From the NCBI GenBank assembly GCA_947646735.1, contig CANTFK010000164.1, positions 248,001 to 312,000 on the forward strand: DNA of 64,000 bases, written 5' to 3'. The notes under the pieces were generated by a model. It did not search any database. It was not told the DNA's origin and worked only from the letters and a program-made list of their open reading frames with translations. Within the stretch, counting starts at the first letter, position 1, and each line of letters opens with the position of its first letter. Position numbers and translations under genes: made by a program. This DNA comes from Peronospora farinosa. Lineage: Eukaryota; Oomycota; Peronosporomycetes; Peronosporales; Peronosporaceae. Below are positions 1-64,000 of the stretch, piece by piece.

Positions 1-1020
1 GATCAGTTTGCCGCCGCTGTGCTGCTGCGGGGCCGTCTGCTTTGCTGTATGCGGACCACTCACCAGCACCGAGCGATGTCCTCCCAGTTTTGCACGAGTG
101 TTGTGTTCATGCGTGACCAAATCTCCACCAAAGTGTTGCGTCGTCGCTGCCAGAAGTACCGAGTTGGTGATGACGTCGTCCATGTAATTCACGTACTTTG
201 GCGGAACATCGGCAGTAGCCGACGCTGCGTTACTCAGCAATTCTTCACTCTTGGACCTGGTCAATGTACCAGCTCTAGATCGTGGCATACTGCCCAATAA
301 ACTGTGGTTGCTCACGCGACGTGCACTCACTTCAATACCGTACTCTGAGTCTTCCGTTTCCTGAGGTTTCCGAGGAGTTATCAGTGGTGTCGCTCTCGGG
401 ATCGGATCCGGTTGCTTGACCTGCTGATTGGTTGGAGAACGTAATGGTCGTTGCACGGGGGACGTTTGCATCCGAAGTTCCATGAGTTCTTCACTGGCTT
501 GTGGGTTCATAACGGGAATCCCGTCCTCAGCATCTCGAATAATGGTACGACTAGCTCGTTGCAAAGCTTTTTCTTGAGTCTGTGGATCCATGATGGGTCC
601 AATCTTGATAAAGTTGTTGAGGTTTCCATACCCATCAGGGGCAAAAGTCACTTCAGGGTCGTATTGCCATGCACCATCCACACAAAACTTGAACAAGTGC
701 GTCCCTATAGGCAACCAGAGCTTTGCACAATAGACTGGAGTTCCATCTGATGTTTTCTGTCTCTTAAGTAAGATCTGCGAGCCCCAACTACACGAAAAAG
801 TACGTTAGATAGTAAGAGAGGTAAACGGTCAAGTAGCTACAAAAGGGGTTTACTTATTAAAGGATCCAGTAACGCCTACGGACTCGCAAGCACGAGACCA
901 TTCAATACTGGCTGGATACAAATGTTCTGCTTCTTCGTGGACGCTCTGAAGCGGCGTCTTGGGTGCTTTAATTGCCTCTTCGTGCTTCAGCGAGAGGAGA
1001 GAGTGACGAAGGACTTGAAT
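1..1020 (-). CDS. AMPK beta-like protein with glycogen-binding (CBM48) domain, partial at its C-terminus
   Basis: Two exons are visible on the minus strand, about 1020-854 and 787-1, joined by a GT-AG intron (853-788). The splice restores the motif VTGSFNNWGSQ, the typical entry into an AMPK1_CBM/CBM48 glycogen-binding domain. It is followed by HLFKFCVDGAWQYDPE and GNLNNFIKI, the usual end of that domain. A disordered stretch rich in P, T and S follows, then PPKYVNYMDDV, which might begin the AMPK-beta C-terminal ASC domain; that part leaves the window. In AMPK/SNF1 complexes beta subunits scaffold alpha and gamma and bind glycogen, but other CBM48 proteins exist, so the role is inferred. The start is unresolved: the exon-1 frame closes at 1021-1023 without an ATG. 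A nearby ATG at 1048 opens a different frame (MSSDADGSINSS), so an intron, indel or extra 5' exon is needed. Confidence 0.7.
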
Positions 1021-1116
1021 TTATGCTGCCGTCCGCGTCGGAACTCATGATAAACAAGGTAAGGAGAGGGTCGAGTACTTGAGGATAGTGATTCAATTAT
1101 GGACTGTATGAAGTGG

Positions 1117-1152
1117 GGATGTATACTTGGATGTATACTTGGATGTATACTG
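1117..1152. repeat. 12-bp tandem triplication
   Basis: The unit GGATGTATACTT occurs three times head to tail; the last copy ends in G instead of T. It lies upstream of the AMPK-beta-like gene. Confidence 0.9.
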
Positions 1153-1624
1153 GACGTGGAGGATGGGACGATGACGTGCGAATTGACAATTTTACGATAG
1201 ACAGAGGGTGGGTTTGCTGACGTTTTAGAGGTAAATAGGAGTATATTAGATTTAAATGAAGCGTGTTTTACGTTGTTGATTGAAAAGTAGACGTGTTGTC
1301 ACTATATAGAGAGTAATTTTTACAATGTCGCACGATCTCTGATATTGCAATAAACCCTTTTGAAAATCATTGTGTTCAACTTGTTGCATCCATGTCTTTT
1401 TGCAAAGAATTGTTGTGATAATTTGATAGTAAAATGATATTTTGAGTGATTGATCACGTCCAGCACAAATGTGTCAGTACATTATTATTGTAGTTATTAG
1501 GTCTCCAGCCTATATGCAAAAGAACTCGCTCTTGCCTTTTAACGGACTGTGAGCATTGTGCACATATCACTTTCAATGTAGCGACAATCCTAGTTGTATT
1601 CATTTTTGTTAGCGAGACTACTTA

Positions 1625-1677
1625 GACCTTATAGACAACGTGATCACGACTATAAGGTCGAACTGGCGATCGCCAGT
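1625..1677. repeat. Hairpin cluster
   Basis: A 10-bp perfect stem GACCTTATAG (1625-1634) pairs with CTATAAGGTC (1650-1659). It is followed at once by the 16-nt palindrome ACTGGCGATCGCCAGT (1662-1677). This density of inverted repeats resembles the chromoviruses at 44-59 kb and could mark an old fragment of such an element, but no LTR ends or coding traces are visible. Confidence 0.6.
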
Positions 1678-4015
1678 GCATTGTTGCATTGGTGGAGATC
1701 GCGATCAGGCAGCAATCAATGATATCAAATGAAGCACCTCTTGCTCGGCCAAATTGTCAAAACGCGTGTAACATGCTACAGAAGTTGAGCAGAAAAGCAT
1801 TTGCCTTCTGCAGGAAGAACAACAACTATTTCGTCTGGTACAGCGTCACATAAGGTTTCGAGATCAAGATGACCGTGACGGATAGTCGTGGAATTGCAGC
1901 ATTTTCCAAGCGGTAGAACAGGTTCACCTCTTCGACAGACTTTGTAATTGAGAGAAGAACAGACCGTCTATTTCAAACATTAAGGATTGGTAAGATGTCT
2001 GGAGTGCTTCTACCAGGACTTCGTCATTCTTCGCCTCGCTGGCTCAATCTGCTGGTTCGAGACGTCGGGCGTCACGGGGGACACTTCGAAAAGGGCACGT
2101 GGAATCGGGTATCCAGCCCGAGGTGTAAACAGTGGCTCAATGATCGCAACAAGCGCCGGGCACCACACCGATCAGTCCCGATCGACCGCTGATGCACCTG
2201 GACGGGGCCGGTCAATTCACGTTCTTGGCAAGTTCGCTTCGTGGGACCGAGATTCGCGCTCAGCGATCGAATCGGCGTCTTGAAAGCTGACGTAGAATAG
2301 CAGGAACTATTGGGGAAAGAGGGAATGATAACCGCGGTCATCGATCCTCTCCCCCCGGGGGTAACAGGGTTGGTGCTCCCCTTACGGTTCGCACGCTGCG
2401 CTTGCCCCCATAGCGCACGCAGCAGAGGGAAAACCTCCCCCTCTTATCCTGGGCCTCCCGTTGGAGGGACTTCCCGCCCTGGTCGGAGGGGGCCGGTTGA
2501 CCGGCTCTTTGAAGGTCTTCGTCTCTTGGCCGTTGTTGCTCGAAGGCGCGAATTGGGAAGTGACAGACTTTGTAATTGTCTTTGCTTTGCATGTGGAATA
2601 GCACTCTCGTCAAACGTCATGGTGGTGGCGCTAAACATGGTCACCTTCGTTCTTAGGGTCTCCCTTATCTCCACGATATCAAACGTGTTTTCTTTAAAAG
2701 TTGGTGACAATTTGGTTTAAACTGTAACCCTTCATTCCACTACGGACACCCTTTGCTGGGCTAAGCGTGGTGGTGCCAGCGTGAAGGTGCCGGCAGTGGC
2801 GAATGTAATTCTGACAATGCAATTAACAAAGGCGAGATCATCCTTACCAACTTGGGAGATTGACAAAAAGCTTCGTTCTTCGGTCAGCTGCAAACGACGT
2901 GGCAATGTCAGCAAGTTTGTGACAGCAGTTGCTAATCGATGGCCTAGTACCGTTTGTTTAACATCCTTGCCGCGATTAGCGGGCATTTGGTGGTCTTTGA
3001 GGATTGTTTGAGGTTGTCTTCTCTAGTGCTGGTGATACGATATATACCTTCTTGTTGTCATCATCTAATAAATCTTCGGCTGTGAAGCTTCTGAGAGATA
3101 GTGTCGCGTGCCAACAACGGAATCTTCTATCCATTGTGTTGATTCATTGTCTCATTGCTGCAAAGTCAGCAGCACCCGAAGTCTTATTAAACGTTAGCAG
3201 AAACTCGCATAAGATCGACACTGGAACGAATCTGATGAGCTTACAGGCTGTAAACAGACATTATGACGCAACATCTCGAGATGCCGTGGATATGCGTATA
3301 TACACTGACAAATGCATGTTCACGTGAGCATGTCAATATCCACGAGAGCATAATAGAATGTTTTCTTGCACGAAAGAGTAACGGAAGCACGACTGCAAGC
3401 TATAGCACCATGGCATAAAGGTGAAGATGAACAATGCGTGGACACGACGCCCTTTCGATTGCATTGTTCCAGCATTGTGTTTAGTCTCTTTAGTGCACAA
3501 TGTAGTCGTAGGCGAGAGTAGAAACCCAGGAGTCGATGAAAGTAGCAAGTAAGTATCAATGGTGTGGAGAGCACCTCAATTTTGATAGTGCATGTGAATC
3601 TGCATCTTCAATTGTCTAGTTGAAGCAACCCAACAATGACAAAGGTGCTGTGTTGGTGCTGCGTCGCTTAAGAATTGACTTCGCGTTGGGTCTCAACCAC
3701 AATACGTGACTGCTTGACGTGTCGAGATTGTCGAAACATCATTTCCACTGACCTTCTCCACCTTTTTTCTCGAGATTTTGCAAGTGAAACAGCTTTACTT
3801 TGACTCATGGGTGCTCTGAGCCGCGGTGAACAATGGCGATAATTGTTGTGGAATGGATCAAAGCTTGCAAATGATTATACGCTTACAAGTGACGACGATT
3901 GAGCATGGCAGTTTTCGACGGGTAGAATTTACGTCGCGCTTGGAGCAGGCAACTTTGTCGGTCTCTAAACGCGGTGACCACTCAACGCGACGTATTGCCA
4001 GTTCATGTCCACTTT

Positions 4016-4112
4016 GTCGATCAATGTAGCCATCTTGTACATGCAAGTTAAAGCTGCATGTCCAAGATGGCTACATTGATCGACCTTGTTGGCTACATTG
4101 ATCGACCTTGTT
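4016..4112. repeat. 22-bp inverted repeat followed by a tandem copy of its right arm
   Basis: The arm at 4016-4037 is the exact reverse complement of 4063-4084. Six further pairs (CATGCA/TGCATG, 4040-4045 and 4055-4060) continue the stem towards a 9-nt loop. The right-arm segment GGCTACATTGATCGACCTTGTT (22 nt; key core GGCTACATTGATC) is repeated at 4069-4090 and 4091-4112, with a partial third copy. A related stem, ATGGCTACAT/ATGTAGCCAT, occurs at 35839-35866. Confidence 0.85.
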
Positions 4113-4245
4113 GGCTACACTATGACTCATCATTTTATCCTATCATCGTGCTTAAATACGTTTATAGATATCGCCGTTAAAAGTGGTGTACCTTAATTAT
4201 CAACCAGCTATTTGAACATCTCGTATTTGATCTGACTGGTCGATA

Positions 4246-4795
4246 ATGCTCCGTGTGCTTAGCCATCGTCTTGTATCAGCGCGTGTAGTGTCTACACATG
4301 CATCACGTTATTTCCACGCATCTACTTCTATACTCCATGGTGACATGTCCAAGTTTGAAGCCAATCCGACGTCTGTGAGCTTCACAATTGAATAAAATAT
4401 ACAAAATGATACACTAATTTTGGGGTCTTGTCCTTCATGACAGTGTCCATCTTAAGTTTAAACAGCGTGACGACTCGATAAAAGAAGTGGAAGCCAAGAC
4501 AGGCATGTCTCTATTAGAAGTAGCTCATGCCAATGACGTTGATCTGGAAGGGGCATGTGAGTCGTCCATGGCTTGTTCGACATGTCACGTGATCCTGGAA
4601 GACTCTGTGTTTGAAAAGCTGGAAGAAGCATGCGAAGATGAGGAAGATATGCTGGATATGGCCTTTGGACTGACAGATACGTCTAGATTAGGCTGTCAGG
4701 TGATTGTAAACGAGAGCTTTGAGGGGACAACGGTGACGCTGCCGAAGGCCACACGCAACTTTTACGTTGATGGCCACGTACCCAAGCCACACTAG
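4246..4795 (+). CDS. Mitochondrial [2Fe-2S] ferredoxin (adrenodoxin/Yah1 type)
   Basis: Two exons encode about 158 residues. Exon 1 starts at the ATG at 4246 and gives an Arg/Ser-rich mitochondrial leader (MLRVLSHRLVSARVVS). Exon 2 begins near 4444 and ends at 4795. It carries the ferredoxin cluster motif CESSMACSTC (C-x5-C-x2-C) followed by HVIL, an acidic EEACEDEEDMLD surface helix for partner docking, and the fourth cysteine in RLGCQ. In the known family this protein takes electrons from ferredoxin reductase and feeds Fe-S cluster assembly, and in some lineages heme A or sterol synthesis, in the matrix. The donor is ambiguous. Exon 1 ending at 4370 (donor gtctgt) keeps the first beta strand (VHLKF). 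The better GTGAGC donor at 4375 needs an acceptor at 4456 and would drop that strand. Confidence 0.93.
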
Positions 4796-4981
4796 ATCAG
4801 AGATACAGTAAACGTGCAACAGGTGACAACAGTCGAGATATAGGCGTTCACGATATAGTTATTTAGATTCAACGAGAATGGATGGAAAGCTATCGTACCG
4901 ACTTCAAGTGTGCCTTCTTGTGCTTCGCTTACATAAATAAAACGACAGGGGGGCGTCACACTCCTTCTTGGCAAAGGTCTT

Positions 4982-7510
4982 TCAGGCTGCCTCTGATTGC
5001 TTCACTCTGCTCTTGCTAATGCTTCCACCTTCCACTTCCAATCGATTTTTCAACTTAAGGTCCAACGAAAAAGTAGTGGGTGGCGACAAAGTGTTCATCG
5101 GCATGGCGGGTGTCACACTCGCCCCATCTGGTGTCGAGACTGCACTGGAATTTGTACTCGTTGCGCATGTGCCAGCAGAATTAACACCTATTCCCAACCC
5201 AGCCGTGTTGCAAATGTACTCAACGGCAGCATGAACGCAGTAGACGTAGTACGACTCCTCGCCGTTCGCATTGTGGGCAGTGATGGCAAATTTCTCCAAA
5301 AGATGCAGCTGCGCGTGGATTGTCGGCAGTCGGCAGTGCACCAGCACGTACGCCAACAACGGGAAGAAAGTTTCCACCGAAAAGTGAGTCGTGCCCAGCA
5401 CAAGCGCAGCTTCGTGGTGTAGAATCACTACGCCGTGCATGAGCTCATCCAGCAGATCGCAGGGCACTACACTCGCCATGCCGTTAAAAGCTTCGATCGC
5501 ACGAACGAGAAAAACTCGCCGCTGACACGGACTATTACTACCACTCGGTCCATGGACGCGGTGACTGGGCAAGCTGGAGTGAATCTTGGCAACTAGGTCC
5601 GGCGATACTCCAAAATTCTCCATGGGCAAGCCACTTAGCTCAACGCATTTCTTCCGCCATAGCTTGTCCTTCCGCTGGCAATCACGAGTCGCTCTCTGGT
5701 TGAAGCAGAGCACAGCAATACGAGAGAATACCGTGCGCTGAATAAAGACATTCAGGCTCTTGCTAACTTCTGCGGGCACATCAAACTCTCGCCGAACACG
5801 GCCAGCCAGTCGATCCAGAAAATCAAGTATCTGCTCAGGTGGCGGATCCCTCGTCCAAGAAGCTTGATGCAAAATGTGATGATTACAATGTACGTTATCT
5901 CCTGCCAGCGTTCTTCGAGAACCGCCACTCTTGTCTGTCTCCAGCTTTTCGTAGCTCACAGCAGCAGCGTCTTTGGAAAGTTGCAGCATCCACTGACAAA
6001 TACGCGAGTTTTTCGACGAAAAAATAAGGTTTTCAAAGTGAGCCTGTGCAATCTCCCACCAGTTTGGCTGACACATGGACTCGCTGAAAACGGAATAAAA
6101 GTCTTCGTCTGCCAGAACATCCAGGATCTTTTCCACCTGCAGCTTCTGTTGACCATCATCCGACCCTGAACTGGACGGAGGAGTGTCAACGACTGATCCC
6201 AGAGTAGAAACTACACCCACAGAACTCGATGCAGACTTTTCCCTCGCGTTCCGTTGCACCAATCGATACCAGCTCACAGCCCTAAGCAACTTGGACATCA
6301 TGACACACTTCACTTGAGGTTTTTCAAAGCAATCACTACCATTATGTAGCTTTGCCTCGACTAGCGCACATCGTCGTTGTGTTACACTTGTAAGCAGAAG
6401 TTTATACTGCTGATGAAGCACAACGTACTTAATGTCATTGGCCAGCATAGCGTCTGGTGCTTCAAACGAGTCAAGCTGTCGTTCCGTAAGCTCCAGATCT
6501 GGATTATGTGCCGTTACAATTTGCAAGATACCACATACATGGCGACGATGTCGATGCAATTGGTTCAATGCACGATGTGATACAGCAATCCCTATTTTTT
6601 CCGTCAAAAATGTCAAGCCGTCAGCACGTACTGCTTTAGTTGTTCGTGCTCCACATATTAAACTCCACATGACAGTAACAGGAGCTGCAGGTTCTTGTGC
6701 TCTTGACTGATTCGTACTCCGTTGTGCCTCATCTAGACGCTTGTATTCGTCTGTCATCCGATCGTCCGTCTCTTGTAAACTTTCTTGTAATTTGGCTCGT
6801 AATCGGCTTGACGTCAAAGGAGACGAAGGACGATCGAAATTGGTGTCAACATCCAATGGCTTTATCGCATCGATAGAAAAGTCTCCATTGCCTTGGAGCA
6901 AAAGTCTGTCACTTGTGACATGAAAATCTCGAGGGACCGGTACAAGCCCACCATTAAGACTCATGGTCCGTCTCATTTGATTCCATTGAGCATAACCAGA
7001 GTTACTGGGTATGAGGTTATGGGGGTTACTATTACGCCGTGTTGTCAATGTTGCTTGACGGTCGTACAACAAGAGACTTTCAGTCTCCAGACTAAAACTC
7101 CCCGTCTCTTCACTTGTGTCGGTCGTACACGAATAAGTAAACGAACCACGAAATGGACGACGTCGTCGACTTGTGCCTGTAGCCAAAAACTGTCGTCCTT
7201 CATGTTCCTCGTCGTCGTCGTCGGTGTCTTTATTGTAACTTGCACAACTTTCACCCAATGTTGTTGTGACTGTAGCATTCAGTGGTGAACACATGACTTC
7301 ATAGAAAGAACTTGAACGAGCACATTTGGCATGGCCATAGAAATTTTCAAGCACCGGATACGTGGACCAATTAGGGACGATCCAGACAGTCGGAGCACCG
7401 ACGTTAGCTTGTTTTTCTATTGACCACAGACGTCGTTTAATAGAAGGAGATTTCTTGGCAGGAGAGGAGGAAGAAGAGGAAGAAGAAGAAGCCTTGAATG
7501 GCACGTTCAT
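4982..7510 (-). CDS. VPS9-domain protein, putative Rab5-family GEF
   Basis: A single open frame; the first ATG is at 7510 (MNVPFKASSSS), giving about 842 residues, while the frame stays open upstream without an ATG. The N-terminal half is low-complexity (poly-Ser, acidic DTDDDDEEHE, basic SRRRRPFRG) with Ser-rich patches. A middle region contains helical segments. The C-terminal part, about residues 680-770, has the VPS9 signature: VPCDLLDELMHG, then FSVETFFPLLAYVLVHCRLPTIHAQL and a closing helix YVYCVHAAVEYI. VPS9 domains exchange GDP for GTP on Rab5/Rab21-type GTPases on early endosomes; the acidic residue in ETFFPLL sits where the family has its catalytic Asp. A Ser/Thr-rich tail follows. 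No C2, SH2 or RIN-type partner domains are recognisable, so targeting is unknown. It ends 186 bp beyond the convergent ferredoxin gene. Confidence 0.85.
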   Translation of the reverse strand: MNVPFKASSSSSSSSSPAKKSPSIKRRLWSIEKQANVGAPTVWIVPNWSTYPVLENFYGHAKCARSSSFYEVMCSPLNATVTTTLGESCASYNKDTDDDDEEHEGRQFLATGTSRRRRPFRGSFTYSCTTDTSEETGSFSLETESLLLYDRQATLTTRRNSNPHNLIPSNSGYAQWNQMRRTMSLNGGLVPVPRDFHVTSDRLLLQGNGDFSIDAIKPLDVDTNFDRPSSPLTSSRLRAKLQESLQETDDRMTDEYKRLDEAQRSTNQSRAQEPAAPVTVMWSLICGARTTKAVRADGLTFLTEKIGIAVSHRALNQLHRHRRHVCGILQIVTAHNPDLELTERQLDSFEAPDAMLANDIKYVVLHQQYKLLLTSVTQRRCALVEAKLHNGSDCFEKPQVKCVMMSKLLRAVSWYRLVQRNAREKSASSSVGVVSTLGSVVDTPPSSSGSDDGQQKLQVEKILDVLADEDFYSVFSESMCQPNWWEIAQAHFENLIFSSKNSRICQWMLQLSKDAAAVSYEKLETDKSGGSRRTLAGDNVHCNHHILHQASWTRDPPPEQILDFLDRLAGRVRREFDVPAEVSKSLNVFIQRTVFSRIAVLCFNQRATRDCQRKDKLWRKKCVELSGLPMENFGVSPDLVAKIHSSLPSHRVHGPSGSNSPCQRRVFLVRAIEAFNGMASVVPCDLLDELMHGVVILHHEAALVLGTTHFSVETFFPLLAYVLVHCRLPTIHAQLHLLEKFAITAHNANGEESYYVYCVHAAVEYICNTAGLGIGVNSAGTCATSTNSSAVSTPDGASVTPAMPMNTLSPPTTFSLDLKLKNRLEVEGGSISKSRVKQSEAA

Positions 7511-8446
7511 CTTGTCACCGAATGGACGTATTCGTGTAAGTAGTAAGTATACTATGGAGTGAGGCGTCGCGTACTGGAAAGATTGCACCACAGCATTCAA
7601 GGACAAAAAGCCAGCGTTTTGTTTGATCGTATTACCAGATAAAACCGTGAGAACGTTTTTAATCACCGGCTGCGGTTGGTTTTTTTGATGTGGTTTTTGG
7701 AGGAATAAGAAATTCTGGGATAGAAAATAGAGATATTTCAATGGATGAGACGGATTTTCTGTGGCGTGTATTTAGTACTTTTTATCAGGTTAGAAAAACT
7801 CGATATTGTTTACTATTTCATTCCTACATGGTAACGTCTTTTTTGCACGACAGTACTCACTTTCTTTTGTACGATCAAGTAGTAGTAGTAGTAGTAGTAT
7901 ATACTAAAAAGGATAGTCAAGACTCTCTCTGCCTTGCGACGGTCTCTAGCTTGACTACACGTCAGAAACCTGGCATCATGATTGGAGATACCATTGCAGT
8001 GTCTTTTCTTTGGGAACAGCGGTGCAAAACCAGCCCGTGTGTGAGTTTTTTTCCTCCGTAAAGGAGGGAGGGAGGGGGGAATGCTATGCTCTGTGAGCGA
8101 CCGACCGTATGGCACCTTCTTAGGTCATTGTACAACAGACAGTCTAACAACCACTTCAGTTACTTTTGTAGCAGCTGGTCACATATATGCCCAACATGTG
8201 TCAAAAGACCTGGTACCGACTATGCGGTCATTGTTGTAATAAGAGACTTTTCTTTTCTCTTCCCAGCTGTTGCATCCCATAGAAAAGCTAAATAAAGAAC
8301 TATCGACTTACAATTATAGACTTTGCATAGGAACGGGCGCATTTTGTTGTAACGTTGTGCAGTCAAAATAAGGCAAGACCCCGGGGCTCGTATAGGCCCG
8401 ACACGGAGCTGGGCACAACTATTGGGTTCGTTGTTGACTGATCACT
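7511..8446. other. Divergent intergenic region with an (AGT)n microsatellite
   Basis: This 936-bp spacer separates the divergent VPS9 and Ras-like genes and should hold both promoters. It contains seven AGT units at about 7878-7899 followed by AT-rich sequence, and a purine run near 8062-8077. No conserved oomycete promoter element could be assigned with confidence, and the short open frames here look non-coding. Confidence 0.5.
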
Positions 8447-9580
8447 ATGACGGAAATGCGACTATTTATCTATCGCAATGAAGCAGGCTCCGAGGGCAAG
8501 GTACTAAGGGCTTCTATTTGAGTCTAACTAGAGCACAAAATACTGACTTTTTTCATTGTCTAATGGTACTTTATTTAGGTGATGAATGTCAAGACAAAGG
8601 ATAATATTGCACGATTAAAAAAAGGAGCAAGCAAAAAATCAGGTCTACGTGCCAAGAGGTTATTTCTTGCCAGTGGTGCGGAGATCTCCGACGTCAATGA
8701 GCTGCAGAATAATGACACACTGTACGTGTCACAGGGTGAACCCTTTTACAAGGCACTAGGTACGTTTCTAGCACTGCTAGCATGTGGTCATAGGTATAAG
8801 CAACGAAGACTGATTGATACATGTGGTTTGTATACATGGTAGGGCCTACATGTCAACACGAGACTTTTCATATGTCGGTGTTAGGATCGGGAGGTGTGGG
8901 CAAAAGTGCACTTACGTTACGTTTCGTGAGAGATTATTTTGCGAAAGATTGGGATCCGACAATTGAAGATGCTTATAGGAAAGCAATTACAGTCGATGAA
9001 AGACTATGTATGCTCGAGATTCTGGATACTGCAGGACAGGATGTACGTCTCTAGTAGACGATTGTCTGACGAGAGTGTCTTTTGACTTAATTATTCTTGG
9101 CTTTATGTTGTTTGTATATGATTTCAGGACTTTGAGTCGTTAAGAGGACAGTGGATGATGGACAAGGATGGGTATATTTTTGTATATAGTATGGACTCGC
9201 GGATCTCTCTTCATGTATGTAGTCAGTCAGCATCATCGTCCCTTATCTTATCATGACAGCATGAGCTAATACTTTTTGGTGTTTTTTTGCAGGAATTACA
9301 ACCGTTCTTTGCTTTACATCTTCACATCAACGAGTGCTCTCGTCCATTGCCACCTATTATCCTCGTAGCTAACAAGAAGGACGTGGTTGATTGTGATTCT
9401 TCGAAATGTAAAGTGAGTACGGAAGAAGGTCGACGGATAGCCCACTCGTACAATGCCCATTACATAGAAACGAGTGCATTGACAGGAGAAAATGTGATGG
9501 CGGTATTCGAGACGTTTGTGCGTGAAGTACGTCGGAAAAAAGTGTCCAAGCCAAAGAAGAGCCTGTGTCTCATTCTATAG
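8447..9580 (+). CDS. Doublecortin-Ras fusion small GTPase with prenylation box
   Basis: Five exons (8447-8500, 8579-8759, 8843-9042, 9128-9214, 9293-9580), all GT-AG and in phase, give 269 residues. Residues 1-78 resemble a doublecortin (DCX) ubiquitin-like domain: [24 protein letters not shown], and the ending [13 protein letters not shown]. The rest is a Ras-family GTPase with P-loop GSGGVGKS, switch I PTIEDAY, switch II DTAGQD keeping the catalytic Gln, NKKD for guanine recognition and ETSA. The C-terminus is basic ([11 protein letters not shown]) and ends in CLIL, a CaaX box whose final Leu predicts geranylgeranylation. It should therefore be a membrane-anchored molecular switch. DCX domains in other proteins bind microtubules or act as ubiquitin-fold adaptors; which applies here is inference. 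The exon-2 to exon-3 splice directly joins the two domains. Confidence 0.88.
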
Positions 9581-9935
9581 CGTCACAAAAATGGGAATTC
9601 AAACGTGTTAACAAGCACAACACAGTGGCAATGCCAACGTTATAGACGTCTGTTCCGTAGCACTTATGGACGAAAGAAAAGTACTGAAAGAGCGAGCATT
9701 AGTATTGACATTACTACTGTAATAGTAAAATAGACAGTAGCAGGCACGAGGGTATATTTTTTAATGCGAATTTTATATGGTTAACAATTTTTTTGATTTG
9801 ACAAAAAGTTGATTTTTGACACGTATGACAAAAGTTGATACTTTTCGACTCGTCCGTCACGCAACTTTGTAGCAACATACACGACCTTTAGTTGTCAATA
9901 AGTCAAAAATTCTAATCCCGAGGAAAGGCTGAAGC
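9581..9935. other. Intergenic spacer between Ras-like gene and INCENP
   Basis: 355 bp, AT-rich, with T-runs around 9788-9830. I see no further gene or structured RNA. Confidence 0.5.
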
Positions 9936-12900
9936 ATGGGTGATGCTGTACTGCGTGTACAGAGCCATCTACAGAGTCTCGCACGTGAAAACTGGTCAGC
10001 ATTGGAAGAGAAACATGTGTACAATATATCGTGGCTTCGAAATGAGCTAACGGAGATCGCGCGTTCGCTGGAGATCAAGTCAAACTTTGAGTACAAACCG
10101 GTCCCTATGACGTCATTTTGCAGGTAAATAAGGTCTTTTAAACCATTAAATGAGCTTAAATGGATACAAGAGACGTGTATACTAATGTATGCGTTGTTTT
10201 TGGGGTGTTTTTGACGGTTTGTAGAGCCGAAAATGTCATTTTTGACGTGTCTGGACCAGCTCGGAAGAAGCACAAGATTGAGAAACAAGTAGAAGATATG
10301 AGGGATGTTCCGGCTATGGACAAGGAAGAGAGAGAGAGATCGAGACGTTCCATGCAGTTACGACCAAGGGCCGTGAGTATGGAGACGACCATGGACATTG
10401 ATACAAAAAGTGCGACGAGGAAGAGAGAACAGCCTTCTTTGATGCTGTTACAGGACGTGAGCAAGCTTAAAGTGGTTGATTTACGGCTTGAATTGAAGAA
10501 AAGAGGACTGAAAACTAGTGGACGGAAGGTCGTACTTTGTGATCGATTGTTGGAGGCACTAGAGAAGGAGGAGAAGGAAGAGATGGAGAAGAAAGACGAG
10601 ATAGTAGAGGAGACACGAGAGAGAGAGGTGATTGTGATTGATGACGATTGTGAGGGAGATGAAATTGTCCGAGAGAGCATGGAGTCGTCACGGAGTGTCG
10701 TGACAAGTCAGTTGTCACAGGAAGTTGCAGCGGAGGACGAGAAGGAGAAAGAAACGAGAGTGTCTACTCCTGTGAGTGGAGACGGACAACACCCGTCTTT
10801 TCTACAGACAAGTGAAGAAGACGTGTCGAAGACAGAGTGTGTTTTACGGACAGTGAAAGTGCCATCTTCAGTAGAAATAGCTTCAGAGGCTGACTCAGTG
10901 GAACAGCGACAGCGACAGCTTCTTTCCGACTCCAATATTGCATCGCCTGTCGGCAACACTAGGGACAGTGTTGAGCTCGCTGCAGCTGACGGTCCAAAAG
11001 AGTTGATTGCTCACGATGTACTGAGGGTGACACGAAAATCGATGCAGGTTGGCGGACAGAGTGAACTCTCGAGTCCATTTGCGTGGAAGAGAAAATCTAT
11101 TCTGCGGAAGGCTTCGTCACTGGCGTCTTGTACGCATGGGCCCGTTCGGAATGTCAGCTTCGCTCCTACGGACAAGATGTACACGATTGTTGATAGCTCT
11201 CAGACTGATTCCACGCAACCTGAACCCAGTCCAGAAAAAGCTCCTTCGCCAATTGAATCACATACTTTACGTGATGAGACTAAACTTGAGAGCAAGTTTA
11301 CTGGATTGGACATTGCTCTGGAAGATAATGCGAAGCTAAAAATTGTGAGCACGAATGTCGCTCCTGCTTCGGCTTCAATAATACCACAAGATTCTATTCC
11401 GGCAATGTCCGTAAAAGAGACAGAGGAGCAACGCAAGAAGCGAGAGTTTGACGAGACAGTTCAGCGCGAAGCTGAAAAGTTTCGACTTGCTGCAAAGCTG
11501 TCTGTGCAGAAGAGGCTAGAAGAAGTTAATGCAAGCAAGGCACTCTGGGCGAAAGGTGATCAGTTAAAGGCGAGGCTGCGGGCCTCGTCTGCTGGTGACA
11601 AAAGGAAAAGTGCTCGTACGCCTTTGTCGTTAAACGAGAAATCTGCTTTTGATCAGGTCTCACCCCCCATCTCCGAGTCGTCGACTGCCAGTGAAAGTAC
11701 TTCTACATCTTCAGACTCGAATCGCTCGACTACTTCAGTTTTGAAAGATGAGACTAGGACCCTTCACACGACTCGATTAGCTGCTGAAGAAGCAAAGGAG
11801 CAAGAATTTATACGATCAATGTCCCGCGAACAAGAAACCAAAAGCACTCCGAACATGGTATCAGGCTCACTGCATGACCTTACAGCTCCCCATGCTACGC
11901 ATGCCATGGTTGATATAAAGCATCAAGTTGAACGCTCGATGTCTCATCAGCTGATAGGTATGCCTGCAGCAAAGTCGTTGCCAGCTACCGAGAGAATGCC
12001 ACAAGAATTATCCGAGACCCACGCTGCTCGTCTGGATATTGAATCGCAGCAATTGCAACGGCCTTCCTTCGTGTCGTCAACGACATCAAGCATAGATGGG
12101 GCCGAGTCCGAGCCGCCGAATATACATTCGGCAAAACCTATGTCAAACCGCGATAGGTCGGACTCACTATCCTCGACGGTCTCGTCGATACCCGAGCAAT
12201 CAATTGTGGAAAATGCGCTGAAATCCGCGGCATTGACGGTGACTAATGCCAATCGACGACCTATCACGAATCTAGTTAGCGGAGTACACTCTTTCACAAC
12301 GTTGCTGGAGAAGAAAAATACTCAAGAAGGAAACAGAGGCCGCAGTGCCCCCGTGATAAATGCGCTGAAGCTTGCTGAGAAGTCTCGTGTACTCGAAGAA
12401 AAGAAAAGGCTGGAGAAGGAGGGGCGTAAGGCGATACTGAAAAGGAAAATGGAAGAGCATAGGAAAGTGGCGGCGCTAAAAGAGAAGGCTGAGAAGGATG
12501 CTCAGGCGAAGCGTGAGCAAGAGCGGTTAAACGTGCGGAAGAAGCGTGAGGCCGAGTTAGCAAGGCAACGTCAACAAAAGCTAAAGGAGATGCGTGCGGG
12601 GCTTGAGAAGAAGCGAGCGATGCTCGCAGCTGAAAAGAAAGCTGTTTACTCATCTAGTGCGACTTTGTTGGGCAAATCCACAACTTCTGCTACAATGGCA
12701 TCGCACCATAAGCATCGCGGCCTCACACCTACACCTGCGGTTCCCCAGCCTACTGCAAAGCCCATATCGAAGCCGCTACAGAAACTCGTCTCTAAGCAGA
12801 TACCAAAGTCTGTTTCCAATGCACTTCCAGCATCAAAGTCAGCATCAAAACCCATGCCAAAGCCTGCTTCAAGACTTCCGATGGCATCTCCTGTTCCTGC

Positions 12901-13273
12901 GAAACATGCCCCGAAAAGTCATTCGCCCGAGGTTGTGAATTATGAGATGTCGGACAATGCTGAGTCCTCAGACGGTGACAGTGGCGACTCGGATGCGGAT
13001 CGTCACGGAAAGAAGAAAGTGCCGAGATGGGCCCAAAAGGACCACCTTAACAAGGTTTTACACGCGCAGTTTGGCAAGAACGCCATTGACCCATCACCTG
13101 CTATATTTCAGGACTTTGTCGACACGTGCAATCTAGAGGCCATCTTTGAGACGAACGACGTTCACAAAAAGAAGAAGTTTGCGAGGCGGACAAGTAGCGG
13201 TAACTGGCTGGCTGATCGCCCAACAGCACGGGACAGAGCCTTGTATCAACGCGACATGGGGTACGATCGGTGA
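9936..13273 (+). CDS. INCENP: INCENP-like chromosomal passenger protein with SAP domain
   Basis: Exon 1 (9936-10123) and exon 2 (10225-13273), joined by a 101-bp GT-AG intron, encode 1078 residues. A SAP DNA-binding motif lies at about residues 141-175 (VVDLRLELKKRGLKTSGRK then LCDRLLEAL). A long low-complexity Ser/Thr-rich middle follows. At about residues 778-868 there is a highly charged single-alpha-helix stretch (EEKKRLEKEGRKAILKRK onward), as in INCENP, where this helix contacts microtubules. The C-terminus, about residues 993-1068, is an IN-box: PRWAQKDHLNKVL, then LEAIF, and RRTSSGNW, the TSS site phosphorylated by Aurora kinase in the family. The role is therefore activation and localisation of Aurora in mitosis. 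The N-terminal 62 residues could correspond to the survivin/borealin-binding helix, which I cannot confirm. A nuclear SAP domain in INCENP is unusual compared with animals and yeast. Confidence 0.88.
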
Positions 13274-13365
13274 ATTGAGCGAGCGCAGGTAGGAGCAAAG
13301 GAGGAAGATTGCTTGTGTGCGTTGTGTTAACTGTATTTTGGTGAAGTTATAATAATATTTGCGAG

Positions 13366-13683
13366 TTGCCACAGTTTGCCCAGTGCAAGATACATGGAGA
13401 AACACGCGAAGAAGGTGTACGGTTGTTTGTTGTCGTTCATGCTGCTTTTGGAGTTGCTACACTAAAGTTTCCAAGCGCCTGTTGTTTTTGCTTTTTCATG
13501 GGCTTGAGGGGAAGAGCAAGTCAACAGCTTGCTGCTATCTCTCTGTGTGCTCGCGCTCTTGAGAGAAATAATCGCCACTTTGAGCAAAGCTGCTTGATCT
13601 ACAGGACCGTCGTCCGTGCATCGATGAATCCGAAACTAGCCGATGAAGTGCTACTCAACCCATCGGATGACAAGTTTTCGTAA
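13366..13683 (+). CDS. Possible small hypothetical ORF, 105 residues
   Basis: An open frame begins at the ATG at 13366 in the 462-bp gap between INCENP and the FYVE-GAF gene. Its second half (from about LRGRASQQLAAISLCARALE to its end) reads like a plausible helical protein. The first half is Cys/Phe-rich and may be non-coding. It matches no family I recognise. It could be a 3' exon of a small gene or chance. Confidence 0.25.
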   Translation: MPQFAQCKIHGETREEGVRLFVVVHAAFGVATLKFPSACCFCFFMGLRGRASQQLAAISLCARALERNNRHFEQSCLIYRTVVRASMNPKLADEVLLNPSDDKFS

Positions 13684-13735
13684 CAGGTGAAGCGACGATC
13701 TTGAAATCGCCTGAAGCATAGATGCGCAAGACGGT

Positions 13736-14743
13736 CTACTCCTGTGCCAATAAATCCATCACATGATCAGCGAGGATATCGAGAGTGATACGCATCTTTG
13801 ACGAGGAAGCAGCGCTGCGAGCACGAGTGTCGAGTGCCACAATGCACCCAAGTGCTGGTCCAACAGTCTCACGGATATTGAAGAGAGGAGAAGCTCCAAG
13901 AAACTGAAACCTGCTGGGATCAACCGACGAAGTAGGAGCAGAAGAGTTGGCGGTGTCAGGCACGGTGAAAGCATTCTGTGTGCAAAGCGCCTGGCTGCAA
14001 ATAGAGAGGAACGTGGGGTCATGCAGAACTTGTGGATGGAGTCCTTTGTGTGCAATTACGCACAGGTGGTGATCCTGAATAAGAACGATAGCCCCGCCAA
14101 TGCAGTCGAGATAGTCTATAAGCAGAGAGCAGACCGAGTGGAGCTTCTGGTTATGGTATTGACTGACAATCACATCGAATTCTCGTGCACACTGCGGTGG
14201 CGAAGGTCTCGGCGTGATCGACCAGGAAAACGAACACGGCGAGGCTAAAGTAGGTGAAGGAGTGCAGTCACTTGTCACCATGGTCGAAAGCGAATTAGCT
14301 GATCGGCTTAGGCGGAGTTTGAAGCTATGCGGTTCTCCCTTGAAAGGCCAGTCGACACCACCGACAAGCGTGTGTTTGCTTGTGTTCTTCTGCACGCAGC
14401 GAGCGCACGTATATGCTAGATCCACACCCTGCTCCGGGACATTCACGAGACAGAAACCCAGACATCGACGGCAGCAAATGTCACCACACTACAAACGTGA
14501 ACGATAATTGTAAGTTACGCGTGATTGGAACAAGAAGTGGATACCCGACTCTAGACTTACTGCTCGGCAATGATGTTTCCAGCGAAGTAATCCAAACTTT
14601 TTCGCGCAAACGCCACAACGCAAGACTTTGTCGTCTTTCTTCCACGCTGATACAGAGACACCGGATATCACCTTCGGTCTCGACCGAGCCGACTGCGCAT
14701 AGCTGTACAAGGAGGAGCACGAGAGCGGAAGACGATCAGCCAT
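13736..14743 (-). CDS. FYVE zinc finger-GAF domain protein
   Basis: Two exons on the minus strand, 14743-14561 and 14488-13736, joined by a GT-AG intron (14560-14489), encode 311 residues. The splice completes a FYVE finger: CGVCAKKF, LLRWKHHCRACGDICCRRC, then YTCARC, with eight metal ligands and the R-x-HHCR-x-CG core that binds PI3P on endosomes. After a Ser/Pro linker, about residues 150-311 form a GAF-like domain (FDVIVSQYHNQKL, GGAIVLIQDHHLCVIAHKG, then ALGCIVALDTRAR and a final helix). Oomycetes have many START-like/FYVE/GAF proteins. Here I cannot find the START-like part: upstream sequence has frames closed by stops. Either the N-terminus is short, or the 5' part is decayed or lies in exons I cannot resolve. 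It is probably an endosomal adaptor; ligand unknown. Confidence 0.75.
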
Positions 14744-15426
14744 TGATGCTGTGAATGGCCTGCGTGCTTATGTCGCTGGGTAAATGAGAAGTGGCAAGAC
14801 TGCAGTTTCTATGCTTCGGAAGGACGACGACGGTCTCATTTTCAGTGCAGTCTTCTAGGGATCAATCTGACCTGCAGTAATACGTCTGGACAGTTTTCAG
14901 GTATGATATCCCTTCCACCGGACTGACTGGAATGTCATGCAAGTTTCGATGAGAGAGCACTGCTGTGGAATCTGCTGGGAATGAAACCAGCAAAACGGCT
15001 ACAGTTTTTATCCTGTCCCTGACTCAAGCACGAGTGATTGTTTGCAGGATACAACCGACACATATAGAAGGGCTCCTCCATTCGTGGTCACAACTTTCAT
15101 CCCAGCGCGAAGCTCGAGAGATATCCGATCCACTAAGTGACTGCGACTTATAGATGACGCCTTCTTCGTTTTCTAATGACCAGAACAATGGTCGGTATAT
15201 GAATCCTAGGACTCCAATCGTTGATAGTCCAAGAAACGATAAGCTATAGTGATATGGTCATTCATCTCTAATGCATTGGTCGTTGGTGAGTACGTCTGGA
15301 TTACAAGAAGAGATTGTAAGCTCGGACCTGGTCTTAAGACATCATCAAACGCTGCGACAGCCTCAGATTCCACTGACAGAACACGAACGATACTCCCGAT
15401 TGTTCTCTACCTTAACACTTGGAGAT
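14744..15426. other. Divergent spacer between FYVE-GAF and methyltransferase genes
   Basis: About 680 bp. The part next to 14743 on the minus strand reads as short coding-like fragments in shifting frames and may be the eroded 5' end of the FYVE-GAF gene. The right side should contain the methyltransferase promoter. An in-frame ATG at 15271 could extend the methyltransferase by 52 residues. Confidence 0.4.
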
Positions 15427-16334
15427 ATGGGTGATCGTCTGGAGATCACACGAACTACTTGGAACAAGTTCGCGGTGCGATTTACAGAGACGGCAAACAA
15501 GCGCATGACGTTGCAGTGTGCTCAGCATTTGCACTCGCACATGCAACTGGATTGCGCTCAGAACGTGCTCGAGGTCGCAGCTGGAGCTGGTTTGGGATCG
15601 CTCGATATCGCTCAGTACCTGCTTGAGGACTGTTCCAAGCTGCCTCAAGATTCCAAGCGGACGTTCACGGTCACGGACCTGTCGCCAGTGATGATTGACA
15701 TGGCTGAAAAGAACTTGAGCGGTGTTTGTTCGGATATCGTTGAGATCACATGCAGAGAAGCTAACGGTAAGTTGACCTCACTAAGCTTTCGATTCCTCAG
15801 TCTTTACTTCATGCGCTAATGCTTGGAGGTGCAGGTCAAGATCTGTCGGATATCGCTACCGGTTCCATTGACCGCTACGTTGCCAGTCTCTGTCTGCAGC
15901 TCACACCGGACCCTGATGCGTTACTCCGTGAAGCTAGTCGAGTATTGACCGCCGACGGGATGGCGGGGTTCACCATTTGGGGATCCCCTGACCGGAGCGG
16001 CAACTTTGTCATTAGCACAGCTGCAAACAAAGAGCTCGGTTTCGATGAGAATGTGACGGAGCATCCGAATTTTATCATGGGCAAGGACATCCCAGCACTG
16101 CGCCAGCGTTTTCTTAAGGCTGGATTCAAACGCATTCAATTGTGGCCGTTCCAGTGTGTGGTGGAGCTTTGGAGTGGCGAGGAGTTTGCGAAGTTCCAAG
16201 AGAGAATGATGTGCCTCGAGGACAAAGAGCTGCAGACCAAGCGCTTTGCAGTCATCAAACGTATGGCTGATGAGTGGCTCGCCAAGGGCACTCCGATCGG
16301 TTTGGAGACTTATATCATTCTCGCCAGAAAATAG
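15427..16334 (+). CDS. SAM-dependent class I methyltransferase
   Basis: Exon 1 (15427-15766) and exon 2 (15835-16334), with GTAAGT donor and GCAG acceptor, encode 279 residues from the ATG at 15427. Motif I, VLEVAAGAGLGSLD, is the glycine-rich SAM-binding loop (family E-x-G-x-G-x-G, here E-V-A-A-G-A-G). TFTVTDLSPVMIDMA is motif II with the acidic ribose-binding Asp, and DRYVASLCLQLTPDPDALLREASRVL corresponds to the post-motif III helix region. The second half has WGSPDRSGNF and ends IILARK. The fold resembles UbiE/COQ5-like or methyltransferase-11/25 enzymes; the substrate cannot be told from sequence. No targeting peptide is evident, so it is probably cytosolic. An upstream in-frame ATG at 15271 would add residues that look unconserved, which is why I chose 15427. 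Confidence 0.82.
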
Positions 16335-16623
16335 CTATGATTGAGGAATCGACGCTGTAGTTTGGTACTAAGGTTCTTCTCGAGGCAAAGAAACGAAGCC
16401 GTTATGGCCTGTAAAGGGTGTCTTGTGTTCCAGTGAATCGCATGGGTACGCACATGCAAGCTAGGATTGATTGCATCGGTGTGCCCCCAAGTCGCACAAA
16501 TGAGAAGAGAAAGAAAATGGTACGTAAGGTAAGACGGTCTCGTACGTCGTCTCCCAACTTTCATCCACGCCATTCACTACCTTATCCTTCAATCGGGCTT
16601 TGAGCAGCAACACGCATTCCAAG

Positions 16624-17628
16624 ATGATGACGATACAGCTACTGCTCCGCCGCCAAGCTACGAAGGCACTTAAGCCCCAACTTTTCCCATTCTCTTTCGC
16701 TCCTTCCTCAGCATGCTTCTTGTCAACTGCTCCAGCCGACCCAACACCATCACCTGACAAGAACAAGAAAGAGAAGAAAGAGGATACCGAGACCCACTCC
16801 GAGCCCGTTGACGCTACTAGCGAGCCTGCCTACAAGGCTCATTTCCTGGAATCCAAGAACGTAGATCCGCTTCGTACGACAAACGAAGACGGTGAACCTG
16901 TGTGGGATCACCCCATCAAGCACGCCGTCTACGACCTCGACAAGATCACAACTGTGGAGCAGAAACACCACCCCGTCACCAAGATGCACGAACGCGTCGC
17001 TTTTTCGGCGGTCAAGGCACTCCGTTCGGGTTTTGACATCGTCTCGGGCTACCGTGGACCGGGAGGCGCGATGACCGAAAAGGACTGGCTCAACCGTTGT
17101 CTTTTCCTCGAGTCCGTGGCAGGGGTGCCCGGCATGGTAGGCGGCATGTTGCGTCACCTTCGTTCGCTTCGCATGTTCAAGCGCGACTATGGCTGGATCC
17201 ACACACTACTAGAAGAGGCCGAGAATGAGCGTATGCACCTCCTGATCTTCATGAACCTCAAGCAACCGAACTATTTCTTCCGTGCGCTCGTGGTTGGTGC
17301 ACAGGGCGTCTTCTTTAACGCCTTCTTCCTTACGTATCTGGTGTCGCCCAAAATTTGTCACCGCTTTGTGGGGTATTTGGAGGAAGAGGCCGTCAAGACG
17401 TACACGTACCTGCTCAAGGACATTGAAGATGGCCATCTGGATGCGTGGAAACAGAAGAAGGCGCCACTCATCGCACAGACATATTACAAGCTACCAAAGG
17501 ACGCGTCTGTGTACGACATGGTCAAATGCATTCGAGCGGATGAGTGTCACCACCGTGACGTGAATCACACGTTTGCGAATCTGGACCAGAAGAAGGGCGT
17601 AAATCCCTTTGTGGAAAGCCACGACTAA
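16624..17628 (+). CDS. AOX: Mitochondrial alternative oxidase
   Basis: An intron-free frame of 334 residues starting MMTIQLLLRRQATKAL, a mitochondrial leader. All four diiron motifs are present: LFLESVAGVPGM, EEAENERMHLL, YLEEEAVKTYT and RADECHHRDVNH. They supply the four Glu and two His ligands of the non-heme di-iron centre. The enzyme oxidises ubiquinol and reduces oxygen to water at the matrix face of the inner membrane without pumping protons, bypassing complexes III and IV. Length and motif spacing are normal for the family. The coding sequence is more GC-rich than its surroundings, as expected for a well-expressed gene. An unspecific purine-rich leader precedes the start. Confidence 0.97.
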   Translation: MMTIQLLLRRQATKALKPQLFPFSFAPSSACFLSTAPADPTPSPDKNKKEKKEDTETHSEPVDATSEPAYKAHFLESKNVDPLRTTNEDGEPVWDHPIKHAVYDLDKITTVEQKHHPVTKMHERVAFSAVKALRSGFDIVSGYRGPGGAMTEKDWLNRCLFLESVAGVPGMVGGMLRHLRSLRMFKRDYGWIHTLLEEAENERMHLLIFMNLKQPNYFFRALVVGAQGVFFNAFFLTYLVSPKICHRFVGYLEEEAVKTYTYLLKDIEDGHLDAWKQKKAPLIAQTYYKLPKDASVYDMVKCIRADECHHRDVNHTFANLDQKKGVNPFVESHD

Positions 17629-18041
17629 GTCTTTTGTCTGTCTAGTTGCAACCTACGACGACAAGAAGTCTGGCTAGGAGAAGGAGGTCATTTAGTTGAT
17701 GAATGCTCGAGAGAATCGATCTCCCAGCGCTAGTTTTCCAATAGCCATTGTGCTTTTCAATCATTCAGTTTTTTGTGAAGAATACCCAATTCAAAAGCCT
17801 TGTCGTCTAGTCCCTCAAGCACGACGTAAAAGCTCCTGTCAAGTGGAATAAAACAACCGAGCAACAAGTGAAACAATAGCATCTCGAGCGGCTAAGGCTA
17901 CAGTATTTGAAGTGCCTTGATCAAGACGTCCCAAGTCTTTTTTGCAAACCATAACCTGTTTTTCCTCGAAATTTCATAATAAAGTCGAATAATATCGGTG
18001 GACTTTAGTGTTGATAAAGTGCTGCTATTATCTAGTGGACA
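17629..18041. other. Spacer between AOX and HAD-fold gene
   Basis: 413 bp holding the AOX 3' region and the promoter of the next gene; AT-rich near 17930-18020. I see no other feature. Confidence 0.5.
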
Positions 18042-19100
18042 ATGGCGTCGAGGCGCCGTCCAAGTGTGGACCAGGAAGAGACCCAGGCGGCTATGGAAGT
18101 TGCCGTCGGATTGCAATCTACAGGTGCCAAACTCGTGTGTATTGATTTTGATGCCACATTTGTGACTGTACACACGGGCGGTCTATGGGCCGCTTCGGCT
18201 CTGGAACTGCGTACATACGTCCGTCGTTTCTTCCTCCTACTTGTACCGCTATTGTGTGAGGCCCATGTAAATGTAGCCATTGTAACCTTTAGTCCACAAG
18301 TCGAGTTGATCCAGGACGTGCTCCGTCTGAGCTTTAGTGATCAAGTAGTGAGTCAACTTGTGGTTCGAGGCGACGACCGTTCCTGGTCCTTGACACAAGA
18401 CCAGACGGCGTCTTTTTTGCCACTTTGGCAGACGGATGGACGTCATTTGAATCGCAAATTCAAACTGCCTTTTATGATCTCTGCTGCACTTGAGGTCCAG
18501 CAAAGATCAGGGGACATTATCTGCAATCGGGACACGGTGCTGGTGGACGATGACGTTGTGAATATCCGAGTTGCCAACGACAGCGGCGTCGTTGGGGTCT
18601 TTTTTGACCCAGAGGAACAGGACATCAAGTTGTTCTGCAAGAGAATCCAAAAATTGCATACATCAGAGCCAGAGTTGGAGCCGACGCCGTTGAGAACCCC
18701 AAGTAAAAAGCCTCGGTCAGGATCAGGTAATCTCAAGCTCGTGGCCAAGTCAAGCCACAAATTTCTGTCTACAAGTAGTGGCAGTGGAGCGAGGAGAAGG
18801 CTGCGTGTAGCTCCTGGAGGTGGAAACGGACGGCCATCGTCGACGTTTAGCATGTGCACACCGTCCCCGGTGATGAAGTTGAAGTGCAGCGTGGAGATGG
18901 GGCGACCAAGGCCCAAGCGAGCATCGAGAATTCTGAGGAATTACAGCAAAGAGATGGAGGCGGCTCTGCCGGCAGTTGCAGAGACGTCGACGTTTTTGGT
19001 TGAGGATGTGCCCAAAACTCCCACGAAACAAACAGGTTCATTGCGAGAAGCGTCCGAGACCCGAGAAATTGAGACGTCGCCTATTGTATACAAGATGTAG
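18042..19100 (+). CDS. HAD-like hydrolase-fold protein with basic disordered tail
   Basis: A single frame of 352 residues from the ATG at 18042. The N-terminal about 200 residues show haloacid-dehalogenase landmarks. Motif I is VCIDFDATF (D-x-D-x-T-like), motif II is VAIVTFSPQ with the Thr/Ser, and a later VLVDDDVVNIRVA carries the paired Asp of motif IV, followed by GVVGVFFDPEE. This suggests a phosphatase acting on an unknown substrate. Residues from about 210 to the end are low-complexity, rich in Ser, Arg, Lys and Pro (TPLRTPSKKPRSGSG, GARRRLRVAP). They look disordered, with possible nuclear localisation or phosphorylation sites. No closer subfamily can be named. Confidence 0.7.
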   Translation: MASRRRPSVDQEETQAAMEVAVGLQSTGAKLVCIDFDATFVTVHTGGLWAASALELRTYVRRFFLLLVPLLCEAHVNVAIVTFSPQVELIQDVLRLSFSDQVVSQLVVRGDDRSWSLTQDQTASFLPLWQTDGRHLNRKFKLPFMISAALEVQQRSGDIICNRDTVLVDDDVVNIRVANDSGVVGVFFDPEEQDIKLFCKRIQKLHTSEPELEPTPLRTPSKKPRSGSGNLKLVAKSSHKFLSTSSGSGARRRLRVAPGGGNGRPSSTFSMCTPSPVMKLKCSVEMGRPRPKRASRILRNYSKEMEAALPAVAETSTFLVEDVPKTPTKQTGSLREASETREIETSPIVYKM

Positions 19101-19375
19101 ACAAGCTAATAGACGAACAACAAGTAGGTATATAGTGAAGTGCAAAGAGCTGTACATACAGGAATTGGCGGCAAGATGAGACACCTGCCAAGGCAGACCC
19201 AGCAGAAGTGTATTCCCTGCAGTAGGTCAGCTACGTAAGAATGTATCCCACATGATGACAATGAAATCAACGTTGACAAGTGTTGCTATCTTGTTTGTTT
19301 ACTAGTAGCAGTATCAAGCACCTCTTAATCCCTATTCCTATCTGCTAGAAAAGATGTCCTTGTCGTCTGGTACTT

Positions 19376-19577
19376 TTAGTGCTTGCCGGTCTTCCAATTC
19401 GGGCAACGATCTTCCTCCTTTACACCTGTCATTGATTATCCTGGTTGTCAGATACATTTCTTATATGAGAGACTACAAGAATTGACAAGACGTACCTTCA
19501 AGGGCAGCATCAATGTGTTTGCCACATCCTCGCCACGTCGTCTTGTGACAAGTAGAGCACTCTATTTTCATGCACAT
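19376..19577 (-). CDS. Small Cys-rich protein, copy 1 (C-terminally shortened paralog)
   Basis: Minus-strand exons 19577-19496 and 19425-19376 join at a GT-AG intron placed exactly as in the plus-strand copy at 19726. The product begins MCMKIECSTCHKTTWRGCGKH, continues as a short helix and then DRCPNWKTGKH, where a TAA ends it; the other copy continues about 14 residues further. The CxxC...CG...C pattern suggests a small metal-binding fold. I recall this as a widely conserved small eukaryotic protein without known function. The upstream frame is open past the ATG (rich in Ser and Pro after a poly-G run), which I regard as non-coding. The early stop may mean that this copy is degenerating. Confidence 0.6.
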
Positions 19578-19725
19578 GATGAACTGGAAGTTAGAAGACG
19601 GTGAATTCGTAAATGAGCTCTTGGGGGGGGGGGGTCCAATCGACGAAGAGCTCATGTATTAAATTATAGAGGATCTATGTAACTGTAGCCGGATTAACGT
19701 GTCTTTGAACGAACCCAAGTCTAAA

Positions 19726-19978
19726 ATGTGCATGAAAACCGAGTGTTCGACTTGCCACAAACCCACATGGAGAGACTGCGGCATGCATATTGAGAGTGCG
19801 CTTAATGGTGCGACTGAATTGTGATTTTGAGCCATGTACTATTTGTATCTTCTAATAAGAGCTTCTGTTGTCGATGTGGGTGGCAGGTGTGAAGGAGGAA
19901 GACCGTTGTCCCAATTGGAAGACCGGCAAGCATTACCATCCTGGACAAGAACCGGAAGGCTGGTGCACCGTACAATAG
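19726..19978 (+). CDS. Small Cys-rich protein, copy 2
   Basis: Exons 19726-19807 and 19887-19978 (GT-AG intron, phase 1) encode 57 residues. The N-terminus is MCMKTECSTCHKPTWRDCG, the exon junction gives NGVKEEDRCPNW, and the end is KTGKHYHPGQEPEGWCTVQ. Six Cys plus His residues (CSTCH, DCGMH, DRCP, GWC) suggest a zinc-binding miniprotein. Function unknown. It stands head to head with copy 1, with exon 1 the same length (82 nt) and the same intron position, so the pair arose by inverted duplication. The shared 148-bp spacer could be a bidirectional promoter. Confidence 0.75.
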
Positions 19979-20343
19979 AGTAGGGAACAGCTACTGATCT
20001 AATACATCCGTGACTAGCGTTTTTACCTCCTTCAAAGACATCCTGGTCATATTCATTTGTCACGTCATTCGGCATGAATTTGTCACCACCACGACCCATT
20101 TTGAGCACCTTTCATCCTTTTGGACAACTATTTGTCTTCGGAGCAAGCACGTGTCGGCTGCGAACGGTTTGCAGGAATGGAAGCTGTGAGGCTGAAATTT
20201 CTGACGTCAGAGGTGGTTCCTAGCATGATAGTTCACAGAGCTGAGTCGACTTGACACATGAACACCCAACCAAGAAGTAAGCTGTGGACTGAAACAAAAT
20301 GTAGGAGATACTTGCCATGACTGTTCTCAATTCCTTACGTTGA
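19979..20343. other. Spacer before MAPEG gene
   Basis: 365 bp between convergent ends of the Cys-rich gene and the MAPEG gene. I see nothing else supportable. Confidence 0.45.
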
Positions 20344-20802
20344 CTATATCAATGCAACTACGACAATAGCCACTGCACTGATAACAATGCAGACCACGCC
20401 AATGACCCAGCAAACCATGCGAGTGCGAGCCAAGCCCTGAGCGTAGACGATCGTGTGGCTGACTCGAGCGATCGTATAGACAAGCAGCAGTGTCTTGGTG
20501 ATGCAGGCACTCACACCGACGGTGATCGCACTCCAGAACACGATGTAGGCCATCGGCATGGACTCGAGGTCGTTCTGAATAATGCGCTTCCAGCGATTTT
20601 CTTCCTCGACCGCCGTTCGGACGTTATCGTCCGTGAGTTCTAAGAATCCTTGTCGTGGGGCATTCATAGCCTGAGGTAGCATGCTATCCTCCGCCATGCG
20701 CGTGCCGGCAGCAAAGGCTTTTCGGCCTTGGATCATCGTGCAGGCCAGGAACTTAATGTACAGCACTATGGCGCTCAGAGCGAACACCTTAACGTCGCAC
20801 AT
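20344..20802 (-). CDS. MAPEG-family membrane protein (microsomal GST/PGES-like)
   Basis: An intron-free frame of 152 residues. Four hydrophobic segments are seen: FALSAIVLYIKFLACTMI, MAYIVFWSAITVGVSACI, LVYTIARVSHTIVYAQ, and a C-terminal VIGVVCIVISAVAIVVVAL. Between the first two lies the family hallmark EEENRWKRIIQNDLESMP, which matches the E-R-x-x-R-x-x-x-N-D-x-E-N-I/M-P signature of MAPEG proteins such as microsomal glutathione transferase and prostaglandin E synthase. These use glutathione to conjugate or isomerise lipid electrophiles in the ER membrane. Exact substrate unknown. Confidence 0.9.
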   Translation of the reverse strand: MCDVKVFALSAIVLYIKFLACTMIQGRKAFAAGTRMAEDSMLPQAMNAPRQGFLELTDDNVRTAVEEENRWKRIIQNDLESMPMAYIVFWSAITVGVSACITKTLLLVYTIARVSHTIVYAQGLARTRMVCWVIGVVCIVISAVAIVVVALI

Positions 20803-21509
20803 GGCAGATCTTGAAAGTCTGAAGCAGACTGACTTCGTGGTTGAGAGCGCAGAATCAACAATGCTACAAACGTTTCGGGGTGAAGCAAGAGTTTGAGCTG
20901 GTAAACGCTATGGTAGATGCTGATGAAGCGAGAGCAAAATCGACGCCATTGAGACATGCGATGTCGCTTGGATACATCTCCCTGCGGACTACTCTTTGGG
21001 ACATTCAACGCTCTAGCCTGTCTTCACGAGAAGAAGATGCTGTCATAGGTGGCGGTTTATCTGCAGAATAAGTTAAGACATCTGCCGTCACCTTGCTCTT
21101 CCCATCCATCATTTGGGCATTACCTTACGTTGAAGCTTGATGACAAGCCAAAAACTACTTGCACGCTGTCTGACGGTGGCGTTATATGCGCAGTGTACGT
21201 GTACTACACTTTAACATGACCACATATACACATGCACAACAAGAATGAGCAATCTGACCTGCAATTCGAGCGATACTGTTGCAGACCCCCCCTTCCAAGC
21301 GGCCTTCTCTCCAGCGCCATTGCTTTCACCATGAGTAAAAGGCTCGATCAAGCCGTACATTGAAAAGATGATCCAGATAGCCGTTTGCAACGCATGAATC
21401 CATCAATGCACGAAGTGAATGTCCGTACGCTTCAGTTAGCATCATTCCAGCATACAAATAATAGTCTCTAGCCTCATGTGTCCATCTGGTGCGTTCTACC
21501 ATCTGAGAA
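20803..21509 (+). other. Intergenic stretch with a coding-like fragment
   Basis: This 707-bp gap is upstream of both the MAPEG and the F-box/FIST genes. On the plus strand, 20841-21071 holds a frame whose second half (FELVNAMVDADEARAKSTPL and following) looks protein-like and ends in TAA. No start or splice context convinces me. It may be an orphan exon or a gene relic; I recognise no family. Confidence 0.3.
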
Positions 21510-21539
21510 TTGGCAGTCCAGTCTCACGTAGCAAACGCC

Positions 21540-23273
21540 ATGGCCTCCCGCCGATCGGCCCGTCGTAGCCCCCAGTACCCCAACGGGCCTCAATGCAGCT
21601 CGACCATATCTTCCAAATATAACGCTACAGCTGCACGCAACCGTCGTCAATTAATTCCACGTACTCGCAATGGTGTCAAGCTCCCAAGTCGTGCGACGTC
21701 CCTGCCTTCCGATCTCTGGACGCAATTGCTTCCTTTTCTAACATGGCAAGACACCAACACAATGCTCTGTGTCTGTACTGAGTGGAGAAACGTGGTGACG
21801 GAAGCGAAGACGCTGCATCCGGAATGGCGGTCGACGGTTTTAGGCCCGTCGGCTAATGGCTCGGAAAGCCTGGAGTTGCTGAGAACCAACCATTTGAAAT
21901 GGGCTGACACTCGCTTTGCACCCGACTTGATCTTGCTCTCGGCTGCTAGTAAAGATTCCAGTCCATGGCATAGTGGCGGGTATTGGGAAGAGGCCATTGC
22001 AGCTATCGAGGAAGCGAGATTGTTACCTCCCAATTGTAGAATCGCTGGAGTGTTCACGATGAATGCAGTGTTGGAAACGAGCGAGGAAGAGGTGGAAGAA
22101 CAGGAAGGAAGAGCGGCATCATCTAGCGCCGTGACGTTGTCGGTTTCAGTTGCTCATTTGATTGACACGACAATGGAGATGGCAGAGTTCGATCGGAAAA
22201 CCCTGAGAAAGTGTCATCGAGGAACGGAGTTGGATAACCCGTTCACTGCGTTAGAAAGCGATATGCCGTCGTTTTTGATGTTTGGAGTGAACGACACCAG
22301 TGCAAGTCAGTTGGTGGCACTGTTAGAGGAGTGGTATCCAGGAGCCACAGTTGTTGGTGCAGTTTCACCACTCAGCGACCGGTGTGTCCCTCTCGCAACG
22401 TACTGTGGTGCAATTGCAGCAATGGTTGGCCGTCTTGATCGAAAGAAGAACCGAGGATTCAAGCTGAATGCTCGACGACGACCACGTCCACGTGGCCAAG
22501 TAGTTTTTCCTTCGACAATGCTTCTTTGTCTTGATGGTAAAGTAGGCATCCGGTCATTTTCCTCAAGCGGCTATCGTCCGATCACACCCGTGATTCGATG
22601 TGTGCGTTCAAGCATAGCGGAGGGAATGAGTCAGGTTGTGACGCACGACCTCGTCGCGATACTGAGCCACGACGGAACGGAAGATACCTCGTTGCATCGC
22701 GTTGTGGACCTATTGGACCCTTCCGAAAGACTGGCTATTGAACGTGAGGGCAGATGCCTCAACATCTTCTCATGCCAAGACAGTGCGCCGCTCGAAGATT
22801 TGCTCGATCGTTGCAGTACAAACGAGAATGAGGCACCGATCTCAAACTCGGCGCACATTAATCGATTGGAGTCTGTCTTTTGGTTACAAAACAACTTGAT
22901 GTCGCTACCAGGTCTCGGCTGGCAGGATGGAGCGTATGGAATTCTTGCCTCGCGTCACCCGACGTGGACATCTCCAGCACTTGCAGAGGCCATTCGAAGC
23001 ACCCAAGACAGGTTGTCTTTGGCAAATGAGCGTGTGTTCGGTGCATTTATGGTTGCCGGAGCGTTGAATGAGGTTGAGGACTTGGCTCACGCAAAGAATA
23101 TTGGCCAGCTTTGCGCTGGCACCTTGCCAAAGTCCCAGCTTGGTGGGTGTATCGTGAGCACCAGTGTTGGCCCTGTAGCACTTCCTGGAGGTGTCCAACT
23201 ATTTGCAGTAAGAGATAGCGCTCGTGTCCAGACACATACGACGTGCGGAGCACTTTTCTACACGAAAACATGA
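21540..23273 (+). CDS. F-box protein with FIST-like sensory domain (FBXO22-like)
   Basis: A single frame; the first ATG is at 21540 (MASRRSARRSPQ), giving 577 residues. After a basic N-terminal tail an F-box lies at about residues 55-100 (LPSDLWTQLLPFLTWQDTNT, CVCTEWRNV), the Skp1-binding part of SCF ubiquitin ligases. The remainder has FIST-type features: DLILLSAAS, an unusual acidic insert EEEVEEQEGR, SFLMFGVNDTSASQLVALLEE then YPGATVVGAVSP, and a C-terminal FIST_C-like GCIVSTSVGP/ALPGGVQLF. The F-box plus FIST_N/FIST_C order matches animal FBXO22. It is therefore a probable substrate receptor of an SCF complex, possibly sensing a small ligand; substrate unknown. Confidence 0.75.
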   Translation: MASRRSARRSPQYPNGPQCSSTISSKYNATAARNRRQLIPRTRNGVKLPSRATSLPSDLWTQLLPFLTWQDTNTMLCVCTEWRNVVTEAKTLHPEWRSTVLGPSANGSESLELLRTNHLKWADTRFAPDLILLSAASKDSSPWHSGGYWEEAIAAIEEARLLPPNCRIAGVFTMNAVLETSEEEVEEQEGRAASSSAVTLSVSVAHLIDTTMEMAEFDRKTLRKCHRGTELDNPFTALESDMPSFLMFGVNDTSASQLVALLEEWYPGATVVGAVSPLSDRCVPLATYCGAIAAMVGRLDRKKNRGFKLNARRRPRPRGQVVFPSTMLLCLDGKVGIRSFSSSGYRPITPVIRCVRSSIAEGMSQVVTHDLVAILSHDGTEDTSLHRVVDLLDPSERLAIEREGRCLNIFSCQDSAPLEDLLDRCSTNENEAPISNSAHINRLESVFWLQNNLMSLPGLGWQDGAYGILASRHPTWTSPALAEAIRSTQDRLSLANERVFGAFMVAGALNEVEDLAHAKNIGQLCAGTLPKSQLGGCIVSTSVGPVALPGGVQLFAVRDSARVQTHTTCGALFYTKT

Positions 23274-23394
23274 TTGCAAAGCTAACACGTATAATCTCAA
23301 TTGTTACGCATATGCACGTAACACTCATGTATGAACCCGACTACATGAACTTCATGTACATACCTTACATGTCAGACAAACCTTGGTACTCAAG

Positions 23395-26300
23395 CTAGAC
23401 CACTCGACTGAATAACTGGCGCATCAGCTCGTCGTCTTTCGCTTTCTCAGCGTCACGTTGCTGCTGCAATCTCTGGAAAATTTCCACCAAGGTCTGGCCC
23501 TGTCGGTCAGCGACTCGCTCCAAGTAGGAGCCGTTACCGGTGTCAACAGGAAAGCTGTCTTGGATCTTCTGCACCAAAAAAGTATGGTGCTCTTTGCGAG
23601 CATCCGCACTGTCCTTTCGAAAGCGCTTCACGGCCTCTTCTAGTTGTCTGTTTTGCTTTTGAATAATCTCCGTAATGTACAGCGTTGTAGAACCGTCAAT
23701 ACCAGCACCTCTCTTGCGCTTATGAATAGCTTTGGATCTACGGGGAACAACGCGGTGCCTGGGTAAATGAGTGGGACTGTCTTCGTCTGAGTGTTTCAAT
23801 TGGCGAGACTTCACCCTAACTGGGGCGCTCGAATCACTACCAGACTCCTCAGGCAACGACGATTCTGATGACGATAAGTCTGCCTCTCCATCCGACAACT
23901 CCTCTAACTGTACTGGTACTTCGCGGACAACGGCCTTCTTCGATGCCGAATGCTTTCTCTTTCTAAAGAAGCACCGCTCAACAACAGCCTCAATGTCGAC
24001 GTAGCGAGAAGATGCAGCATCGTTCGGAGGCTTGTATGTCTTCTTCTTTGTCTCGCCCAGCTTCACGCGCAACTCAGCATCAATTCTATCAATCACGTCA
24101 AATATATCTTCGTCAACAGTACTCAAGCCGTTAAAGCTCCGGTGAGCTTTGCCTATTCTCGATACAATTGAGTCTCGGTCTACCGCGGAGAGTTCAAACC
24201 AGGAAAAGCAGTTGGTTTCGGCTGCTTTCTGGTTGTAGAAGTAAATGAACTCATACGAGTCCAACACGAACCTGGCAAGTCCCACGGTCGCAGACAGAGA
24301 ATTGGTTCCACCTAATTCTTCATATCGACGGAAAAACCGATCCTTTTCTTCCTCAAATACATACCGCCGACTTCGTCGCCCCTCCAGCAATTCACCACAA
24401 GCTTCGCCCAGCATAAGCAACTCTTCTTTGCTCCAATTTGCAACTACGCACTTCTCGTGCTTCTGCCCAGTGTGACCCGTCTTATCTTGTTCCTTTTCAG
24501 TTTTCGTATCAAGTCCAGTTTTTTGGGGTTTACCTAATTTGCGCTTGCCGGGTTTCTCTTGCGTCCCATCTTTCTTCCTCGACAAAATCTGCTCCAGTGC
24601 ATTGTACATGTCCTTGTCAAGATTTACGATCGTTTTGTTGTTCCAGCTGCGAATTTCAATCAACCTCTGTTCCGGAGGCATGTCGAACCACCCCGAACTG
24701 TCACCTATCTCTACGATAAAGTTCGAGATACGCGTGAATGAAGACTTCAACGCGATCATTTTGTTTCGCACACTGCTAACAGTTCGATGCCGGTTGGGGG
24801 GACCCTCCTGTAGATTTGTAAATAGTGTAAATGTCTCACCCAGCGCTGACGTTAGTCTACTACTCTCCGTCACTCTTGATGCTTCTTCCCAGGCTTGAAC
24901 GAGATTCCATACCTCTTCAATAGGCCAATTGTTCCCCTTCTTTACCGCGGGTAGTTTTGAGTCTTTCTTGCTGGCACGTTTCGCACTAGGTATCGGCTTC
25001 GAATTCACCGACGATTCGGAATCTGACGACCAAAATGCCTCCGTTCTCTTTCGCGTTGACCGAGGACGCAGCGATATACCTTCAGCGGCTCCTTTAATAT
25101 CAGATAGTGGCAGAGGCGGATCTACTTCCTCCACGAATGAGGTTTCAGTAACCAATGCAAACATCTCGGCATCAAGATCCACAAATTTTGCTGGGACGTT
25201 CGTACAATGCTGGTACGCTCGCTTTTGCACAGCTGACATATCAAACCAGGATGAACTCTCTCCCTCGGAACGATTGTCGTTGCATTCCTTGATATACGAG
25301 TATGAAGCAAGAATATGTCTCCACTGTTGCGCCATCGATCTAAGGTCTCGCCGGATAGGCGTGTCGGTATCTCCTGCATTTTGTCGACGAGCCACAAAAG
25401 CATCGTATATCATTTCTTCTCGCTCTGTGGCTGACTGTTTTTTGTCGCTATGAACGTTCATCACATCTGCGCACGCCTTAATCAAGTCTGAGGACTCTTC
25501 AGTGGTCCATTTTGGCATTTTAGAACCGTGGTTCGTGTCAGAGTCATTGGTTTCCATATAGCTTTTTTCTTTTTTCTTGGGTTTGGGTACTGGAGGTGGG
25601 CGGAGACTTCGAACCTTGGCAAGTTTTTCATCCATAGCAAAGATACGTCCCAAACCATCATACATTTCCTTCGTAAGATCCACCGAGTTGCGGTTTTTCC
25701 AGGACCGCAGTAGAGTCATCCTCGTATCTTCTGAAATTTCATGGTAAGAAGGTTCCCCCTTAGCCTTCTGTGACTCATTGAAGGATTGGATGTGAGCATA
25801 TGAAAACTTCAGTGAGCTTCGACGCGCGGCAAGGGCGGTGCTGTTTCGCATCGACTTTCCACCTTGCACCTCAACAAACTCGCGATACATCTCTCTATTG
25901 AGGGACAACCGATCGGCAGGAGCACTATTACACACTATAATAGCTGCCTTTTCCCACGCGTTAATAAGTATCTGGAGCTCTTTGTTCTCCCACAAATGTC
26001 CATTCGGTCCGTCAACATTAAGTTTGCGCTTTTTCTTCGAGTGTTTTGCAGGATCCGTTGTGTTATTAGTCGGTGTTGCGTTAGCAATTACATTTTCGTT
26101 ATGATCGACTTTCGACACATCAGATCTAGGCTTTAGAATTATAGCCCCATGGTCTTGGTTACACACGGAAAGTCCTGTCTCCTCGATGCCAAGATCTTCA
26201 TCATCAGCATAAGCAACTTCCGGTTGTTGAAATGCCCCCGAAAAAATTAACCTACTCGTGAGTTGTTTTCGAGCACTAGATACTAAGACTGGCTTAGCCT

Positions 26301-27864
26301 TGCGATCTCGGTGAAGCGCAGGATGTTCTAACCTCTCGACAATACCATTTTCACCATCAGCAGCGGTAAAGCTATCTGCTTTTGCGCACAGTTGCGCAAT
26401 TGGGGATCCACTCTGCACGAGATGTTTTTGCAAAAAAGACACTGGTGTTGACTTTGCGGTTTTACCAGCACTATCAGTAGTCTTGATAGTACGTAGCCCT
26501 TCAACATCTGGCTTCGTATCTAGCATGACGCTAGAATCGCGGTTTGCCGAAATACTTGGTGTTTGTCTGGCGAGAATGCCTTCAGTACGAACGCGTGAGT
26601 GTTTTTGCTGTGTTAAGAAAACACTCTCGGCAGACTGATCAGCAGTCTTCACCTTGTTGTCAAGCTCTGTGCGTCTGTGGGCACTTATCCTCGGAATGAC
26701 AAAAGCTTTCTCTTCTTCACTGTCATCGACACCACTATACGGCTGCAAAGAAAACGTTTCCTCGTCGTTGCTATCACGCGTCAGCTTAGAAGCTTTCTGC
26801 TTTTTTGGTGGTCTTCCTGGTTTCCGGTTTGCTCGTCCGTTTCCTGAGTTCGATGTGGTTCCCGCGTTAGCACGCCGCATGTCTTCAAGTGCGACAGCTC
26901 GTGTATCCAACGGGATGATCTTGTCTAATTCCGAATAGATTTCTTCCGACAGATCCAACACGTTTGCATTCTTCCAAGACCTTATCAAATTTTGTCTCTC
27001 TGTCGTAGATAACTCGGTAAACATGGGGTTTCCATTCATCTCTTGAATCTTATTAAAAGCCACAATCTTCGAGTAGGACTGTTTCAACACTCGACGTCTT
27101 GTAGCTAATCCCGATAAATTCCGGACAATCTTACCCCCTTGAAGTAATTGAAACTGTCTGTACATCTCATGAACAATAGACATAGGTTCACCCGTTGGAC
27201 TCTCACAGACTAAGTGAGCTGCTGTACCCCAAGCTTTTACCAACTTCATCATCTCATCTGATGACCAGGGATTGCTCGTTGCAAGACTACGAGCTGTAGC
27301 TGTTTGTTTCTTCGTATTGATTGTCGTCTTTTCCATAAAAATGGACGTAGCATGGCCATCAGAAGGTGCTACGGAAGCTCGTGTTGGTCTTGTCTCCATT
27401 TTGACTGTCCCTTTTGCTTCTTGTTGATCTTTTATTCTTGGCCAACTGGGTTCTTCCTCTCCTCCTTTAGTTATAATCCGTCCCAAGATCTTAAACATAT
27501 CAGGAGTGAGTTCAATGACACTTGAGTTTTGTTTCTTCCATTGCGTCATCAATTGATATCGTTCGACCTCTGAGAGGTCAAAAAACAGCTTTTCATTCTG
27601 TAGTTTCTGTCCCGTATTGAAATCCCGTACAAAGAGGTACGAGAATTTAAGCGCACTCCGTTTACTTGTAAGTGCCGCTTTGTTACGACGTGTAAAACCG
27701 CCACGACGGGCGACAAAGTGTTTGTAGACTGCATCGTGAAGGGTTTGCATCGGACTATCACGTGGACGAGATACTGCAAGGTCCCATGCTATTACAAGAT
27801 CACTAAATTCTTCCAATATCCATACATTAAGACGCGGCGTTCCGGATTCTTCGCTACTTGGCAT
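23395..27864 (-). CDS. Giant protein with six SANT/MADF-like tandem repeats
   Basis: One uninterrupted frame of 1489 residues, MPSSEESGTPRLN at its start. Six divergent copies of an about 110-residue module begin near residues 10, 198, 620, 782, 976 and 1138. Each starts with a Trp-x-x-E-E helix (PWSSDEMMKLVKAW, HLWENKELQILINAW, PKWTTEESSDLIKA, NNWPIEEVWNLVQAW, ANWSKEELLMLGEA). Each continues with a Tyr/Phe-rich helix (LKFSYAHIQSFNE) and ends IRSWKNxNxVDLxxEMYDxLxRI. This resembles Myb/SANT-like or MADF DNA-binding domains. Linkers are basic and Ser-rich, including an AT-hook-like GRANRKPGRPPKKQK. The C-terminus is acidic-Ser (DGEADLSSSESSLPEES), basic, then a coiled coil. It is probably a nuclear chromatin or DNA-binding protein; the intact frame argues against a transposon relic. 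Confidence 0.75.
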   Translation of the reverse strand: MPSSEESGTPRLNVWILEEFSDLVIAWDLAVSRPRDSPMQTLHDAVYKHFVARRGGFTRRNKAALTSKRSALKFSYLFVRDFNTGQKLQNEKLFFDLSEVERYQLMTQWKKQNSSVIELTPDMFKILGRIITKGGEEEPSWPRIKDQQEAKGTVKMETRPTRASVAPSDGHATSIFMEKTTINTKKQTATARSLATSNPWSSDEMMKLVKAWGTAAHLVCESPTGEPMSIVHEMYRQFQLLQGGKIVRNLSGLATRRRVLKQSYSKIVAFNKIQEMNGNPMFTELSTTERQNLIRSWKNANVLDLSEEIYSELDKIIPLDTRAVALEDMRRANAGTTSNSGNGRANRKPGRPPKKQKASKLTRDSNDEETFSLQPYSGVDDSEEEKAFVIPRISAHRRTELDNKVKTADQSAESVFLTQQKHSRVRTEGILARQTPSISANRDSSVMLDTKPDVEGLRTIKTTDSAGKTAKSTPVSFLQKHLVQSGSPIAQLCAKADSFTAADGENGIVERLEHPALHRDRKAKPVLVSSARKQLTSRLIFSGAFQQPEVAYADDEDLGIEETGLSVCNQDHGAIILKPRSDVSKVDHNENVIANATPTNNTTDPAKHSKKKRKLNVDGPNGHLWENKELQILINAWEKAAIIVCNSAPADRLSLNREMYREFVEVQGGKSMRNSTALAARRSSLKFSYAHIQSFNESQKAKGEPSYHEISEDTRMTLLRSWKNRNSVDLTKEMYDGLGRIFAMDEKLAKVRSLRPPPVPKPKKKEKSYMETNDSDTNHGSKMPKWTTEESSDLIKACADVMNVHSDKKQSATEREEMIYDAFVARRQNAGDTDTPIRRDLRSMAQQWRHILASYSYIKECNDNRSEGESSSWFDMSAVQKRAYQHCTNVPAKFVDLDAEMFALVTETSFVEEVDPPLPLSDIKGAAEGISLRPRSTRKRTEAFWSSDSESSVNSKPIPSAKRASKKDSKLPAVKKGNNWPIEEVWNLVQAWEEASRVTESSRLTSALGETFTLFTNLQEGPPNRHRTVSSVRNKMIALKSSFTRISNFIVEIGDSSGWFDMPPEQRLIEIRSWNNKTIVNLDKDMYNALEQILSRKKDGTQEKPGKRKLGKPQKTGLDTKTEKEQDKTGHTGQKHEKCVVANWSKEELLMLGEACGELLEGRRSRRYVFEEEKDRFFRRYEELGGTNSLSATVGLARFVLDSYEFIYFYNQKAAETNCFSWFELSAVDRDSIVSRIGKAHRSFNGLSTVDEDIFDVIDRIDAELRVKLGETKKKTYKPPNDAASSRYVDIEAVVERCFFRKRKHSASKKAVVREVPVQLEELSDGEADLSSSESSLPEESGSDSSAPVRVKSRQLKHSDEDSPTHLPRHRVVPRRSKAIHKRKRGAGIDGSTTLYITEIIQKQNRQLEEAVKRFRKDSADARKEHHTFLVQKIQDSFPVDTGNGSYLERVADRQGQTLVEIFQRLQQQRDAEKAKDDELMRQLFSRVV

Positions 27865-28122
27865 CGTTTCCCTTCAATCCCGCGCCAATTGTTGTGTTGG
27901 TTGCACTTGGGTTTTCCAGAAAAAAAAACGGGTCGGGTTGACCTGAGAAAGATATGGCGTGTATGACAAAATAGAAAATTAATTCTTAAACGTGGTTATT
28001 CTTATGTAGAGGTCGCTCTTATAGAGAGTTTGTTTACCTTTTTTATCCGTCTTTTGATTCATCGAGGGGGAAGTACAGTACTAATTGAGCCTTTTGACGT
28101 GGCACCCGTTACAGTCACTACC

Positions 28123-29463
28123 ATGTCATCATCGATCTCCCAGTTTTATATCCTCTCAACACGAGGTGATACAATCATCTTCTCGGACTTTCGAGGTGAT
28201 GTTGAGAGTAATTCCGCCGAGATTTTCTTTCGTAAGGTTAAATTCTGGGAGAAGGGGGATGCACCTCCAACATTTCATGTCGATGGGGTCAATTACTTGT
28301 TTGTAAAGAAGAATGGACTCTATTTCGTAGCAACCACACGCTACAATGTCAGTCCGAGTTATATTCTAGAGCTGCTGACACGTCTTTGTCGCGTGTTTAA
28401 AGATTATTGTGGCGTACTGAGTGAAGAGACGCTTCGTAAGAATTTCATTCTGTGCTATGAACTGCTGGATGAGACGCTCGACTATGGATTTGCTCAGGAC
28501 ACAAGTACGGAGGGACTCAAGGTGCACGTACACAATGAAGCTATCCTTGTGGGTGACGCGGCATTGTCAAAACCCAAAGCAAGTTCCAAGTTTATGAATC
28601 GCAGCTCCAATATCAAGGCGGCCAGTGCCGTTAAGAAACCTGTAGCCACGGCCGGTCAAAGTTCGAAGAAACAGGATGAGAACGAACTCTTTTGTGACAT
28701 TTTAGAACGACTCAATGTCGTCTTTTCCTCGGGAGGACAGATGCTCAATGCCTCTATTGAGGGACGCATCCAGCTCAAGAGCTACTTGTCGGGCAATCCA
28801 GAGCTACGACTGGCACTGAATGAGGACATGGTCATTGGAAACACAGGAGCGAGACAGTACGGACAAGTTGTGCTTGATGATTGCAATTTTCACGACTGTG
28901 TGCAACTGGACGAGTTCGAGCGCGACCGTGTGCTGATTTTCCAGCCACCGGACGGAGAATTTACTGTCATTAACTATCGCATCACCGGCGACTTCCGGGC
29001 GCCTTTCCGTATCTTCCCCTTCGTGGAAGAGCTGTCCCCGACCAAGATCGAGATGGTGCTCAAGATCCGAGCCGACATGCCCGAGAACAACTACGGCGCG
29101 AACGTGATCATCCGCTTCCCGGTGCCGCAATCAACGGTGGCAGTGTCGTGCGATATTGGCAAGAGCACCGGACAGTTGGCAGAGTACCGCGAGAACGAGA
29201 ATCAGGTTCGTTGGGCCATCAAGCGCTTCACCGGCGGCACAGAACTTACGCTGCGTGCCAAGATCACGCTTGGCCAGCCCAGCGCGCACGTGCGGCGTGA
29301 GATCGGTCCCGTCAGCATGAACTTCGAAATCCCCATGTACAATACCTCGAGTCTCCAGGTGCGCTACCTGCGCATTCCGGAACACGCACGCCACCCCAAC
29401 TACACGTACAAGCGATGGGTGCGCTACGTGACGCAATCCAGTTCTTACGTGTGCAGGATTTAG
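28123..29463 (+). CDS. AP4M1: AP-4 adaptor complex mu subunit
   Basis: From the ATG at 28123 the frame gives 446 residues without introns. The N-terminal longin-like half (ISQFYILSTRGDTIIFSDFRG, SAEIFFRKVKFW, VDGVNYLFVKKNGLYFVATT, NVSPSYILELLTRL, LRKNFILCYELLDETLDYG) matches mu subunits, closest in wording to AP-4 mu. After a Ser/Lys linker the C-terminal mu-homology domain (LNVVFSSGGQMLNASIEGRI to the end, RYVTQSSSYVCRI) would bind cargo signals. AP-4 sorts cargo at the trans-Golgi network in a clathrin-independent coat. The frame is open upstream to 28030 but lacks a better start. Confidence 0.93.
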   Translation: MSSSISQFYILSTRGDTIIFSDFRGDVESNSAEIFFRKVKFWEKGDAPPTFHVDGVNYLFVKKNGLYFVATTRYNVSPSYILELLTRLCRVFKDYCGVLSEETLRKNFILCYELLDETLDYGFAQDTSTEGLKVHVHNEAILVGDAALSKPKASSKFMNRSSNIKAASAVKKPVATAGQSSKKQDENELFCDILERLNVVFSSGGQMLNASIEGRIQLKSYLSGNPELRLALNEDMVIGNTGARQYGQVVLDDCNFHDCVQLDEFERDRVLIFQPPDGEFTVINYRITGDFRAPFRIFPFVEELSPTKIEMVLKIRADMPENNYGANVIIRFPVPQSTVAVSCDIGKSTGQLAEYRENENQVRWAIKRFTGGTELTLRAKITLGQPSAHVRREIGPVSMNFEIPMYNTSSLQVRYLRIPEHARHPNYTYKRWVRYVTQSSSYVCRI

Positions 29464-29889
29464 TCCTATAGTGCTCGAGCGCAGCAGTAACACAACAGCA
29501 AGGGACCCTGCCGGACGGATGAGCAAAAAAAAAACAGACGCAAACAAAGAAAAGCATGAACATAGTGCTAGCCTAGCAGCGGGAATCCTACAACACCTTG
29601 TGGCGCATGGACGATGCTCCATGCGCTATCGCCCCGTGTCATCGAAAGCACCTTAGAAAAGCATCGTCATGGGACGGCATGATACTGATAAGCGTCTCGA
29701 GAAAGAAATTGCCAATTTGCGTTTGTTGCATGCTGCTTACTATCGTCGTGAAAGACGTCTTCATCATCTGACCACGAGCATTACTACCTGTCTGTCTGCC
29801 TGTTTCTTGCTCGCTTCCCAGGTATTACAACATACATGCTGTCCTCTGAGCTAGCAATCATGTGACTCCAAGGAACATCTGTCTGTTTA
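29464..29889 (+). other. Spacer with a weak 61-codon ORF
   Basis: Between convergent AP-4 mu and mS35 genes. A frame at 29669-29854 (MGRHDTDKRLEKEIANLR...) begins with a charged helix and ends hydrophobic. It could be a small protein but has no family support. A poly-A run at 29526-29533 lies 60 bp after the AP-4 stop. Confidence 0.25.
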
Positions 29890-30585
29890 TTACTTGTCAT
29901 CCGTCTTGGGTTTGTCAGTCTCATTGGCCTGTCCACTGAGCTCAAGTGCCGTCTGAGTGAGGTCACGCAGGATATCGCAGATTCGCTTGTGGTTGAACAC
30001 ACGCGTGTTGTAACGATCTTCTGCGATCTTGAGCATCTTCTTGTTGGCATGGTAGCGCGGGCCTGCAAGCTGCGTGACGAGGTCCTTAGCCTCCTTGTTC
30101 AGACCCTTGAAGCACGTCATAGGCACCTCCATAACTACCTTAGTGTCGTATGTGTTTCTGTCATTAATAAAGAGCCGCTCGTCAAAGTCCTCGAGTGGGC
30201 AAGTGAGCGTCATCCTGATAGGGGTACCATCGAAAAGCGGATGGATCTGCTGCTGCCATGACAAGTCCATATACGGTGTAAAGTCTGCAAAGATCTGGAG
30301 CTTTTCCACCTCGTGTTTCATTTCATTATCAAAGTCCGACGGATAGTCCACATCCCAGTACGAAGGGTATTCAAACTCTTCAAGAGGTACCGTTTGCTCG
30401 GCATCTTCGCCCGAAAACTGAAATGTCTTTTTCTTGCGAAAATTCAAAGTAGTACGTGACGAAGGAGCTTCAGAAGAAGGTATTGAAGGAGTCGTGGATT
30501 CGGATTCTGATGTTGCCAGATAACGTACATATTGTCGACGCAACAATCCATTCGCTCGTGTCAATTGTCTCGTCAGCATCGTCAT
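29890..30585 (-). CDS. MRPS35: Mitochondrial ribosomal small-subunit protein mS35
   Basis: Start chosen at 30585 because the protein then begins MTMLTRQLTRANGLLRRQYVRYL, a clear mitochondrial leader; the frame upstream is open but carries no such signal. The product is 231 residues. The conserved domain (MRP-S24/S35 type) is recognised from FDGTPIRMTLTCPLEDF, KVVMEVPMTCFKGLNKEAKDL, the hallmark LAGPRYHANKKMLKIAEDRY and FNHKRICDILRDLTQTAL. It is a structural protein of the mitoribosomal head with no catalytic role. Confidence 0.88.
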   Translation of the reverse strand: MTMLTRQLTRANGLLRRQYVRYLATSESESTTPSIPSSEAPSSRTTLNFRKKKTFQFSGEDAEQTVPLEEFEYPSYWDVDYPSDFDNEMKHEVEKLQIFADFTPYMDLSWQQQIHPLFDGTPIRMTLTCPLEDFDERLFINDRNTYDTKVVMEVPMTCFKGLNKEAKDLVTQLAGPRYHANKKMLKIAEDRYNTRVFNHKRICDILRDLTQTALELSGQANETDKPKTDDK

Positions 30586-31526
30586 TTTAGTCGAGATTCG
30601 AATGGGTTTGAGCCACCCAGTTGAAAACCTGTGAAATCTAATGTTTCTAGGTTTTGATTCGAAACTCGTCTTTTTCCCCATAATCATTTGTTATTTGTAT
30701 AGAAGTTTTACTTTGTGGCACGAAAGACAATGGCTGGTGTCCTATATATGCGATGGATAGACAGCCACACGTCGACGTCCTGTGCAATACAAAAGGCAGA
30801 ATATGCGGCTGAAGTGGGCGGGGGATCGATGGGGGTCTTTTAGAGGGCAATTTGTGACCAATATTCGACTGAATACGGGGGAGTTTGTCGCCCTCAATAC
30901 TAGCGTTCTTTTCCATTGTTATCATGGAAGAAGAACACCGGGATCACGGGATCCATGATCATTTACCCACAAGGTGATGAAGGTATTCGGCCTCTTCTCC
31001 CTCCACGTCTTTTTCTCGTAAAAGACGACCCCTTTCATGACCGTTCTGCTGCTGGTGGATACTTATCCTGTGTGTGCTAGAGTCATGCCCGGAGGAATTA
31101 ACACCCACCAACAAACATACTACAGTTAGAGTGTGAGCATACATGTGTGTGACTTATATAGTGACAACTAGAAAGCTCCATGTTTTTATGTTGAGTTTAG
31201 TTGTCTATTGCTAGAGAAGCAAGAAAAGTTTTAGCTGCGTTGTCATGAGAATGACGGAGCTTGTAAGGCCAAAGTAATGCTACGAATTAATACTTGTTTA
31301 TGAAAAAGCACTGAAGATCTTTGAAGGCATGCAGTGTGCGATGATCGAGTGTGTAATGCATTTGGTTAATATGGATAGATGTAAATATTGCAAAATGTAA
31401 TTACTTCATGTACCGGTATCATTCCAGTACATTCTACCGGTATAACACACTCAAAGAAAGCACTTTCTTTTTAAAAACGATTTTGCTTTAGTGACACATC
31501 TCGATCAACCACCACCAAGTCCTCTA
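30586..31526. other. Divergent spacer mS35 / BCAS2
   Basis: About 940 bp with both promoters. Near 31411-31441 two copies of the palindrome TACCGGTA flank a short AT-rich segment about 90 bp before the BCAS2 start; their role is unknown. No gene is supportable here. Confidence 0.45.
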
Positions 31527-32180
31527 ATGGCTCCGTCATCATGTCCGCTTTTGTTGGAAAACCGTGCGCTCATTGACTCATTAGGTTATATAGATACGGA
31601 ATATAACTCGGCATCAAGTCAGCAACAAGTACAGGCTCAGATCCGTGCTGAAATGGCCACATTCTCCCCTCCAAAAGACAAATATCTTGCGTTTTTACCT
31701 CCCTATTCACCGTCTTTCGGTGGTCGAACACGACTTCAGATCGAATTTAAGCGCGTATCAGCCAACGTTGCATTGAATGCTATCGATATAAACCGGTATC
31801 AAGTCTCCGAGCCCACGGGGAAGCAAGCAGCGAGTCTCGAGACATGGGAACAAGCGGTTAAACAACTCCAAGTAGCAGTCGAACATCAGAACAATTGGAT
31901 GCTGAATCTTGAGCTACAACAAGGTTATGGGACTAAACTGGCTAAGGTCCGGACCGCTGTCATGGACGGTATGAATCGTCAATATGATCACATGGTGCAG
32001 GAAACCAAGACGGCCTCGGACAAGATCAATTTGAGCAGACAACAAGAACAATTACGGAACATGACGAAGCTGCACAATTATCAGAGCATATACAATGAAC
32101 TTCTTGTCAAGAATGCATGCATTAAACGAGCATGTGTGGAAAAGGAGAGGCAGCAACAGAAGAAGCTCAAGACGGCGTGA
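31527..32180 (+). CDS. BCAS2: BCAS2/SPF27 pre-mRNA splicing factor (NTC/Prp19 complex)
   Basis: From the ATG at 31527 the frame encodes 217 residues in one exon. The family is recognised by the N-terminal LLLENRALIDSLGYIDTEY, ATFSPPKDKYLAFLPP, then RTRLQIEFKRVSANVALNAID, followed by a long predicted coiled coil (ETWEQAVKQLQVAVEHQNNW through RQQEQLRNMTKLHNYQSIYNELLVKN). BCAS2/SPF27/Cwf7 is a core member of the Prp19 (NineTeen) complex that stabilises the activated spliceosome in the nucleus. Length is normal for the family. Confidence 0.9.
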   Translation: MAPSSCPLLLENRALIDSLGYIDTEYNSASSQQQVQAQIRAEMATFSPPKDKYLAFLPPYSPSFGGRTRLQIEFKRVSANVALNAIDINRYQVSEPTGKQAASLETWEQAVKQLQVAVEHQNNWMLNLELQQGYGTKLAKVRTAVMDGMNRQYDHMVQETKTASDKINLSRQQEQLRNMTKLHNYQSIYNELLVKNACIKRACVEKERQQQKKLKTA

Positions 32181-32441
32181 ACAATGGCAGTTTTGTTGTC
32201 GCCTTAGTAGAAGTTTCTATCACTTTCTCTCTTCATTCATCAAGTGATCTCTCTTGCATTATTTTTTATTCAACCATTTTACGTTTTTGACAAGAGGTAT
32301 CGGCAACAAAATCAAGAAAGCATGCAAGCCCGTCAAAACCTGACGACGACGAGGCAACCTAGAGGCAAAAACTGCGACGCTGAAGGCATATTACACTGGA
32401 AATATGCTTGTCCTGCCAGACGCGTTCGTCCACTTGTCACT

Positions 32442-34397
32442 CTAAAGTGCCGTCGTTGCCGTTGCAGGTGTTATTGCCGTCGCTGGCGCGGCAACTGGAG
32501 GTGTGGTCGCCGTCGTTGGCACGGTAGCTGGAGGTGCGATCGCCGTCGTTGGCGCGGCACCCGGAGGCGCTAACGTCGTCGTCGTTGCTGCCGTCGGAAC
32601 AGTAGTTTTAGACGTCCCAGTGCCAGTCGGGTTGCCGCCAGCCGAGTCCAACGTAGTCGTTGCGGCTTTACTATCAGACCCTGAGGTTGTCACAATCGTG
32701 GTCTTTGAGAAGCAAGGGAAGGAACCGCTGCCCCTCAGGTTCTTTAGACCAGTGGCAAAGTCAGTGTGAAACTTCTTCCACGTCGAGTCCGTGTACAAAC
32801 CGTACTGCCACGGATCGTCGGGCTTGTACACGTCGTTAAAGTCGAATGACCCATCGGGATTAGCAGCCCACGCAAAGCCACCAGTCATGTTCATTTTGTT
32901 TGCATACTCGATAAGCATCTCGATAGTACGAGTACTTGTCATACCCGCTAGTAGCTCTGCCGCGCCGTAAATACCCCCAAATTCACCGTAGAACGTTGGC
33001 ACACCAGCCTTCGTCACGGCATTGCCGAAGGCATTGTCCAGCACAGAAGTTAGGGCAGCCTTCAGCAGCTTGTTGCCCTCGGTCGTGTTCGAGTATTCTG
33101 TCACCGATACCGTGTCGCCGCTCGACGACTGCTTCTGGAAGTAGTACCCCGCCGGGTACACACTCGGCGAGTAAAAGTGGGGTGCATACACGAGTTTGCC
33201 TTTCGTGTCGAGGACAATGGGGTTCACACTGGCGTTCTGCAGACTAGCGCCGTACCAATCGTTGTACGTCACATTTTTGCCGTTGATCTCCGCCACGGTG
33301 TTGACCGCGTAGGTGCCTTCCGCCACGATAAGCCAGTTGGGGCAGATGGCTAGAATCTTGTTGCCAATGGTCTCGACAGCACGAGGCCAGTTAATGTCGG
33401 GGTCACAATACGCTTCAGTGTCATCCTCAGGCCAACAGCCGCCCACAGGCTCATTTTTGAGATCAATACCAATGATATTGTACTCGAGATCACTACAAAG
33501 TTCCATGGCCAAGGTCTCGAACATTTTGTAAATGGTTGCAATCGGGTATTCTTTGGTAAACCACAAGTGCTCGGACGTGTCAGCTGTGAACTTGGGGTCG
33601 ATCTTGTGGATATCCAGCAGCACACCAATCTGCTGTTTCCCCAGACCCTGTACGATCTTTTTGATCATGTCAATGTACGTTTCAACATTCAAGTCCGTAT
33701 CCAGACTGTTGACAAAGAGCTTTGTATTAGGTGCCGAGTTTTTGATAATCATCTGTGCATTGAGCGGTAGACGGACAGCATTGAAGCCACTGTCTGACAA
33801 ATTGGCAGCAATATCATCCAGATAGCTCTGCTTGGTAGCAAGACCATGTGGCACACCTTCAACATTTTCCATTCCGCTCCAATTGATGCCTGTAAACACA
33901 ATTGGTTCTTTCTCGCCCGTGTTACTGTTTTTGGCGTAAATTTTTCCATCCAATGTAATGTAATCGGGCAACAAACAGCTCTTGATACTTTTGCTTCTTC
34001 TGTTTCGATCGACTTCCGTGACAGACTCGGTCAAAGATTGTTGCAATTGTGCGGCCGTGTACTGCTGGACCCCAAAATACGCAATCAAAGAGAGTGCTGC
34101 AGCTGTTACAAATAGTAAAAAGACGGCCCCCGGCCAAACCACTTTACGACCTGAATACGTCTTAACTGGCCCACCAGCAGTAGTTTCCCCTATGTCGTCT
34201 AATTGTCCGACAGCAATATCATGATGCGTCGAGCCACTAGGACGTGCTGTCATTGTTGGACGCATGATTGGGATTTCACTACCGGTATCATTCGCCATAG
34301 GACCGAGATAACTGCCATAGATTTCTTCCTCAGTCGTATCTCTCCATACGTTGGAATTTGTACGCTCCCCAGTATTGGATGCATTGGCCCCATACAT
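32442..34397 (-). CDS. GH5 family glycoside hydrolase, type II membrane-anchored
   Basis: A 651-residue frame. The N-terminal 85 residues are cytosolic, and one transmembrane segment lies at about 88-109 (WPGAVFLLFVTAAALSLIAYFG). The GH5 barrel follows from about 140 to 545. Catalytic landmarks are FTGINWSGMEN, DSGFNAVRLPLN, the acid/base IGIDLKNEP (Glu316), APHFYSPSVYP, and the nucleophile PTFYGEFGG (Glu472). The C-terminal about 70 residues are a Thr/Ala/Pro repeat (APPGAAPTTAIAPPATVPTT), probably O-glycosylated. The protein would act on cellulose or beta-1,3/1,4-glucan at the cell surface, in wall remodelling or host wall attack. No signal peptide cleavage is expected. Confidence 0.92.
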   Translation of the reverse strand: MYGANASNTGERTNSNVWRDTTEEEIYGSYLGPMANDTGSEIPIMRPTMTARPSGSTHHDIAVGQLDDIGETTAGGPVKTYSGRKVVWPGAVFLLFVTAAALSLIAYFGVQQYTAAQLQQSLTESVTEVDRNRRSKSIKSCLLPDYITLDGKIYAKNSNTGEKEPIVFTGINWSGMENVEGVPHGLATKQSYLDDIAANLSDSGFNAVRLPLNAQMIIKNSAPNTKLFVNSLDTDLNVETYIDMIKKIVQGLGKQQIGVLLDIHKIDPKFTADTSEHLWFTKEYPIATIYKMFETLAMELCSDLEYNIIGIDLKNEPVGGCWPEDDTEAYCDPDINWPRAVETIGNKILAICPNWLIVAEGTYAVNTVAEINGKNVTYNDWYGASLQNASVNPIVLDTKGKLVYAPHFYSPSVYPAGYYFQKQSSSGDTVSVTEYSNTTEGNKLLKAALTSVLDNAFGNAVTKAGVPTFYGEFGGIYGAAELLAGMTSTRTIEMLIEYANKMNMTGGFAWAANPDGSFDFNDVYKPDDPWQYGLYTDSTWKKFHTDFATGLKNLRGSGSFPCFSKTTIVTTSGSDSKAATTTLDSAGGNPTGTGTSKTTVPTAATTTTLAPPGAAPTTAIAPPATVPTTATTPPVAAPATAITPATATTAL

Positions 34398-35499
34398 TTT
34401 TTTTACCTATACGTAAATCAAGATATTTTACTTTTTAGACTCTTTCAAGTTAAAAACTATAGCGTAAGGGTCAGATGTAAAATGCTCGATTAAACAATGA
34501 GACAATACGAATAAAAAACCATGAGGACTGAATTTGATTGGTGGAGAATAAAAAAATAATGTGAGCGAGACGCACGCCATTCGAGTCAGTGCTGACTACT
34601 TTTGTCGGTTACGGTATGAATGCATTATATTTTGGGAAGAAAAACACGCTATGTACTATTTGTACGGACTGATAGCGATCGAAGGAATGGAAGACTTCAC
34701 AATGAATGTACAGCATTGTTGACAATTTTGTGTTTGGTCATGTTCTTCCTACGTGTTGATACGAAACGTTGCCAGTTGATCTGCTGATTGATAGAGGCAA
34801 ACTATTTTTTATGATTGTAGTAATATTGTACGAATAATATAAATAATATTAGCGTCACGAATCACTGGTGTTCATATTTTCATTCTAATACTTTTAATTG
34901 AAGTTTCTCTATCACAACAATTTATGTGCACAAACATGACTAAAATAGTAATTATACCCTCTTATCAGGTTAAGCGTACATAATCTCAAGCGTGTCAAAC
35001 GTTGCCGACGCCCTCGCTCGTGTTGCCTCATCCAATCATTCGAGTTTGTCCTAATATTGATGATCATCGCGTCCAAGACTTCGTCAAACATAGCGATAAA
35101 AAAACGTCTCCGATTTTCTTTATGCCGCCGCAATGTATCACATACACAGCACTTGCATGAACTGGAAGCAGTTATATAACATTAGTCGCGCAAAATTTCC
35201 CCAGAGACAGTGGGTCTTCTACTCGTAGCATTGCTTCATTCACCACATTACTGAATAAAACATAGAATGAGATCAACCACACGTGATGTATTTGATAGAC
35301 ATGCGATGGAGAGGTATTGTACGTGGACGGCATATAAATTGTCACTGTACCTACTGCTCTTGTTTTTTCTGTATGGAGTCTTAGCCCGATGGAAAAACGT
35401 TCAAGTTCACTGGGAATGTGCTAGATGATCAATCAGGGAGTGTATATAATGTCGGCCACCCACGTTTATACCAATCTACTAGAGCATTGTGTGAGTCTG

Positions 35500-35781
35500 C
35501 TACCATGTTTTTATCTCAAAGAGCACAAAGGTGAAATCAAGGCTTACAGTCAAGGCTAACATCACGAGCATAGTCATCAGAAGTGTCGAAAGTAAACACC
35601 CGATCACGTCATGACGACTAGGGCATTGCACGTATTCAACGCATATAACTTCCTGTCTCCTATCATTACTTCCATCAGACGTCATAAAAATCTCTTTAGA
35701 AGAGGTCGTTTTCTTGAACTTGCAAAGATTGTTTCGTCCTTCTAATAATATCAAACACTCATCATGTTCCTCATGCCTCAT
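35500..35781 (-). CDS. Possible small single-pass membrane protein, 93 residues
   Basis: The frame starts MRHEEHDECLILLEGRNN and has one strongly hydrophobic segment near its C-terminus (DVIGCLLSTLLMTMLVMLAL, continuing about ten residues). It matches no family I know, and isolation in an AT-rich gap makes coding status uncertain. Confidence 0.3.
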   Translation of the reverse strand: MRHEEHDECLILLEGRNNLCKFKKTTSSKEIFMTSDGSNDRRQEVICVEYVQCPSRHDVIGCLLSTLLMTMLVMLALTVSLDFTFVLFEIKTW

Positions 35782-35838
35782 CCATGCTCCACCATAATGC
35801 TAACAGTAGATTTACAACAATTATCAGCCTGCTACATT

Positions 35839-35878
35839 ATGGCTACATTTGATCAGATGTAGCCATCATCTAGATGAT
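35839..35878. repeat. Paired palindromes
   Basis: ATGGCTACAT (35839-35848) pairs with ATGTAGCCAT (35857-35866). It overlaps the palindrome ATCATCTAGATGAT (35865-35878). The core ATGGCTACAT is shared with the inverted repeat at 4016-4112. Confidence 0.8.
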
Positions 35879-35934
35879 AATTACTGGCTGAAAAGATAGA
35901 ATACAGTTTGATTGGTGAGCCATTATCGGTTGTC

Positions 35935-37860
35935 ATGGCTACGCTGGACATCCAACTGTCGACTTCTACCGAACTTCGCTTGCCTTTTGTTATCTATGAG
36001 GGTGACACAGTCATTTGCCAAACCAGTGACGGTCGCATGTTTTTCCAGACCGTTACCAAGAACGAGTACGTCCTAAATACTATACTCCTATTGATTGCAA
36101 TATCAAGTTTTCATTAATTTTCTTTCTTATTTGATTACTTCATCATAGATCCATTCGAGTCGGCAAAAAAGTGGCAAATCTGAAACCTGTCATTGGATCT
36201 TTCTATGGGTAAAATAAGCATTTGGTATTCTTACTTATGGGGTGGAAGGTGTAAACTAATGTGTTCTTTTCTAAATTTATTTTGTGGTCAAATTTTTCAG
36301 AGCAATTTTTGAGGAACAGAATAAAAAGTTGGTGAAAGTGACAGGTGGTCTTTTTCCGGATCCAGTGGCGCCAGGTAATCATAATTTTGTTCTTTTTATG
36401 CAGTAGAGACGTGGATTTGAACTACGTTTGTTGTAAAATGGGCTTGTTAATAGCTTCTTTTGTTATTGTAGAAACTGGAGAAGATTTTGTGCCTGATGGA
36501 GATAACCGACATTATGCTGACACCAATTCGGCACAGACATTGAAGCAGGCGGACATTGGTGAATTGCGTGAGAGCGGCGCATCTGGAAAGGAGATTATCC
36601 AGAAGTTGGTGGAAAACAGTTCGACATGGGAGACAAAGACCGAGTTTTCCAAGCAGAAATACCTGAAAAAGAAACAGCAAAAGTACATGCCGCGAGTGCG
36701 TTTCTTGCGCTGCACGGCGGAGTCGCTCTGTCGTACTTACCGGTTGAAAAATCCAGCCAAAATCTGCAATTTGCGGGAGGACTCTCTGGGGCAAATTTTG
36801 GTCTACGGAAACATTTTTGCTGGCGGACAGGTGCTTGTGGTCGACACCTGCATGGGTTTGGTCGCTGGTGCAGTGGCCGAACGTCAAGGAGGCTCCGGAC
36901 GCATCATTTGTCCATTTGATGGCCAGCAACCTGCTGCTGACATCCTCCGTCGTTTTAACTTTGGTACGATCTCATCCCAGTCTATGGCCAAGCTGTGTCT
37001 TCGGGGCCTTACTTGCTAATGTTTTTGTATATCTATGTGCAGACAAGCGCACGCTGGAGTCCATTCACTATGTGCCGTTTAAGCAAGTGCGGTTGCTTGA
37101 GTTGGTACGGCACATCTTGCTTCTGTTCTTTAGTAGGGTTGTACTTATCGCTCACACGGCTAACAACTTTTCCGACCTCGTACATGTAGAAAGAAGAAGA
37201 GGTGGTAGAGTCTCCAAAGATAGCAAGGGACGGCTTGACATTAGAAGAGCGAGAGCGACTTGCAGCGGAACGTGCGAAGTATTTTACACCTGAGCAGCAG
37301 AAGCGTTACGCCGAGAAGAAGGCACGTCGCGAGGAGACCAAGATTTTTCGTCAAAAGCCATCGACAATTCGCCAGTGGGTCCGTGAAAAGTCCGATAGCC
37401 TGGTAATAGCGGCGAATTTCGACCCCGAGGAGGTTCTTATGGCTCTGCTGCCGTACTTGGGCCGATCAAAGCCGTTTGTCGTCTACTCCGAATTCCTCGA
37501 GGTGAGTTTGCGTTTGTCTTTCTTGACTATGTGGCATCAATCGAGCATCAGCTGTTGTGTTAACTTCCTTTTATATTGTAGCCTTTGACCCGGACGTTTG
37601 CGAGACTTCAAAAGATGGAGGCCATTATTGATCTTCAACTGAACGAGACGTGGACGCGCGAGAACCAGGTGCTGCCAGGTCGAACGCACCCAGAGATGAA
37701 TATGAGCGCTTGCAGTGGCTATTTACTCTGGGGAATCAAGATCCTCGACATTCCGTCCCTAGGAAGCTTACAGAACGTTTCTGAGAACGAAAATGGAGAT
37801 AGTGCAGCAGAATGCGAAGGATCCTCAGCATTGAAAAAGATGAGATCGGATACCGAGTGA
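35935..37860 (+). CDS. TRM6: tRNA (m1A58) methyltransferase non-catalytic subunit TRM6 (GCD10)
   Basis: Seven exons (35935-36065, 36149-36208, 36301-36374, 36472-36963, 37043-37086, 37190-37501, 37582-37860), all GT-AG and phase-consistent, total 463 residues. The N-terminal barrel appears as VIYEGDTVICQTSDGRMFF and VANLKPVIGSFYG. The family-specific block is KTEFSKQKYLKKKQQKYMPRV, followed by NPAKICNLREDSLGQILVYGN and VLVVDTCMGLVAGAVAERQGG, the degenerate SAM-fold of the Gcd10 subunit. The C-terminal half has FDPEEVLMALLPYLGRSKPF and YSEFLEPLTRTFARLQ, then GYLLWGIKIL. TRM6 binds tRNA and pairs with catalytic TRM61 to form m1A58 in the T-loop, in the nucleus. The partner is not in this window. 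Confidence 0.93.
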
Positions 37861-38309
37861 GTCACTTGCTTGATAGAAAGATAGTGTAGAAGTCTGTTCA
37901 TAGTAATCAAAACATATTCAGCGACTTTATTATCCCTAGCTATAAATAACTTACCAGAATATATTCTTTTGTTTTCTGTTGTACGCACAACTATGCAAGC
38001 ATCTTGTTTTTACTTATATATGGTTTTTATTACAGCTTGGTCTTAAGTTGTAGCAGTGATGATTTTCATTTTTGTATTGCTGGTTTTATTAAAAGTAATG
38101 GAGTTTTTACGAAAAGTGAACAGTTTTTACTTACGACGAAGTACCTTATCTATCAGTTGTATGAACCATTTAACCATTCATCCGTTGACGTACAAACCTT
38201 ATTTTACAGTTAAGGAGCACGTTTTCTACTAACTAAAAAAAACCCCATCCAAATAGTTTTTTTTCTTCCAAACCAGTCACTACTACTAATAAATAATAAG
38301 ATAAAAGAA
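37861..38309. other. Spacer TRM6 / KLHDC4
   Basis: About 450 bp, AT-rich, with poly-A and poly-T tracts just before the KLHDC4 start. No further gene seen. Confidence 0.5.
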
Positions 38310-40739
38310 ATGAGCAAGAAGAAAACAACGGACAAAGCGACAGCAAAAGCTCAGCGACAAGAAAGTCGAAGAGCAAAACAATGTGCGAAAAGTGCCAAGA
38401 AAGATCGAAAAGCATTGGGTACGGAGGAAGAAGACATTGAAGTTCTTTTACAAGAATTTCGGAAGAAAGACACTGAACGTACTCAAGTAACAGTCGAAAT
38501 ATCACCACAGCCAACACCTCGAGCCAATTTTACGCTCTCGGCACTTCCTTCTGGTGAAATGCTGCTATTTGGTGGTGAATATTTTAATGGTGATGTGAAT
38601 GTGTGTTACAATGACGTGTTTAAATGGAATCTCGACAGTAAACAACCTCTGGCTACCACTGAAATGCTCCAAGATAAAGAGAATACACTGCAAGACACTG
38701 AAACACTGCGAGATGCAGCGTGGAAAGTTATTAGTTCACTTAATACACCACCACCAAGATGTAGCCATCAATCAGTGGTTTATCGAAATCATCTTTATGT
38801 ATTTGGAGGAGAATTTGCAACGGCAGATCAGTTTCATCATTACCGAGATTTATGGAGATTAAATTTAAAGACCAATGCATGGGAAGAATTGGAGGTAAAA
38901 GGTGGACCGAGTCCAAGAAGTGGACATCGGATGGTTGTCTGGAGAAACTATCTCGTCCTTTTTGGAGGATTCTACGAGGCTGCACGAGAGACCAAGTAGG
39001 TACATTTTAGATCTAGAGAGTTGTGTGCAAGTCGACTGATACTTTTGTGTGGAACTTTTTTTAGGTGGTTCAATGACTTGTATTTGTTCAATTTAGCAGA
39101 GCTCAAATGGCAGAAAGTGGCATATCCGCCGCACAGACAAGTTCCTGCTGAACGTAGTGGCTGTCAGTTGGCAGTGCACCCGTCGAAGGACCTTGTGTTT
39201 GTGTACGGTGGATACGCTAAAGTGAAGAATGTGGGCGAAAAGTCGGAAGGCAAAGTGTACTCAGACTTGTGGGCATTGAATTTAGCTCCGGTGCTAAAGC
39301 GTCAGTCGCCTACGTGGGAGAAACTCTCACGAAAGGGCCAGGCTCCGAGTCCTCGTGGAGGGGCTGCCGTGACGGTACATAAGCAACGATTTATTCTTTT
39401 TGGCGGTGTGTTTGATGAAGAAAAGCGTCGTCACACGATGCAGTCGACGTTTTACAATGATCTGTTTGTGTACGACATGGATCGTCGTCGTTGGTTCGAG
39501 TTTACGTTGCGTGGTAAGAAGCTTACGGACGGCAAGCGCCGACGCAAAAAGGAATCTAAGGCGCTTGAGGACGAAACGGCTGGTGACAGTGATAATGATG
39601 AAGAAGATGAAGTTGTTGAGGATTTTGATGCGATGCTGGAGAAGCAATTTGGATACGTCGACGACGAAGGCAACATCGTGTACATTGACGACGCCCACGA
39701 GGAAGAAGAGACAAAGAAAGGAGAAGAAGGAGATAGCGATGTTGTGTCTCAAGAATCGTGCTTTGCTAAGCGATCCGATCTGGAACTTGGAAAAGAAGAG
39801 GAAACAAAAGGAGAGGAGAAGGAAGAAAAAAAGCATGTTGTTTTGGATGATGACATCAAGCTCGATGAACTGGAGGAGGAAGAATCTGCTGCACCTGCCC
39901 CCTGTCCTCGCATTAATCCCGCTGTGATGATCCATGGAAGTACGCTATATGTCTATGGTGGTGTTGTTGAGGATGGCGATCGTGAGATCACACTTGACGA
40001 TTGCTGGTCCTTGGACCTGAAGCGTCTCGATGAATGGAAGCAAGTGTTGCCTGGCACGATGTCTCATCAGATTTGGAAGGGTGAAGTGAGCGAGACGGAG
40101 GAGTCTTCGGACGATGACGACGACGGCGACTTTGATGACGATGACGACGACGACGACGAGGAGGACGATGTGGGTCGTATGAAAGCACGAGGAGAAAAGG
40201 AAAAGGCAAAGGCTGTGGACCGGGCGGTGGCGATGCTTGCCAAGAAAGAAAAAGAGGACGCCGAGGAAACGCCTAAGAGAGAAAAGAGAGACAAGAAGAA
40301 GAAAGTTAAAACCAAGAAGGAGAGCCATCGCAAAGCAATTCGTGCTGAGATGGAGAATTTACAGGAACAATTGGGGCTCAGTGATGTTGACCGTACACCT
40401 CAAATGGGCGAAAACCTGCGTGATTTCTTTGCGCGAACCGACGCGACTTGGGCAAAGGAAGTCATGAAGCTTCCCAGCACTATGGAACATGAACTCAGCA
40501 TTAAGGAGATCAAGCGAGAGGGTTTCTTGCTAGCTGAGGCCCGTTACAAGGAGCTGCTACCAGGTATGCTTTTATACTTCACTGTTGTGATATGCGATAT
40601 CGATTGTCTTTACTAACGGATGTGCATAATGAATGATCCAGTGTTGGAACGTCTGAACGCGTTAGAGCTGGAACAGAAGGAGGCCGAGGAGATGTATGCA
40701 CTGAAGAAGAAGGGAGGCAAGGAGAAAAGCCGACGCTGA
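38310..40739 (+). CDS. KLHDC4: Kelch-repeat protein, KLHDC4 ortholog
   Basis: Three exons (38310-38995, 39065-40563, 40642-40739) encode 760 residues. A basic N-terminal tail (MSKKKTTDKATAKAQRQESR) leads to six kelch blades with the usual GG-Y/F-W pattern: LLFGGEYFNG, LYVFGGEFA, LVLFGGFYEA (interrupted by intron 1), FVYGGYAKV, FILFGGVFDEEKR and LYVYGGVVEDGDR. Between blades 5 and 6 lies a long acidic insertion (EEDEVVEDFDAMLEKQFGYVDDEGN...), and after the last blade a run of Asp/Glu (DDDDDGDFDDDDDDDDEED) and a Lys-rich part. This domain order is that of KLHDC4, conserved in eukaryotes. Its role is poorly understood, probably nuclear or nucleolar. Confidence 0.88.
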
Positions 40740-40853
40740 TAGAGCATTCCAGTCTTGTCTGTCTCTGGGATTTGTAAGCCATACGTATTTTGCTCAAATA
40801 TTTGATCGACCTTTACCATGTTGTTAAACGCGAGCATTTGCCTTTCCCAACAT

Positions 40854-41837
40854 CTAGGAGAATAATCGACTGAACAGTCCTTTAGGTGCTTCAGGCTGTA
40901 GGAATTTCATGTCACGTTCCTCGCCCAAGAAACGTGCCACTGCGTCTTTAAACGCAAGTGCAGCATTTTCTCCCTCGGCAGTAATCACAGGCTGGCCCAT
41001 ATTAGAAGACGTAAGCACGTGTGCACTTTCAGGGATGACACCACACACTGGCAGTCCCAACATCTCTTCAATGTCGTCCACTGATAAACAGTCGTCGTTC
41101 TTGACACGATTCGCGTCGTAGCGATTAACGAGCAGCCGCTGGTTCACAGGTTCACGGTCTTCTTTGGCTCGCAGTGACTTGCTCGCAATAAAGCCAATCA
41201 TTTTGTCCGAGTCACGACAGCTCGAGATCTCTGGATTAGTCACGAGAATAGCATCATCAGCAAAATACATGGCATGACGTGCCCCTGACTCGATACCAGC
41301 TGGTGAATCACACAGAATAAAGTCAAATTGGACCTTGAGTTCGTCCAAAACTTTCTCAACTCCTTCCTCCGTCAGTGCCTCCTTGTCTCGAGTTTGACTA
41401 GCTGCCAATAATGAAAGTCGTTCCAGTCTCTTGTCTTTAATTAACGCTTGATTTAAACGACAGTTTTTTTCAATCACATGGATAAAATCGAAAATCACAC
41501 GTCGTTCACAGCCCTAGATATAATTTTGACACCATTGTTGTCAAAAATAGAAATAGCAAATATTGACATAAATTGGTTTACCTTCACTTTGTATCAAACG
41601 GACGTAACGTACCAAATGCAAGTCTAAATTGCGTAACCCAATGTCAAAATCAATAAGACACGTCCGAAAACCACGCTGAGCTAGACCATATCCCATGGAC
41701 GCCGTGACCGTGGTCTTGCCGACGCCGCCTTTACCTGATGTGATGACCACCACACGACCCGGTTGCTTTAAGGACGTGGAGGCGAAGCGAGCGAGCGCCA
41801 CTGTCCGCTGCGTTGCTACCTGAAAAGAGCTCCTCAT
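40854..41837 (-). CDS. minD: Mitochondrial-type MinD division-site ATPase
   Basis: Two exons (41837-41613 and 41513-40854) encode 294 residues. The start [21 protein letters not shown] is a mitochondrial leader. The deviant Walker A motif [15 protein letters not shown] with the signature Lys is intact, followed by [28 protein letters not shown] (the splice falls inside, at HL|GC), [16 protein letters not shown] (Walker B-like) and [18 protein letters not shown]. The end is an amphipathic membrane-targeting helix ahead of [10 protein letters not shown], as in bacterial MinD. Stramenopiles are known to retain Min proteins in mitochondria to position FtsZ. The leader here supports that rather than a recent bacterial transfer. 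Confidence 0.95.
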
Positions 41838-42527
41838 GGTTTTTGACAGTCAAATTTATCTGTTAAAAACCTCGCTTTGGATTTAAAATACTATTTCTAA
41901 GAAATAGTATTTTCAATCCAAACGGAGTTTTAAGAAATAGTAAAAAAAGATAGAGGATAATATAACCCGTGTGGATTGTATGCATTAATTTTATTATTTT
42001 TGCCTTAAACGAGCAGCAAAGCACAGCAGCAATGAAGACCATATCAACATACCAAGAGATTTGACATACAAAAATATTAAAGTTCAATAAAGCACTAGTT
42101 TAGCAAACTGCAAAGTGAATATGTTGTAGGTCCTTAGTGATGGAAGGTGAGCATTCAAAGATAGGTGAACTCAAAAGATGGAGACGATTTGTGGTGTCGC
42201 GGTACGATACGTGAGTATGCGATTGGCGCTAGCCGTTGCATTGTAACGCGTAGTCTGCGCAAGTAGAAAGTTAAGAGTGGCTAGCAGCCAAGCATTGTGG
42301 AATTGTTGGGCGTAGGACACAAAGTAGCTGTATGTCTATAACATGCTAATACAGAATCAAATTGTCGAAACAACCATCAAGTGCGACACTTAGCTCGCCT
42401 GCGCTACTTCTAAGCCTATTTTTCTAGAGTCTTTCAAAACCTTAGACATTAACATCATCAAAAATGGCGTCACCACCGCCATCGGGCAAGTATACTGGTT
42501 TTCGCTTCTCGAGGCGCTTCTTCAGCA
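41838..42527. other. Intergenic, with a 14-bp-arm palindrome at 41885-41913
   Basis: AAAATACTATTTCT (41885-41898) and its exact complement (41900-41913) are separated by one base, just upstream of the minD start. Weak pairing extends outwards (GGATTT/CAATCC). The rest of the spacer shows no gene. Confidence 0.6.
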
Positions 42528-42842
42528 ACACCATGGCCCAAAAATCCCGCTCGACTCGACATCTATTGATGCTTATATACCAAGCTTGCTTTGAAGTACA
42601 CAGGATTGCGCTGCTGAAATTGGCTTGGTCATGATATCTGCCAGTTAATCCTGCGTTGGGCAGTACTCGAGCACCACCTGACCTTCTTCCAACTTTTCAC
42701 GTACAAAGTGATATCGAATGTCGATATGCTTTGTACGCTTATTAAACTCGAGGTTTTTGTCCAGCGCGATTGGTCCTTGGTTGTCCTCATAGATCCTGAT
42801 TGCTAATCGCGATCGCGGGTATGATTGGTCGTCACGGGGCAC
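42528..42842 (-). pseudogene. Ty1/copia polyprotein remnant, RNase H end
   Basis: The minus strand reads AIRIYEDNQGPIALDKNLEF, KRTKHIDIRYHFVREK and VVLEYCPTQD, then an in-frame stop, then LADIMTKPISAAQ. This is the C-terminal RNase H region of copia retrotransposons. One stop codon and the absence of LTRs or upstream pol show that it is a fragment. Confidence 0.85.
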
Positions 42843-43914
42843 GCTCGCGGTTACGATTGCAGTTGCGATGGATCGGAATTTGTCACGTTCGCGAAGTGAG
42901 ATCGATCGGAATCGTTAATGATCGCAGATAATATCATGGTCAAGCGCAAAGGTTGATCTGTAGTTGTAGTCTCTGGAAACAGAGCGTGATCACGCAATCC
43001 GTGATCGAGATTCTCTTTTCGCTCGTCTGGACGATTTACTATCTGGCAACGGATTTTCGGCTTCCTCCTCGTTACCCACGGTGACGTCCACTGAAACGTC
43101 TCCTCAACGGAAGAAACGTCAGCGCCAGACTACTACCCCGGATATAGCCACCTCAAAGCGTTCGCGCGGTGCAACCACACCTCCGTGTTTCCATTCACTC
43201 AATCTTTTGATCCTTCTAAACCCAGATCTCACACCCCGGATCCATACATTTTACCGAATTATCCTGGGTCTAAGGCTACGGATCCACCCACCACCAAGTA
43301 ATTTATCTCCGTCCCCGTCATTCGAAGATTCAGATGAAATGATCAGTCTGGGAGCTCGCCCGACCAGACAGACGATTCGTTTCTGGCTGCGTTATCTTCT
43401 CCTAGGTTCACTTCTTGACGACACGCTGCGGCACAGTCTAAGGCGGCTCCGTCTTCTTCACCGATCATGGTAGACACCCCCAGCCAGATTGCATCGCCTC
43501 GTAGTACTTACCCTCGAGTGTTCATGGTCGATATGTTGGGTAAATTATCAGATGATTCCGACAGATCGGTAGTGAGCTTCAGAGTTCCTGCAACCAGATG
43601 TTTTTTACATATGAATTCATGGATATCCCAGCCACCACTATTTCTCGCGATCACTGTCTTCCCGGCTGTTGTAATCGGGTTTCTCGATCTCCTGTGGGTA
43701 CAATTCCTCGGTCGGCTCGAAGGGTCAGCTTGACCTGCGTTTTGGAGCTGGATTTTAATTACTTTTTCCACCACTTCTTGAAACAGGGAGGTTAGATCTT
43801 ACATGTTTTGAAAAGTCCGTAGTCCACCTGACTTCGACTGGTCGTCCCGATTGATTACCTCTTCCCAGATTGACCAATTGTATGATCGTCAACCTTGGAA
43901 TGTATACGATTCCA
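42843..43914. other. Unassigned sequence left of element A, with broken coding traces
   Basis: A plus-strand stretch at about 43081-43733 reads as Ser/Pro/Arg-rich protein in shifting frames (SPQRKKRQRQTTTPDIATSKR...), with stops and frameshifts. It may be an eroded retroelement gag or a dead host gene; I recognise no family. Its right edge is the target site of element A. Confidence 0.35.
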
Positions 43915-43919
43915 TGGTC

Positions 43920-44238
43920 TGTAACGGGCTAAGGACCCGTTACCGTCTTACACTAAAAGGGCGTTGAGGAAGCGCTCTTAATTAACTCGTAAATATAACT
44001 CTGTTTTATTTTTGTTTGAGTTTTAATTCGCAGTAAGTGCGAATATGTTCCCTAGCTCATGGGAACCATTCAATATGGAAGTCGATTTATTATTGGCTAA
44101 TTATTGGGTCTGGCACCCCAATAATAAACCAATAATAAAAATGACGCGCAGTATTCGCTAATCGGATACTGCCCTATGCCTACTTATGTAATTATGTATT
44201 AATCTTATAACTACTCATGTAATAGGTTCCCCATTACA
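43920..44238 (-). repeat. Element A 3' LTR
   Basis: 319 bp, TGTAAC...TTACA ends. The first 24 nt form a stem, GTAACGGG (43921-43928) with CCCGTTAC (43936-43943). The adjacent polypurine tract (44239-44251, minus strand AAGAGGGGGGTGA) marks this as the 3' LTR. Confidence 0.95.
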
Positions 44239-44251
44239 TCACCCCCCTCTT
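44239..44251 (-). other. Element A polypurine tract
   Basis: Minus-strand AAGAGGGGGGTGA directly abuts the 3' LTR, the expected plus-strand priming site. Element B has nearly the same tract at 59061-59073. Confidence 0.8.
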
Positions 44252-44530
44252 AAGTTGTGCTTACTACAACGTAAGCACATAACTTGAGAATGATTCTTTT
44301 CACCAAAGATGCAGCGACACGACCTCGAACCTGCTCAGTGACACGCGACTGAGCAGCATGACCCTGGCCGCGCGCGCAAGGATATATCTGACGACAACAA
44401 CCGTACGATCTGCAGGAAGCAGACACCGCGAGTCACGGACGCACACTTGATCCTGTGGACGCTATACCGTTATATCAGCGCTAATCATCCAGAATTTTGA
44501 AAAGTCATAACGAAACTCTCTATCATTCCG

Positions 44531-44608
44531 TTGGTGCAGTGGTTTACCACTGAGTTCTTGATCGTGATGTCGCTGGTTCGATCCCCACGTGCGCCATATT
44601 CGATTCGC
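44531..44608 (+). other. tRNA-like (A-box/B-box) sequence inside element A
   Basis: TGGTGCAGTGG (44532-44542) fits the tRNA A box and GGTTCGATCC (44575-44584) the B box, at normal spacing. The acceptor and T stems do not pair properly, so it is not an intact tRNA. It may be a tRNA-derived SINE head or a chance internal Pol III promoter. On the minus strand it forms the tail of the chromodomain frame. Confidence 0.4.
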
Positions 44609-46516
44609 TATGGCAACCCACATAATCGCAAATGCCATCCAAGTTTTCTCGAGCCTCATAATAGATCTCGGAAACGCTCGGGGACTCGTCGTCAAAGTTC
44701 TGTTTCTCGCGAGCATCACGGCTCGCGAGATTGGGGATGGAATCGGCAGCATCAATCGCAATAGCCGTCTTCCTACGCGACTCATTATCCACGACCACGT
44801 CTGGTACATCTTGGAACAGCGTACTCGATGGCTCCCATGTATCGTCCGCCGGGGAATATCCCAACCAGCGAACCCTGTAATGTTTCTCGACATGCTTCTT
44901 AATGGGCGCCGAGTTATTACTCGGCGCCTGGGGCTTGTGATCCTCGTGGTCGACAATCCAGCGTCGCGGACCCATGCATCAACTAAGGGAGGAGTAGCAT
45001 CACGACGGAAGACCTCTGGCGATGAGCGCCGATTCTCGTAATAGGGCGCCTGTACAGTCGAATGATGAGCTGCGCCTACTCCGCGCTGAAGCCGAGGAGT
45101 CGAAGAATGCACTACTTGATGCTCGTGAGATGGCTGAGAGAGCTCAAGATCGTGCGGATGCTTCGACTGAGGCTGCTGAGCGGACTCGACGTGAGCAGCT
45201 GGTTTTGGTTGAGCGCCTACGTCAACTTGAGACGACTGCGTTCGGAGGGCCCCAGCAGATCGAGTCTGCACGCGTTCGGGCAGGACTTGGTCCCAGTCGT
45301 CGTCAACGTCGTCGTCAGGGGATGTCGGATTTCGAGCCTGCACAGAAGAGCGGGGAAGATTCGAAGGGAGATCCGCCGGCAGGTAAGCTTTGAGGCGCCC
45401 GACGTAGAACGTCGGGTGCAAACGCATAGATGTAGGTATGTCTAGCGTGTAAGCGTCTCCATGCACCTTAACAACCCGAAATGGGCCAATATATCTTGGC
45501 GCTAACTTATTAGCGCCCAAATTCGTCACTGAGGTGTTCGGTAATCCACTTGTTGATAACAATACTCTGTCACCTTCTCGAAATATCAACATATTCTTTC
45601 GACCTCTTCTGTCTGCATTCTCCTTTTGCTTGTCGACTGCCTCTTGTAATGCATCACTCACAAAACGCGTGATTCCTTGTCGTAATAGGAAAAATTCGGT
45701 TACTGCAGCCGAACTTACAGACGACGTATTCTCTTTTGGGGCAAAATTAGCAACGGGAGACGCGATGGAATGCATCGCGTCAGAGTCGATATGCCGTTGG
45801 CCAAAAGATTACCAGTATTAGGTGCATCGGCAGCAACCTTATGCGCATCGTAATCAATCATCAATAGTTCCGGCGCAATTCCATCCGTAGATACTACCCC
45901 ATCAATCTTGGAGACAGGGTGTTCTGAAGCTGAGAGAGCAAGCAGCGCCGGAACGCGAGGATGCCTCGCGTTGTTAACGAAAAAGGTCGTCAACCCGGTT
46001 GACGCGTAAACAGCATTGTTGATTGCAAACTCTGCAAGTGGAAGAAATGAACCCCATGATGCGCAAAACATCTTCGAGCACTCTGTTCACACGCTCCGTT
46101 TGCCCATCCGTCTCTGGATGGGCCGCCGTAGACATAAGCAACCGCGTTCCTAATAGCTGGAATAATTCGGCCCAGAAAGCCGAAGTAAAACGCGGGTCAC
46201 GGTCCGAAACAATAGATTCTGGCAAGCCGTGATGCCTAAAGATAAGATCAATGAAGATCTTCGCTGTCGTCTCCGCCGTAATGTTGGCGGAGACCGGAGC
46301 AAAATGCACCATTTTGCTGAATCGATCCACTAGAACCAATACGCCCGTGCGTTTCTGTTCATCCGGTGGAAGGCCAAAGATAAAATCCATGCTGACCGAG
46401 CGCCAGGCTTCCGTAGCAATCGGAAGCGGGCGCAATGGGGCTTGTGAAGACGGCGCAGGCTTCACACGCTGACAGGTTTCACAGGAGCGCACCCATTTCT
46501 GGATGTACTTATACAT
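44544..46516 (-). pseudogene. Element A integrase and chromodomain, frameshifted
   Basis: Three overlapping minus frames carry one integrase. The first runs from 46516 (RSCETCQRVKPAP zinc-binding end; core D in MDFIFGLP, D in SDRDPRFTSAFW, E in HPETDGQTERVNR). The second continues at about 46071-45715 (PLAEFAINNAVYAST). The third, at 45775-44544, holds the C-terminal SH3-like part (NKLAPRYIGPFRVVKVHGDAYTL, HPTFYVGRL), a Q/P/S-rich linker and the chromodomain YRVRWLGYSPADDTWEP. The breaks make it non-functional. The chromodomain would direct integration to marked chromatin. Confidence 0.9.
45022..45393 (+). CDS. Antisense coiled-coil ORF inside element A
   Basis: On the strand opposite to the element, a 123-codon frame from the ATG at 45022 encodes a strongly heptad-like helix (LRLLRAEAEESKNALLDARE, then ERTRREQLVLVERLRQLET) and a basic tail. 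It overlaps the integrase-chromodomain linker. Element B has an antisense coiled coil at the homologous place. Expression is unknown; the pattern might be a by-product of local inverted repeats. Confidence 0.35.
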   Translation: MSADSRNRAPVQSNDELRLLRAEAEESKNALLDAREMAERAQDRADASTEAAERTRREQLVLVERLRQLETTAFGGPQQIESARVRAGLGPSRRQRRRQGMSDFEPAQKSGEDSKGDPPAGKL

Positions 46517-48614
46517 CCGCGGCCGGAAAATACGCGAGAAATAGCCGCAAACGTCTTCTCGCGACCCAGGTGTCCGCCAGCTGGGCTGTCGTGAAATTCA
46601 TGAACCAATCGGGCTCGAAGGTCGTCATCAGCAGGGATGACGACACGCGGGGAATCAAAGACGTCCATCGTGTACGTCAGCAACGGACCGTCAAGCGCGT
46701 AACACTTGATGTTGTCGCGTGTTGGTTTCGTCAACTTCGCGAGTAATTTTTCGCTCGGGTCCCTGAGATAGTTGATGATTCCTGAATAGAAGGAATCATT
46801 CGCGTAGGATTCAGCGATCTGAGTTCGAATCGAAAGCACGGGGGCCGAAATCATCGCATTAAGTCCCAGTTCAATACAACACACACAGATATCTTCGTCG
46901 TCATCAACATACTCCGTTTGATGACCCATATCACGCCGAGGATCGTAATCAGGATGACGAGAAAGCGCGTCAGCGAGAATGTTATTCTTGCCAGGCTTGT
47001 AATGCACCACAAAACTATACTCGGCAAAAAATGACAACCACCGCGCCATACGCTGGGACAAGTGAGGACTCTTGATGGCGGTACGCAATGATGCGTGATC
47101 TGTGTAGATAGAAAACATATTTTCGCCGAGCAATATACTTTAAACTTGATTAGCGCGTAGCGCGTAGCGCATAGCCAAAAGTTCCTTGTCGTGTATCGGA
47201 TAATTTCTCTCGGCAGGTTTCATCTGTCGTGATTGAAAACTCACGACGCGCTCTCGACCCTCGTCATCAAATTGCATGAGGGCACATCCTATAGCAAAAT
47301 TTCTCGCGTCACATACGACGTGGAATGGCTTAGAGTCATCAGGTAACATCAGCACCGGTGCCTCGGACAAGCTCTTCTTTACGGAGTCGAAGGCAGATTG
47401 ATGTTCTGCCGTCCATAACCATACTGCATCTTTCTTGAGCAAAGTCGACAATGGCTGAATTAGCTCGGCATAGTTCTTTGTATACTTATGCAAGTAATTC
47501 GCGAGACCGATCCATTGACGTAATTCAGTTTGGTTCCTGGGCGTTGGCCAGGAACAGATCGATGAGATCTTCTCAGGATCAGCGCGGACACCTTTCTTGC
47601 TGACGTAACAACCGAGTACTGGAATCTCGGGAGCGCAGAAGATACATTTCTTCAAATTCGCATGCAATTTATTCTCGTGCATAACTTGAGACACCTGCTT
47701 CAAGTGTCGAAGGTGTACCTCCGTAGCGCTGAGCTTTTGCTCAGCGCGGCTGTGAACAAAAACGTCGTCAAAGTAGCTCGGTGCAAAGTCGCGAAGTGGG
47801 CGAAGTACTTGTGTCACCATCCGATTGAACGTAGCTGGAGCGTTCTTAAGACCTTGTGGCAAGACTAACCACTCCCAAAGCATCCCGCTTGGGGTGCTGA
47901 CCGCAGTGAACGAAATGTCACTGTCCCTCATGAGGATCTGATAGAAACCGTCTGTCAGATCTATGGCGCTGTAGATCTCGCTCCCGGACACAGTATTTAA
48001 TACCATGTCTTTTCGAGGGATAGGTGTTTGAGCCGGGATAGTGGCGTCATTCAGCTTGTTGAAGGCGTGTACAATGCGCCAACCGCCGGTGGCTTTCTTC
48101 ACACAGAAAGTCGGACTCGAATGTGGCGAGACACTCTCGCGGACATGGCCAGCCTTGCGGCGACCCTCGAAAATTCATCAATAGCGATGACTTGGTCGCG
48201 CGGTAACGGACACTGCCTTGTCACGCAGTATTTTGATCCTGGAACGAGATCTATCTCGTGCCGCACACCACGATCCGCCGGAAGCTCAGCTGGAATTTTC
48301 ACCGGGAAAATATCGGCGTACTCACGGGCGATATCGTATACAGGGTTGCCCGAAGCACGAAGAGCATCCCAAGACTGTGCCGCGAAGCGTTCTTCGCGCG
48401 CTAATTTAGACTCGGCGCTCTTCGGGCGAGCCTTCAGAACTTCTTCACTGGCTGCTTCGGTGGCTGAAACGATGCACACTTGCTCGATGTCGCCGGCCTT
48501 GAGGTCATGAAGGAAGTCTTTCCATTTAAGGTCTGGCAGAGATGTGATATCTGCAGAAGTGCACGGTGGGCTCGCTACCTCAATGTAGCGGCCACGATGT
48601 GGGGATCCCTTCAC
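46462..48614 (-). pseudogene. Element A reverse transcriptase, RNase H and integrase zinc-binding region, broken
   Basis: Frame 48614-48099 holds the approach to RT (RHEIDLVPGSKYCVTRQCPLP). Frame 48102-47140 holds RT: ATGGWRIVHAFNKLND, YSAIDLTDGFYQILM, LPQGLKNAPATFNRMV, the catalytic YFDDVFVHS, and the start of RNase H (FHVVCDARNFAIGCAL, HDKELLAM). Frame 47133-46462 continues with IYTDHASLRTAI, RWLSFFAEYSFVVHYKPGKNNILADALSR and the integrase H-H-C-C region (VHEFHDSPAGGHLGREKT). Frame changes near 48100 and a stop near 47140 show decay. Confidence 0.9.
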
Positions 48615-48660
48615 ATATTAAAGTGCGCATACAGATTCCGTCACTACGGAATCAAATGCA

Positions 48661-49803
48661 TCAGCATCTTGACGTGCATTTCGTCGTCTCGGTGATCGGC
48701 GTGATCCTTTCTTGCGTTTTCTCTTTTTCTTGAGCCCCTGCTCGAGACTGGCACGTCGCTATCACAAGAGGATGATGTACCCCCCCCCCCTCTAGACATG
48801 GAAGCTCTGTCTCCACCACGTCGGTTTCATGCGGATCCATAGTCCGCCCATTCTCGTCAATTAAAAGCGGGAGCTCGTCTTCGACCGCTTCACTTGTTTG
48901 CGGGAGCCCCTGATCGACCGCCTCGATATTTATCGGGAGCCTCTGCTCGACCGCCTCGAAATTGATCGGGAGCATCTGCTCGTCCGATGTCTGTGTGTGC
49001 GGGAACCGCTGTTCGACCGCCTCGTTGTGTGGCTCCGTCAGTGTAACGGAATATACTGCGCACAGAGGGCCATCGCTCTCTCTGTGTTGACTACTAGTCG
49101 TGGCGAGTTCGTTCACGACCCTGACGTGAGGCCAATCGGATGAAGCGACCAACAAATGAGTAAACACTTCACTGACGTCATAACCGCTTTGTCGTTTGAC
49201 GGACCAAGATAGCCAATCTATCTTCGGCTGATACCGTGACATCCACGGTATCCCAAGTATGCAATCAAATGCATAGTTCATCTCGTACACCAAAAATTCG
49301 TCGTTGCTCTAGAAACCGTCGAAAGTGTACGGTAAAACCACTGTTTTACGCGGGACACGTTTTGGTTTTCCATCGGCAAGTTTGACAACGATGTCACCTG
49401 GACCTTCTCGAACCGTGACAGTCGACGGGAGAAGGGACAAACAGGATGCACGAAAGAAGTTGTTGGAAGCGTCAGAATCCAACAACGCTCGAAGTGGTCG
49501 CTTCACTCCAGCGACGATGAGACTGATAATAATCAGTCTCGAATCATCGCGCATGGTGGTGGCATTGAAGTGGGTATGAATCACTTTGGGGCTAGGAGCC
49601 CGAGCTGCCACCTGAGTACTCGGGGCTCCATTTCTGCCAGTAGGGCGCCCCACGCCTACTGGAACCGCTCGTTTTTTGGCGGGACCACCGACGACACAGC
49701 GTCTCCTCGTGAGACAGCTGTGTTCATAGTCACCGGCGCAGGTGCACGACAGACAGCCGCACGATGGCCTGTTTTACCACAGCGAAAACACTTCATCGTG
49801 TTA
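48661..49803 (-). pseudogene. Element A zinc knuckle and aspartic protease, degenerate
   Basis: The minus strand shows the knuckle KCFRCGKTGHRAAVC at about 49794-49750 (C-x2-C-x4-H-x4-C). A retropepsin frame at 49653-49309 has the active-site segment ALLDSDASNNFF; families have DSGA or DCGA here, so the catalytic Gly is replaced by Asp. The next frame, 49293-48661, begins YEMNYAFDCILGIPWMSRY (C-terminal protease strand) and contains degenerate EAVEQRLPINIEAVDQGLP repeats. A C-run at 48780-48790 lies in this frame. Confidence 0.8.
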
Positions 49804-49822
49804 GGATTGCGAATGTAGCGGC

Positions 49823-50695
49823 TTAATGATTTGCCGCGACCACGAGAGGACTCAATTGCATCATTTTCATTGGCTCTGGTCCAGACGTCCGGGGATGTTG
49901 TGACGCTGCGTGCAGGTACGACGACGCGACAGTGTAATCCTCAAGAAGCGCGAGGGCAAATGCCTCTTCGAGGGGCTTTGGCTCAGCACGTGTGAGGCAG
50001 TAACGCGTCATGCGCTCTTGCATACCAAAAATAAAGACATGGACTTGTGAAGCCATGTCAACTGGCTGCGTGGTAATGCACGAAGCAAGATGACGAGTCT
50101 TCTGCACGAAGTCACGCATCGACAGCTTGCCCTGTCGGAGTGAGAAGAAATCTGCACGCAAGCAAGATTCATCTTGAGGAGGCTCGAAAGCCAGTCGTAA
50201 GTCACGCTGGATATCGTCCAGCGTAGGAAACGCCGACTCATCTACGACGAGCTTTCCGAGAGCCCATTCCTTGGCTTTGCCGGCAAGGCGAGACAACAGG
50301 AAATTGACCATGGCCGTCGGAGCGTCAATTAATCTTGACGCTATTGCAATATCCACCTCGCGAAACCAGCGATTAAGGGGGAGACGATCCGGACCATCAC
50401 CGGAGTACGTTGACATCTCCATCTTGATAGCATCATGGTGCGAAGTGCGCGAGGGAGTGAATACTCGCCGATTCGCTTCGGCGAGCTCGCGCACCATAAA
50501 GTCTTGGATGGCGGCACGTTGACCATCAGGCGTCGCTGTGCTCAGCAGCAACGTCACAATAGTTTCGCCAGACACCGCCACGAGGCGATGTAGTGCCTGC
50601 CACTCCACCGAGGTGAGATGTGAAAAATCAGAATGCTCCAGCGAGACCGCTGGAGCCACCGAAGACTCGCCCATGTTCATCTCGAATCTGGTCAT
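49823..50695 (-). pseudogene. Element A gag (capsid) protein
   Basis: A 290-residue frame from the ATG at 50695. The retrotransposon gag fold is recognised by [52 protein letters not shown] and [18 protein letters not shown], closely parallel to element B gag. The frame ends before the zinc knuckle, which lies in another frame, so gag is separated from its nucleocapsid part by a frameshift. Confidence 0.85.
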
Positions 50696-50700
50696 TGGAA

Positions 50701-50719
50701 GGACTACAAAGTGCTACCA
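50701..50719 (-). other. Element A primer-binding site
   Basis: Two bases inside the 5' LTR the minus strand reads TGGTAGCACTTTGTAGTCC. Its first eight bases could pair with the 3' end of an initiator-Met type tRNA. Element B has a similar leader (TGGTTGAAC...). Confidence 0.55.
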
Positions 50720-50721
50720 GG

Positions 50722-51040
50722 TGTAACGGGCTAAGGACCCGTTACCGTCTTACACTAAAAGGGCGTTGAGGAAGCGCTCTTAATTAACTCGTAAATATAG
50801 CTCTGTTTTATTTTTGTTTTAGTTTTAATTCGCAATAAGTGCGAATATGTTCCCTAGCTCATGGGAACCATTCAATATGGAAGTCGATTTATTATTGGCT
50901 AATTATTGGGTCTGGCACCCCAATAATAAACCAATAATAAATTGACGCGCAGTATCCGCTAATCGGATACTTCCCTATGCCTACTTATGTAATTATGTAT
51001 TAATCTTATAACTACTCATGTAATAGGTTGCCCCATTACA
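50722..51040 (-). repeat. Element A 5' LTR
   Basis: 319-bp partner of the LTR at 43920. Its tract GTATCCG-ctaat-CGGATAC is a perfect stem here, while the other copy has one mismatch. Followed by the TGGTC target duplication. Confidence 0.95.
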
Positions 51041-51045
51041 TGGTC

Positions 51046-51366
51046 GATCCAATAACGTTCTGGCGCACCGGGTGGTTCTCGGTATTGATTGATCTATAGC
51101 TCGACTTTGAACTCCGTCACCGTTAAGCCCTCTAGGAGAGTGCACAATTTATTCCGATCTCCATCAAGATTCGCCGATCCGATCCTGCATTGGCCACTTT
51201 TGCCAAAGAGCGAAGACAACGGTGATCGAGAGCTTGTCCCGAATGAGTTAAATTGTTGCAAATGATTCTTCAAGGCATGATCGACGGCTATTGTGATATC
51301 GACATTTTGTCGTATATCATATTTCTTCACTTTTCTCGTCTGAACGAGATTAGAATGTGGTATACA
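51046..51366. other. Pre-insertion DNA between elements A and B
   Basis: About 320 bp of non-LTR sequence. A 78-codon minus frame (51330-51094) has no recognised family and may continue the dead sequence found left of element A. Confidence 0.4.
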
Positions 51367-51371
51367 GGAAT

Positions 51372-51831
51372 TGTAACGGGGCGAGCCCGTTACATAATAT
51401 TGACACTTATATGAAGTGTCAATAAAATATTATTATAACTAATAATATTTTGACAATATTACCTTTTCTTATAATATTGTTCCTAGATCTCCTTGAAGTT
51501 GGAGATGCCCTCTTATTGGTTGATATGGGCCATCATATCAACCAACGCGCTGACCAATGACCGATGGACGCGCGCAATGAGTGGAGGGCAAGTTGTCAAC
51601 ATACATAGTTGTAGTTTAATATAGTTAACATAGGTTATAACAGATTAGTTTTATTAAGATAGTTATCTATATTAAATACAGTTTTCCTTTTCTCTACTTC
51701 TAAGCGTTTGTATAGAAGTAAAGCCTCCTCTGCCTCTTGTGTAAGAGAGGTAATTGAGGCACCTGCTTTCACTGTAATCAGTGAAAGTAGACTATACTGT
51801 AATCAGTATAGTCGGAGGGTTCCCCATTACA
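51372..51831 (+). repeat. Element B 5' LTR
   Basis: 460 bp. It opens with the stem TGTAACGGG-gcgag-CCCGTTACA (51372-51394). Near its 3' end it carries consecutive stem-loops, among them CTTTCACTG/CAGTGAAAG (51766-51787) and ACTATACTG/CAGTATAGT (51791-51812), both with a TAAT loop. It ends CCATTACA. Confidence 0.96.
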
Positions 51832-51833
51832 CC

Positions 51834-51852
51834 TGGTTGAACTTCGTGGTCC
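51834..51852 (+). other. Element B primer-binding site
   Basis: TGGTTGAACTTCGTGGTCC begins two bases after the LTR, matching 15 of 19 positions of the element A site. The tRNA is not identified. Confidence 0.5.
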
Positions 51853-51878
51853 GTTCAGCGACCACCGCACCATCCGCT

Positions 51879-53028
51879 ATGGAATCAGCGGGAGATGAAC
51901 GTCATCACGCAACGCGTGATGATTTCCGCCATTTGAGTGACCTCGAATGGAATGCGGTTCAGCGTATGGCTGAAACCATCGGCAACCCTGCCGTTGGTGC
52001 CATGTTGCTCTCTCTTAGCGGAGACGACCAACATGCAACCATTACCAAGTTCATACAACATGAACTTGACGAAGTTGTAAAGAAACTCACCTTGCTACAG
52101 GAGCAAGGTTCTCAAGGTTAATCTGTTGAGAGAACAAGGCGCTCAACAGTCTGAACTGTTGAGACAACAGCAAGCTAGTGCTGCTGCTGCCGGGTCGACG
52201 TATACACGTCGACCCGAGTCCTTGAAGATTGATGTCTCCAAGTACAAGGCAGTCGAAAGCGACTCCTTGTTGAGATGGTTCGTCGAGCTCGACGATGCCA
52301 TTGAGGCTCGTCGCATCGATGACGATGCGATGAAGGTCAAGTTCGCCATGTCGAACTTGGCAGGACGTGCCAAAGCTTGGGCCTTAGGGCTCAAACTGCA
52401 CGACCCATACGTTTTTCCAACGTATGACGTCTTCAAGGCGCGGCTCAAACACACGTTTGAACCGCCTCGCGCCGAATTCAGGGCTCGGGCTGAGCTCCTG
52501 GATTTGAAACAGGGTAAGCGTGATATACACGCTTACGCCCAACACGTACGATACCTCGTTAGCTGTATCGTACTGAACCCAATCGATGAACACACGCAGG
52601 TTACTGTGTTCGTCAAGGGTCTGACAGATGTTCCTGTCAAGACCCACCTGTTCCGCTTGGAGCTAGAATCGCTGGATCAAGCGATCTCTGCAGCGGAACA
52701 GGAGGACTTTAGCCTACAACAGGCTCACGTCCACTCGGGATCCTATCGTCCACCGAGAAGACAGGAGGGCGGAGGTCCAGAACCAATGGACCTCTCCTAT
52801 GTAGAGAGCGAGCGACCTCGCTCTCCAGGGTACAAGCGATTGCAAAAGTGCAATCGCTGTCAGAAGTTGGGCCACTACGCTTATGAGTGTAGTGCCCCAC
52901 GCCCAGTGTCTCGTAACACTGGGAGTGACGATCGACCGTCTGCCAAGAAGGGCCAGAGACGTGGGTCCCACGTTGCTGCGAAATCGCAACAACGTGGTGG
53001 ACCATCAAAAAACGGTCGGGGTCAGTAG
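51879..53028 (+). pseudogene. Element B gag with zinc knuckle, one frameshift
   Basis: The first frame (51879-52121; MESAGDERHHATRDDFRHLS, LEWNAVQRMAETIGN) ends at TAA. The second (52126-53028) continues with the gag fold (LLRWFVELDDAIEARRID, FAMSNLAGRAKAWALGLKL, LKHTFEPPRAEFRARAELL, LKQGKRDIHAYAQHVRYL) and the CCHC knuckle CNRCQKLGHYAYEC. A single small indel near 52121 would explain the break. The frame ends with NGRGQ and TAG inside the frameshift hairpin. Confidence 0.88.
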
Positions 53029-53050
53029 AGGCGGAGCGCCCTACTGATCC
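53007..53050 (+). promoter_or_regulatory. Programmed -1 ribosomal frameshift site, gag-pol junction
   Basis: The heptamer A AAA AAC (53007-53013) lies exactly in gag phase (TCA AAA AAC). About 8 nt downstream a stem forms: TCAGTAG (53022-53028) with CTACTGA (53041-53047), then GGCG (53030-53033) with CGCC (53037-53040), with one bulged A and a GAG loop. G-C and wobble pairs lengthen the base to 53019/53050. The gag stop TAG (53026-53028) is inside the stem. A -1 slip enters the pol frame, which is open from there. Confidence 0.75.
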
Positions 53051-56000
53051 AGCAGCGTCAAGAGAGTTCGCGGGACTCTTGACGAAGGTTGCTCCCAACA
53101 CACAGTCACTGTGTGTTGCCGCTCCCAGTGATGAGGTATCTCTCATCACCTTGAAGATCGAAGTGACAAAGAACATGTCACTTCGCGCCCTAGTTGATTG
53201 TGGGGCTTCGAACAACTTTGTTCGACGCCAATCGCTAGATGATCGTAGGCTCAAATATGTTGAGCGCGAGACCCCTCCAACGAGGATGACGGTGCGCCTT
53301 GCAACTGGCGCATCCGTAACAGTAAAGAAACTTGTAGTGGGAATTCACTACACGCTTGAAGGCAAAAAGTACGATGATGATTTCATCGTACTTGATCTGG
53401 ATGACAAATTTGATGTCATCCTAGGATTACCATGGCTCAGAAGGTACGAGCCATGGGTCAGCTGGCAGCATCGAAACGTGAAGATGCCTGCCGCTTGTTC
53501 ATCAGATGGCCATCTGATGAACGTTTTGGAGCGTTCACAAGCGTGTGAATGTACTACGAGTGAGTGTGATGGCCTCACTTGTGGTTCGGTCGTTAGTACG
53601 ACTGCACAAGAACTTAGCGTGACAGACAGTCACGTTGTGGAGCAAGCTGCCGGCGGCTGTGCACAAGCACAGGCAGCGCCGAAGGTCCACCACTCGAATA
53701 AGTCGAGTGGACCGGGACATGAATGCTCGCCTAGAGGGCAGCATTCACCGAAGAGTAAACCGGTTGCCCAGAAGCGGCAACACGGAAATCCTAGATCAAC
53801 TGGAGAGTTGATCGTAGAGGATCTCGCTGTGGTTGCGCCACCACACCTAGAGGAAGTCGATGGAAGAAGTTTCATCGAGCCTGCGGGAATAAGTCCCCAG
53901 GAAATAATCACTGAGGGAATAAGTCCTCAGTGCCCTGAGGGAATAAGTACCCAGGAAGTAACCGAGACGTTGAACGTCTTGGTTAATGACGGATCAAATG
54001 TAGGCGCTTATACGCTTGATCTGATCGCGCCTCCGAAGTTAACTTCGGAGATAACTCAGTTGCCTACGCTAGAACCTAAAAGGTTCTTGCGTGATCTGCG
54101 TAGTGGCAAAGTCAAGCAGATCTGTGTGCTCGTCGCAGAAGACGAGTACATGACTGACATTCGGTCAGCAACAGTTTTTGCCGAGAACGAACGGTTTCTC
54201 AGCAGCTCATCAATGGACGAGAGTGTCCTTGATGAGAAGACTCGGATTGAGCGATATACATCGCAATCCTGGGAGTCACTGAAGTCAAATCCTTTGTATA
54301 AGGATTTGGCCGAATTCAAGGATGTATTCCCTGAATCCGTTCCGTGCGAGTTACCTAAGGATAAAGGTACTCGACACGAGATCGACCTTGTTCCTGGCAC
54401 AAAATATTGTGTCATGAAGCAGTGGCCACTGCCTCGGGAACAGGTCGAGGCGATCGACAAGTTCTTTGCCGATCGCCTAGCAGCGGGCCATGTGAGGGAG
54501 TCAACTTCACCTCACAGCTCTCCGACCTTCTGTGTGCGCAAGGCCACAGGAGGGTGGCGGATAGTGCACGCGTTCAATAAGTTGAACGCTGCAACGATAC
54601 CGGCGCAAACGCCGATACCGAGAAAGGACGTAATCATAGATGGTATGTCTAAGAGTACCATCTTTTCGTCCATGGATCTGATGGATGGTTTCTATCAGAT
54701 CCTAATGCGTGAACGGGACATCCCGTACACAGCAGTGAGCACTACCAGTGGTATGCTCTTGGAATGGTTGGTGATGCCGCAAGGGCTTAGTAATGCACCA
54801 GCCACATTCAATAGATGTGTTTCACATCTATTGAGACCGGTGTGCGATTTCGCACCGAGTTACTTCGATGATGTGTTCGTCCACAGTCGAGCTATGGACG
54901 GGAAAACAGACGTGGAAGTCCATAGACTACACGTCCGTAAGGTTCTTACACTTATGCGCGAGCATAAGTTGTAAGCCAACCTCAAGAAGTGTATATTCGC
55001 AGCTAGCGAAATACCGCTTCTTGGGTGCATCGTCGGAAAGAACGGCGTACGACCTGATCCAGAGAAGAACAAGGCGATCACCGACTGGCCAGTGCCAGTC
55101 GATGTCAAGGGACTAAGGAAGTTCCTTGGGCTAGCGGCGTACTTGCACAAGTACTCGCGCAACTACGCCGAAATGACAGTACATCTTTCTTGTTTACTCA
55201 AAAAATGTAAAGTGGAATTGGAACGCTGACTGCCAGCGTTCCTTTGAACGTATCAAGCAAAGCTTTATGCAATCGCCAGTATTGGCGATTGCCGATCAAG
55301 ACAGACCATTTCATGTGGTCTGTGACGCCAGTGATTTTGCAATCGGCTGCGCACTGATGCAATATGATACAGACGGCGCAGAGCGTGTCGTCTGTTATCA
55401 ATCGCGTCAGCTGCAACCGGCCGAGCGCAGTTATCCGGTGCATGACAAGGAACTCCTTGCCATGAAGTATGCACTGGATAAGTTTCGCGTCTATCTCTTA
55501 GGAGATAGACCGTTCATTGTGTATACAGACCATGCGTTACTACGCACGGCTGTAAACATTCCACACCTCTCGCAACGTATGGCGAGATGGTTGTAATTCT
55601 TCGCGGAGTACAACTTCTCCGTGGAGTATAAGCCGGGACGACTTAACGTCGTCGCCGATGCTCTCTCACGTCGGCCTGATCTAGAGCCGACTGTGCAATC
55701 CGACAGTGATGTGAACACCACTGTCGCCACGCTGAATACCAGCGTCTTGTCGTCGAGCTTACTCGACGACATTAGAATGGCATGCGCACAAGATAATGAT
55801 CTTGTACGCCTGATGGAGTACCTCAAGGACCCATCCACGCAAGCTAAGAAGCGCTTGCCTGCCATGTATCGATCTTCTCTAGATCGATACACCCAGCGGG
55901 ACGGCTTACTGTACTACACAGCCGTCAACAACGACACGCCTCGTGTCGTTGTACCGCCACAACATGATCTCAGGTTACGGATCATGTTTGAATGTCACGA

Positions 56001-57948
56001 TGCACCAATAAGTGGGCATCGCGACCGTGAGAAGACTTACCTCACGGTCAGTCGCGACTTTTACTGGCCACGCCAGTATGAGTTTGTGCGCAAGTACGTG
56101 CGCGCTTGCGAGGTGTGTCAACGAGTGAAGCCTAGTCCTTCGCTCCGTGCAACATTGCAGCCTCTGCCTGTTCCGGCAGAGTGCTGGGAGTCCGTATCAA
56201 TGGACTTCGTCTTTGGGTTTCCCAAAGACGCTCACGGGAATAATGGTATTCTCGTGTTTGTAGACAGGTTCAGCAAGATGGTACATCTTGTTGCTGTAAC
56301 TGAGTCGATCAAAGCAGAGGGCTGTGCTCGAGTGTTTATCGATACAATTATTCGATTGCACGGTTTACCCCGTGAACTTGTGTCCGATAGGGACCCCCGG
56401 TTCACGGCTGAGTTTTGGCGTTCCGTGTTCCAAACACTTGGAACACGGCTCACAATGTCTACTTCTGACCATCCAGAAACCGATGGTCAGACTGAACGCG
56501 CCAATCGCGTCCTCGAAGAGATTCTTCGAGGTATACTCGAAGAGATTCTTCGAGGGTACGTCCACTCGTTTACGAGTTGGAGTGAGTTCTTGTCGATGGT
56601 CGAATTCGCCATCAACAACTCCGTGCATGCGTCCACGACGCATACACCGTTCTACGTGAATGGCCTTCGCCATCCACGTGTCCCCACCTTAGTAGAGGGT
56701 GACTCTAATTTAAGGGGGGGGGACTCGCTCGAGCGAGAACCAATCTGGCTCTTGCTCATCACGCGACGACGTTATGGTCGACGCGAAAGTAACCGAAGTC
56801 GACCCATTCGACTTCGGTGAAGAGGAAGAAAGTAAGAGCGATGACGCTCTTACTGATAACGATGCTGAAGATATCAGCATCGTTCGAGGTATCACAAGTG
56901 AGAACAGTAATGTTCTCACTGAATTAGTAACCGATATCTCTGCAGTGCATTCACAATGCACTGCAGCCAAAAGCAACGAGTCAGCTGAGGATTTCCTGCT
57001 GACTCGTGAAGCGGTAGTCCGTTTCGTGCAAGACTCCATCGCAGAAGCGGTGGATAAGCAAAAGCGAAACGCAGACAATAATGGAAGGCAAATGCTCAGA
57101 CATTTATTGAAGGTGATTTAGTTTTACTGTCAACAGTAAACCTACCTAAACATGTAGTGACTAACGTGGGCAGCAATAAATTGTTGCCCAAGTACATCGG
57201 CCCGTTTCGTGTATTGCGCCGCCTAGGAAACGCATACACGATCGAGTTGCCACGCAGGATGCGTACGCATCCTACGTTTTACGTGGGACGTCTTCGTCCG
57301 TACGTTCAGTACGCGGCTTCTTCGAATGACGAAGATAGCCATTACTCTCAAGAATCCCCTTCAGATTCTTGTTGTCACGAACCAGATTCGATATCTGGTC
57401 GTGTAGATATGAGATCTTCCCATGATATTGGACGATCTCCTGACGAGCTGTCGCCAGCTCGTTACTCAGAGAATGAAGTCGCCGTTCATTCTCCAATAGT
57501 GCGACAGCATTGTTTGCCCGAGACCTCTCATGATCAAACCCAAGCTGTCGCACAATGTCCTCTAAGCGGCGACGCTTATCCCGTTCGTGATCAACATCAC
57601 AACGGAGATCACGAGTTACACGGGCAAACCCGTCTAACTCAGCAGCCAAGTCCGATGAAAGAATCGGACAGGGTTTTTCCTCCACCACCGCATCCGCTGG
57701 TAGACTCCCATGGTGGGAAGCGCTTCCTCGTGGAACGCTTACTAAAGCATCACGAGGTGAAGGGACGTCGGACGAGTTATCTCGTCCGGTGGCGTGGCTA
57801 TCCGCCTTCGGCGGATAGCTGGGAACCTCGGGCCCAACTGATGGCCGACGTTCCCGGCCTTGTCGAACATTACGACAAGGGGCACCCGATGATGAAGGAC
57901 CATTGGAAAACGAGCGCCCAGCGCGCTCGTAAAGGGATTGCAAAGTAG
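53007..57948 (+). pseudogene. Element B pol: protease, RT, RNase H, integrase, chromodomain (interrupted)
   Basis: Protease: RALVDCGASNNF and IVLDLDDKFDVILGLPWL. A Ser/Gln-rich spacer contains GISPQ repeats. RT: RHEIDLVPGTKYCVMKQWP, GGWRIVHAFNKLNA, SSMDLMDGFYQILM, YFDDVFVHS; a TAA interrupts at 54972. RNase H: HVVCDASDFAIGCALMQYD and VYTDHALLRTAV, with TAA at 55594 and a frame change near 55210. Integrase (from 55621): CEVCQRVKPSPS, SMDFVFGFPKD, SDRDPRFTAEFW, HPETDGQTERANR. A 24-nt tandem duplication (56512-56559) repeats EEILRG. A nine-G run (56714-56722) coincides with a +1 shift. The end has PKYIGPFRVLRRLGNAYTI, a long linker and chromodomain VERLLKHHEVKGRRTSYLVR. Confidence 0.92.
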
Positions 57949-59039
57949 CAATCCCTTCACGCATCTCAGAAGAGATGCGAGCCCTCCACCAGGGCTCAGT
58001 AAGGAGATACGCCTCCTTAGGCGCTCTTGACGAGGTGCTCAGGCACCCCGGGCATGGGTCGCCCCAAGAGAGGCATAACAGGCCTGCCTCTCTAGATAAC
58101 CGGTGCAAACGATAGCATGCACCGGAAGTACTTCGTTTCTCAAACTTATTGCGGCTAGCATAAAGTCTTTGAAACCAAGCCTCTTTCCCAACGTTTAAAA
58201 ACGTTGGTGATAAACGCGTTCCAAGATTGGAGGAACGCGTCGGCCTCACGCTTCTTGTGTGGGCCATACCATCGATGTTCAAGGAACACATCGATGTAAT
58301 AGTCGTTCTCAGTGCGAAAGTTCTTCGCACTGGCGTCAAGGCCATGAAGCTTTGACGCATCAAACAACGGTATGGGGAACCGCTCGTTGGTCTTTCCAGA
58401 CCAACGATCAAGCAGATGCTTAGGTAGCATCCATGCTTTGCGATCAGGAGCAAGACGCAATACGTTGCGGTCTAAAGCCTCCTGCGTGGTTTCAACAGAA
58501 GTACCGACACCACGAGCATTGGTGTCAACAGAAGTACCGACACTATGATTATTGATGTCAGTAGAAGCACTGACATCACCCTTACGGTCCCCACCCGAGT
58601 CACTATCCTTCGACTCGTTTGGCGAGTCGTCTGATTCATCAGACGACCCGAACATTTCACGGTACATTGATTCACTCAATGTACCACGATCCCTCTTCGT
58701 AGTATAAGACGACGAGGTATCACCCCGGGGAGAGCCCGGGAGTGGAATAGGTGATTTTGAGCCAGATGCGTCATCCGACTCACCAGAGTAGTCAACGACT
58801 AACTCTGGGTCAACATCTTCACGCGGCGAAGCGCTACGTGAACCTGCAACAGGCGTTGCAGGCTGATGTTGACTTCCAGCAGACACATTAGTGTCTGCTG
58901 GCTGAGGCTGTGAAGCCTCAGTAGCGGCTGCACACAGGCGTGCAGCCGAGCTCTCGGCTGCCTTAGCAGCGACGCGCATTGACTTTGTCATAGCGTAATT
59001 GTTGAATGAAAGAAAATTCAACAAGTTCTCCTCTCCCAT
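57272..59039 (-). CDS. Antisense ORF of element B (two frames, about 590 codons)
   Basis: On the strand opposite to gag-pol, a frame starts at the ATG at 59039 just inside the 3' LTR (MGEENLLNFLSFNNYAMTKS). It runs 294 codons to 58155: an Ala/Ser/acidic region (DVDPELVVDYSGESDDASGS), then a compact domain (WMLPKHLLDRWSGKTNERFP, YYIDVFLEHRWYGPHKKREA, SWNAFITNVFKRW). A second frame continues from about 58190 to 57272 (NKFEKRSTSGACYRLHRLSR, KEAYLLTEPWWRARISSEMR, then a coiled coil such as DHERDKRRRLEDIVRQLGFD). One frameshift joins them. From 57949 to 59039 there is no competing sense frame; left of that it overlaps pol linker and chromodomain. It is possibly driven by antisense activity of the 3' LTR. 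Function unknown. Confidence 0.6.
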
Positions 59040-59060
59040 AGTCACTAATGTGACTGTTGG

Positions 59061-59073
59061 TTGAGGGGGGTGA
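59061..59073 (+). other. Element B polypurine tract
   Basis: TTGAGGGGGGTGA directly precedes the 3' LTR. Confidence 0.8.
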
Positions 59074-59533
59074 TGTAACGGGGCGAGCCCGTTACATAAT
59101 ATTGACACTTATATGAAGTGTCAATAAAATATTATTATAACTAATAATATTTTGACAATATTACCTTTTCTTATAATATTGTTCCTAGATCTCCTTGAAA
59201 TTGGAGATGCCCTCTTATTGGTTAATATGGGCCATCATATCAACCAACGCGCTGACCAATGACCGATGGACGCGCGCAATGAGTGGAGGGCAAGTTGTCA
59301 ACATACATAGTTGTAGTTTAATATAGTTAACATAGGTTATAACAGATTAGTTTTATTAAGATAGTTATCTATATTAAATACAGTTTTCCTTTTCTCTACT
59401 TCTAAGCGTTTGTTTAGAAGTAAAGCTTCCTCTGCCTCTTGTGTAAGAGAGGTAATTGAGGCACCTGCTTTCACTGTAATCAGTGAAAGTAGACTATACT
59501 GTAATCAGTATAGTCGGAGGGTGCCCCATTACA
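59074..59533 (+). repeat. Element B 3' LTR
   Basis: 460-bp copy of the 5' LTR with about five substitutions (for example TTGAAA for TTGAAG, and GGGTGCCCC for GGGTTCCCC near the end), then the GGAAT duplication. Confidence 0.96.
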
Positions 59534-59538
59534 GGAAT

Positions 59539-61070
59539 GGCCACAAAACGAATCAACATCCCAAATCTGGCTACAGCGTATTCCATGAGTAACTCGATGG
59601 AACCTTGGAGACAAAATAATTTCATTTTTCGATTGCAAATCATCCCGGTTTTTCCATTTGTCGCTCTGGTCTCTCTTCCCTGATACACGGTCTATACTCC
59701 GTATCTGGGGTCTCCATATCTTATAATAAGCACTTCACCACAGGTGAATGATCTACTGAGACTTGCGATTTAAGATCGTGCTGATCGCCATAATGCACAA
59801 TTGAGCAAGTGTGAATCGTTTCGAGGTGATGCAATCACACGAGGAGGAACACCGTGACTAACGGCGGTGAGCGGTTAGGAGTGGTGAAGATGCGTAAGAT
59901 GGTTACACATGAAGTTGCAATGGAGTATATAAATTAAGTAAAATGATCGAAAATCACTGACTGAATTAATTTCGATCACGAGTGCACGATCAAAGATCGA
60001 AATTAATTTTGATTATGATCGTATGACTAAAGATTGAATTTACTTGGATTACGATTGCACGATTGAAGGAAGAAAAAAACTTTGAATGCGATCCGAAATG
60101 GAAAACAAAGAATGGAATCATATGAAAGGATCTTACTAACAAACTACATCAAAGGAATTACTCACGAAGTACAAGCTTATCAGCTAAGAGAGAAGGGGCC
60201 TCGAGGGGAAGCGACTGTTGGCGAAGAACAATCTGCAGGACCCACACAAGAGAAATCAGTATAAGGGTTCATGTTTGCGTGCAGCTTAGTTCTTTGCCGC
60301 TTTCGCGGCAACGCGCAGTTTCTTCGTATTGTTCGAAGGTTTGCTGGAATAAAAGAATAACCAGCTAGTGCTCCCCATTCCATAGACCCGGTCTTTCATT
60401 GGTCGAACCGGTCCCTCGTCGGTAGACCTCGGCACCACATCGGTAGACCCGGTCCATCATTGGTCGACCCGTTTCCTCATCGGTGACCTTGGCCCCTCAT
60501 CGGTCGACCTCGGCCCCTCGTCGGTCGAATTGTCGGTCGGCCTGGGTCCCTCGTCGTTCAGCCACTCCTGACCAGTTAATACAAGGATCAGACCAGTCGA
60601 CGCAAGGAATCAGAGCTTCAGGCAAGGATAGAGTAAAGGAGTTAAAAGGATAGGACTATATTAAATACTACTCAATTTGCGATCTACGTGGCACTACTCC
60701 GTCACCCAAAAAGAACTTGCTCTAAGCTACCACCTGTTCCGGGAAGGAAACACATTTTAGCCCCCCGTTGAATAAAGTTGCGTGGTTAAGTTCAAGTGCG
60801 AATAGAGCTCCAGGATATATCTGGCCTGTGAGCTCGTTCGAGTAGCAACACCCCCCCCCCCAAGACCCGCTATCGGAAGCGGTCTCCCTTACCTCACGGT
60901 CCGGGAGAAAAGTAAAGGTCAGGTGGTTAATACCCCTGAAACAAGAAGGAAAAGGCCAGGGATAAGCTCCCTGAAGAATTTTGGTTTTAAGGCCACTCTC
61001 GACAAGGTCGATCGAGTGGCCACCTACCGGCCCACCGAGTATAGCATATCCACTCGTGGCCCCCCAGGTG
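59539..61070. other. Non-coding, repeat-rich spacer right of element B
   Basis: It contains AT-rich imperfect repeats of a GATCGAAATTAATTT motif at about 59940-60070 and the tandem array listed next, plus a C-run near 60850. No gene is supportable; a purine-rich patch at 60900-61000 reads as a short Lys/Arg-rich frame with no family. Confidence 0.4.
60376..60556. repeat. Degenerate tandem repeat, about 24-26 bp period
   Basis: About seven imperfect copies of a CGGTCGACCTCGGCCCCTCAT-like unit (TCGGTAGACC, TTGGTCGACC, TCGGTCGACC and so on) follow each other. GC-rich in an AT-rich setting. Confidence 0.75.
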
Positions 61071-61210
61071 TACCTCCCTCAAGACAGGCGTCTACATCCT
61101 CACCAAGTCGTCCGAAAAGTGCAACCCGCCAGCCGACGGGTACACAAGGTGAGAGAAGGTCCATACGCGGCATCGGGGTTCTCCCACCGACAGTCGGCAG
61201 TCCGGCACAG

Positions 61211-62830
61211 TTAGTGGTTTGGGGTCTCATCATACATTTTTGAGACCACACACCACCACACATTACTGATCGTGTTTTTAGAATGACGTTGTATGCCATA
61301 TCGCCATCGTCGTGGATCTCTATCCCGTGGTTTAGTGCTCCCTAACGGCAGGGTTGCATCCAAAGTCGATCGTGGGTCCCAACCGTGAATTAAATAAAAC
61401 GGTGTGTCTCCACGAACACGATCTTGCGCGGTGTTAATCGCAAAAGTTGCTCGTACTGCATATTCGTCCCAATCGTTTTGGTTTCCATCCGTCACATACA
61501 TCTTGAATTACTCGTGTCAAAGTTTGTGCCATTCGCTCTGCTGTGCCATTTGCTTGCGGTCTATACGCCATCGTAGCCCACTTTTCTGTACTGCAATCTT
61601 AAAATTAGCTCGAAAGAAATCAGACATGGATCCTGGCTCTCGATCGTGGCGTCTTGCCTCACTTGCACCAAATCGCCGAAATACGCATTTTCGTAATTCT
61701 CTGCAATGTTTTGTGCAGTTCTGGACGAACTTGCCTTCGCGATTTCGTAACCGGAGAACAAATCGATACATAGTAACAGTCCGGTGTTTTCTTTAAACGA
61801 TCACGGCAACAACGAAATATGATACATAGCCACAATTTGAAAAAAGGTATGTCGCCTGCAAATTTCCTGGTATCCCCCATGGTCCGTTGGTCTTCCTTTG
61901 CCCATTTCACAATGCACACATTATTCTACATAGCGTTGCACACTTCGGTACAATCCGCGCCAATGGAAATTCTTTTTTATCCGTTGGTATGTCCGAACGA
62001 TTCCTTGGTGACCACCCTCCATACTCGTATGTTAATGATGTAGGAAATCTAGATGCAATAGCTCTGGTATCACCAAACGAGCTAGCTCTGTACGACCTTC
62101 GGGTCTCGCAGCCGATCAAGGGCAGAAAAAAAATAATCCAATTCGTCTTCGGATGCGATCAAAGCGCAAACCTTCGCTTCTTCTATTGTTAACATAGCGA
62201 CGTTCCCGATCAGATATGTCTTCAAGTTAGATATTAAGTTCTCTTCATCCTGTACTTGCTTTATCCTATCGATCCGCATTTGCTGCAGGATCTCCTCCTG
62301 TAAAACTTCTGACTGACAGCGTCTTCTTACGGTTGGTCGAGTTATCGCAGCCACTTTGACTACTCGATCAACTTGACTCGGAAGCAACAACTCATCTAAT
62401 CGATTGAGTGTAAATAGGTCTTGACGATCTTGATCAGAACCGACATGTACCTTTCTCCCACTGTAGAGCTTCGCTTGCTAGTCGAATAGCACTCTGATTC
62501 CATTCTCGCTTCATATGAAGGAAATCGTGATTTGGCCACGATCGTAGTTTTTATAGCTTGGCGACGCAAACCTGGGGCTTTGCGGTCGATTTCGCCACTT
62601 ATTTGCCTGGTCACCAAAGTTAAAGCAACGCAGATAATTACACACTCCCTAGTCTGATCAGCTAGTAACTGAGGAGTAGTCTTCGATATTCTGCTTTGTT
62701 TACCGTCATATCAGTAGAAAATTCAGATGCGGCAGCTACGATCGTCCATTCTGGTAGTTTCCAGATGTTCGCGTTGTAGCTTCGGCCTTCCTCTTCACCC
62801 TAGCCGATCCATCAAAACTGGCCACTAGGA
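61211..62830 (-). pseudogene. Element C: decayed Ty3/gypsy RNase H-integrase fragment
   Basis: Scattered minus-strand frames give one conserved series. RNase H pieces are NKAEY and ICGDSNLVTRQISGEIDRKA (62700-62550). A linker LQEEILQQMRIDRIKQVQDE, ISNLKTYLIG lies at 62390-62082. The integrase core LLCIDLFSGYEIAKASSSRT is at about 61770, with WATMAYRPQANGTAERMAQT at 61580-61520. WDEYAVRATFAINTAQDRVR and GDTPFYLIHGWDPRSTL follow at 61470-61370. Every junction is frameshifted. No LTRs are visible. It differs from elements A and B in wording, lacks their hairpin density and belongs to another gypsy lineage. Confidence 0.8.
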
Positions 62831-63490
62831 GGCTTTCCCCTATTTCCACCGTGGGTGGTGGAATACTTATTGTCTGCCTCGGCTATTTCCGCGAAGCGAT
62901 CGCGATCAAACTTCGTCCACCTCATCACGATGAGTTATACTCGCGGCCAGTATACCCAATATCTTATCTTCGCCCTTATCACTTTGGCAGATCTCTAATG
63001 CTCAATTCGAAAGCAATGCAGCCCATCTTCCTAGTCTCCCATTGAGGCCCGAAGACTGCAGCAGCCAAGCTAAAGCGGAATATCTCGTAAGTACTATAAT
63101 TGCACGTGAAACCAACATAGACGCTTGAGTAAATGGGCCGCTTTCTTGTCCCAGTGGACTTAGGCGATTGCGAAGGGCAAGAGAGGTGAAGACCAGGTGT
63201 TGGGGGCGATGGCCGCCAGCATTACGCCTCGAGAAAACGTGGACTTAATTTTGTCGTCGATTGCTTTTAGGAAGCAAGCCCGATAGACGATCGACCTACC
63301 TACGCCCGCAGTGGAACCTGACGAAGAATTGTATGTGATGAGTTTCGGTGGGTCGGCCCGGACGAAGCAAGGAGGAGGGACCTGTAGCGCCTATTTTACG
63401 GAGACTTCCTACATGACTTATAGTCGAAGCTGTTTTAAAGTATCTCGCTACGTCTACAGTGAAGGAGGTGGAAAATGAGGGCACATTGCT
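62831..63490. other. Unassigned transposon-derived sequence
   Basis: About 660 bp between the gypsy and copia fragments. No domain could be read; it may hold eroded copia 3' sequence on its right side. Confidence 0.35.
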
Positions 63491-63985
63491 GGGTTTTGAC
63501 TTGTAGGAGCCTCTAGAACGACGGCGACTGATCATTTGTGGAGATGTCGATATGTTTCGCACGGCCATGGTTGACGAAATTCTTCATCATCTTGATGCAG
63601 GATTGATTGTCTTCAATGAGCTTCAGTCCAGGCACCGGCTTGTTCGACGCCGGATCTCCCACAAAAGACGGTGAGCTCACTTACCTTCTTGAATCGCTAG
63701 ACTTAGCGCAATGTACTCGGCCTCGCTCGTTGACATCGACACGCTTGACTGTTTCTTGCTTCCCTAACCAATCGGGGCGCTCATCATCAAAAACGCATAC
63801 CCTGAAGTTAACTTGCGATCCGAGTGATCTCCAGCCCAGTCCGCGTCGGAGTATTTACGAAAACCAGATTCATCACCGGGTTTGAAGCGTACTCCATGCG
63901 GCTTGGTCCCTTGCAGATAACGAAAGATACGCTTTACTGCATCTCCTGCTCGACTTGAGGGTGTTCCATGAAGTGCGACACGTGG
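63491..63985 (-). pseudogene. Element D: Ty1/copia polyprotein RNase H fragment
   Basis: The minus strand reads AVKRIFRYLQGTKPHGVRF, FRKYSDADWAGDHSDRKLTS, GYAFLMMS, then a stop (TAG where copia has Trp), GSKKQSSVSMSTSEAEYIAL and, after a frameshift, LKLIEDNQSCIKMMKNF and RAKHIDIS. This is the copia RNase H domain with the SDADWAGD, STSEAEY and EDNQ motifs. Stops and a frameshift show decay. It continues towards RT beyond the window edge. Confidence 0.88.
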
Positions 63986-64000
63986 CCCTAAGCAAAAGCG

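Follow-up and report, generated by a model that had tools for sequence, protein, structure and literature searches.

The window, the whole stretch of 64,000 nucleotides of Peronospora farinosa DNA analysed here, contains at 51372..59533 a retrotransposon hereafter called element B. Its LTR pair, its flanks and the order of its Pfam domains (gag, protease, RT, RNase H, integrase) identify it as a Ty3/Gypsy LTR element. The two LTRs, 460 bp in length, are 98.9% identical to each other and the target duplication GGAAT is found on both sides; element B is a recent insertion in an oomycete genome. Its parts are as follows, with the number of perfect hairpins found in the LTRs (hairpins carry no strand).

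51372..59533, plus strand: element B (LTR pair, Pfam; GGAAT at 51367-51371 and 59534-59538)
51372..51831, plus strand: 5' LTR, 8 hairpins
52126..53028, plus strand: gag ORF (Pfam Retrotrans_gag, Ty3_capsid)
53079..54974, plus strand: first part of the pol ORF, with aspartyl protease and RT domains (RVP_2, RVT_1)
53497..53522: longest stem, 13-bp arms without a loop
55177..55593, plus strand: pol open stretch, RNase H part (open frame; tblastn to the RT/RNase H of element A)
55621..56820, plus strand: integrase ORF (Integrase_H2C2, rve)
57157..57948, plus strand: SH3 and chromodomain ORF (SH3_Tf2-1; Chromo, 3.1e-13)
57272..59108, minus strand: long antisense ORF, split in the window copy (393 and 317 aa)
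59063-59073: putative purine-rich tract preceding the 3' LTR, identified by eye
59074..59533, plus strand: 3' LTR, 7 hairpins

Of the 21 copies read, 7 keep the antisense ORF open over 587 codons or more, and this ORF has relatives in Peronospora. Rfam 15 gave no match at gathering score within 43800-60500.

A hairpin is defined here as a maximal perfect inverted repeat with arms of at least 8 bp and a loop of 0–10 nt. Element B contains 96 of them, including the 7 of the 3' LTR, which repeat hairpins of the 5' LTR; 64 have arms of at least 9 bp and 35 arms of at least 10 bp. In 200 dinucleotide shuffles of the element, the corresponding means were 1.16 (maximum 6), 0.27 and 0.07. Perfect hairpins are thus in roughly 80-fold surplus, and the surplus runs through retrotransposon coding sequence. 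Codon-preserving shuffles of each ORF led to the same result. With the means given first for 200 free shuffles and then for 40 that also kept dinucleotides, gag has 12 hairpins (0.42/0.57), the first pol ORF 17 (0.59/0.75), the RNase H stretch 4 (0.10/0.25), the integrase ORF 13 (0.29/0.50), the chromodomain ORF 8 (0.42/0.75) and the antisense ORFs 16 (0.36/0.53) and 15 (0.68/1.12). The first-pass annotation of this DNA had reported such an excess. All 15 of the hairpins that it listed lie where it had placed them, with the arm lengths that it gave; LTRs, gag, pol and antisense ORF each carry several, as it had said, and both kinds of shuffle, which it had itself named as the comparison able to overturn the claim, fall far below the observed number. 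Its count of about 30 stems was too low. Chance and base composition are ruled out by these shuffles, and an assembly artefact by the fact that hairpins recur unchanged in sets of 8 and 21 copies, which lie on contigs that are almost all different; nothing was found in favour of such explanations, whose probability is negligible.

The LTRs, gag and the 3' region are most densely filled with hairpins, the RT core least; to the right the excess ends where the LTR ends. The proposal that the hairpins respect the reading frame found no special support: stem starts occupy all three codon phases, and in a comparison of B with a second element of the window, A, fewer amino acids are identical at stem codons (71/154, 46%) than elsewhere (409/680, 60%; p=0.0016).

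Element A is also a Ty3/Gypsy element.

43920..51041, minus strand: element A (LTRs aligned at 43920-44239 and 50722-51041; Pfam)

The region 43801-51371 that holds it has 32 hairpins, compared with a mean of 1.11 in 100 shuffles (maximum 4), and A and its relatives show a weaker excess of about 3-4 hairpins per kb. The earlier statement that host exons of the window show nothing comparable stands, four host ORFs containing 0, 1, 0 and 0 hairpins, but element A does share the trait. Host DNA has 10 hairpins at 1-43800 (5.8 in 10 shuffles) and none at 59534-64000. Elsewhere in the same genome, 29 loci labelled non-LTR have 3 hairpins in 109 kb, their labels resting in five cases on Pfam scans (RT without integrase in all five, endonuclease in one); 20 Copia loci, two of them scanned with Pfam, have 0.55 hairpins per kb (L045, which lacked a partner, was left out of the Copia alignment); and the distant Gypsy locus L063 has few or none. 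Since these controls are hairpin-poor, the cause follows certain Gypsy elements, and a process acting genome-wide is rejected by the non-LTR, Copia and host sequences. A trait unique to B is likewise rejected: the A and A2 families have it, and one copy of a further family, D (L095), folds strongly, with almost no perfect hairpins. The excess is associated with one Gypsy clade in the Peronospora farinosa genome. Two scans of viral contigs yielded no relative, and a scan of prokaryote genomes yielded one Gypsy RT at 38%, L096 from a Rickettsiales bin, a locus whose 6.5 kb contain 3 hairpins.

Comparison of B copies revealed exact loop inversions at four hairpins, whose arms measure 8-12 bp, and two cases in which changes clustered in one arm perfect or lengthen a stem.

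53690..53710: 8-bp hairpin, 5-nt loop inverted in copy L007
53857..53878: hairpin disrupted in the window copy but 10 bp long in most copies; loop inverted from AA to TT in L008
54808..54834: 12-bp hairpin, 3-nt loop inverted in L068
58876..58901: 11-bp hairpin, 4-nt loop inverted in L085 and L089
58518..58547: imperfect hairpin that is perfect (11 bp) in L077, where one arm carries four substitutions
53823..53852: 8-bp hairpin that reaches 11 bp in L065 through the loss of 2 nt from one arm

The L008 case is the weakest, with a 2-nt loop and two substitutions; the inversion in L089 appeared in one of two copy comparisons; the L077 site sits inside a 33-bp tandem repeat. Not counted as events were L083, where an existing stem survived a 2-nt deletion, L081, with additional bases at the end of the alignment, two element A entries that reflect gaps in other copies, and L082 at 57978, where one of two substitutions falls in the loop. 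Private single-base variants through which a stem arises or grows longer are at chance level (22 observed, 23.0 expected), and 4 of the 22 come from a single event in L077.

In yeast coding genes, according to PMC8604942, template switching between the arms of inverted repeats homogenises the arms and inverts the spacer, inversions being found at arms above 9 bp. Loop inversion and multi-base change of one arm are thus both outcomes known from yeast template switching, and their presence here supports copying as the origin of the hairpins. I infer that template switching, mainly in the course of the element's own reverse transcription, is the chief cause rather than selection; that the hairpins of B were chiefly written in this way is a tentative conclusion, held at somewhat less than even confidence. 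While the element is being copied into DNA, the nascent strand would briefly jump to the other arm of a quasi-palindrome, or else to the opposite strand, copy some bases and return to its original template. The arms would thereby become fully complementary, mutated arms would be re-homogenised and the loop would occasionally be flipped; after many rounds the element would be filled with hairpins, with the fewest where protein constraint is strongest, in the RT core.

Could the switching take place in host chromosome replication after insertion, and not in reverse transcription? Loop inversion requires the opposite strand, so chromosome replication may be its setting; three of the four inversions are confined to a single copy, and the like outcomes described in PMC8604942 arise in yeast chromosomes. 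However, other elements and host DNA are without hairpins, and the two copies with the 58876 inversion have three further rare variants in common. Moreover, 38/44 and 24/33 hairpin sites are common to most copies, on many contigs, so the hairpins are older than the insertions. Post-insertion switching as their source is accordingly quite improbable.

Element B folds better than its shuffles by 11–13 kcal/mol per 100 nt. With every hairpin of at least 8 bp excised, it still does so by 7.7 kcal/mol per 100 nt, hence it must also contain many shorter or imperfect hairpins. The folding surplus is what would be expected if selection had favoured dense folding of the sense genomic RNA, whether for packaging or stability or to evade small-RNA silencing. 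The same reading is in line with a roughly twofold depletion, in stems, of variants common to several copies (17/899 versus 103/2742, p=0.005), with the persistence in A2, at 67.7% identity, of 3/13 A hairpins, two with compensatory changes (5/28 hairpin sites are common to A and A2), and with family D, whose strong folding without perfect hairpins is better in the sense strand by 2.5–2.7 per 100 nt (Copia control, 1.5). By contrast, the folding energy of B is equal in sense and antisense, and G.U makes up 5.6% of its predicted pairs versus 11–13% in controls; neither sense-strand bias nor G.U tolerance, the hallmarks of ordered RNA structure, is thus seen in B stems. G.T mismatches are not favoured over A.C, either in stem interiors (16 versus 28, with 26 others) or among fixed ones (5 versus 12). 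Stem GC (0.50) equals that of the whole element, stable tetraloops are without clear enrichment (3/34, 1.9 expected), and selection alone does not explain loop inversions. As for silencing, Dicer usually cuts longer duplexes, a length that stems of at most 13 bp would not reach. Plus-strand RNA viruses have genome-scale ordered RNA structure; like them, B has a folding energy far below that of shuffles over its whole length, but unlike theirs its structure consists of short perfect hairpins that are the same on either strand and contain few G.U pairs. Selection on the sense RNA is therefore rather unlikely as the main cause. Watson-Crick, G.U-poor, composition-neutral and strand-symmetric, the stems of B fit copying better than selection for a sense-RNA fold.

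Strand symmetry and Watson-Crick pairing would also be compatible with selection at the DNA level, in which hairpins in single-stranded cDNA or duplex DNA aid replication or integration and template switching is a by-product; the A.C surplus of the sense strand is a G.T surplus on the cDNA strand (28 versus 16, p=0.096). However, other retroelements of the same genome manage without hairpins, and I know of no need for about 90 of them in one element, which makes this explanation improbable.

Several observations weigh against template switching. Single-base stem repair is at chance, and the footprints amount to four inversions, one of them of 2 nt, and two homogenisations. Pre-existing hairpins would draw switching however they arose, and the depletion of shared variants in stems is equally expected under selection. 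Also against copying are a weak trade-off between length and GC (rho -0.21, p=0.048), the stems of A and A2, whose GC is above that of their elements, the lack of directional base-pair bias in B stems (G-C 198, C-G 192) and the folding of family D. Of the two causes that the first-pass annotation had offered, template switching has direct but sparse support and selection for a structured RNA weaker support. Since shared variants are depleted in them, stems are also maintained; this depletion and the between-family hairpins with compensatory changes agree with selection, which may contribute to their upkeep.

Like the 39 genes reported in PMC8604942, across the evolution of many strains, element B has short inverted repeats within coding DNA at which arms are homogenised and spacers exactly inverted; the difference is that about 90 hairpins lie here in one 8-kb element and that the process is linked to one retroelement clade. 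Template switching has been proposed as the origin and upkeep of RNA hairpins (PMC8794818), where copying is likewise a source of perfect stems and multi-base compensatory changes and loop inversions are rare; that work concerns RNA genes and DNA replication, and its G-C/U-A directional bias is absent in B. Quasi-palindrome mutations in yeast have been tied to RNA:DNA hybrids (PMC3820800). There too switching extends arm identity, in reporter assays on chromosomal DNA, unlike the situation in element B, and RNA:DNA hybrids would also arise in reverse transcription. The Chronos elements of Peronosporales and Pythiales (PMC5348765) are Ty3/Gypsy elements from the same host group, and their pol, as in B, ends in a chromodomain. 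Beside the Gypsy RNase H they have a second one, of archaeal/plant type, of which Pfam found none in the B and A copies scanned, giving only RT_RNaseH-type matches in the L006 and L061 ORFs. A word search of the Chronos paper returned neither 'hairpin' nor 'inverted repeat' nor 'antisense', and a hairpin-studded retrotransposon of this kind was not found in the literature searched.

An intriguing, if on balance doubtful, possibility is that the copying machinery of a retroelement clade writes and re-perfects hairpins throughout its own genome, so that coding sequence turns palindromic up to the limit set by protein constraint. Such a hairpin-writing, self-templating genome architecture might perhaps be new for retrotransposons, the literature searched having provided no precedent. 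Dozens of copies, sister families of differing hairpin strength and hairpin-poor controls in the same nucleus make these elements a natural system in which the making and preservation of nucleic-acid stems by template switching can be measured apart from selection for RNA structure. The system thereby touches an old ambiguity, that of covariation taken as proof of a functional fold.

Element B is a Ty3/Gypsy LTR retrotransposon coding for gag, aspartyl protease, reverse transcriptase (RT), integrase and a chromodomain; RNase H is clear in a copy other than that of the window.

51372–59533: element B, with two 460-bp LTRs that are 98.9% identical and GGAAT flanking both ends
57272–59108, minus strand: long antisense ORF that overlaps pol at its chromodomain end

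The antisense ORF is frameshifted in the window copy, but in 7 of the 21 copies read it stays open for 587 codons or more. Relatives of comparable length occur in Peronospora effusa (80–92%) and P. matthiolae (35–53%), and no Pfam domain scores above cut-off. The match to P. effusa suggests that the host is probably a Peronospora or a near relative of that genus. The RT ORF has at least 76 matches in the genome at 75–100% amino-acid identity (70 of 4146 first-look candidates scored), and among the best 120 of its 595 protein relatives those that are named are from oomycetes (Peronospora, Pythium, Globisporangium, Phytophthora and Aphanomyces). Oomycete Gypsy groups are treated in PMC5348765. 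A Gypsy-type RT (38% identity) also occurs on a contig in a bin labelled as a Rickettsiales bacterium; eukaryotic contamination of that bin is the probable explanation. Immediately to the right of B, tandem repeats of 20 and 61 bp form a GGTC-rich array (60383–60529).

The first-pass annotation had described a chain of hairpins along B. Counted as maximal perfect inverted repeats (arms of at least 8 bp, loops of 0–10 nt), they number 96, as against a mean of 1.16 and a maximum of 6 in 200 shuffles; the excess disappears in codon-preserving shuffles, the check that the annotation had called for. With loops of 0–7 nt, there is no excess of 4-bp arms (162 versus 161 shuffled), and the excess then rises with arm length: 68 versus 39 at 5 bp, 30 versus 11 at 6 bp, 20 versus 3.2 at 7 bp, 27 versus 0.5 at 8 bp and 17 versus 0.0 at 10 bp, the longest arm being 13 bp. 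When loops of 0, 1 and 2 nt are counted as 4, 5 and 4 nt, the effective loop is 4 nt in 37 and 5 nt in 20 of the 96 hairpins. Hairpins are densest in the LTRs (15–17/kb), followed by the 3' region at 15/kb and gag at 13/kb, and sparsest in the RT core (8/kb). The folding excess of the whole element is 12.7 kcal/mol per 100 nt (0.4 in 8 kb of host DNA) and is still 7.7 after excision of all counted hairpins. The hairpin feature of B is thus real and strong.

The window copy and all seven other B loci carry 33–41 hairpins per 3.9 kb. Six loci of the clade of element A, the second Gypsy element of the window, carry 68 in 23.5 kb, while a distant Gypsy element (28% amino-acid identity to A) has 2 in 4 kb. 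Host DNA has 0.23/kb, in keeping with the initial impression of nothing comparable in host exons of the window; a perfect inverted repeat with 14-bp arms and a 1-nt spacer stands alone at 41885–41913, outside A and B. Three hairpins were found in 109 kb of 29 non-LTR loci, and 41 in 75 kb of 20 Copia loci (0.55/kb, exceeding host), two of which have clusters of 3 and 6 within their first kilobase. A further Gypsy family, D, about 64–66% identical in nucleotides to B, A and the A-related family A2, has one perfect hairpin in the 1.8 kb of its one copy (L095:1–1801). The RT region of D nevertheless folds better than codon shuffles by 7.8–8.4 kcal/mol per 100 nt (7.8–9.5 against shuffles overall), which may reflect a decayed hairpin chain or a different architecture. 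From these counts, the hairpin trait is associated with one group of Gypsy elements, its strength and style varying by family.

Two causes had been proposed, selection for a structured genomic RNA and template switching. A selected, folded sense RNA would predict acceptance of G.U pairs, better folding of the sense than of the antisense strand, GC-rich stems and common stable tetraloops. In B, however, interior mismatches of hairpins with at least 7 pairs are A.C in 28 cases, G.T in 16 and other in 26 (A.C versus G.T, p=0.096), and mismatches fixed within families, taken over B, A and A2 together, are A.C in 12 cases, G.T in 5 and other in 9. Sense and antisense folding energies are equal, G.U makes up 5.6% of predicted pairs as against 11–13% in six control ORFs (sense strand, 300-nt windows), stem GC (0.50) equals that of the element, and stable tetraloops number 3 of 34 (1.9 expected). 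For B, these data point to copying.

Direct footprints of template switching were found at four B sites, where copies carry the exact reverse complement of the loop between intact arms.

53690: inverted loop, copy L007
53857: inverted loop, 2 nt only, copy L008
54808: inverted loop, copy L068
58876: inverted loop, copies L085 and L089

The 58876 inversion was probably transmitted, since L085 and L089 have three further rare variants in common. An exact micro-inversion scan of B returned the same four sites (arms of 8–12 bp) and two armless 2-nt matches; among control copies (25 non-LTR, 19 Copia, 4 A, 5 A2) the scan picked up five short matches with arms of 0–2 bp. The power of this comparison is limited, since the controls offer almost no hairpins that could be inverted and mismatches in the non-LTR sets are few (231). 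In two further copies one arm alone was perfected: four substitutions complete an 11-bp stem in L077, and a 2-nt deletion extends a stem from 8 to 11 bp in L065. The L077 site falls within a 33-bp tandem repeat, and the arm as changed differs from the adjacent units in the window sequence. Such repeats, in-frame in length, occupy 58487–58585 in B and 48866–48986 in A; some A-clade copies have more units (repeated alignments). Single-base changes that create or extend stems, on the other hand, show no excess (22 versus 23.0 expected, 4 of the 22 being the L077 event). The template-switch proposal is partly supported, by a few inversions and one-arm perfections and not by single-base gains.

Variation was compared in three sets of B copies: 8 copies over about 52.5–56.4 kb, 21 over 57200–59036, and 16, including 8 older ones, over 53001–55050, the third sharing region and copies with the first. 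In the first set, 38 of 44 hairpin sites are perfect in 7 or all 8 of the copies; in the second, 24 of 33 are perfect in 17 or more of the 21. In the second and third sets, private variants are alike in stems (160/899) and flanks (506/2742; p=0.69), while variants common to two or more copies are fewer in stems (17/899 versus 103/2742, p=0.005; odds ratios 0.46, p=0.02, in the second set, 0.48, p=0.12, in the third and 0.48, p=0.34, in the first). Rare stem-breaking variants number 141, as against 178 predicted by random placement. Loops appear enriched in variants (19/246, p=0.006), 4 of the 19 coming from one inversion (p=0.08 without these). It therefore seems that stems are maintained as long as the element remains active, and that in dead copies they decay no differently from the rest of the sequence.

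This depletion of shared variants speaks for selection, as do several other observations. Stems of A and A2 are GC-richer than the elements (0.58–0.65 versus 0.51–0.54), there is a weak trade-off between length and GC (rho −0.21, p=0.048), and D folding is sense-biased by 2.5–2.7 per 100 nt (1.5 in a Copia control). Hairpins also persist between families: 5 of 28 sites are common to A and A2, and a pairwise count with stricter rules finds 3 of the 13 hairpins of A (L061) retained in A2 (L062) at 67.7% identity, compensatory changes having affected three pairs in one of these and one pair in another; 0.5% of random placements were unchanged. Re-copying of arms would, however, likewise yield such persistence, and 10 of the 13 have turned over. 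The structured-RNA proposal is weakened by the G.U, strand, GC and tetraloop data of B and keeps shared-variant depletion, the weak length–GC trade-off, persistence and the D sense bias in its favour.

At the amino-acid level, B is identical to A in 46% of stem codons and 60% of the others (p=0.0016), and to A2 in 46% and 61% (p=0.0011); where A and A2 agree, B matches them in 71/123 stem codons versus 420/624 others (p=0.048). Comparison of A with A2 gave no difference between stem and non-stem identity. Hairpins either cost amino acids or settle at protein-tolerant places.

In yeast genes, template switching has been described as homogenising arms and inverting spacers (PMC8604942), the same outcomes are proposed for RNA genes (PMC8794818), and quasi-palindrome mutations have been tied to RNA:DNA hybrids (PMC3820800). 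A search of open-licence PMC papers found no description of a hairpin-saturated retrotransposon, so that the hairpin feature of B is, as far as this literature goes, undescribed, as the first-pass annotation had supposed. Arm-templated copying, presumably for the most part in the element's own reverse transcription, is more likely to be its main cause than selection for RNA folding, and both may be acting.
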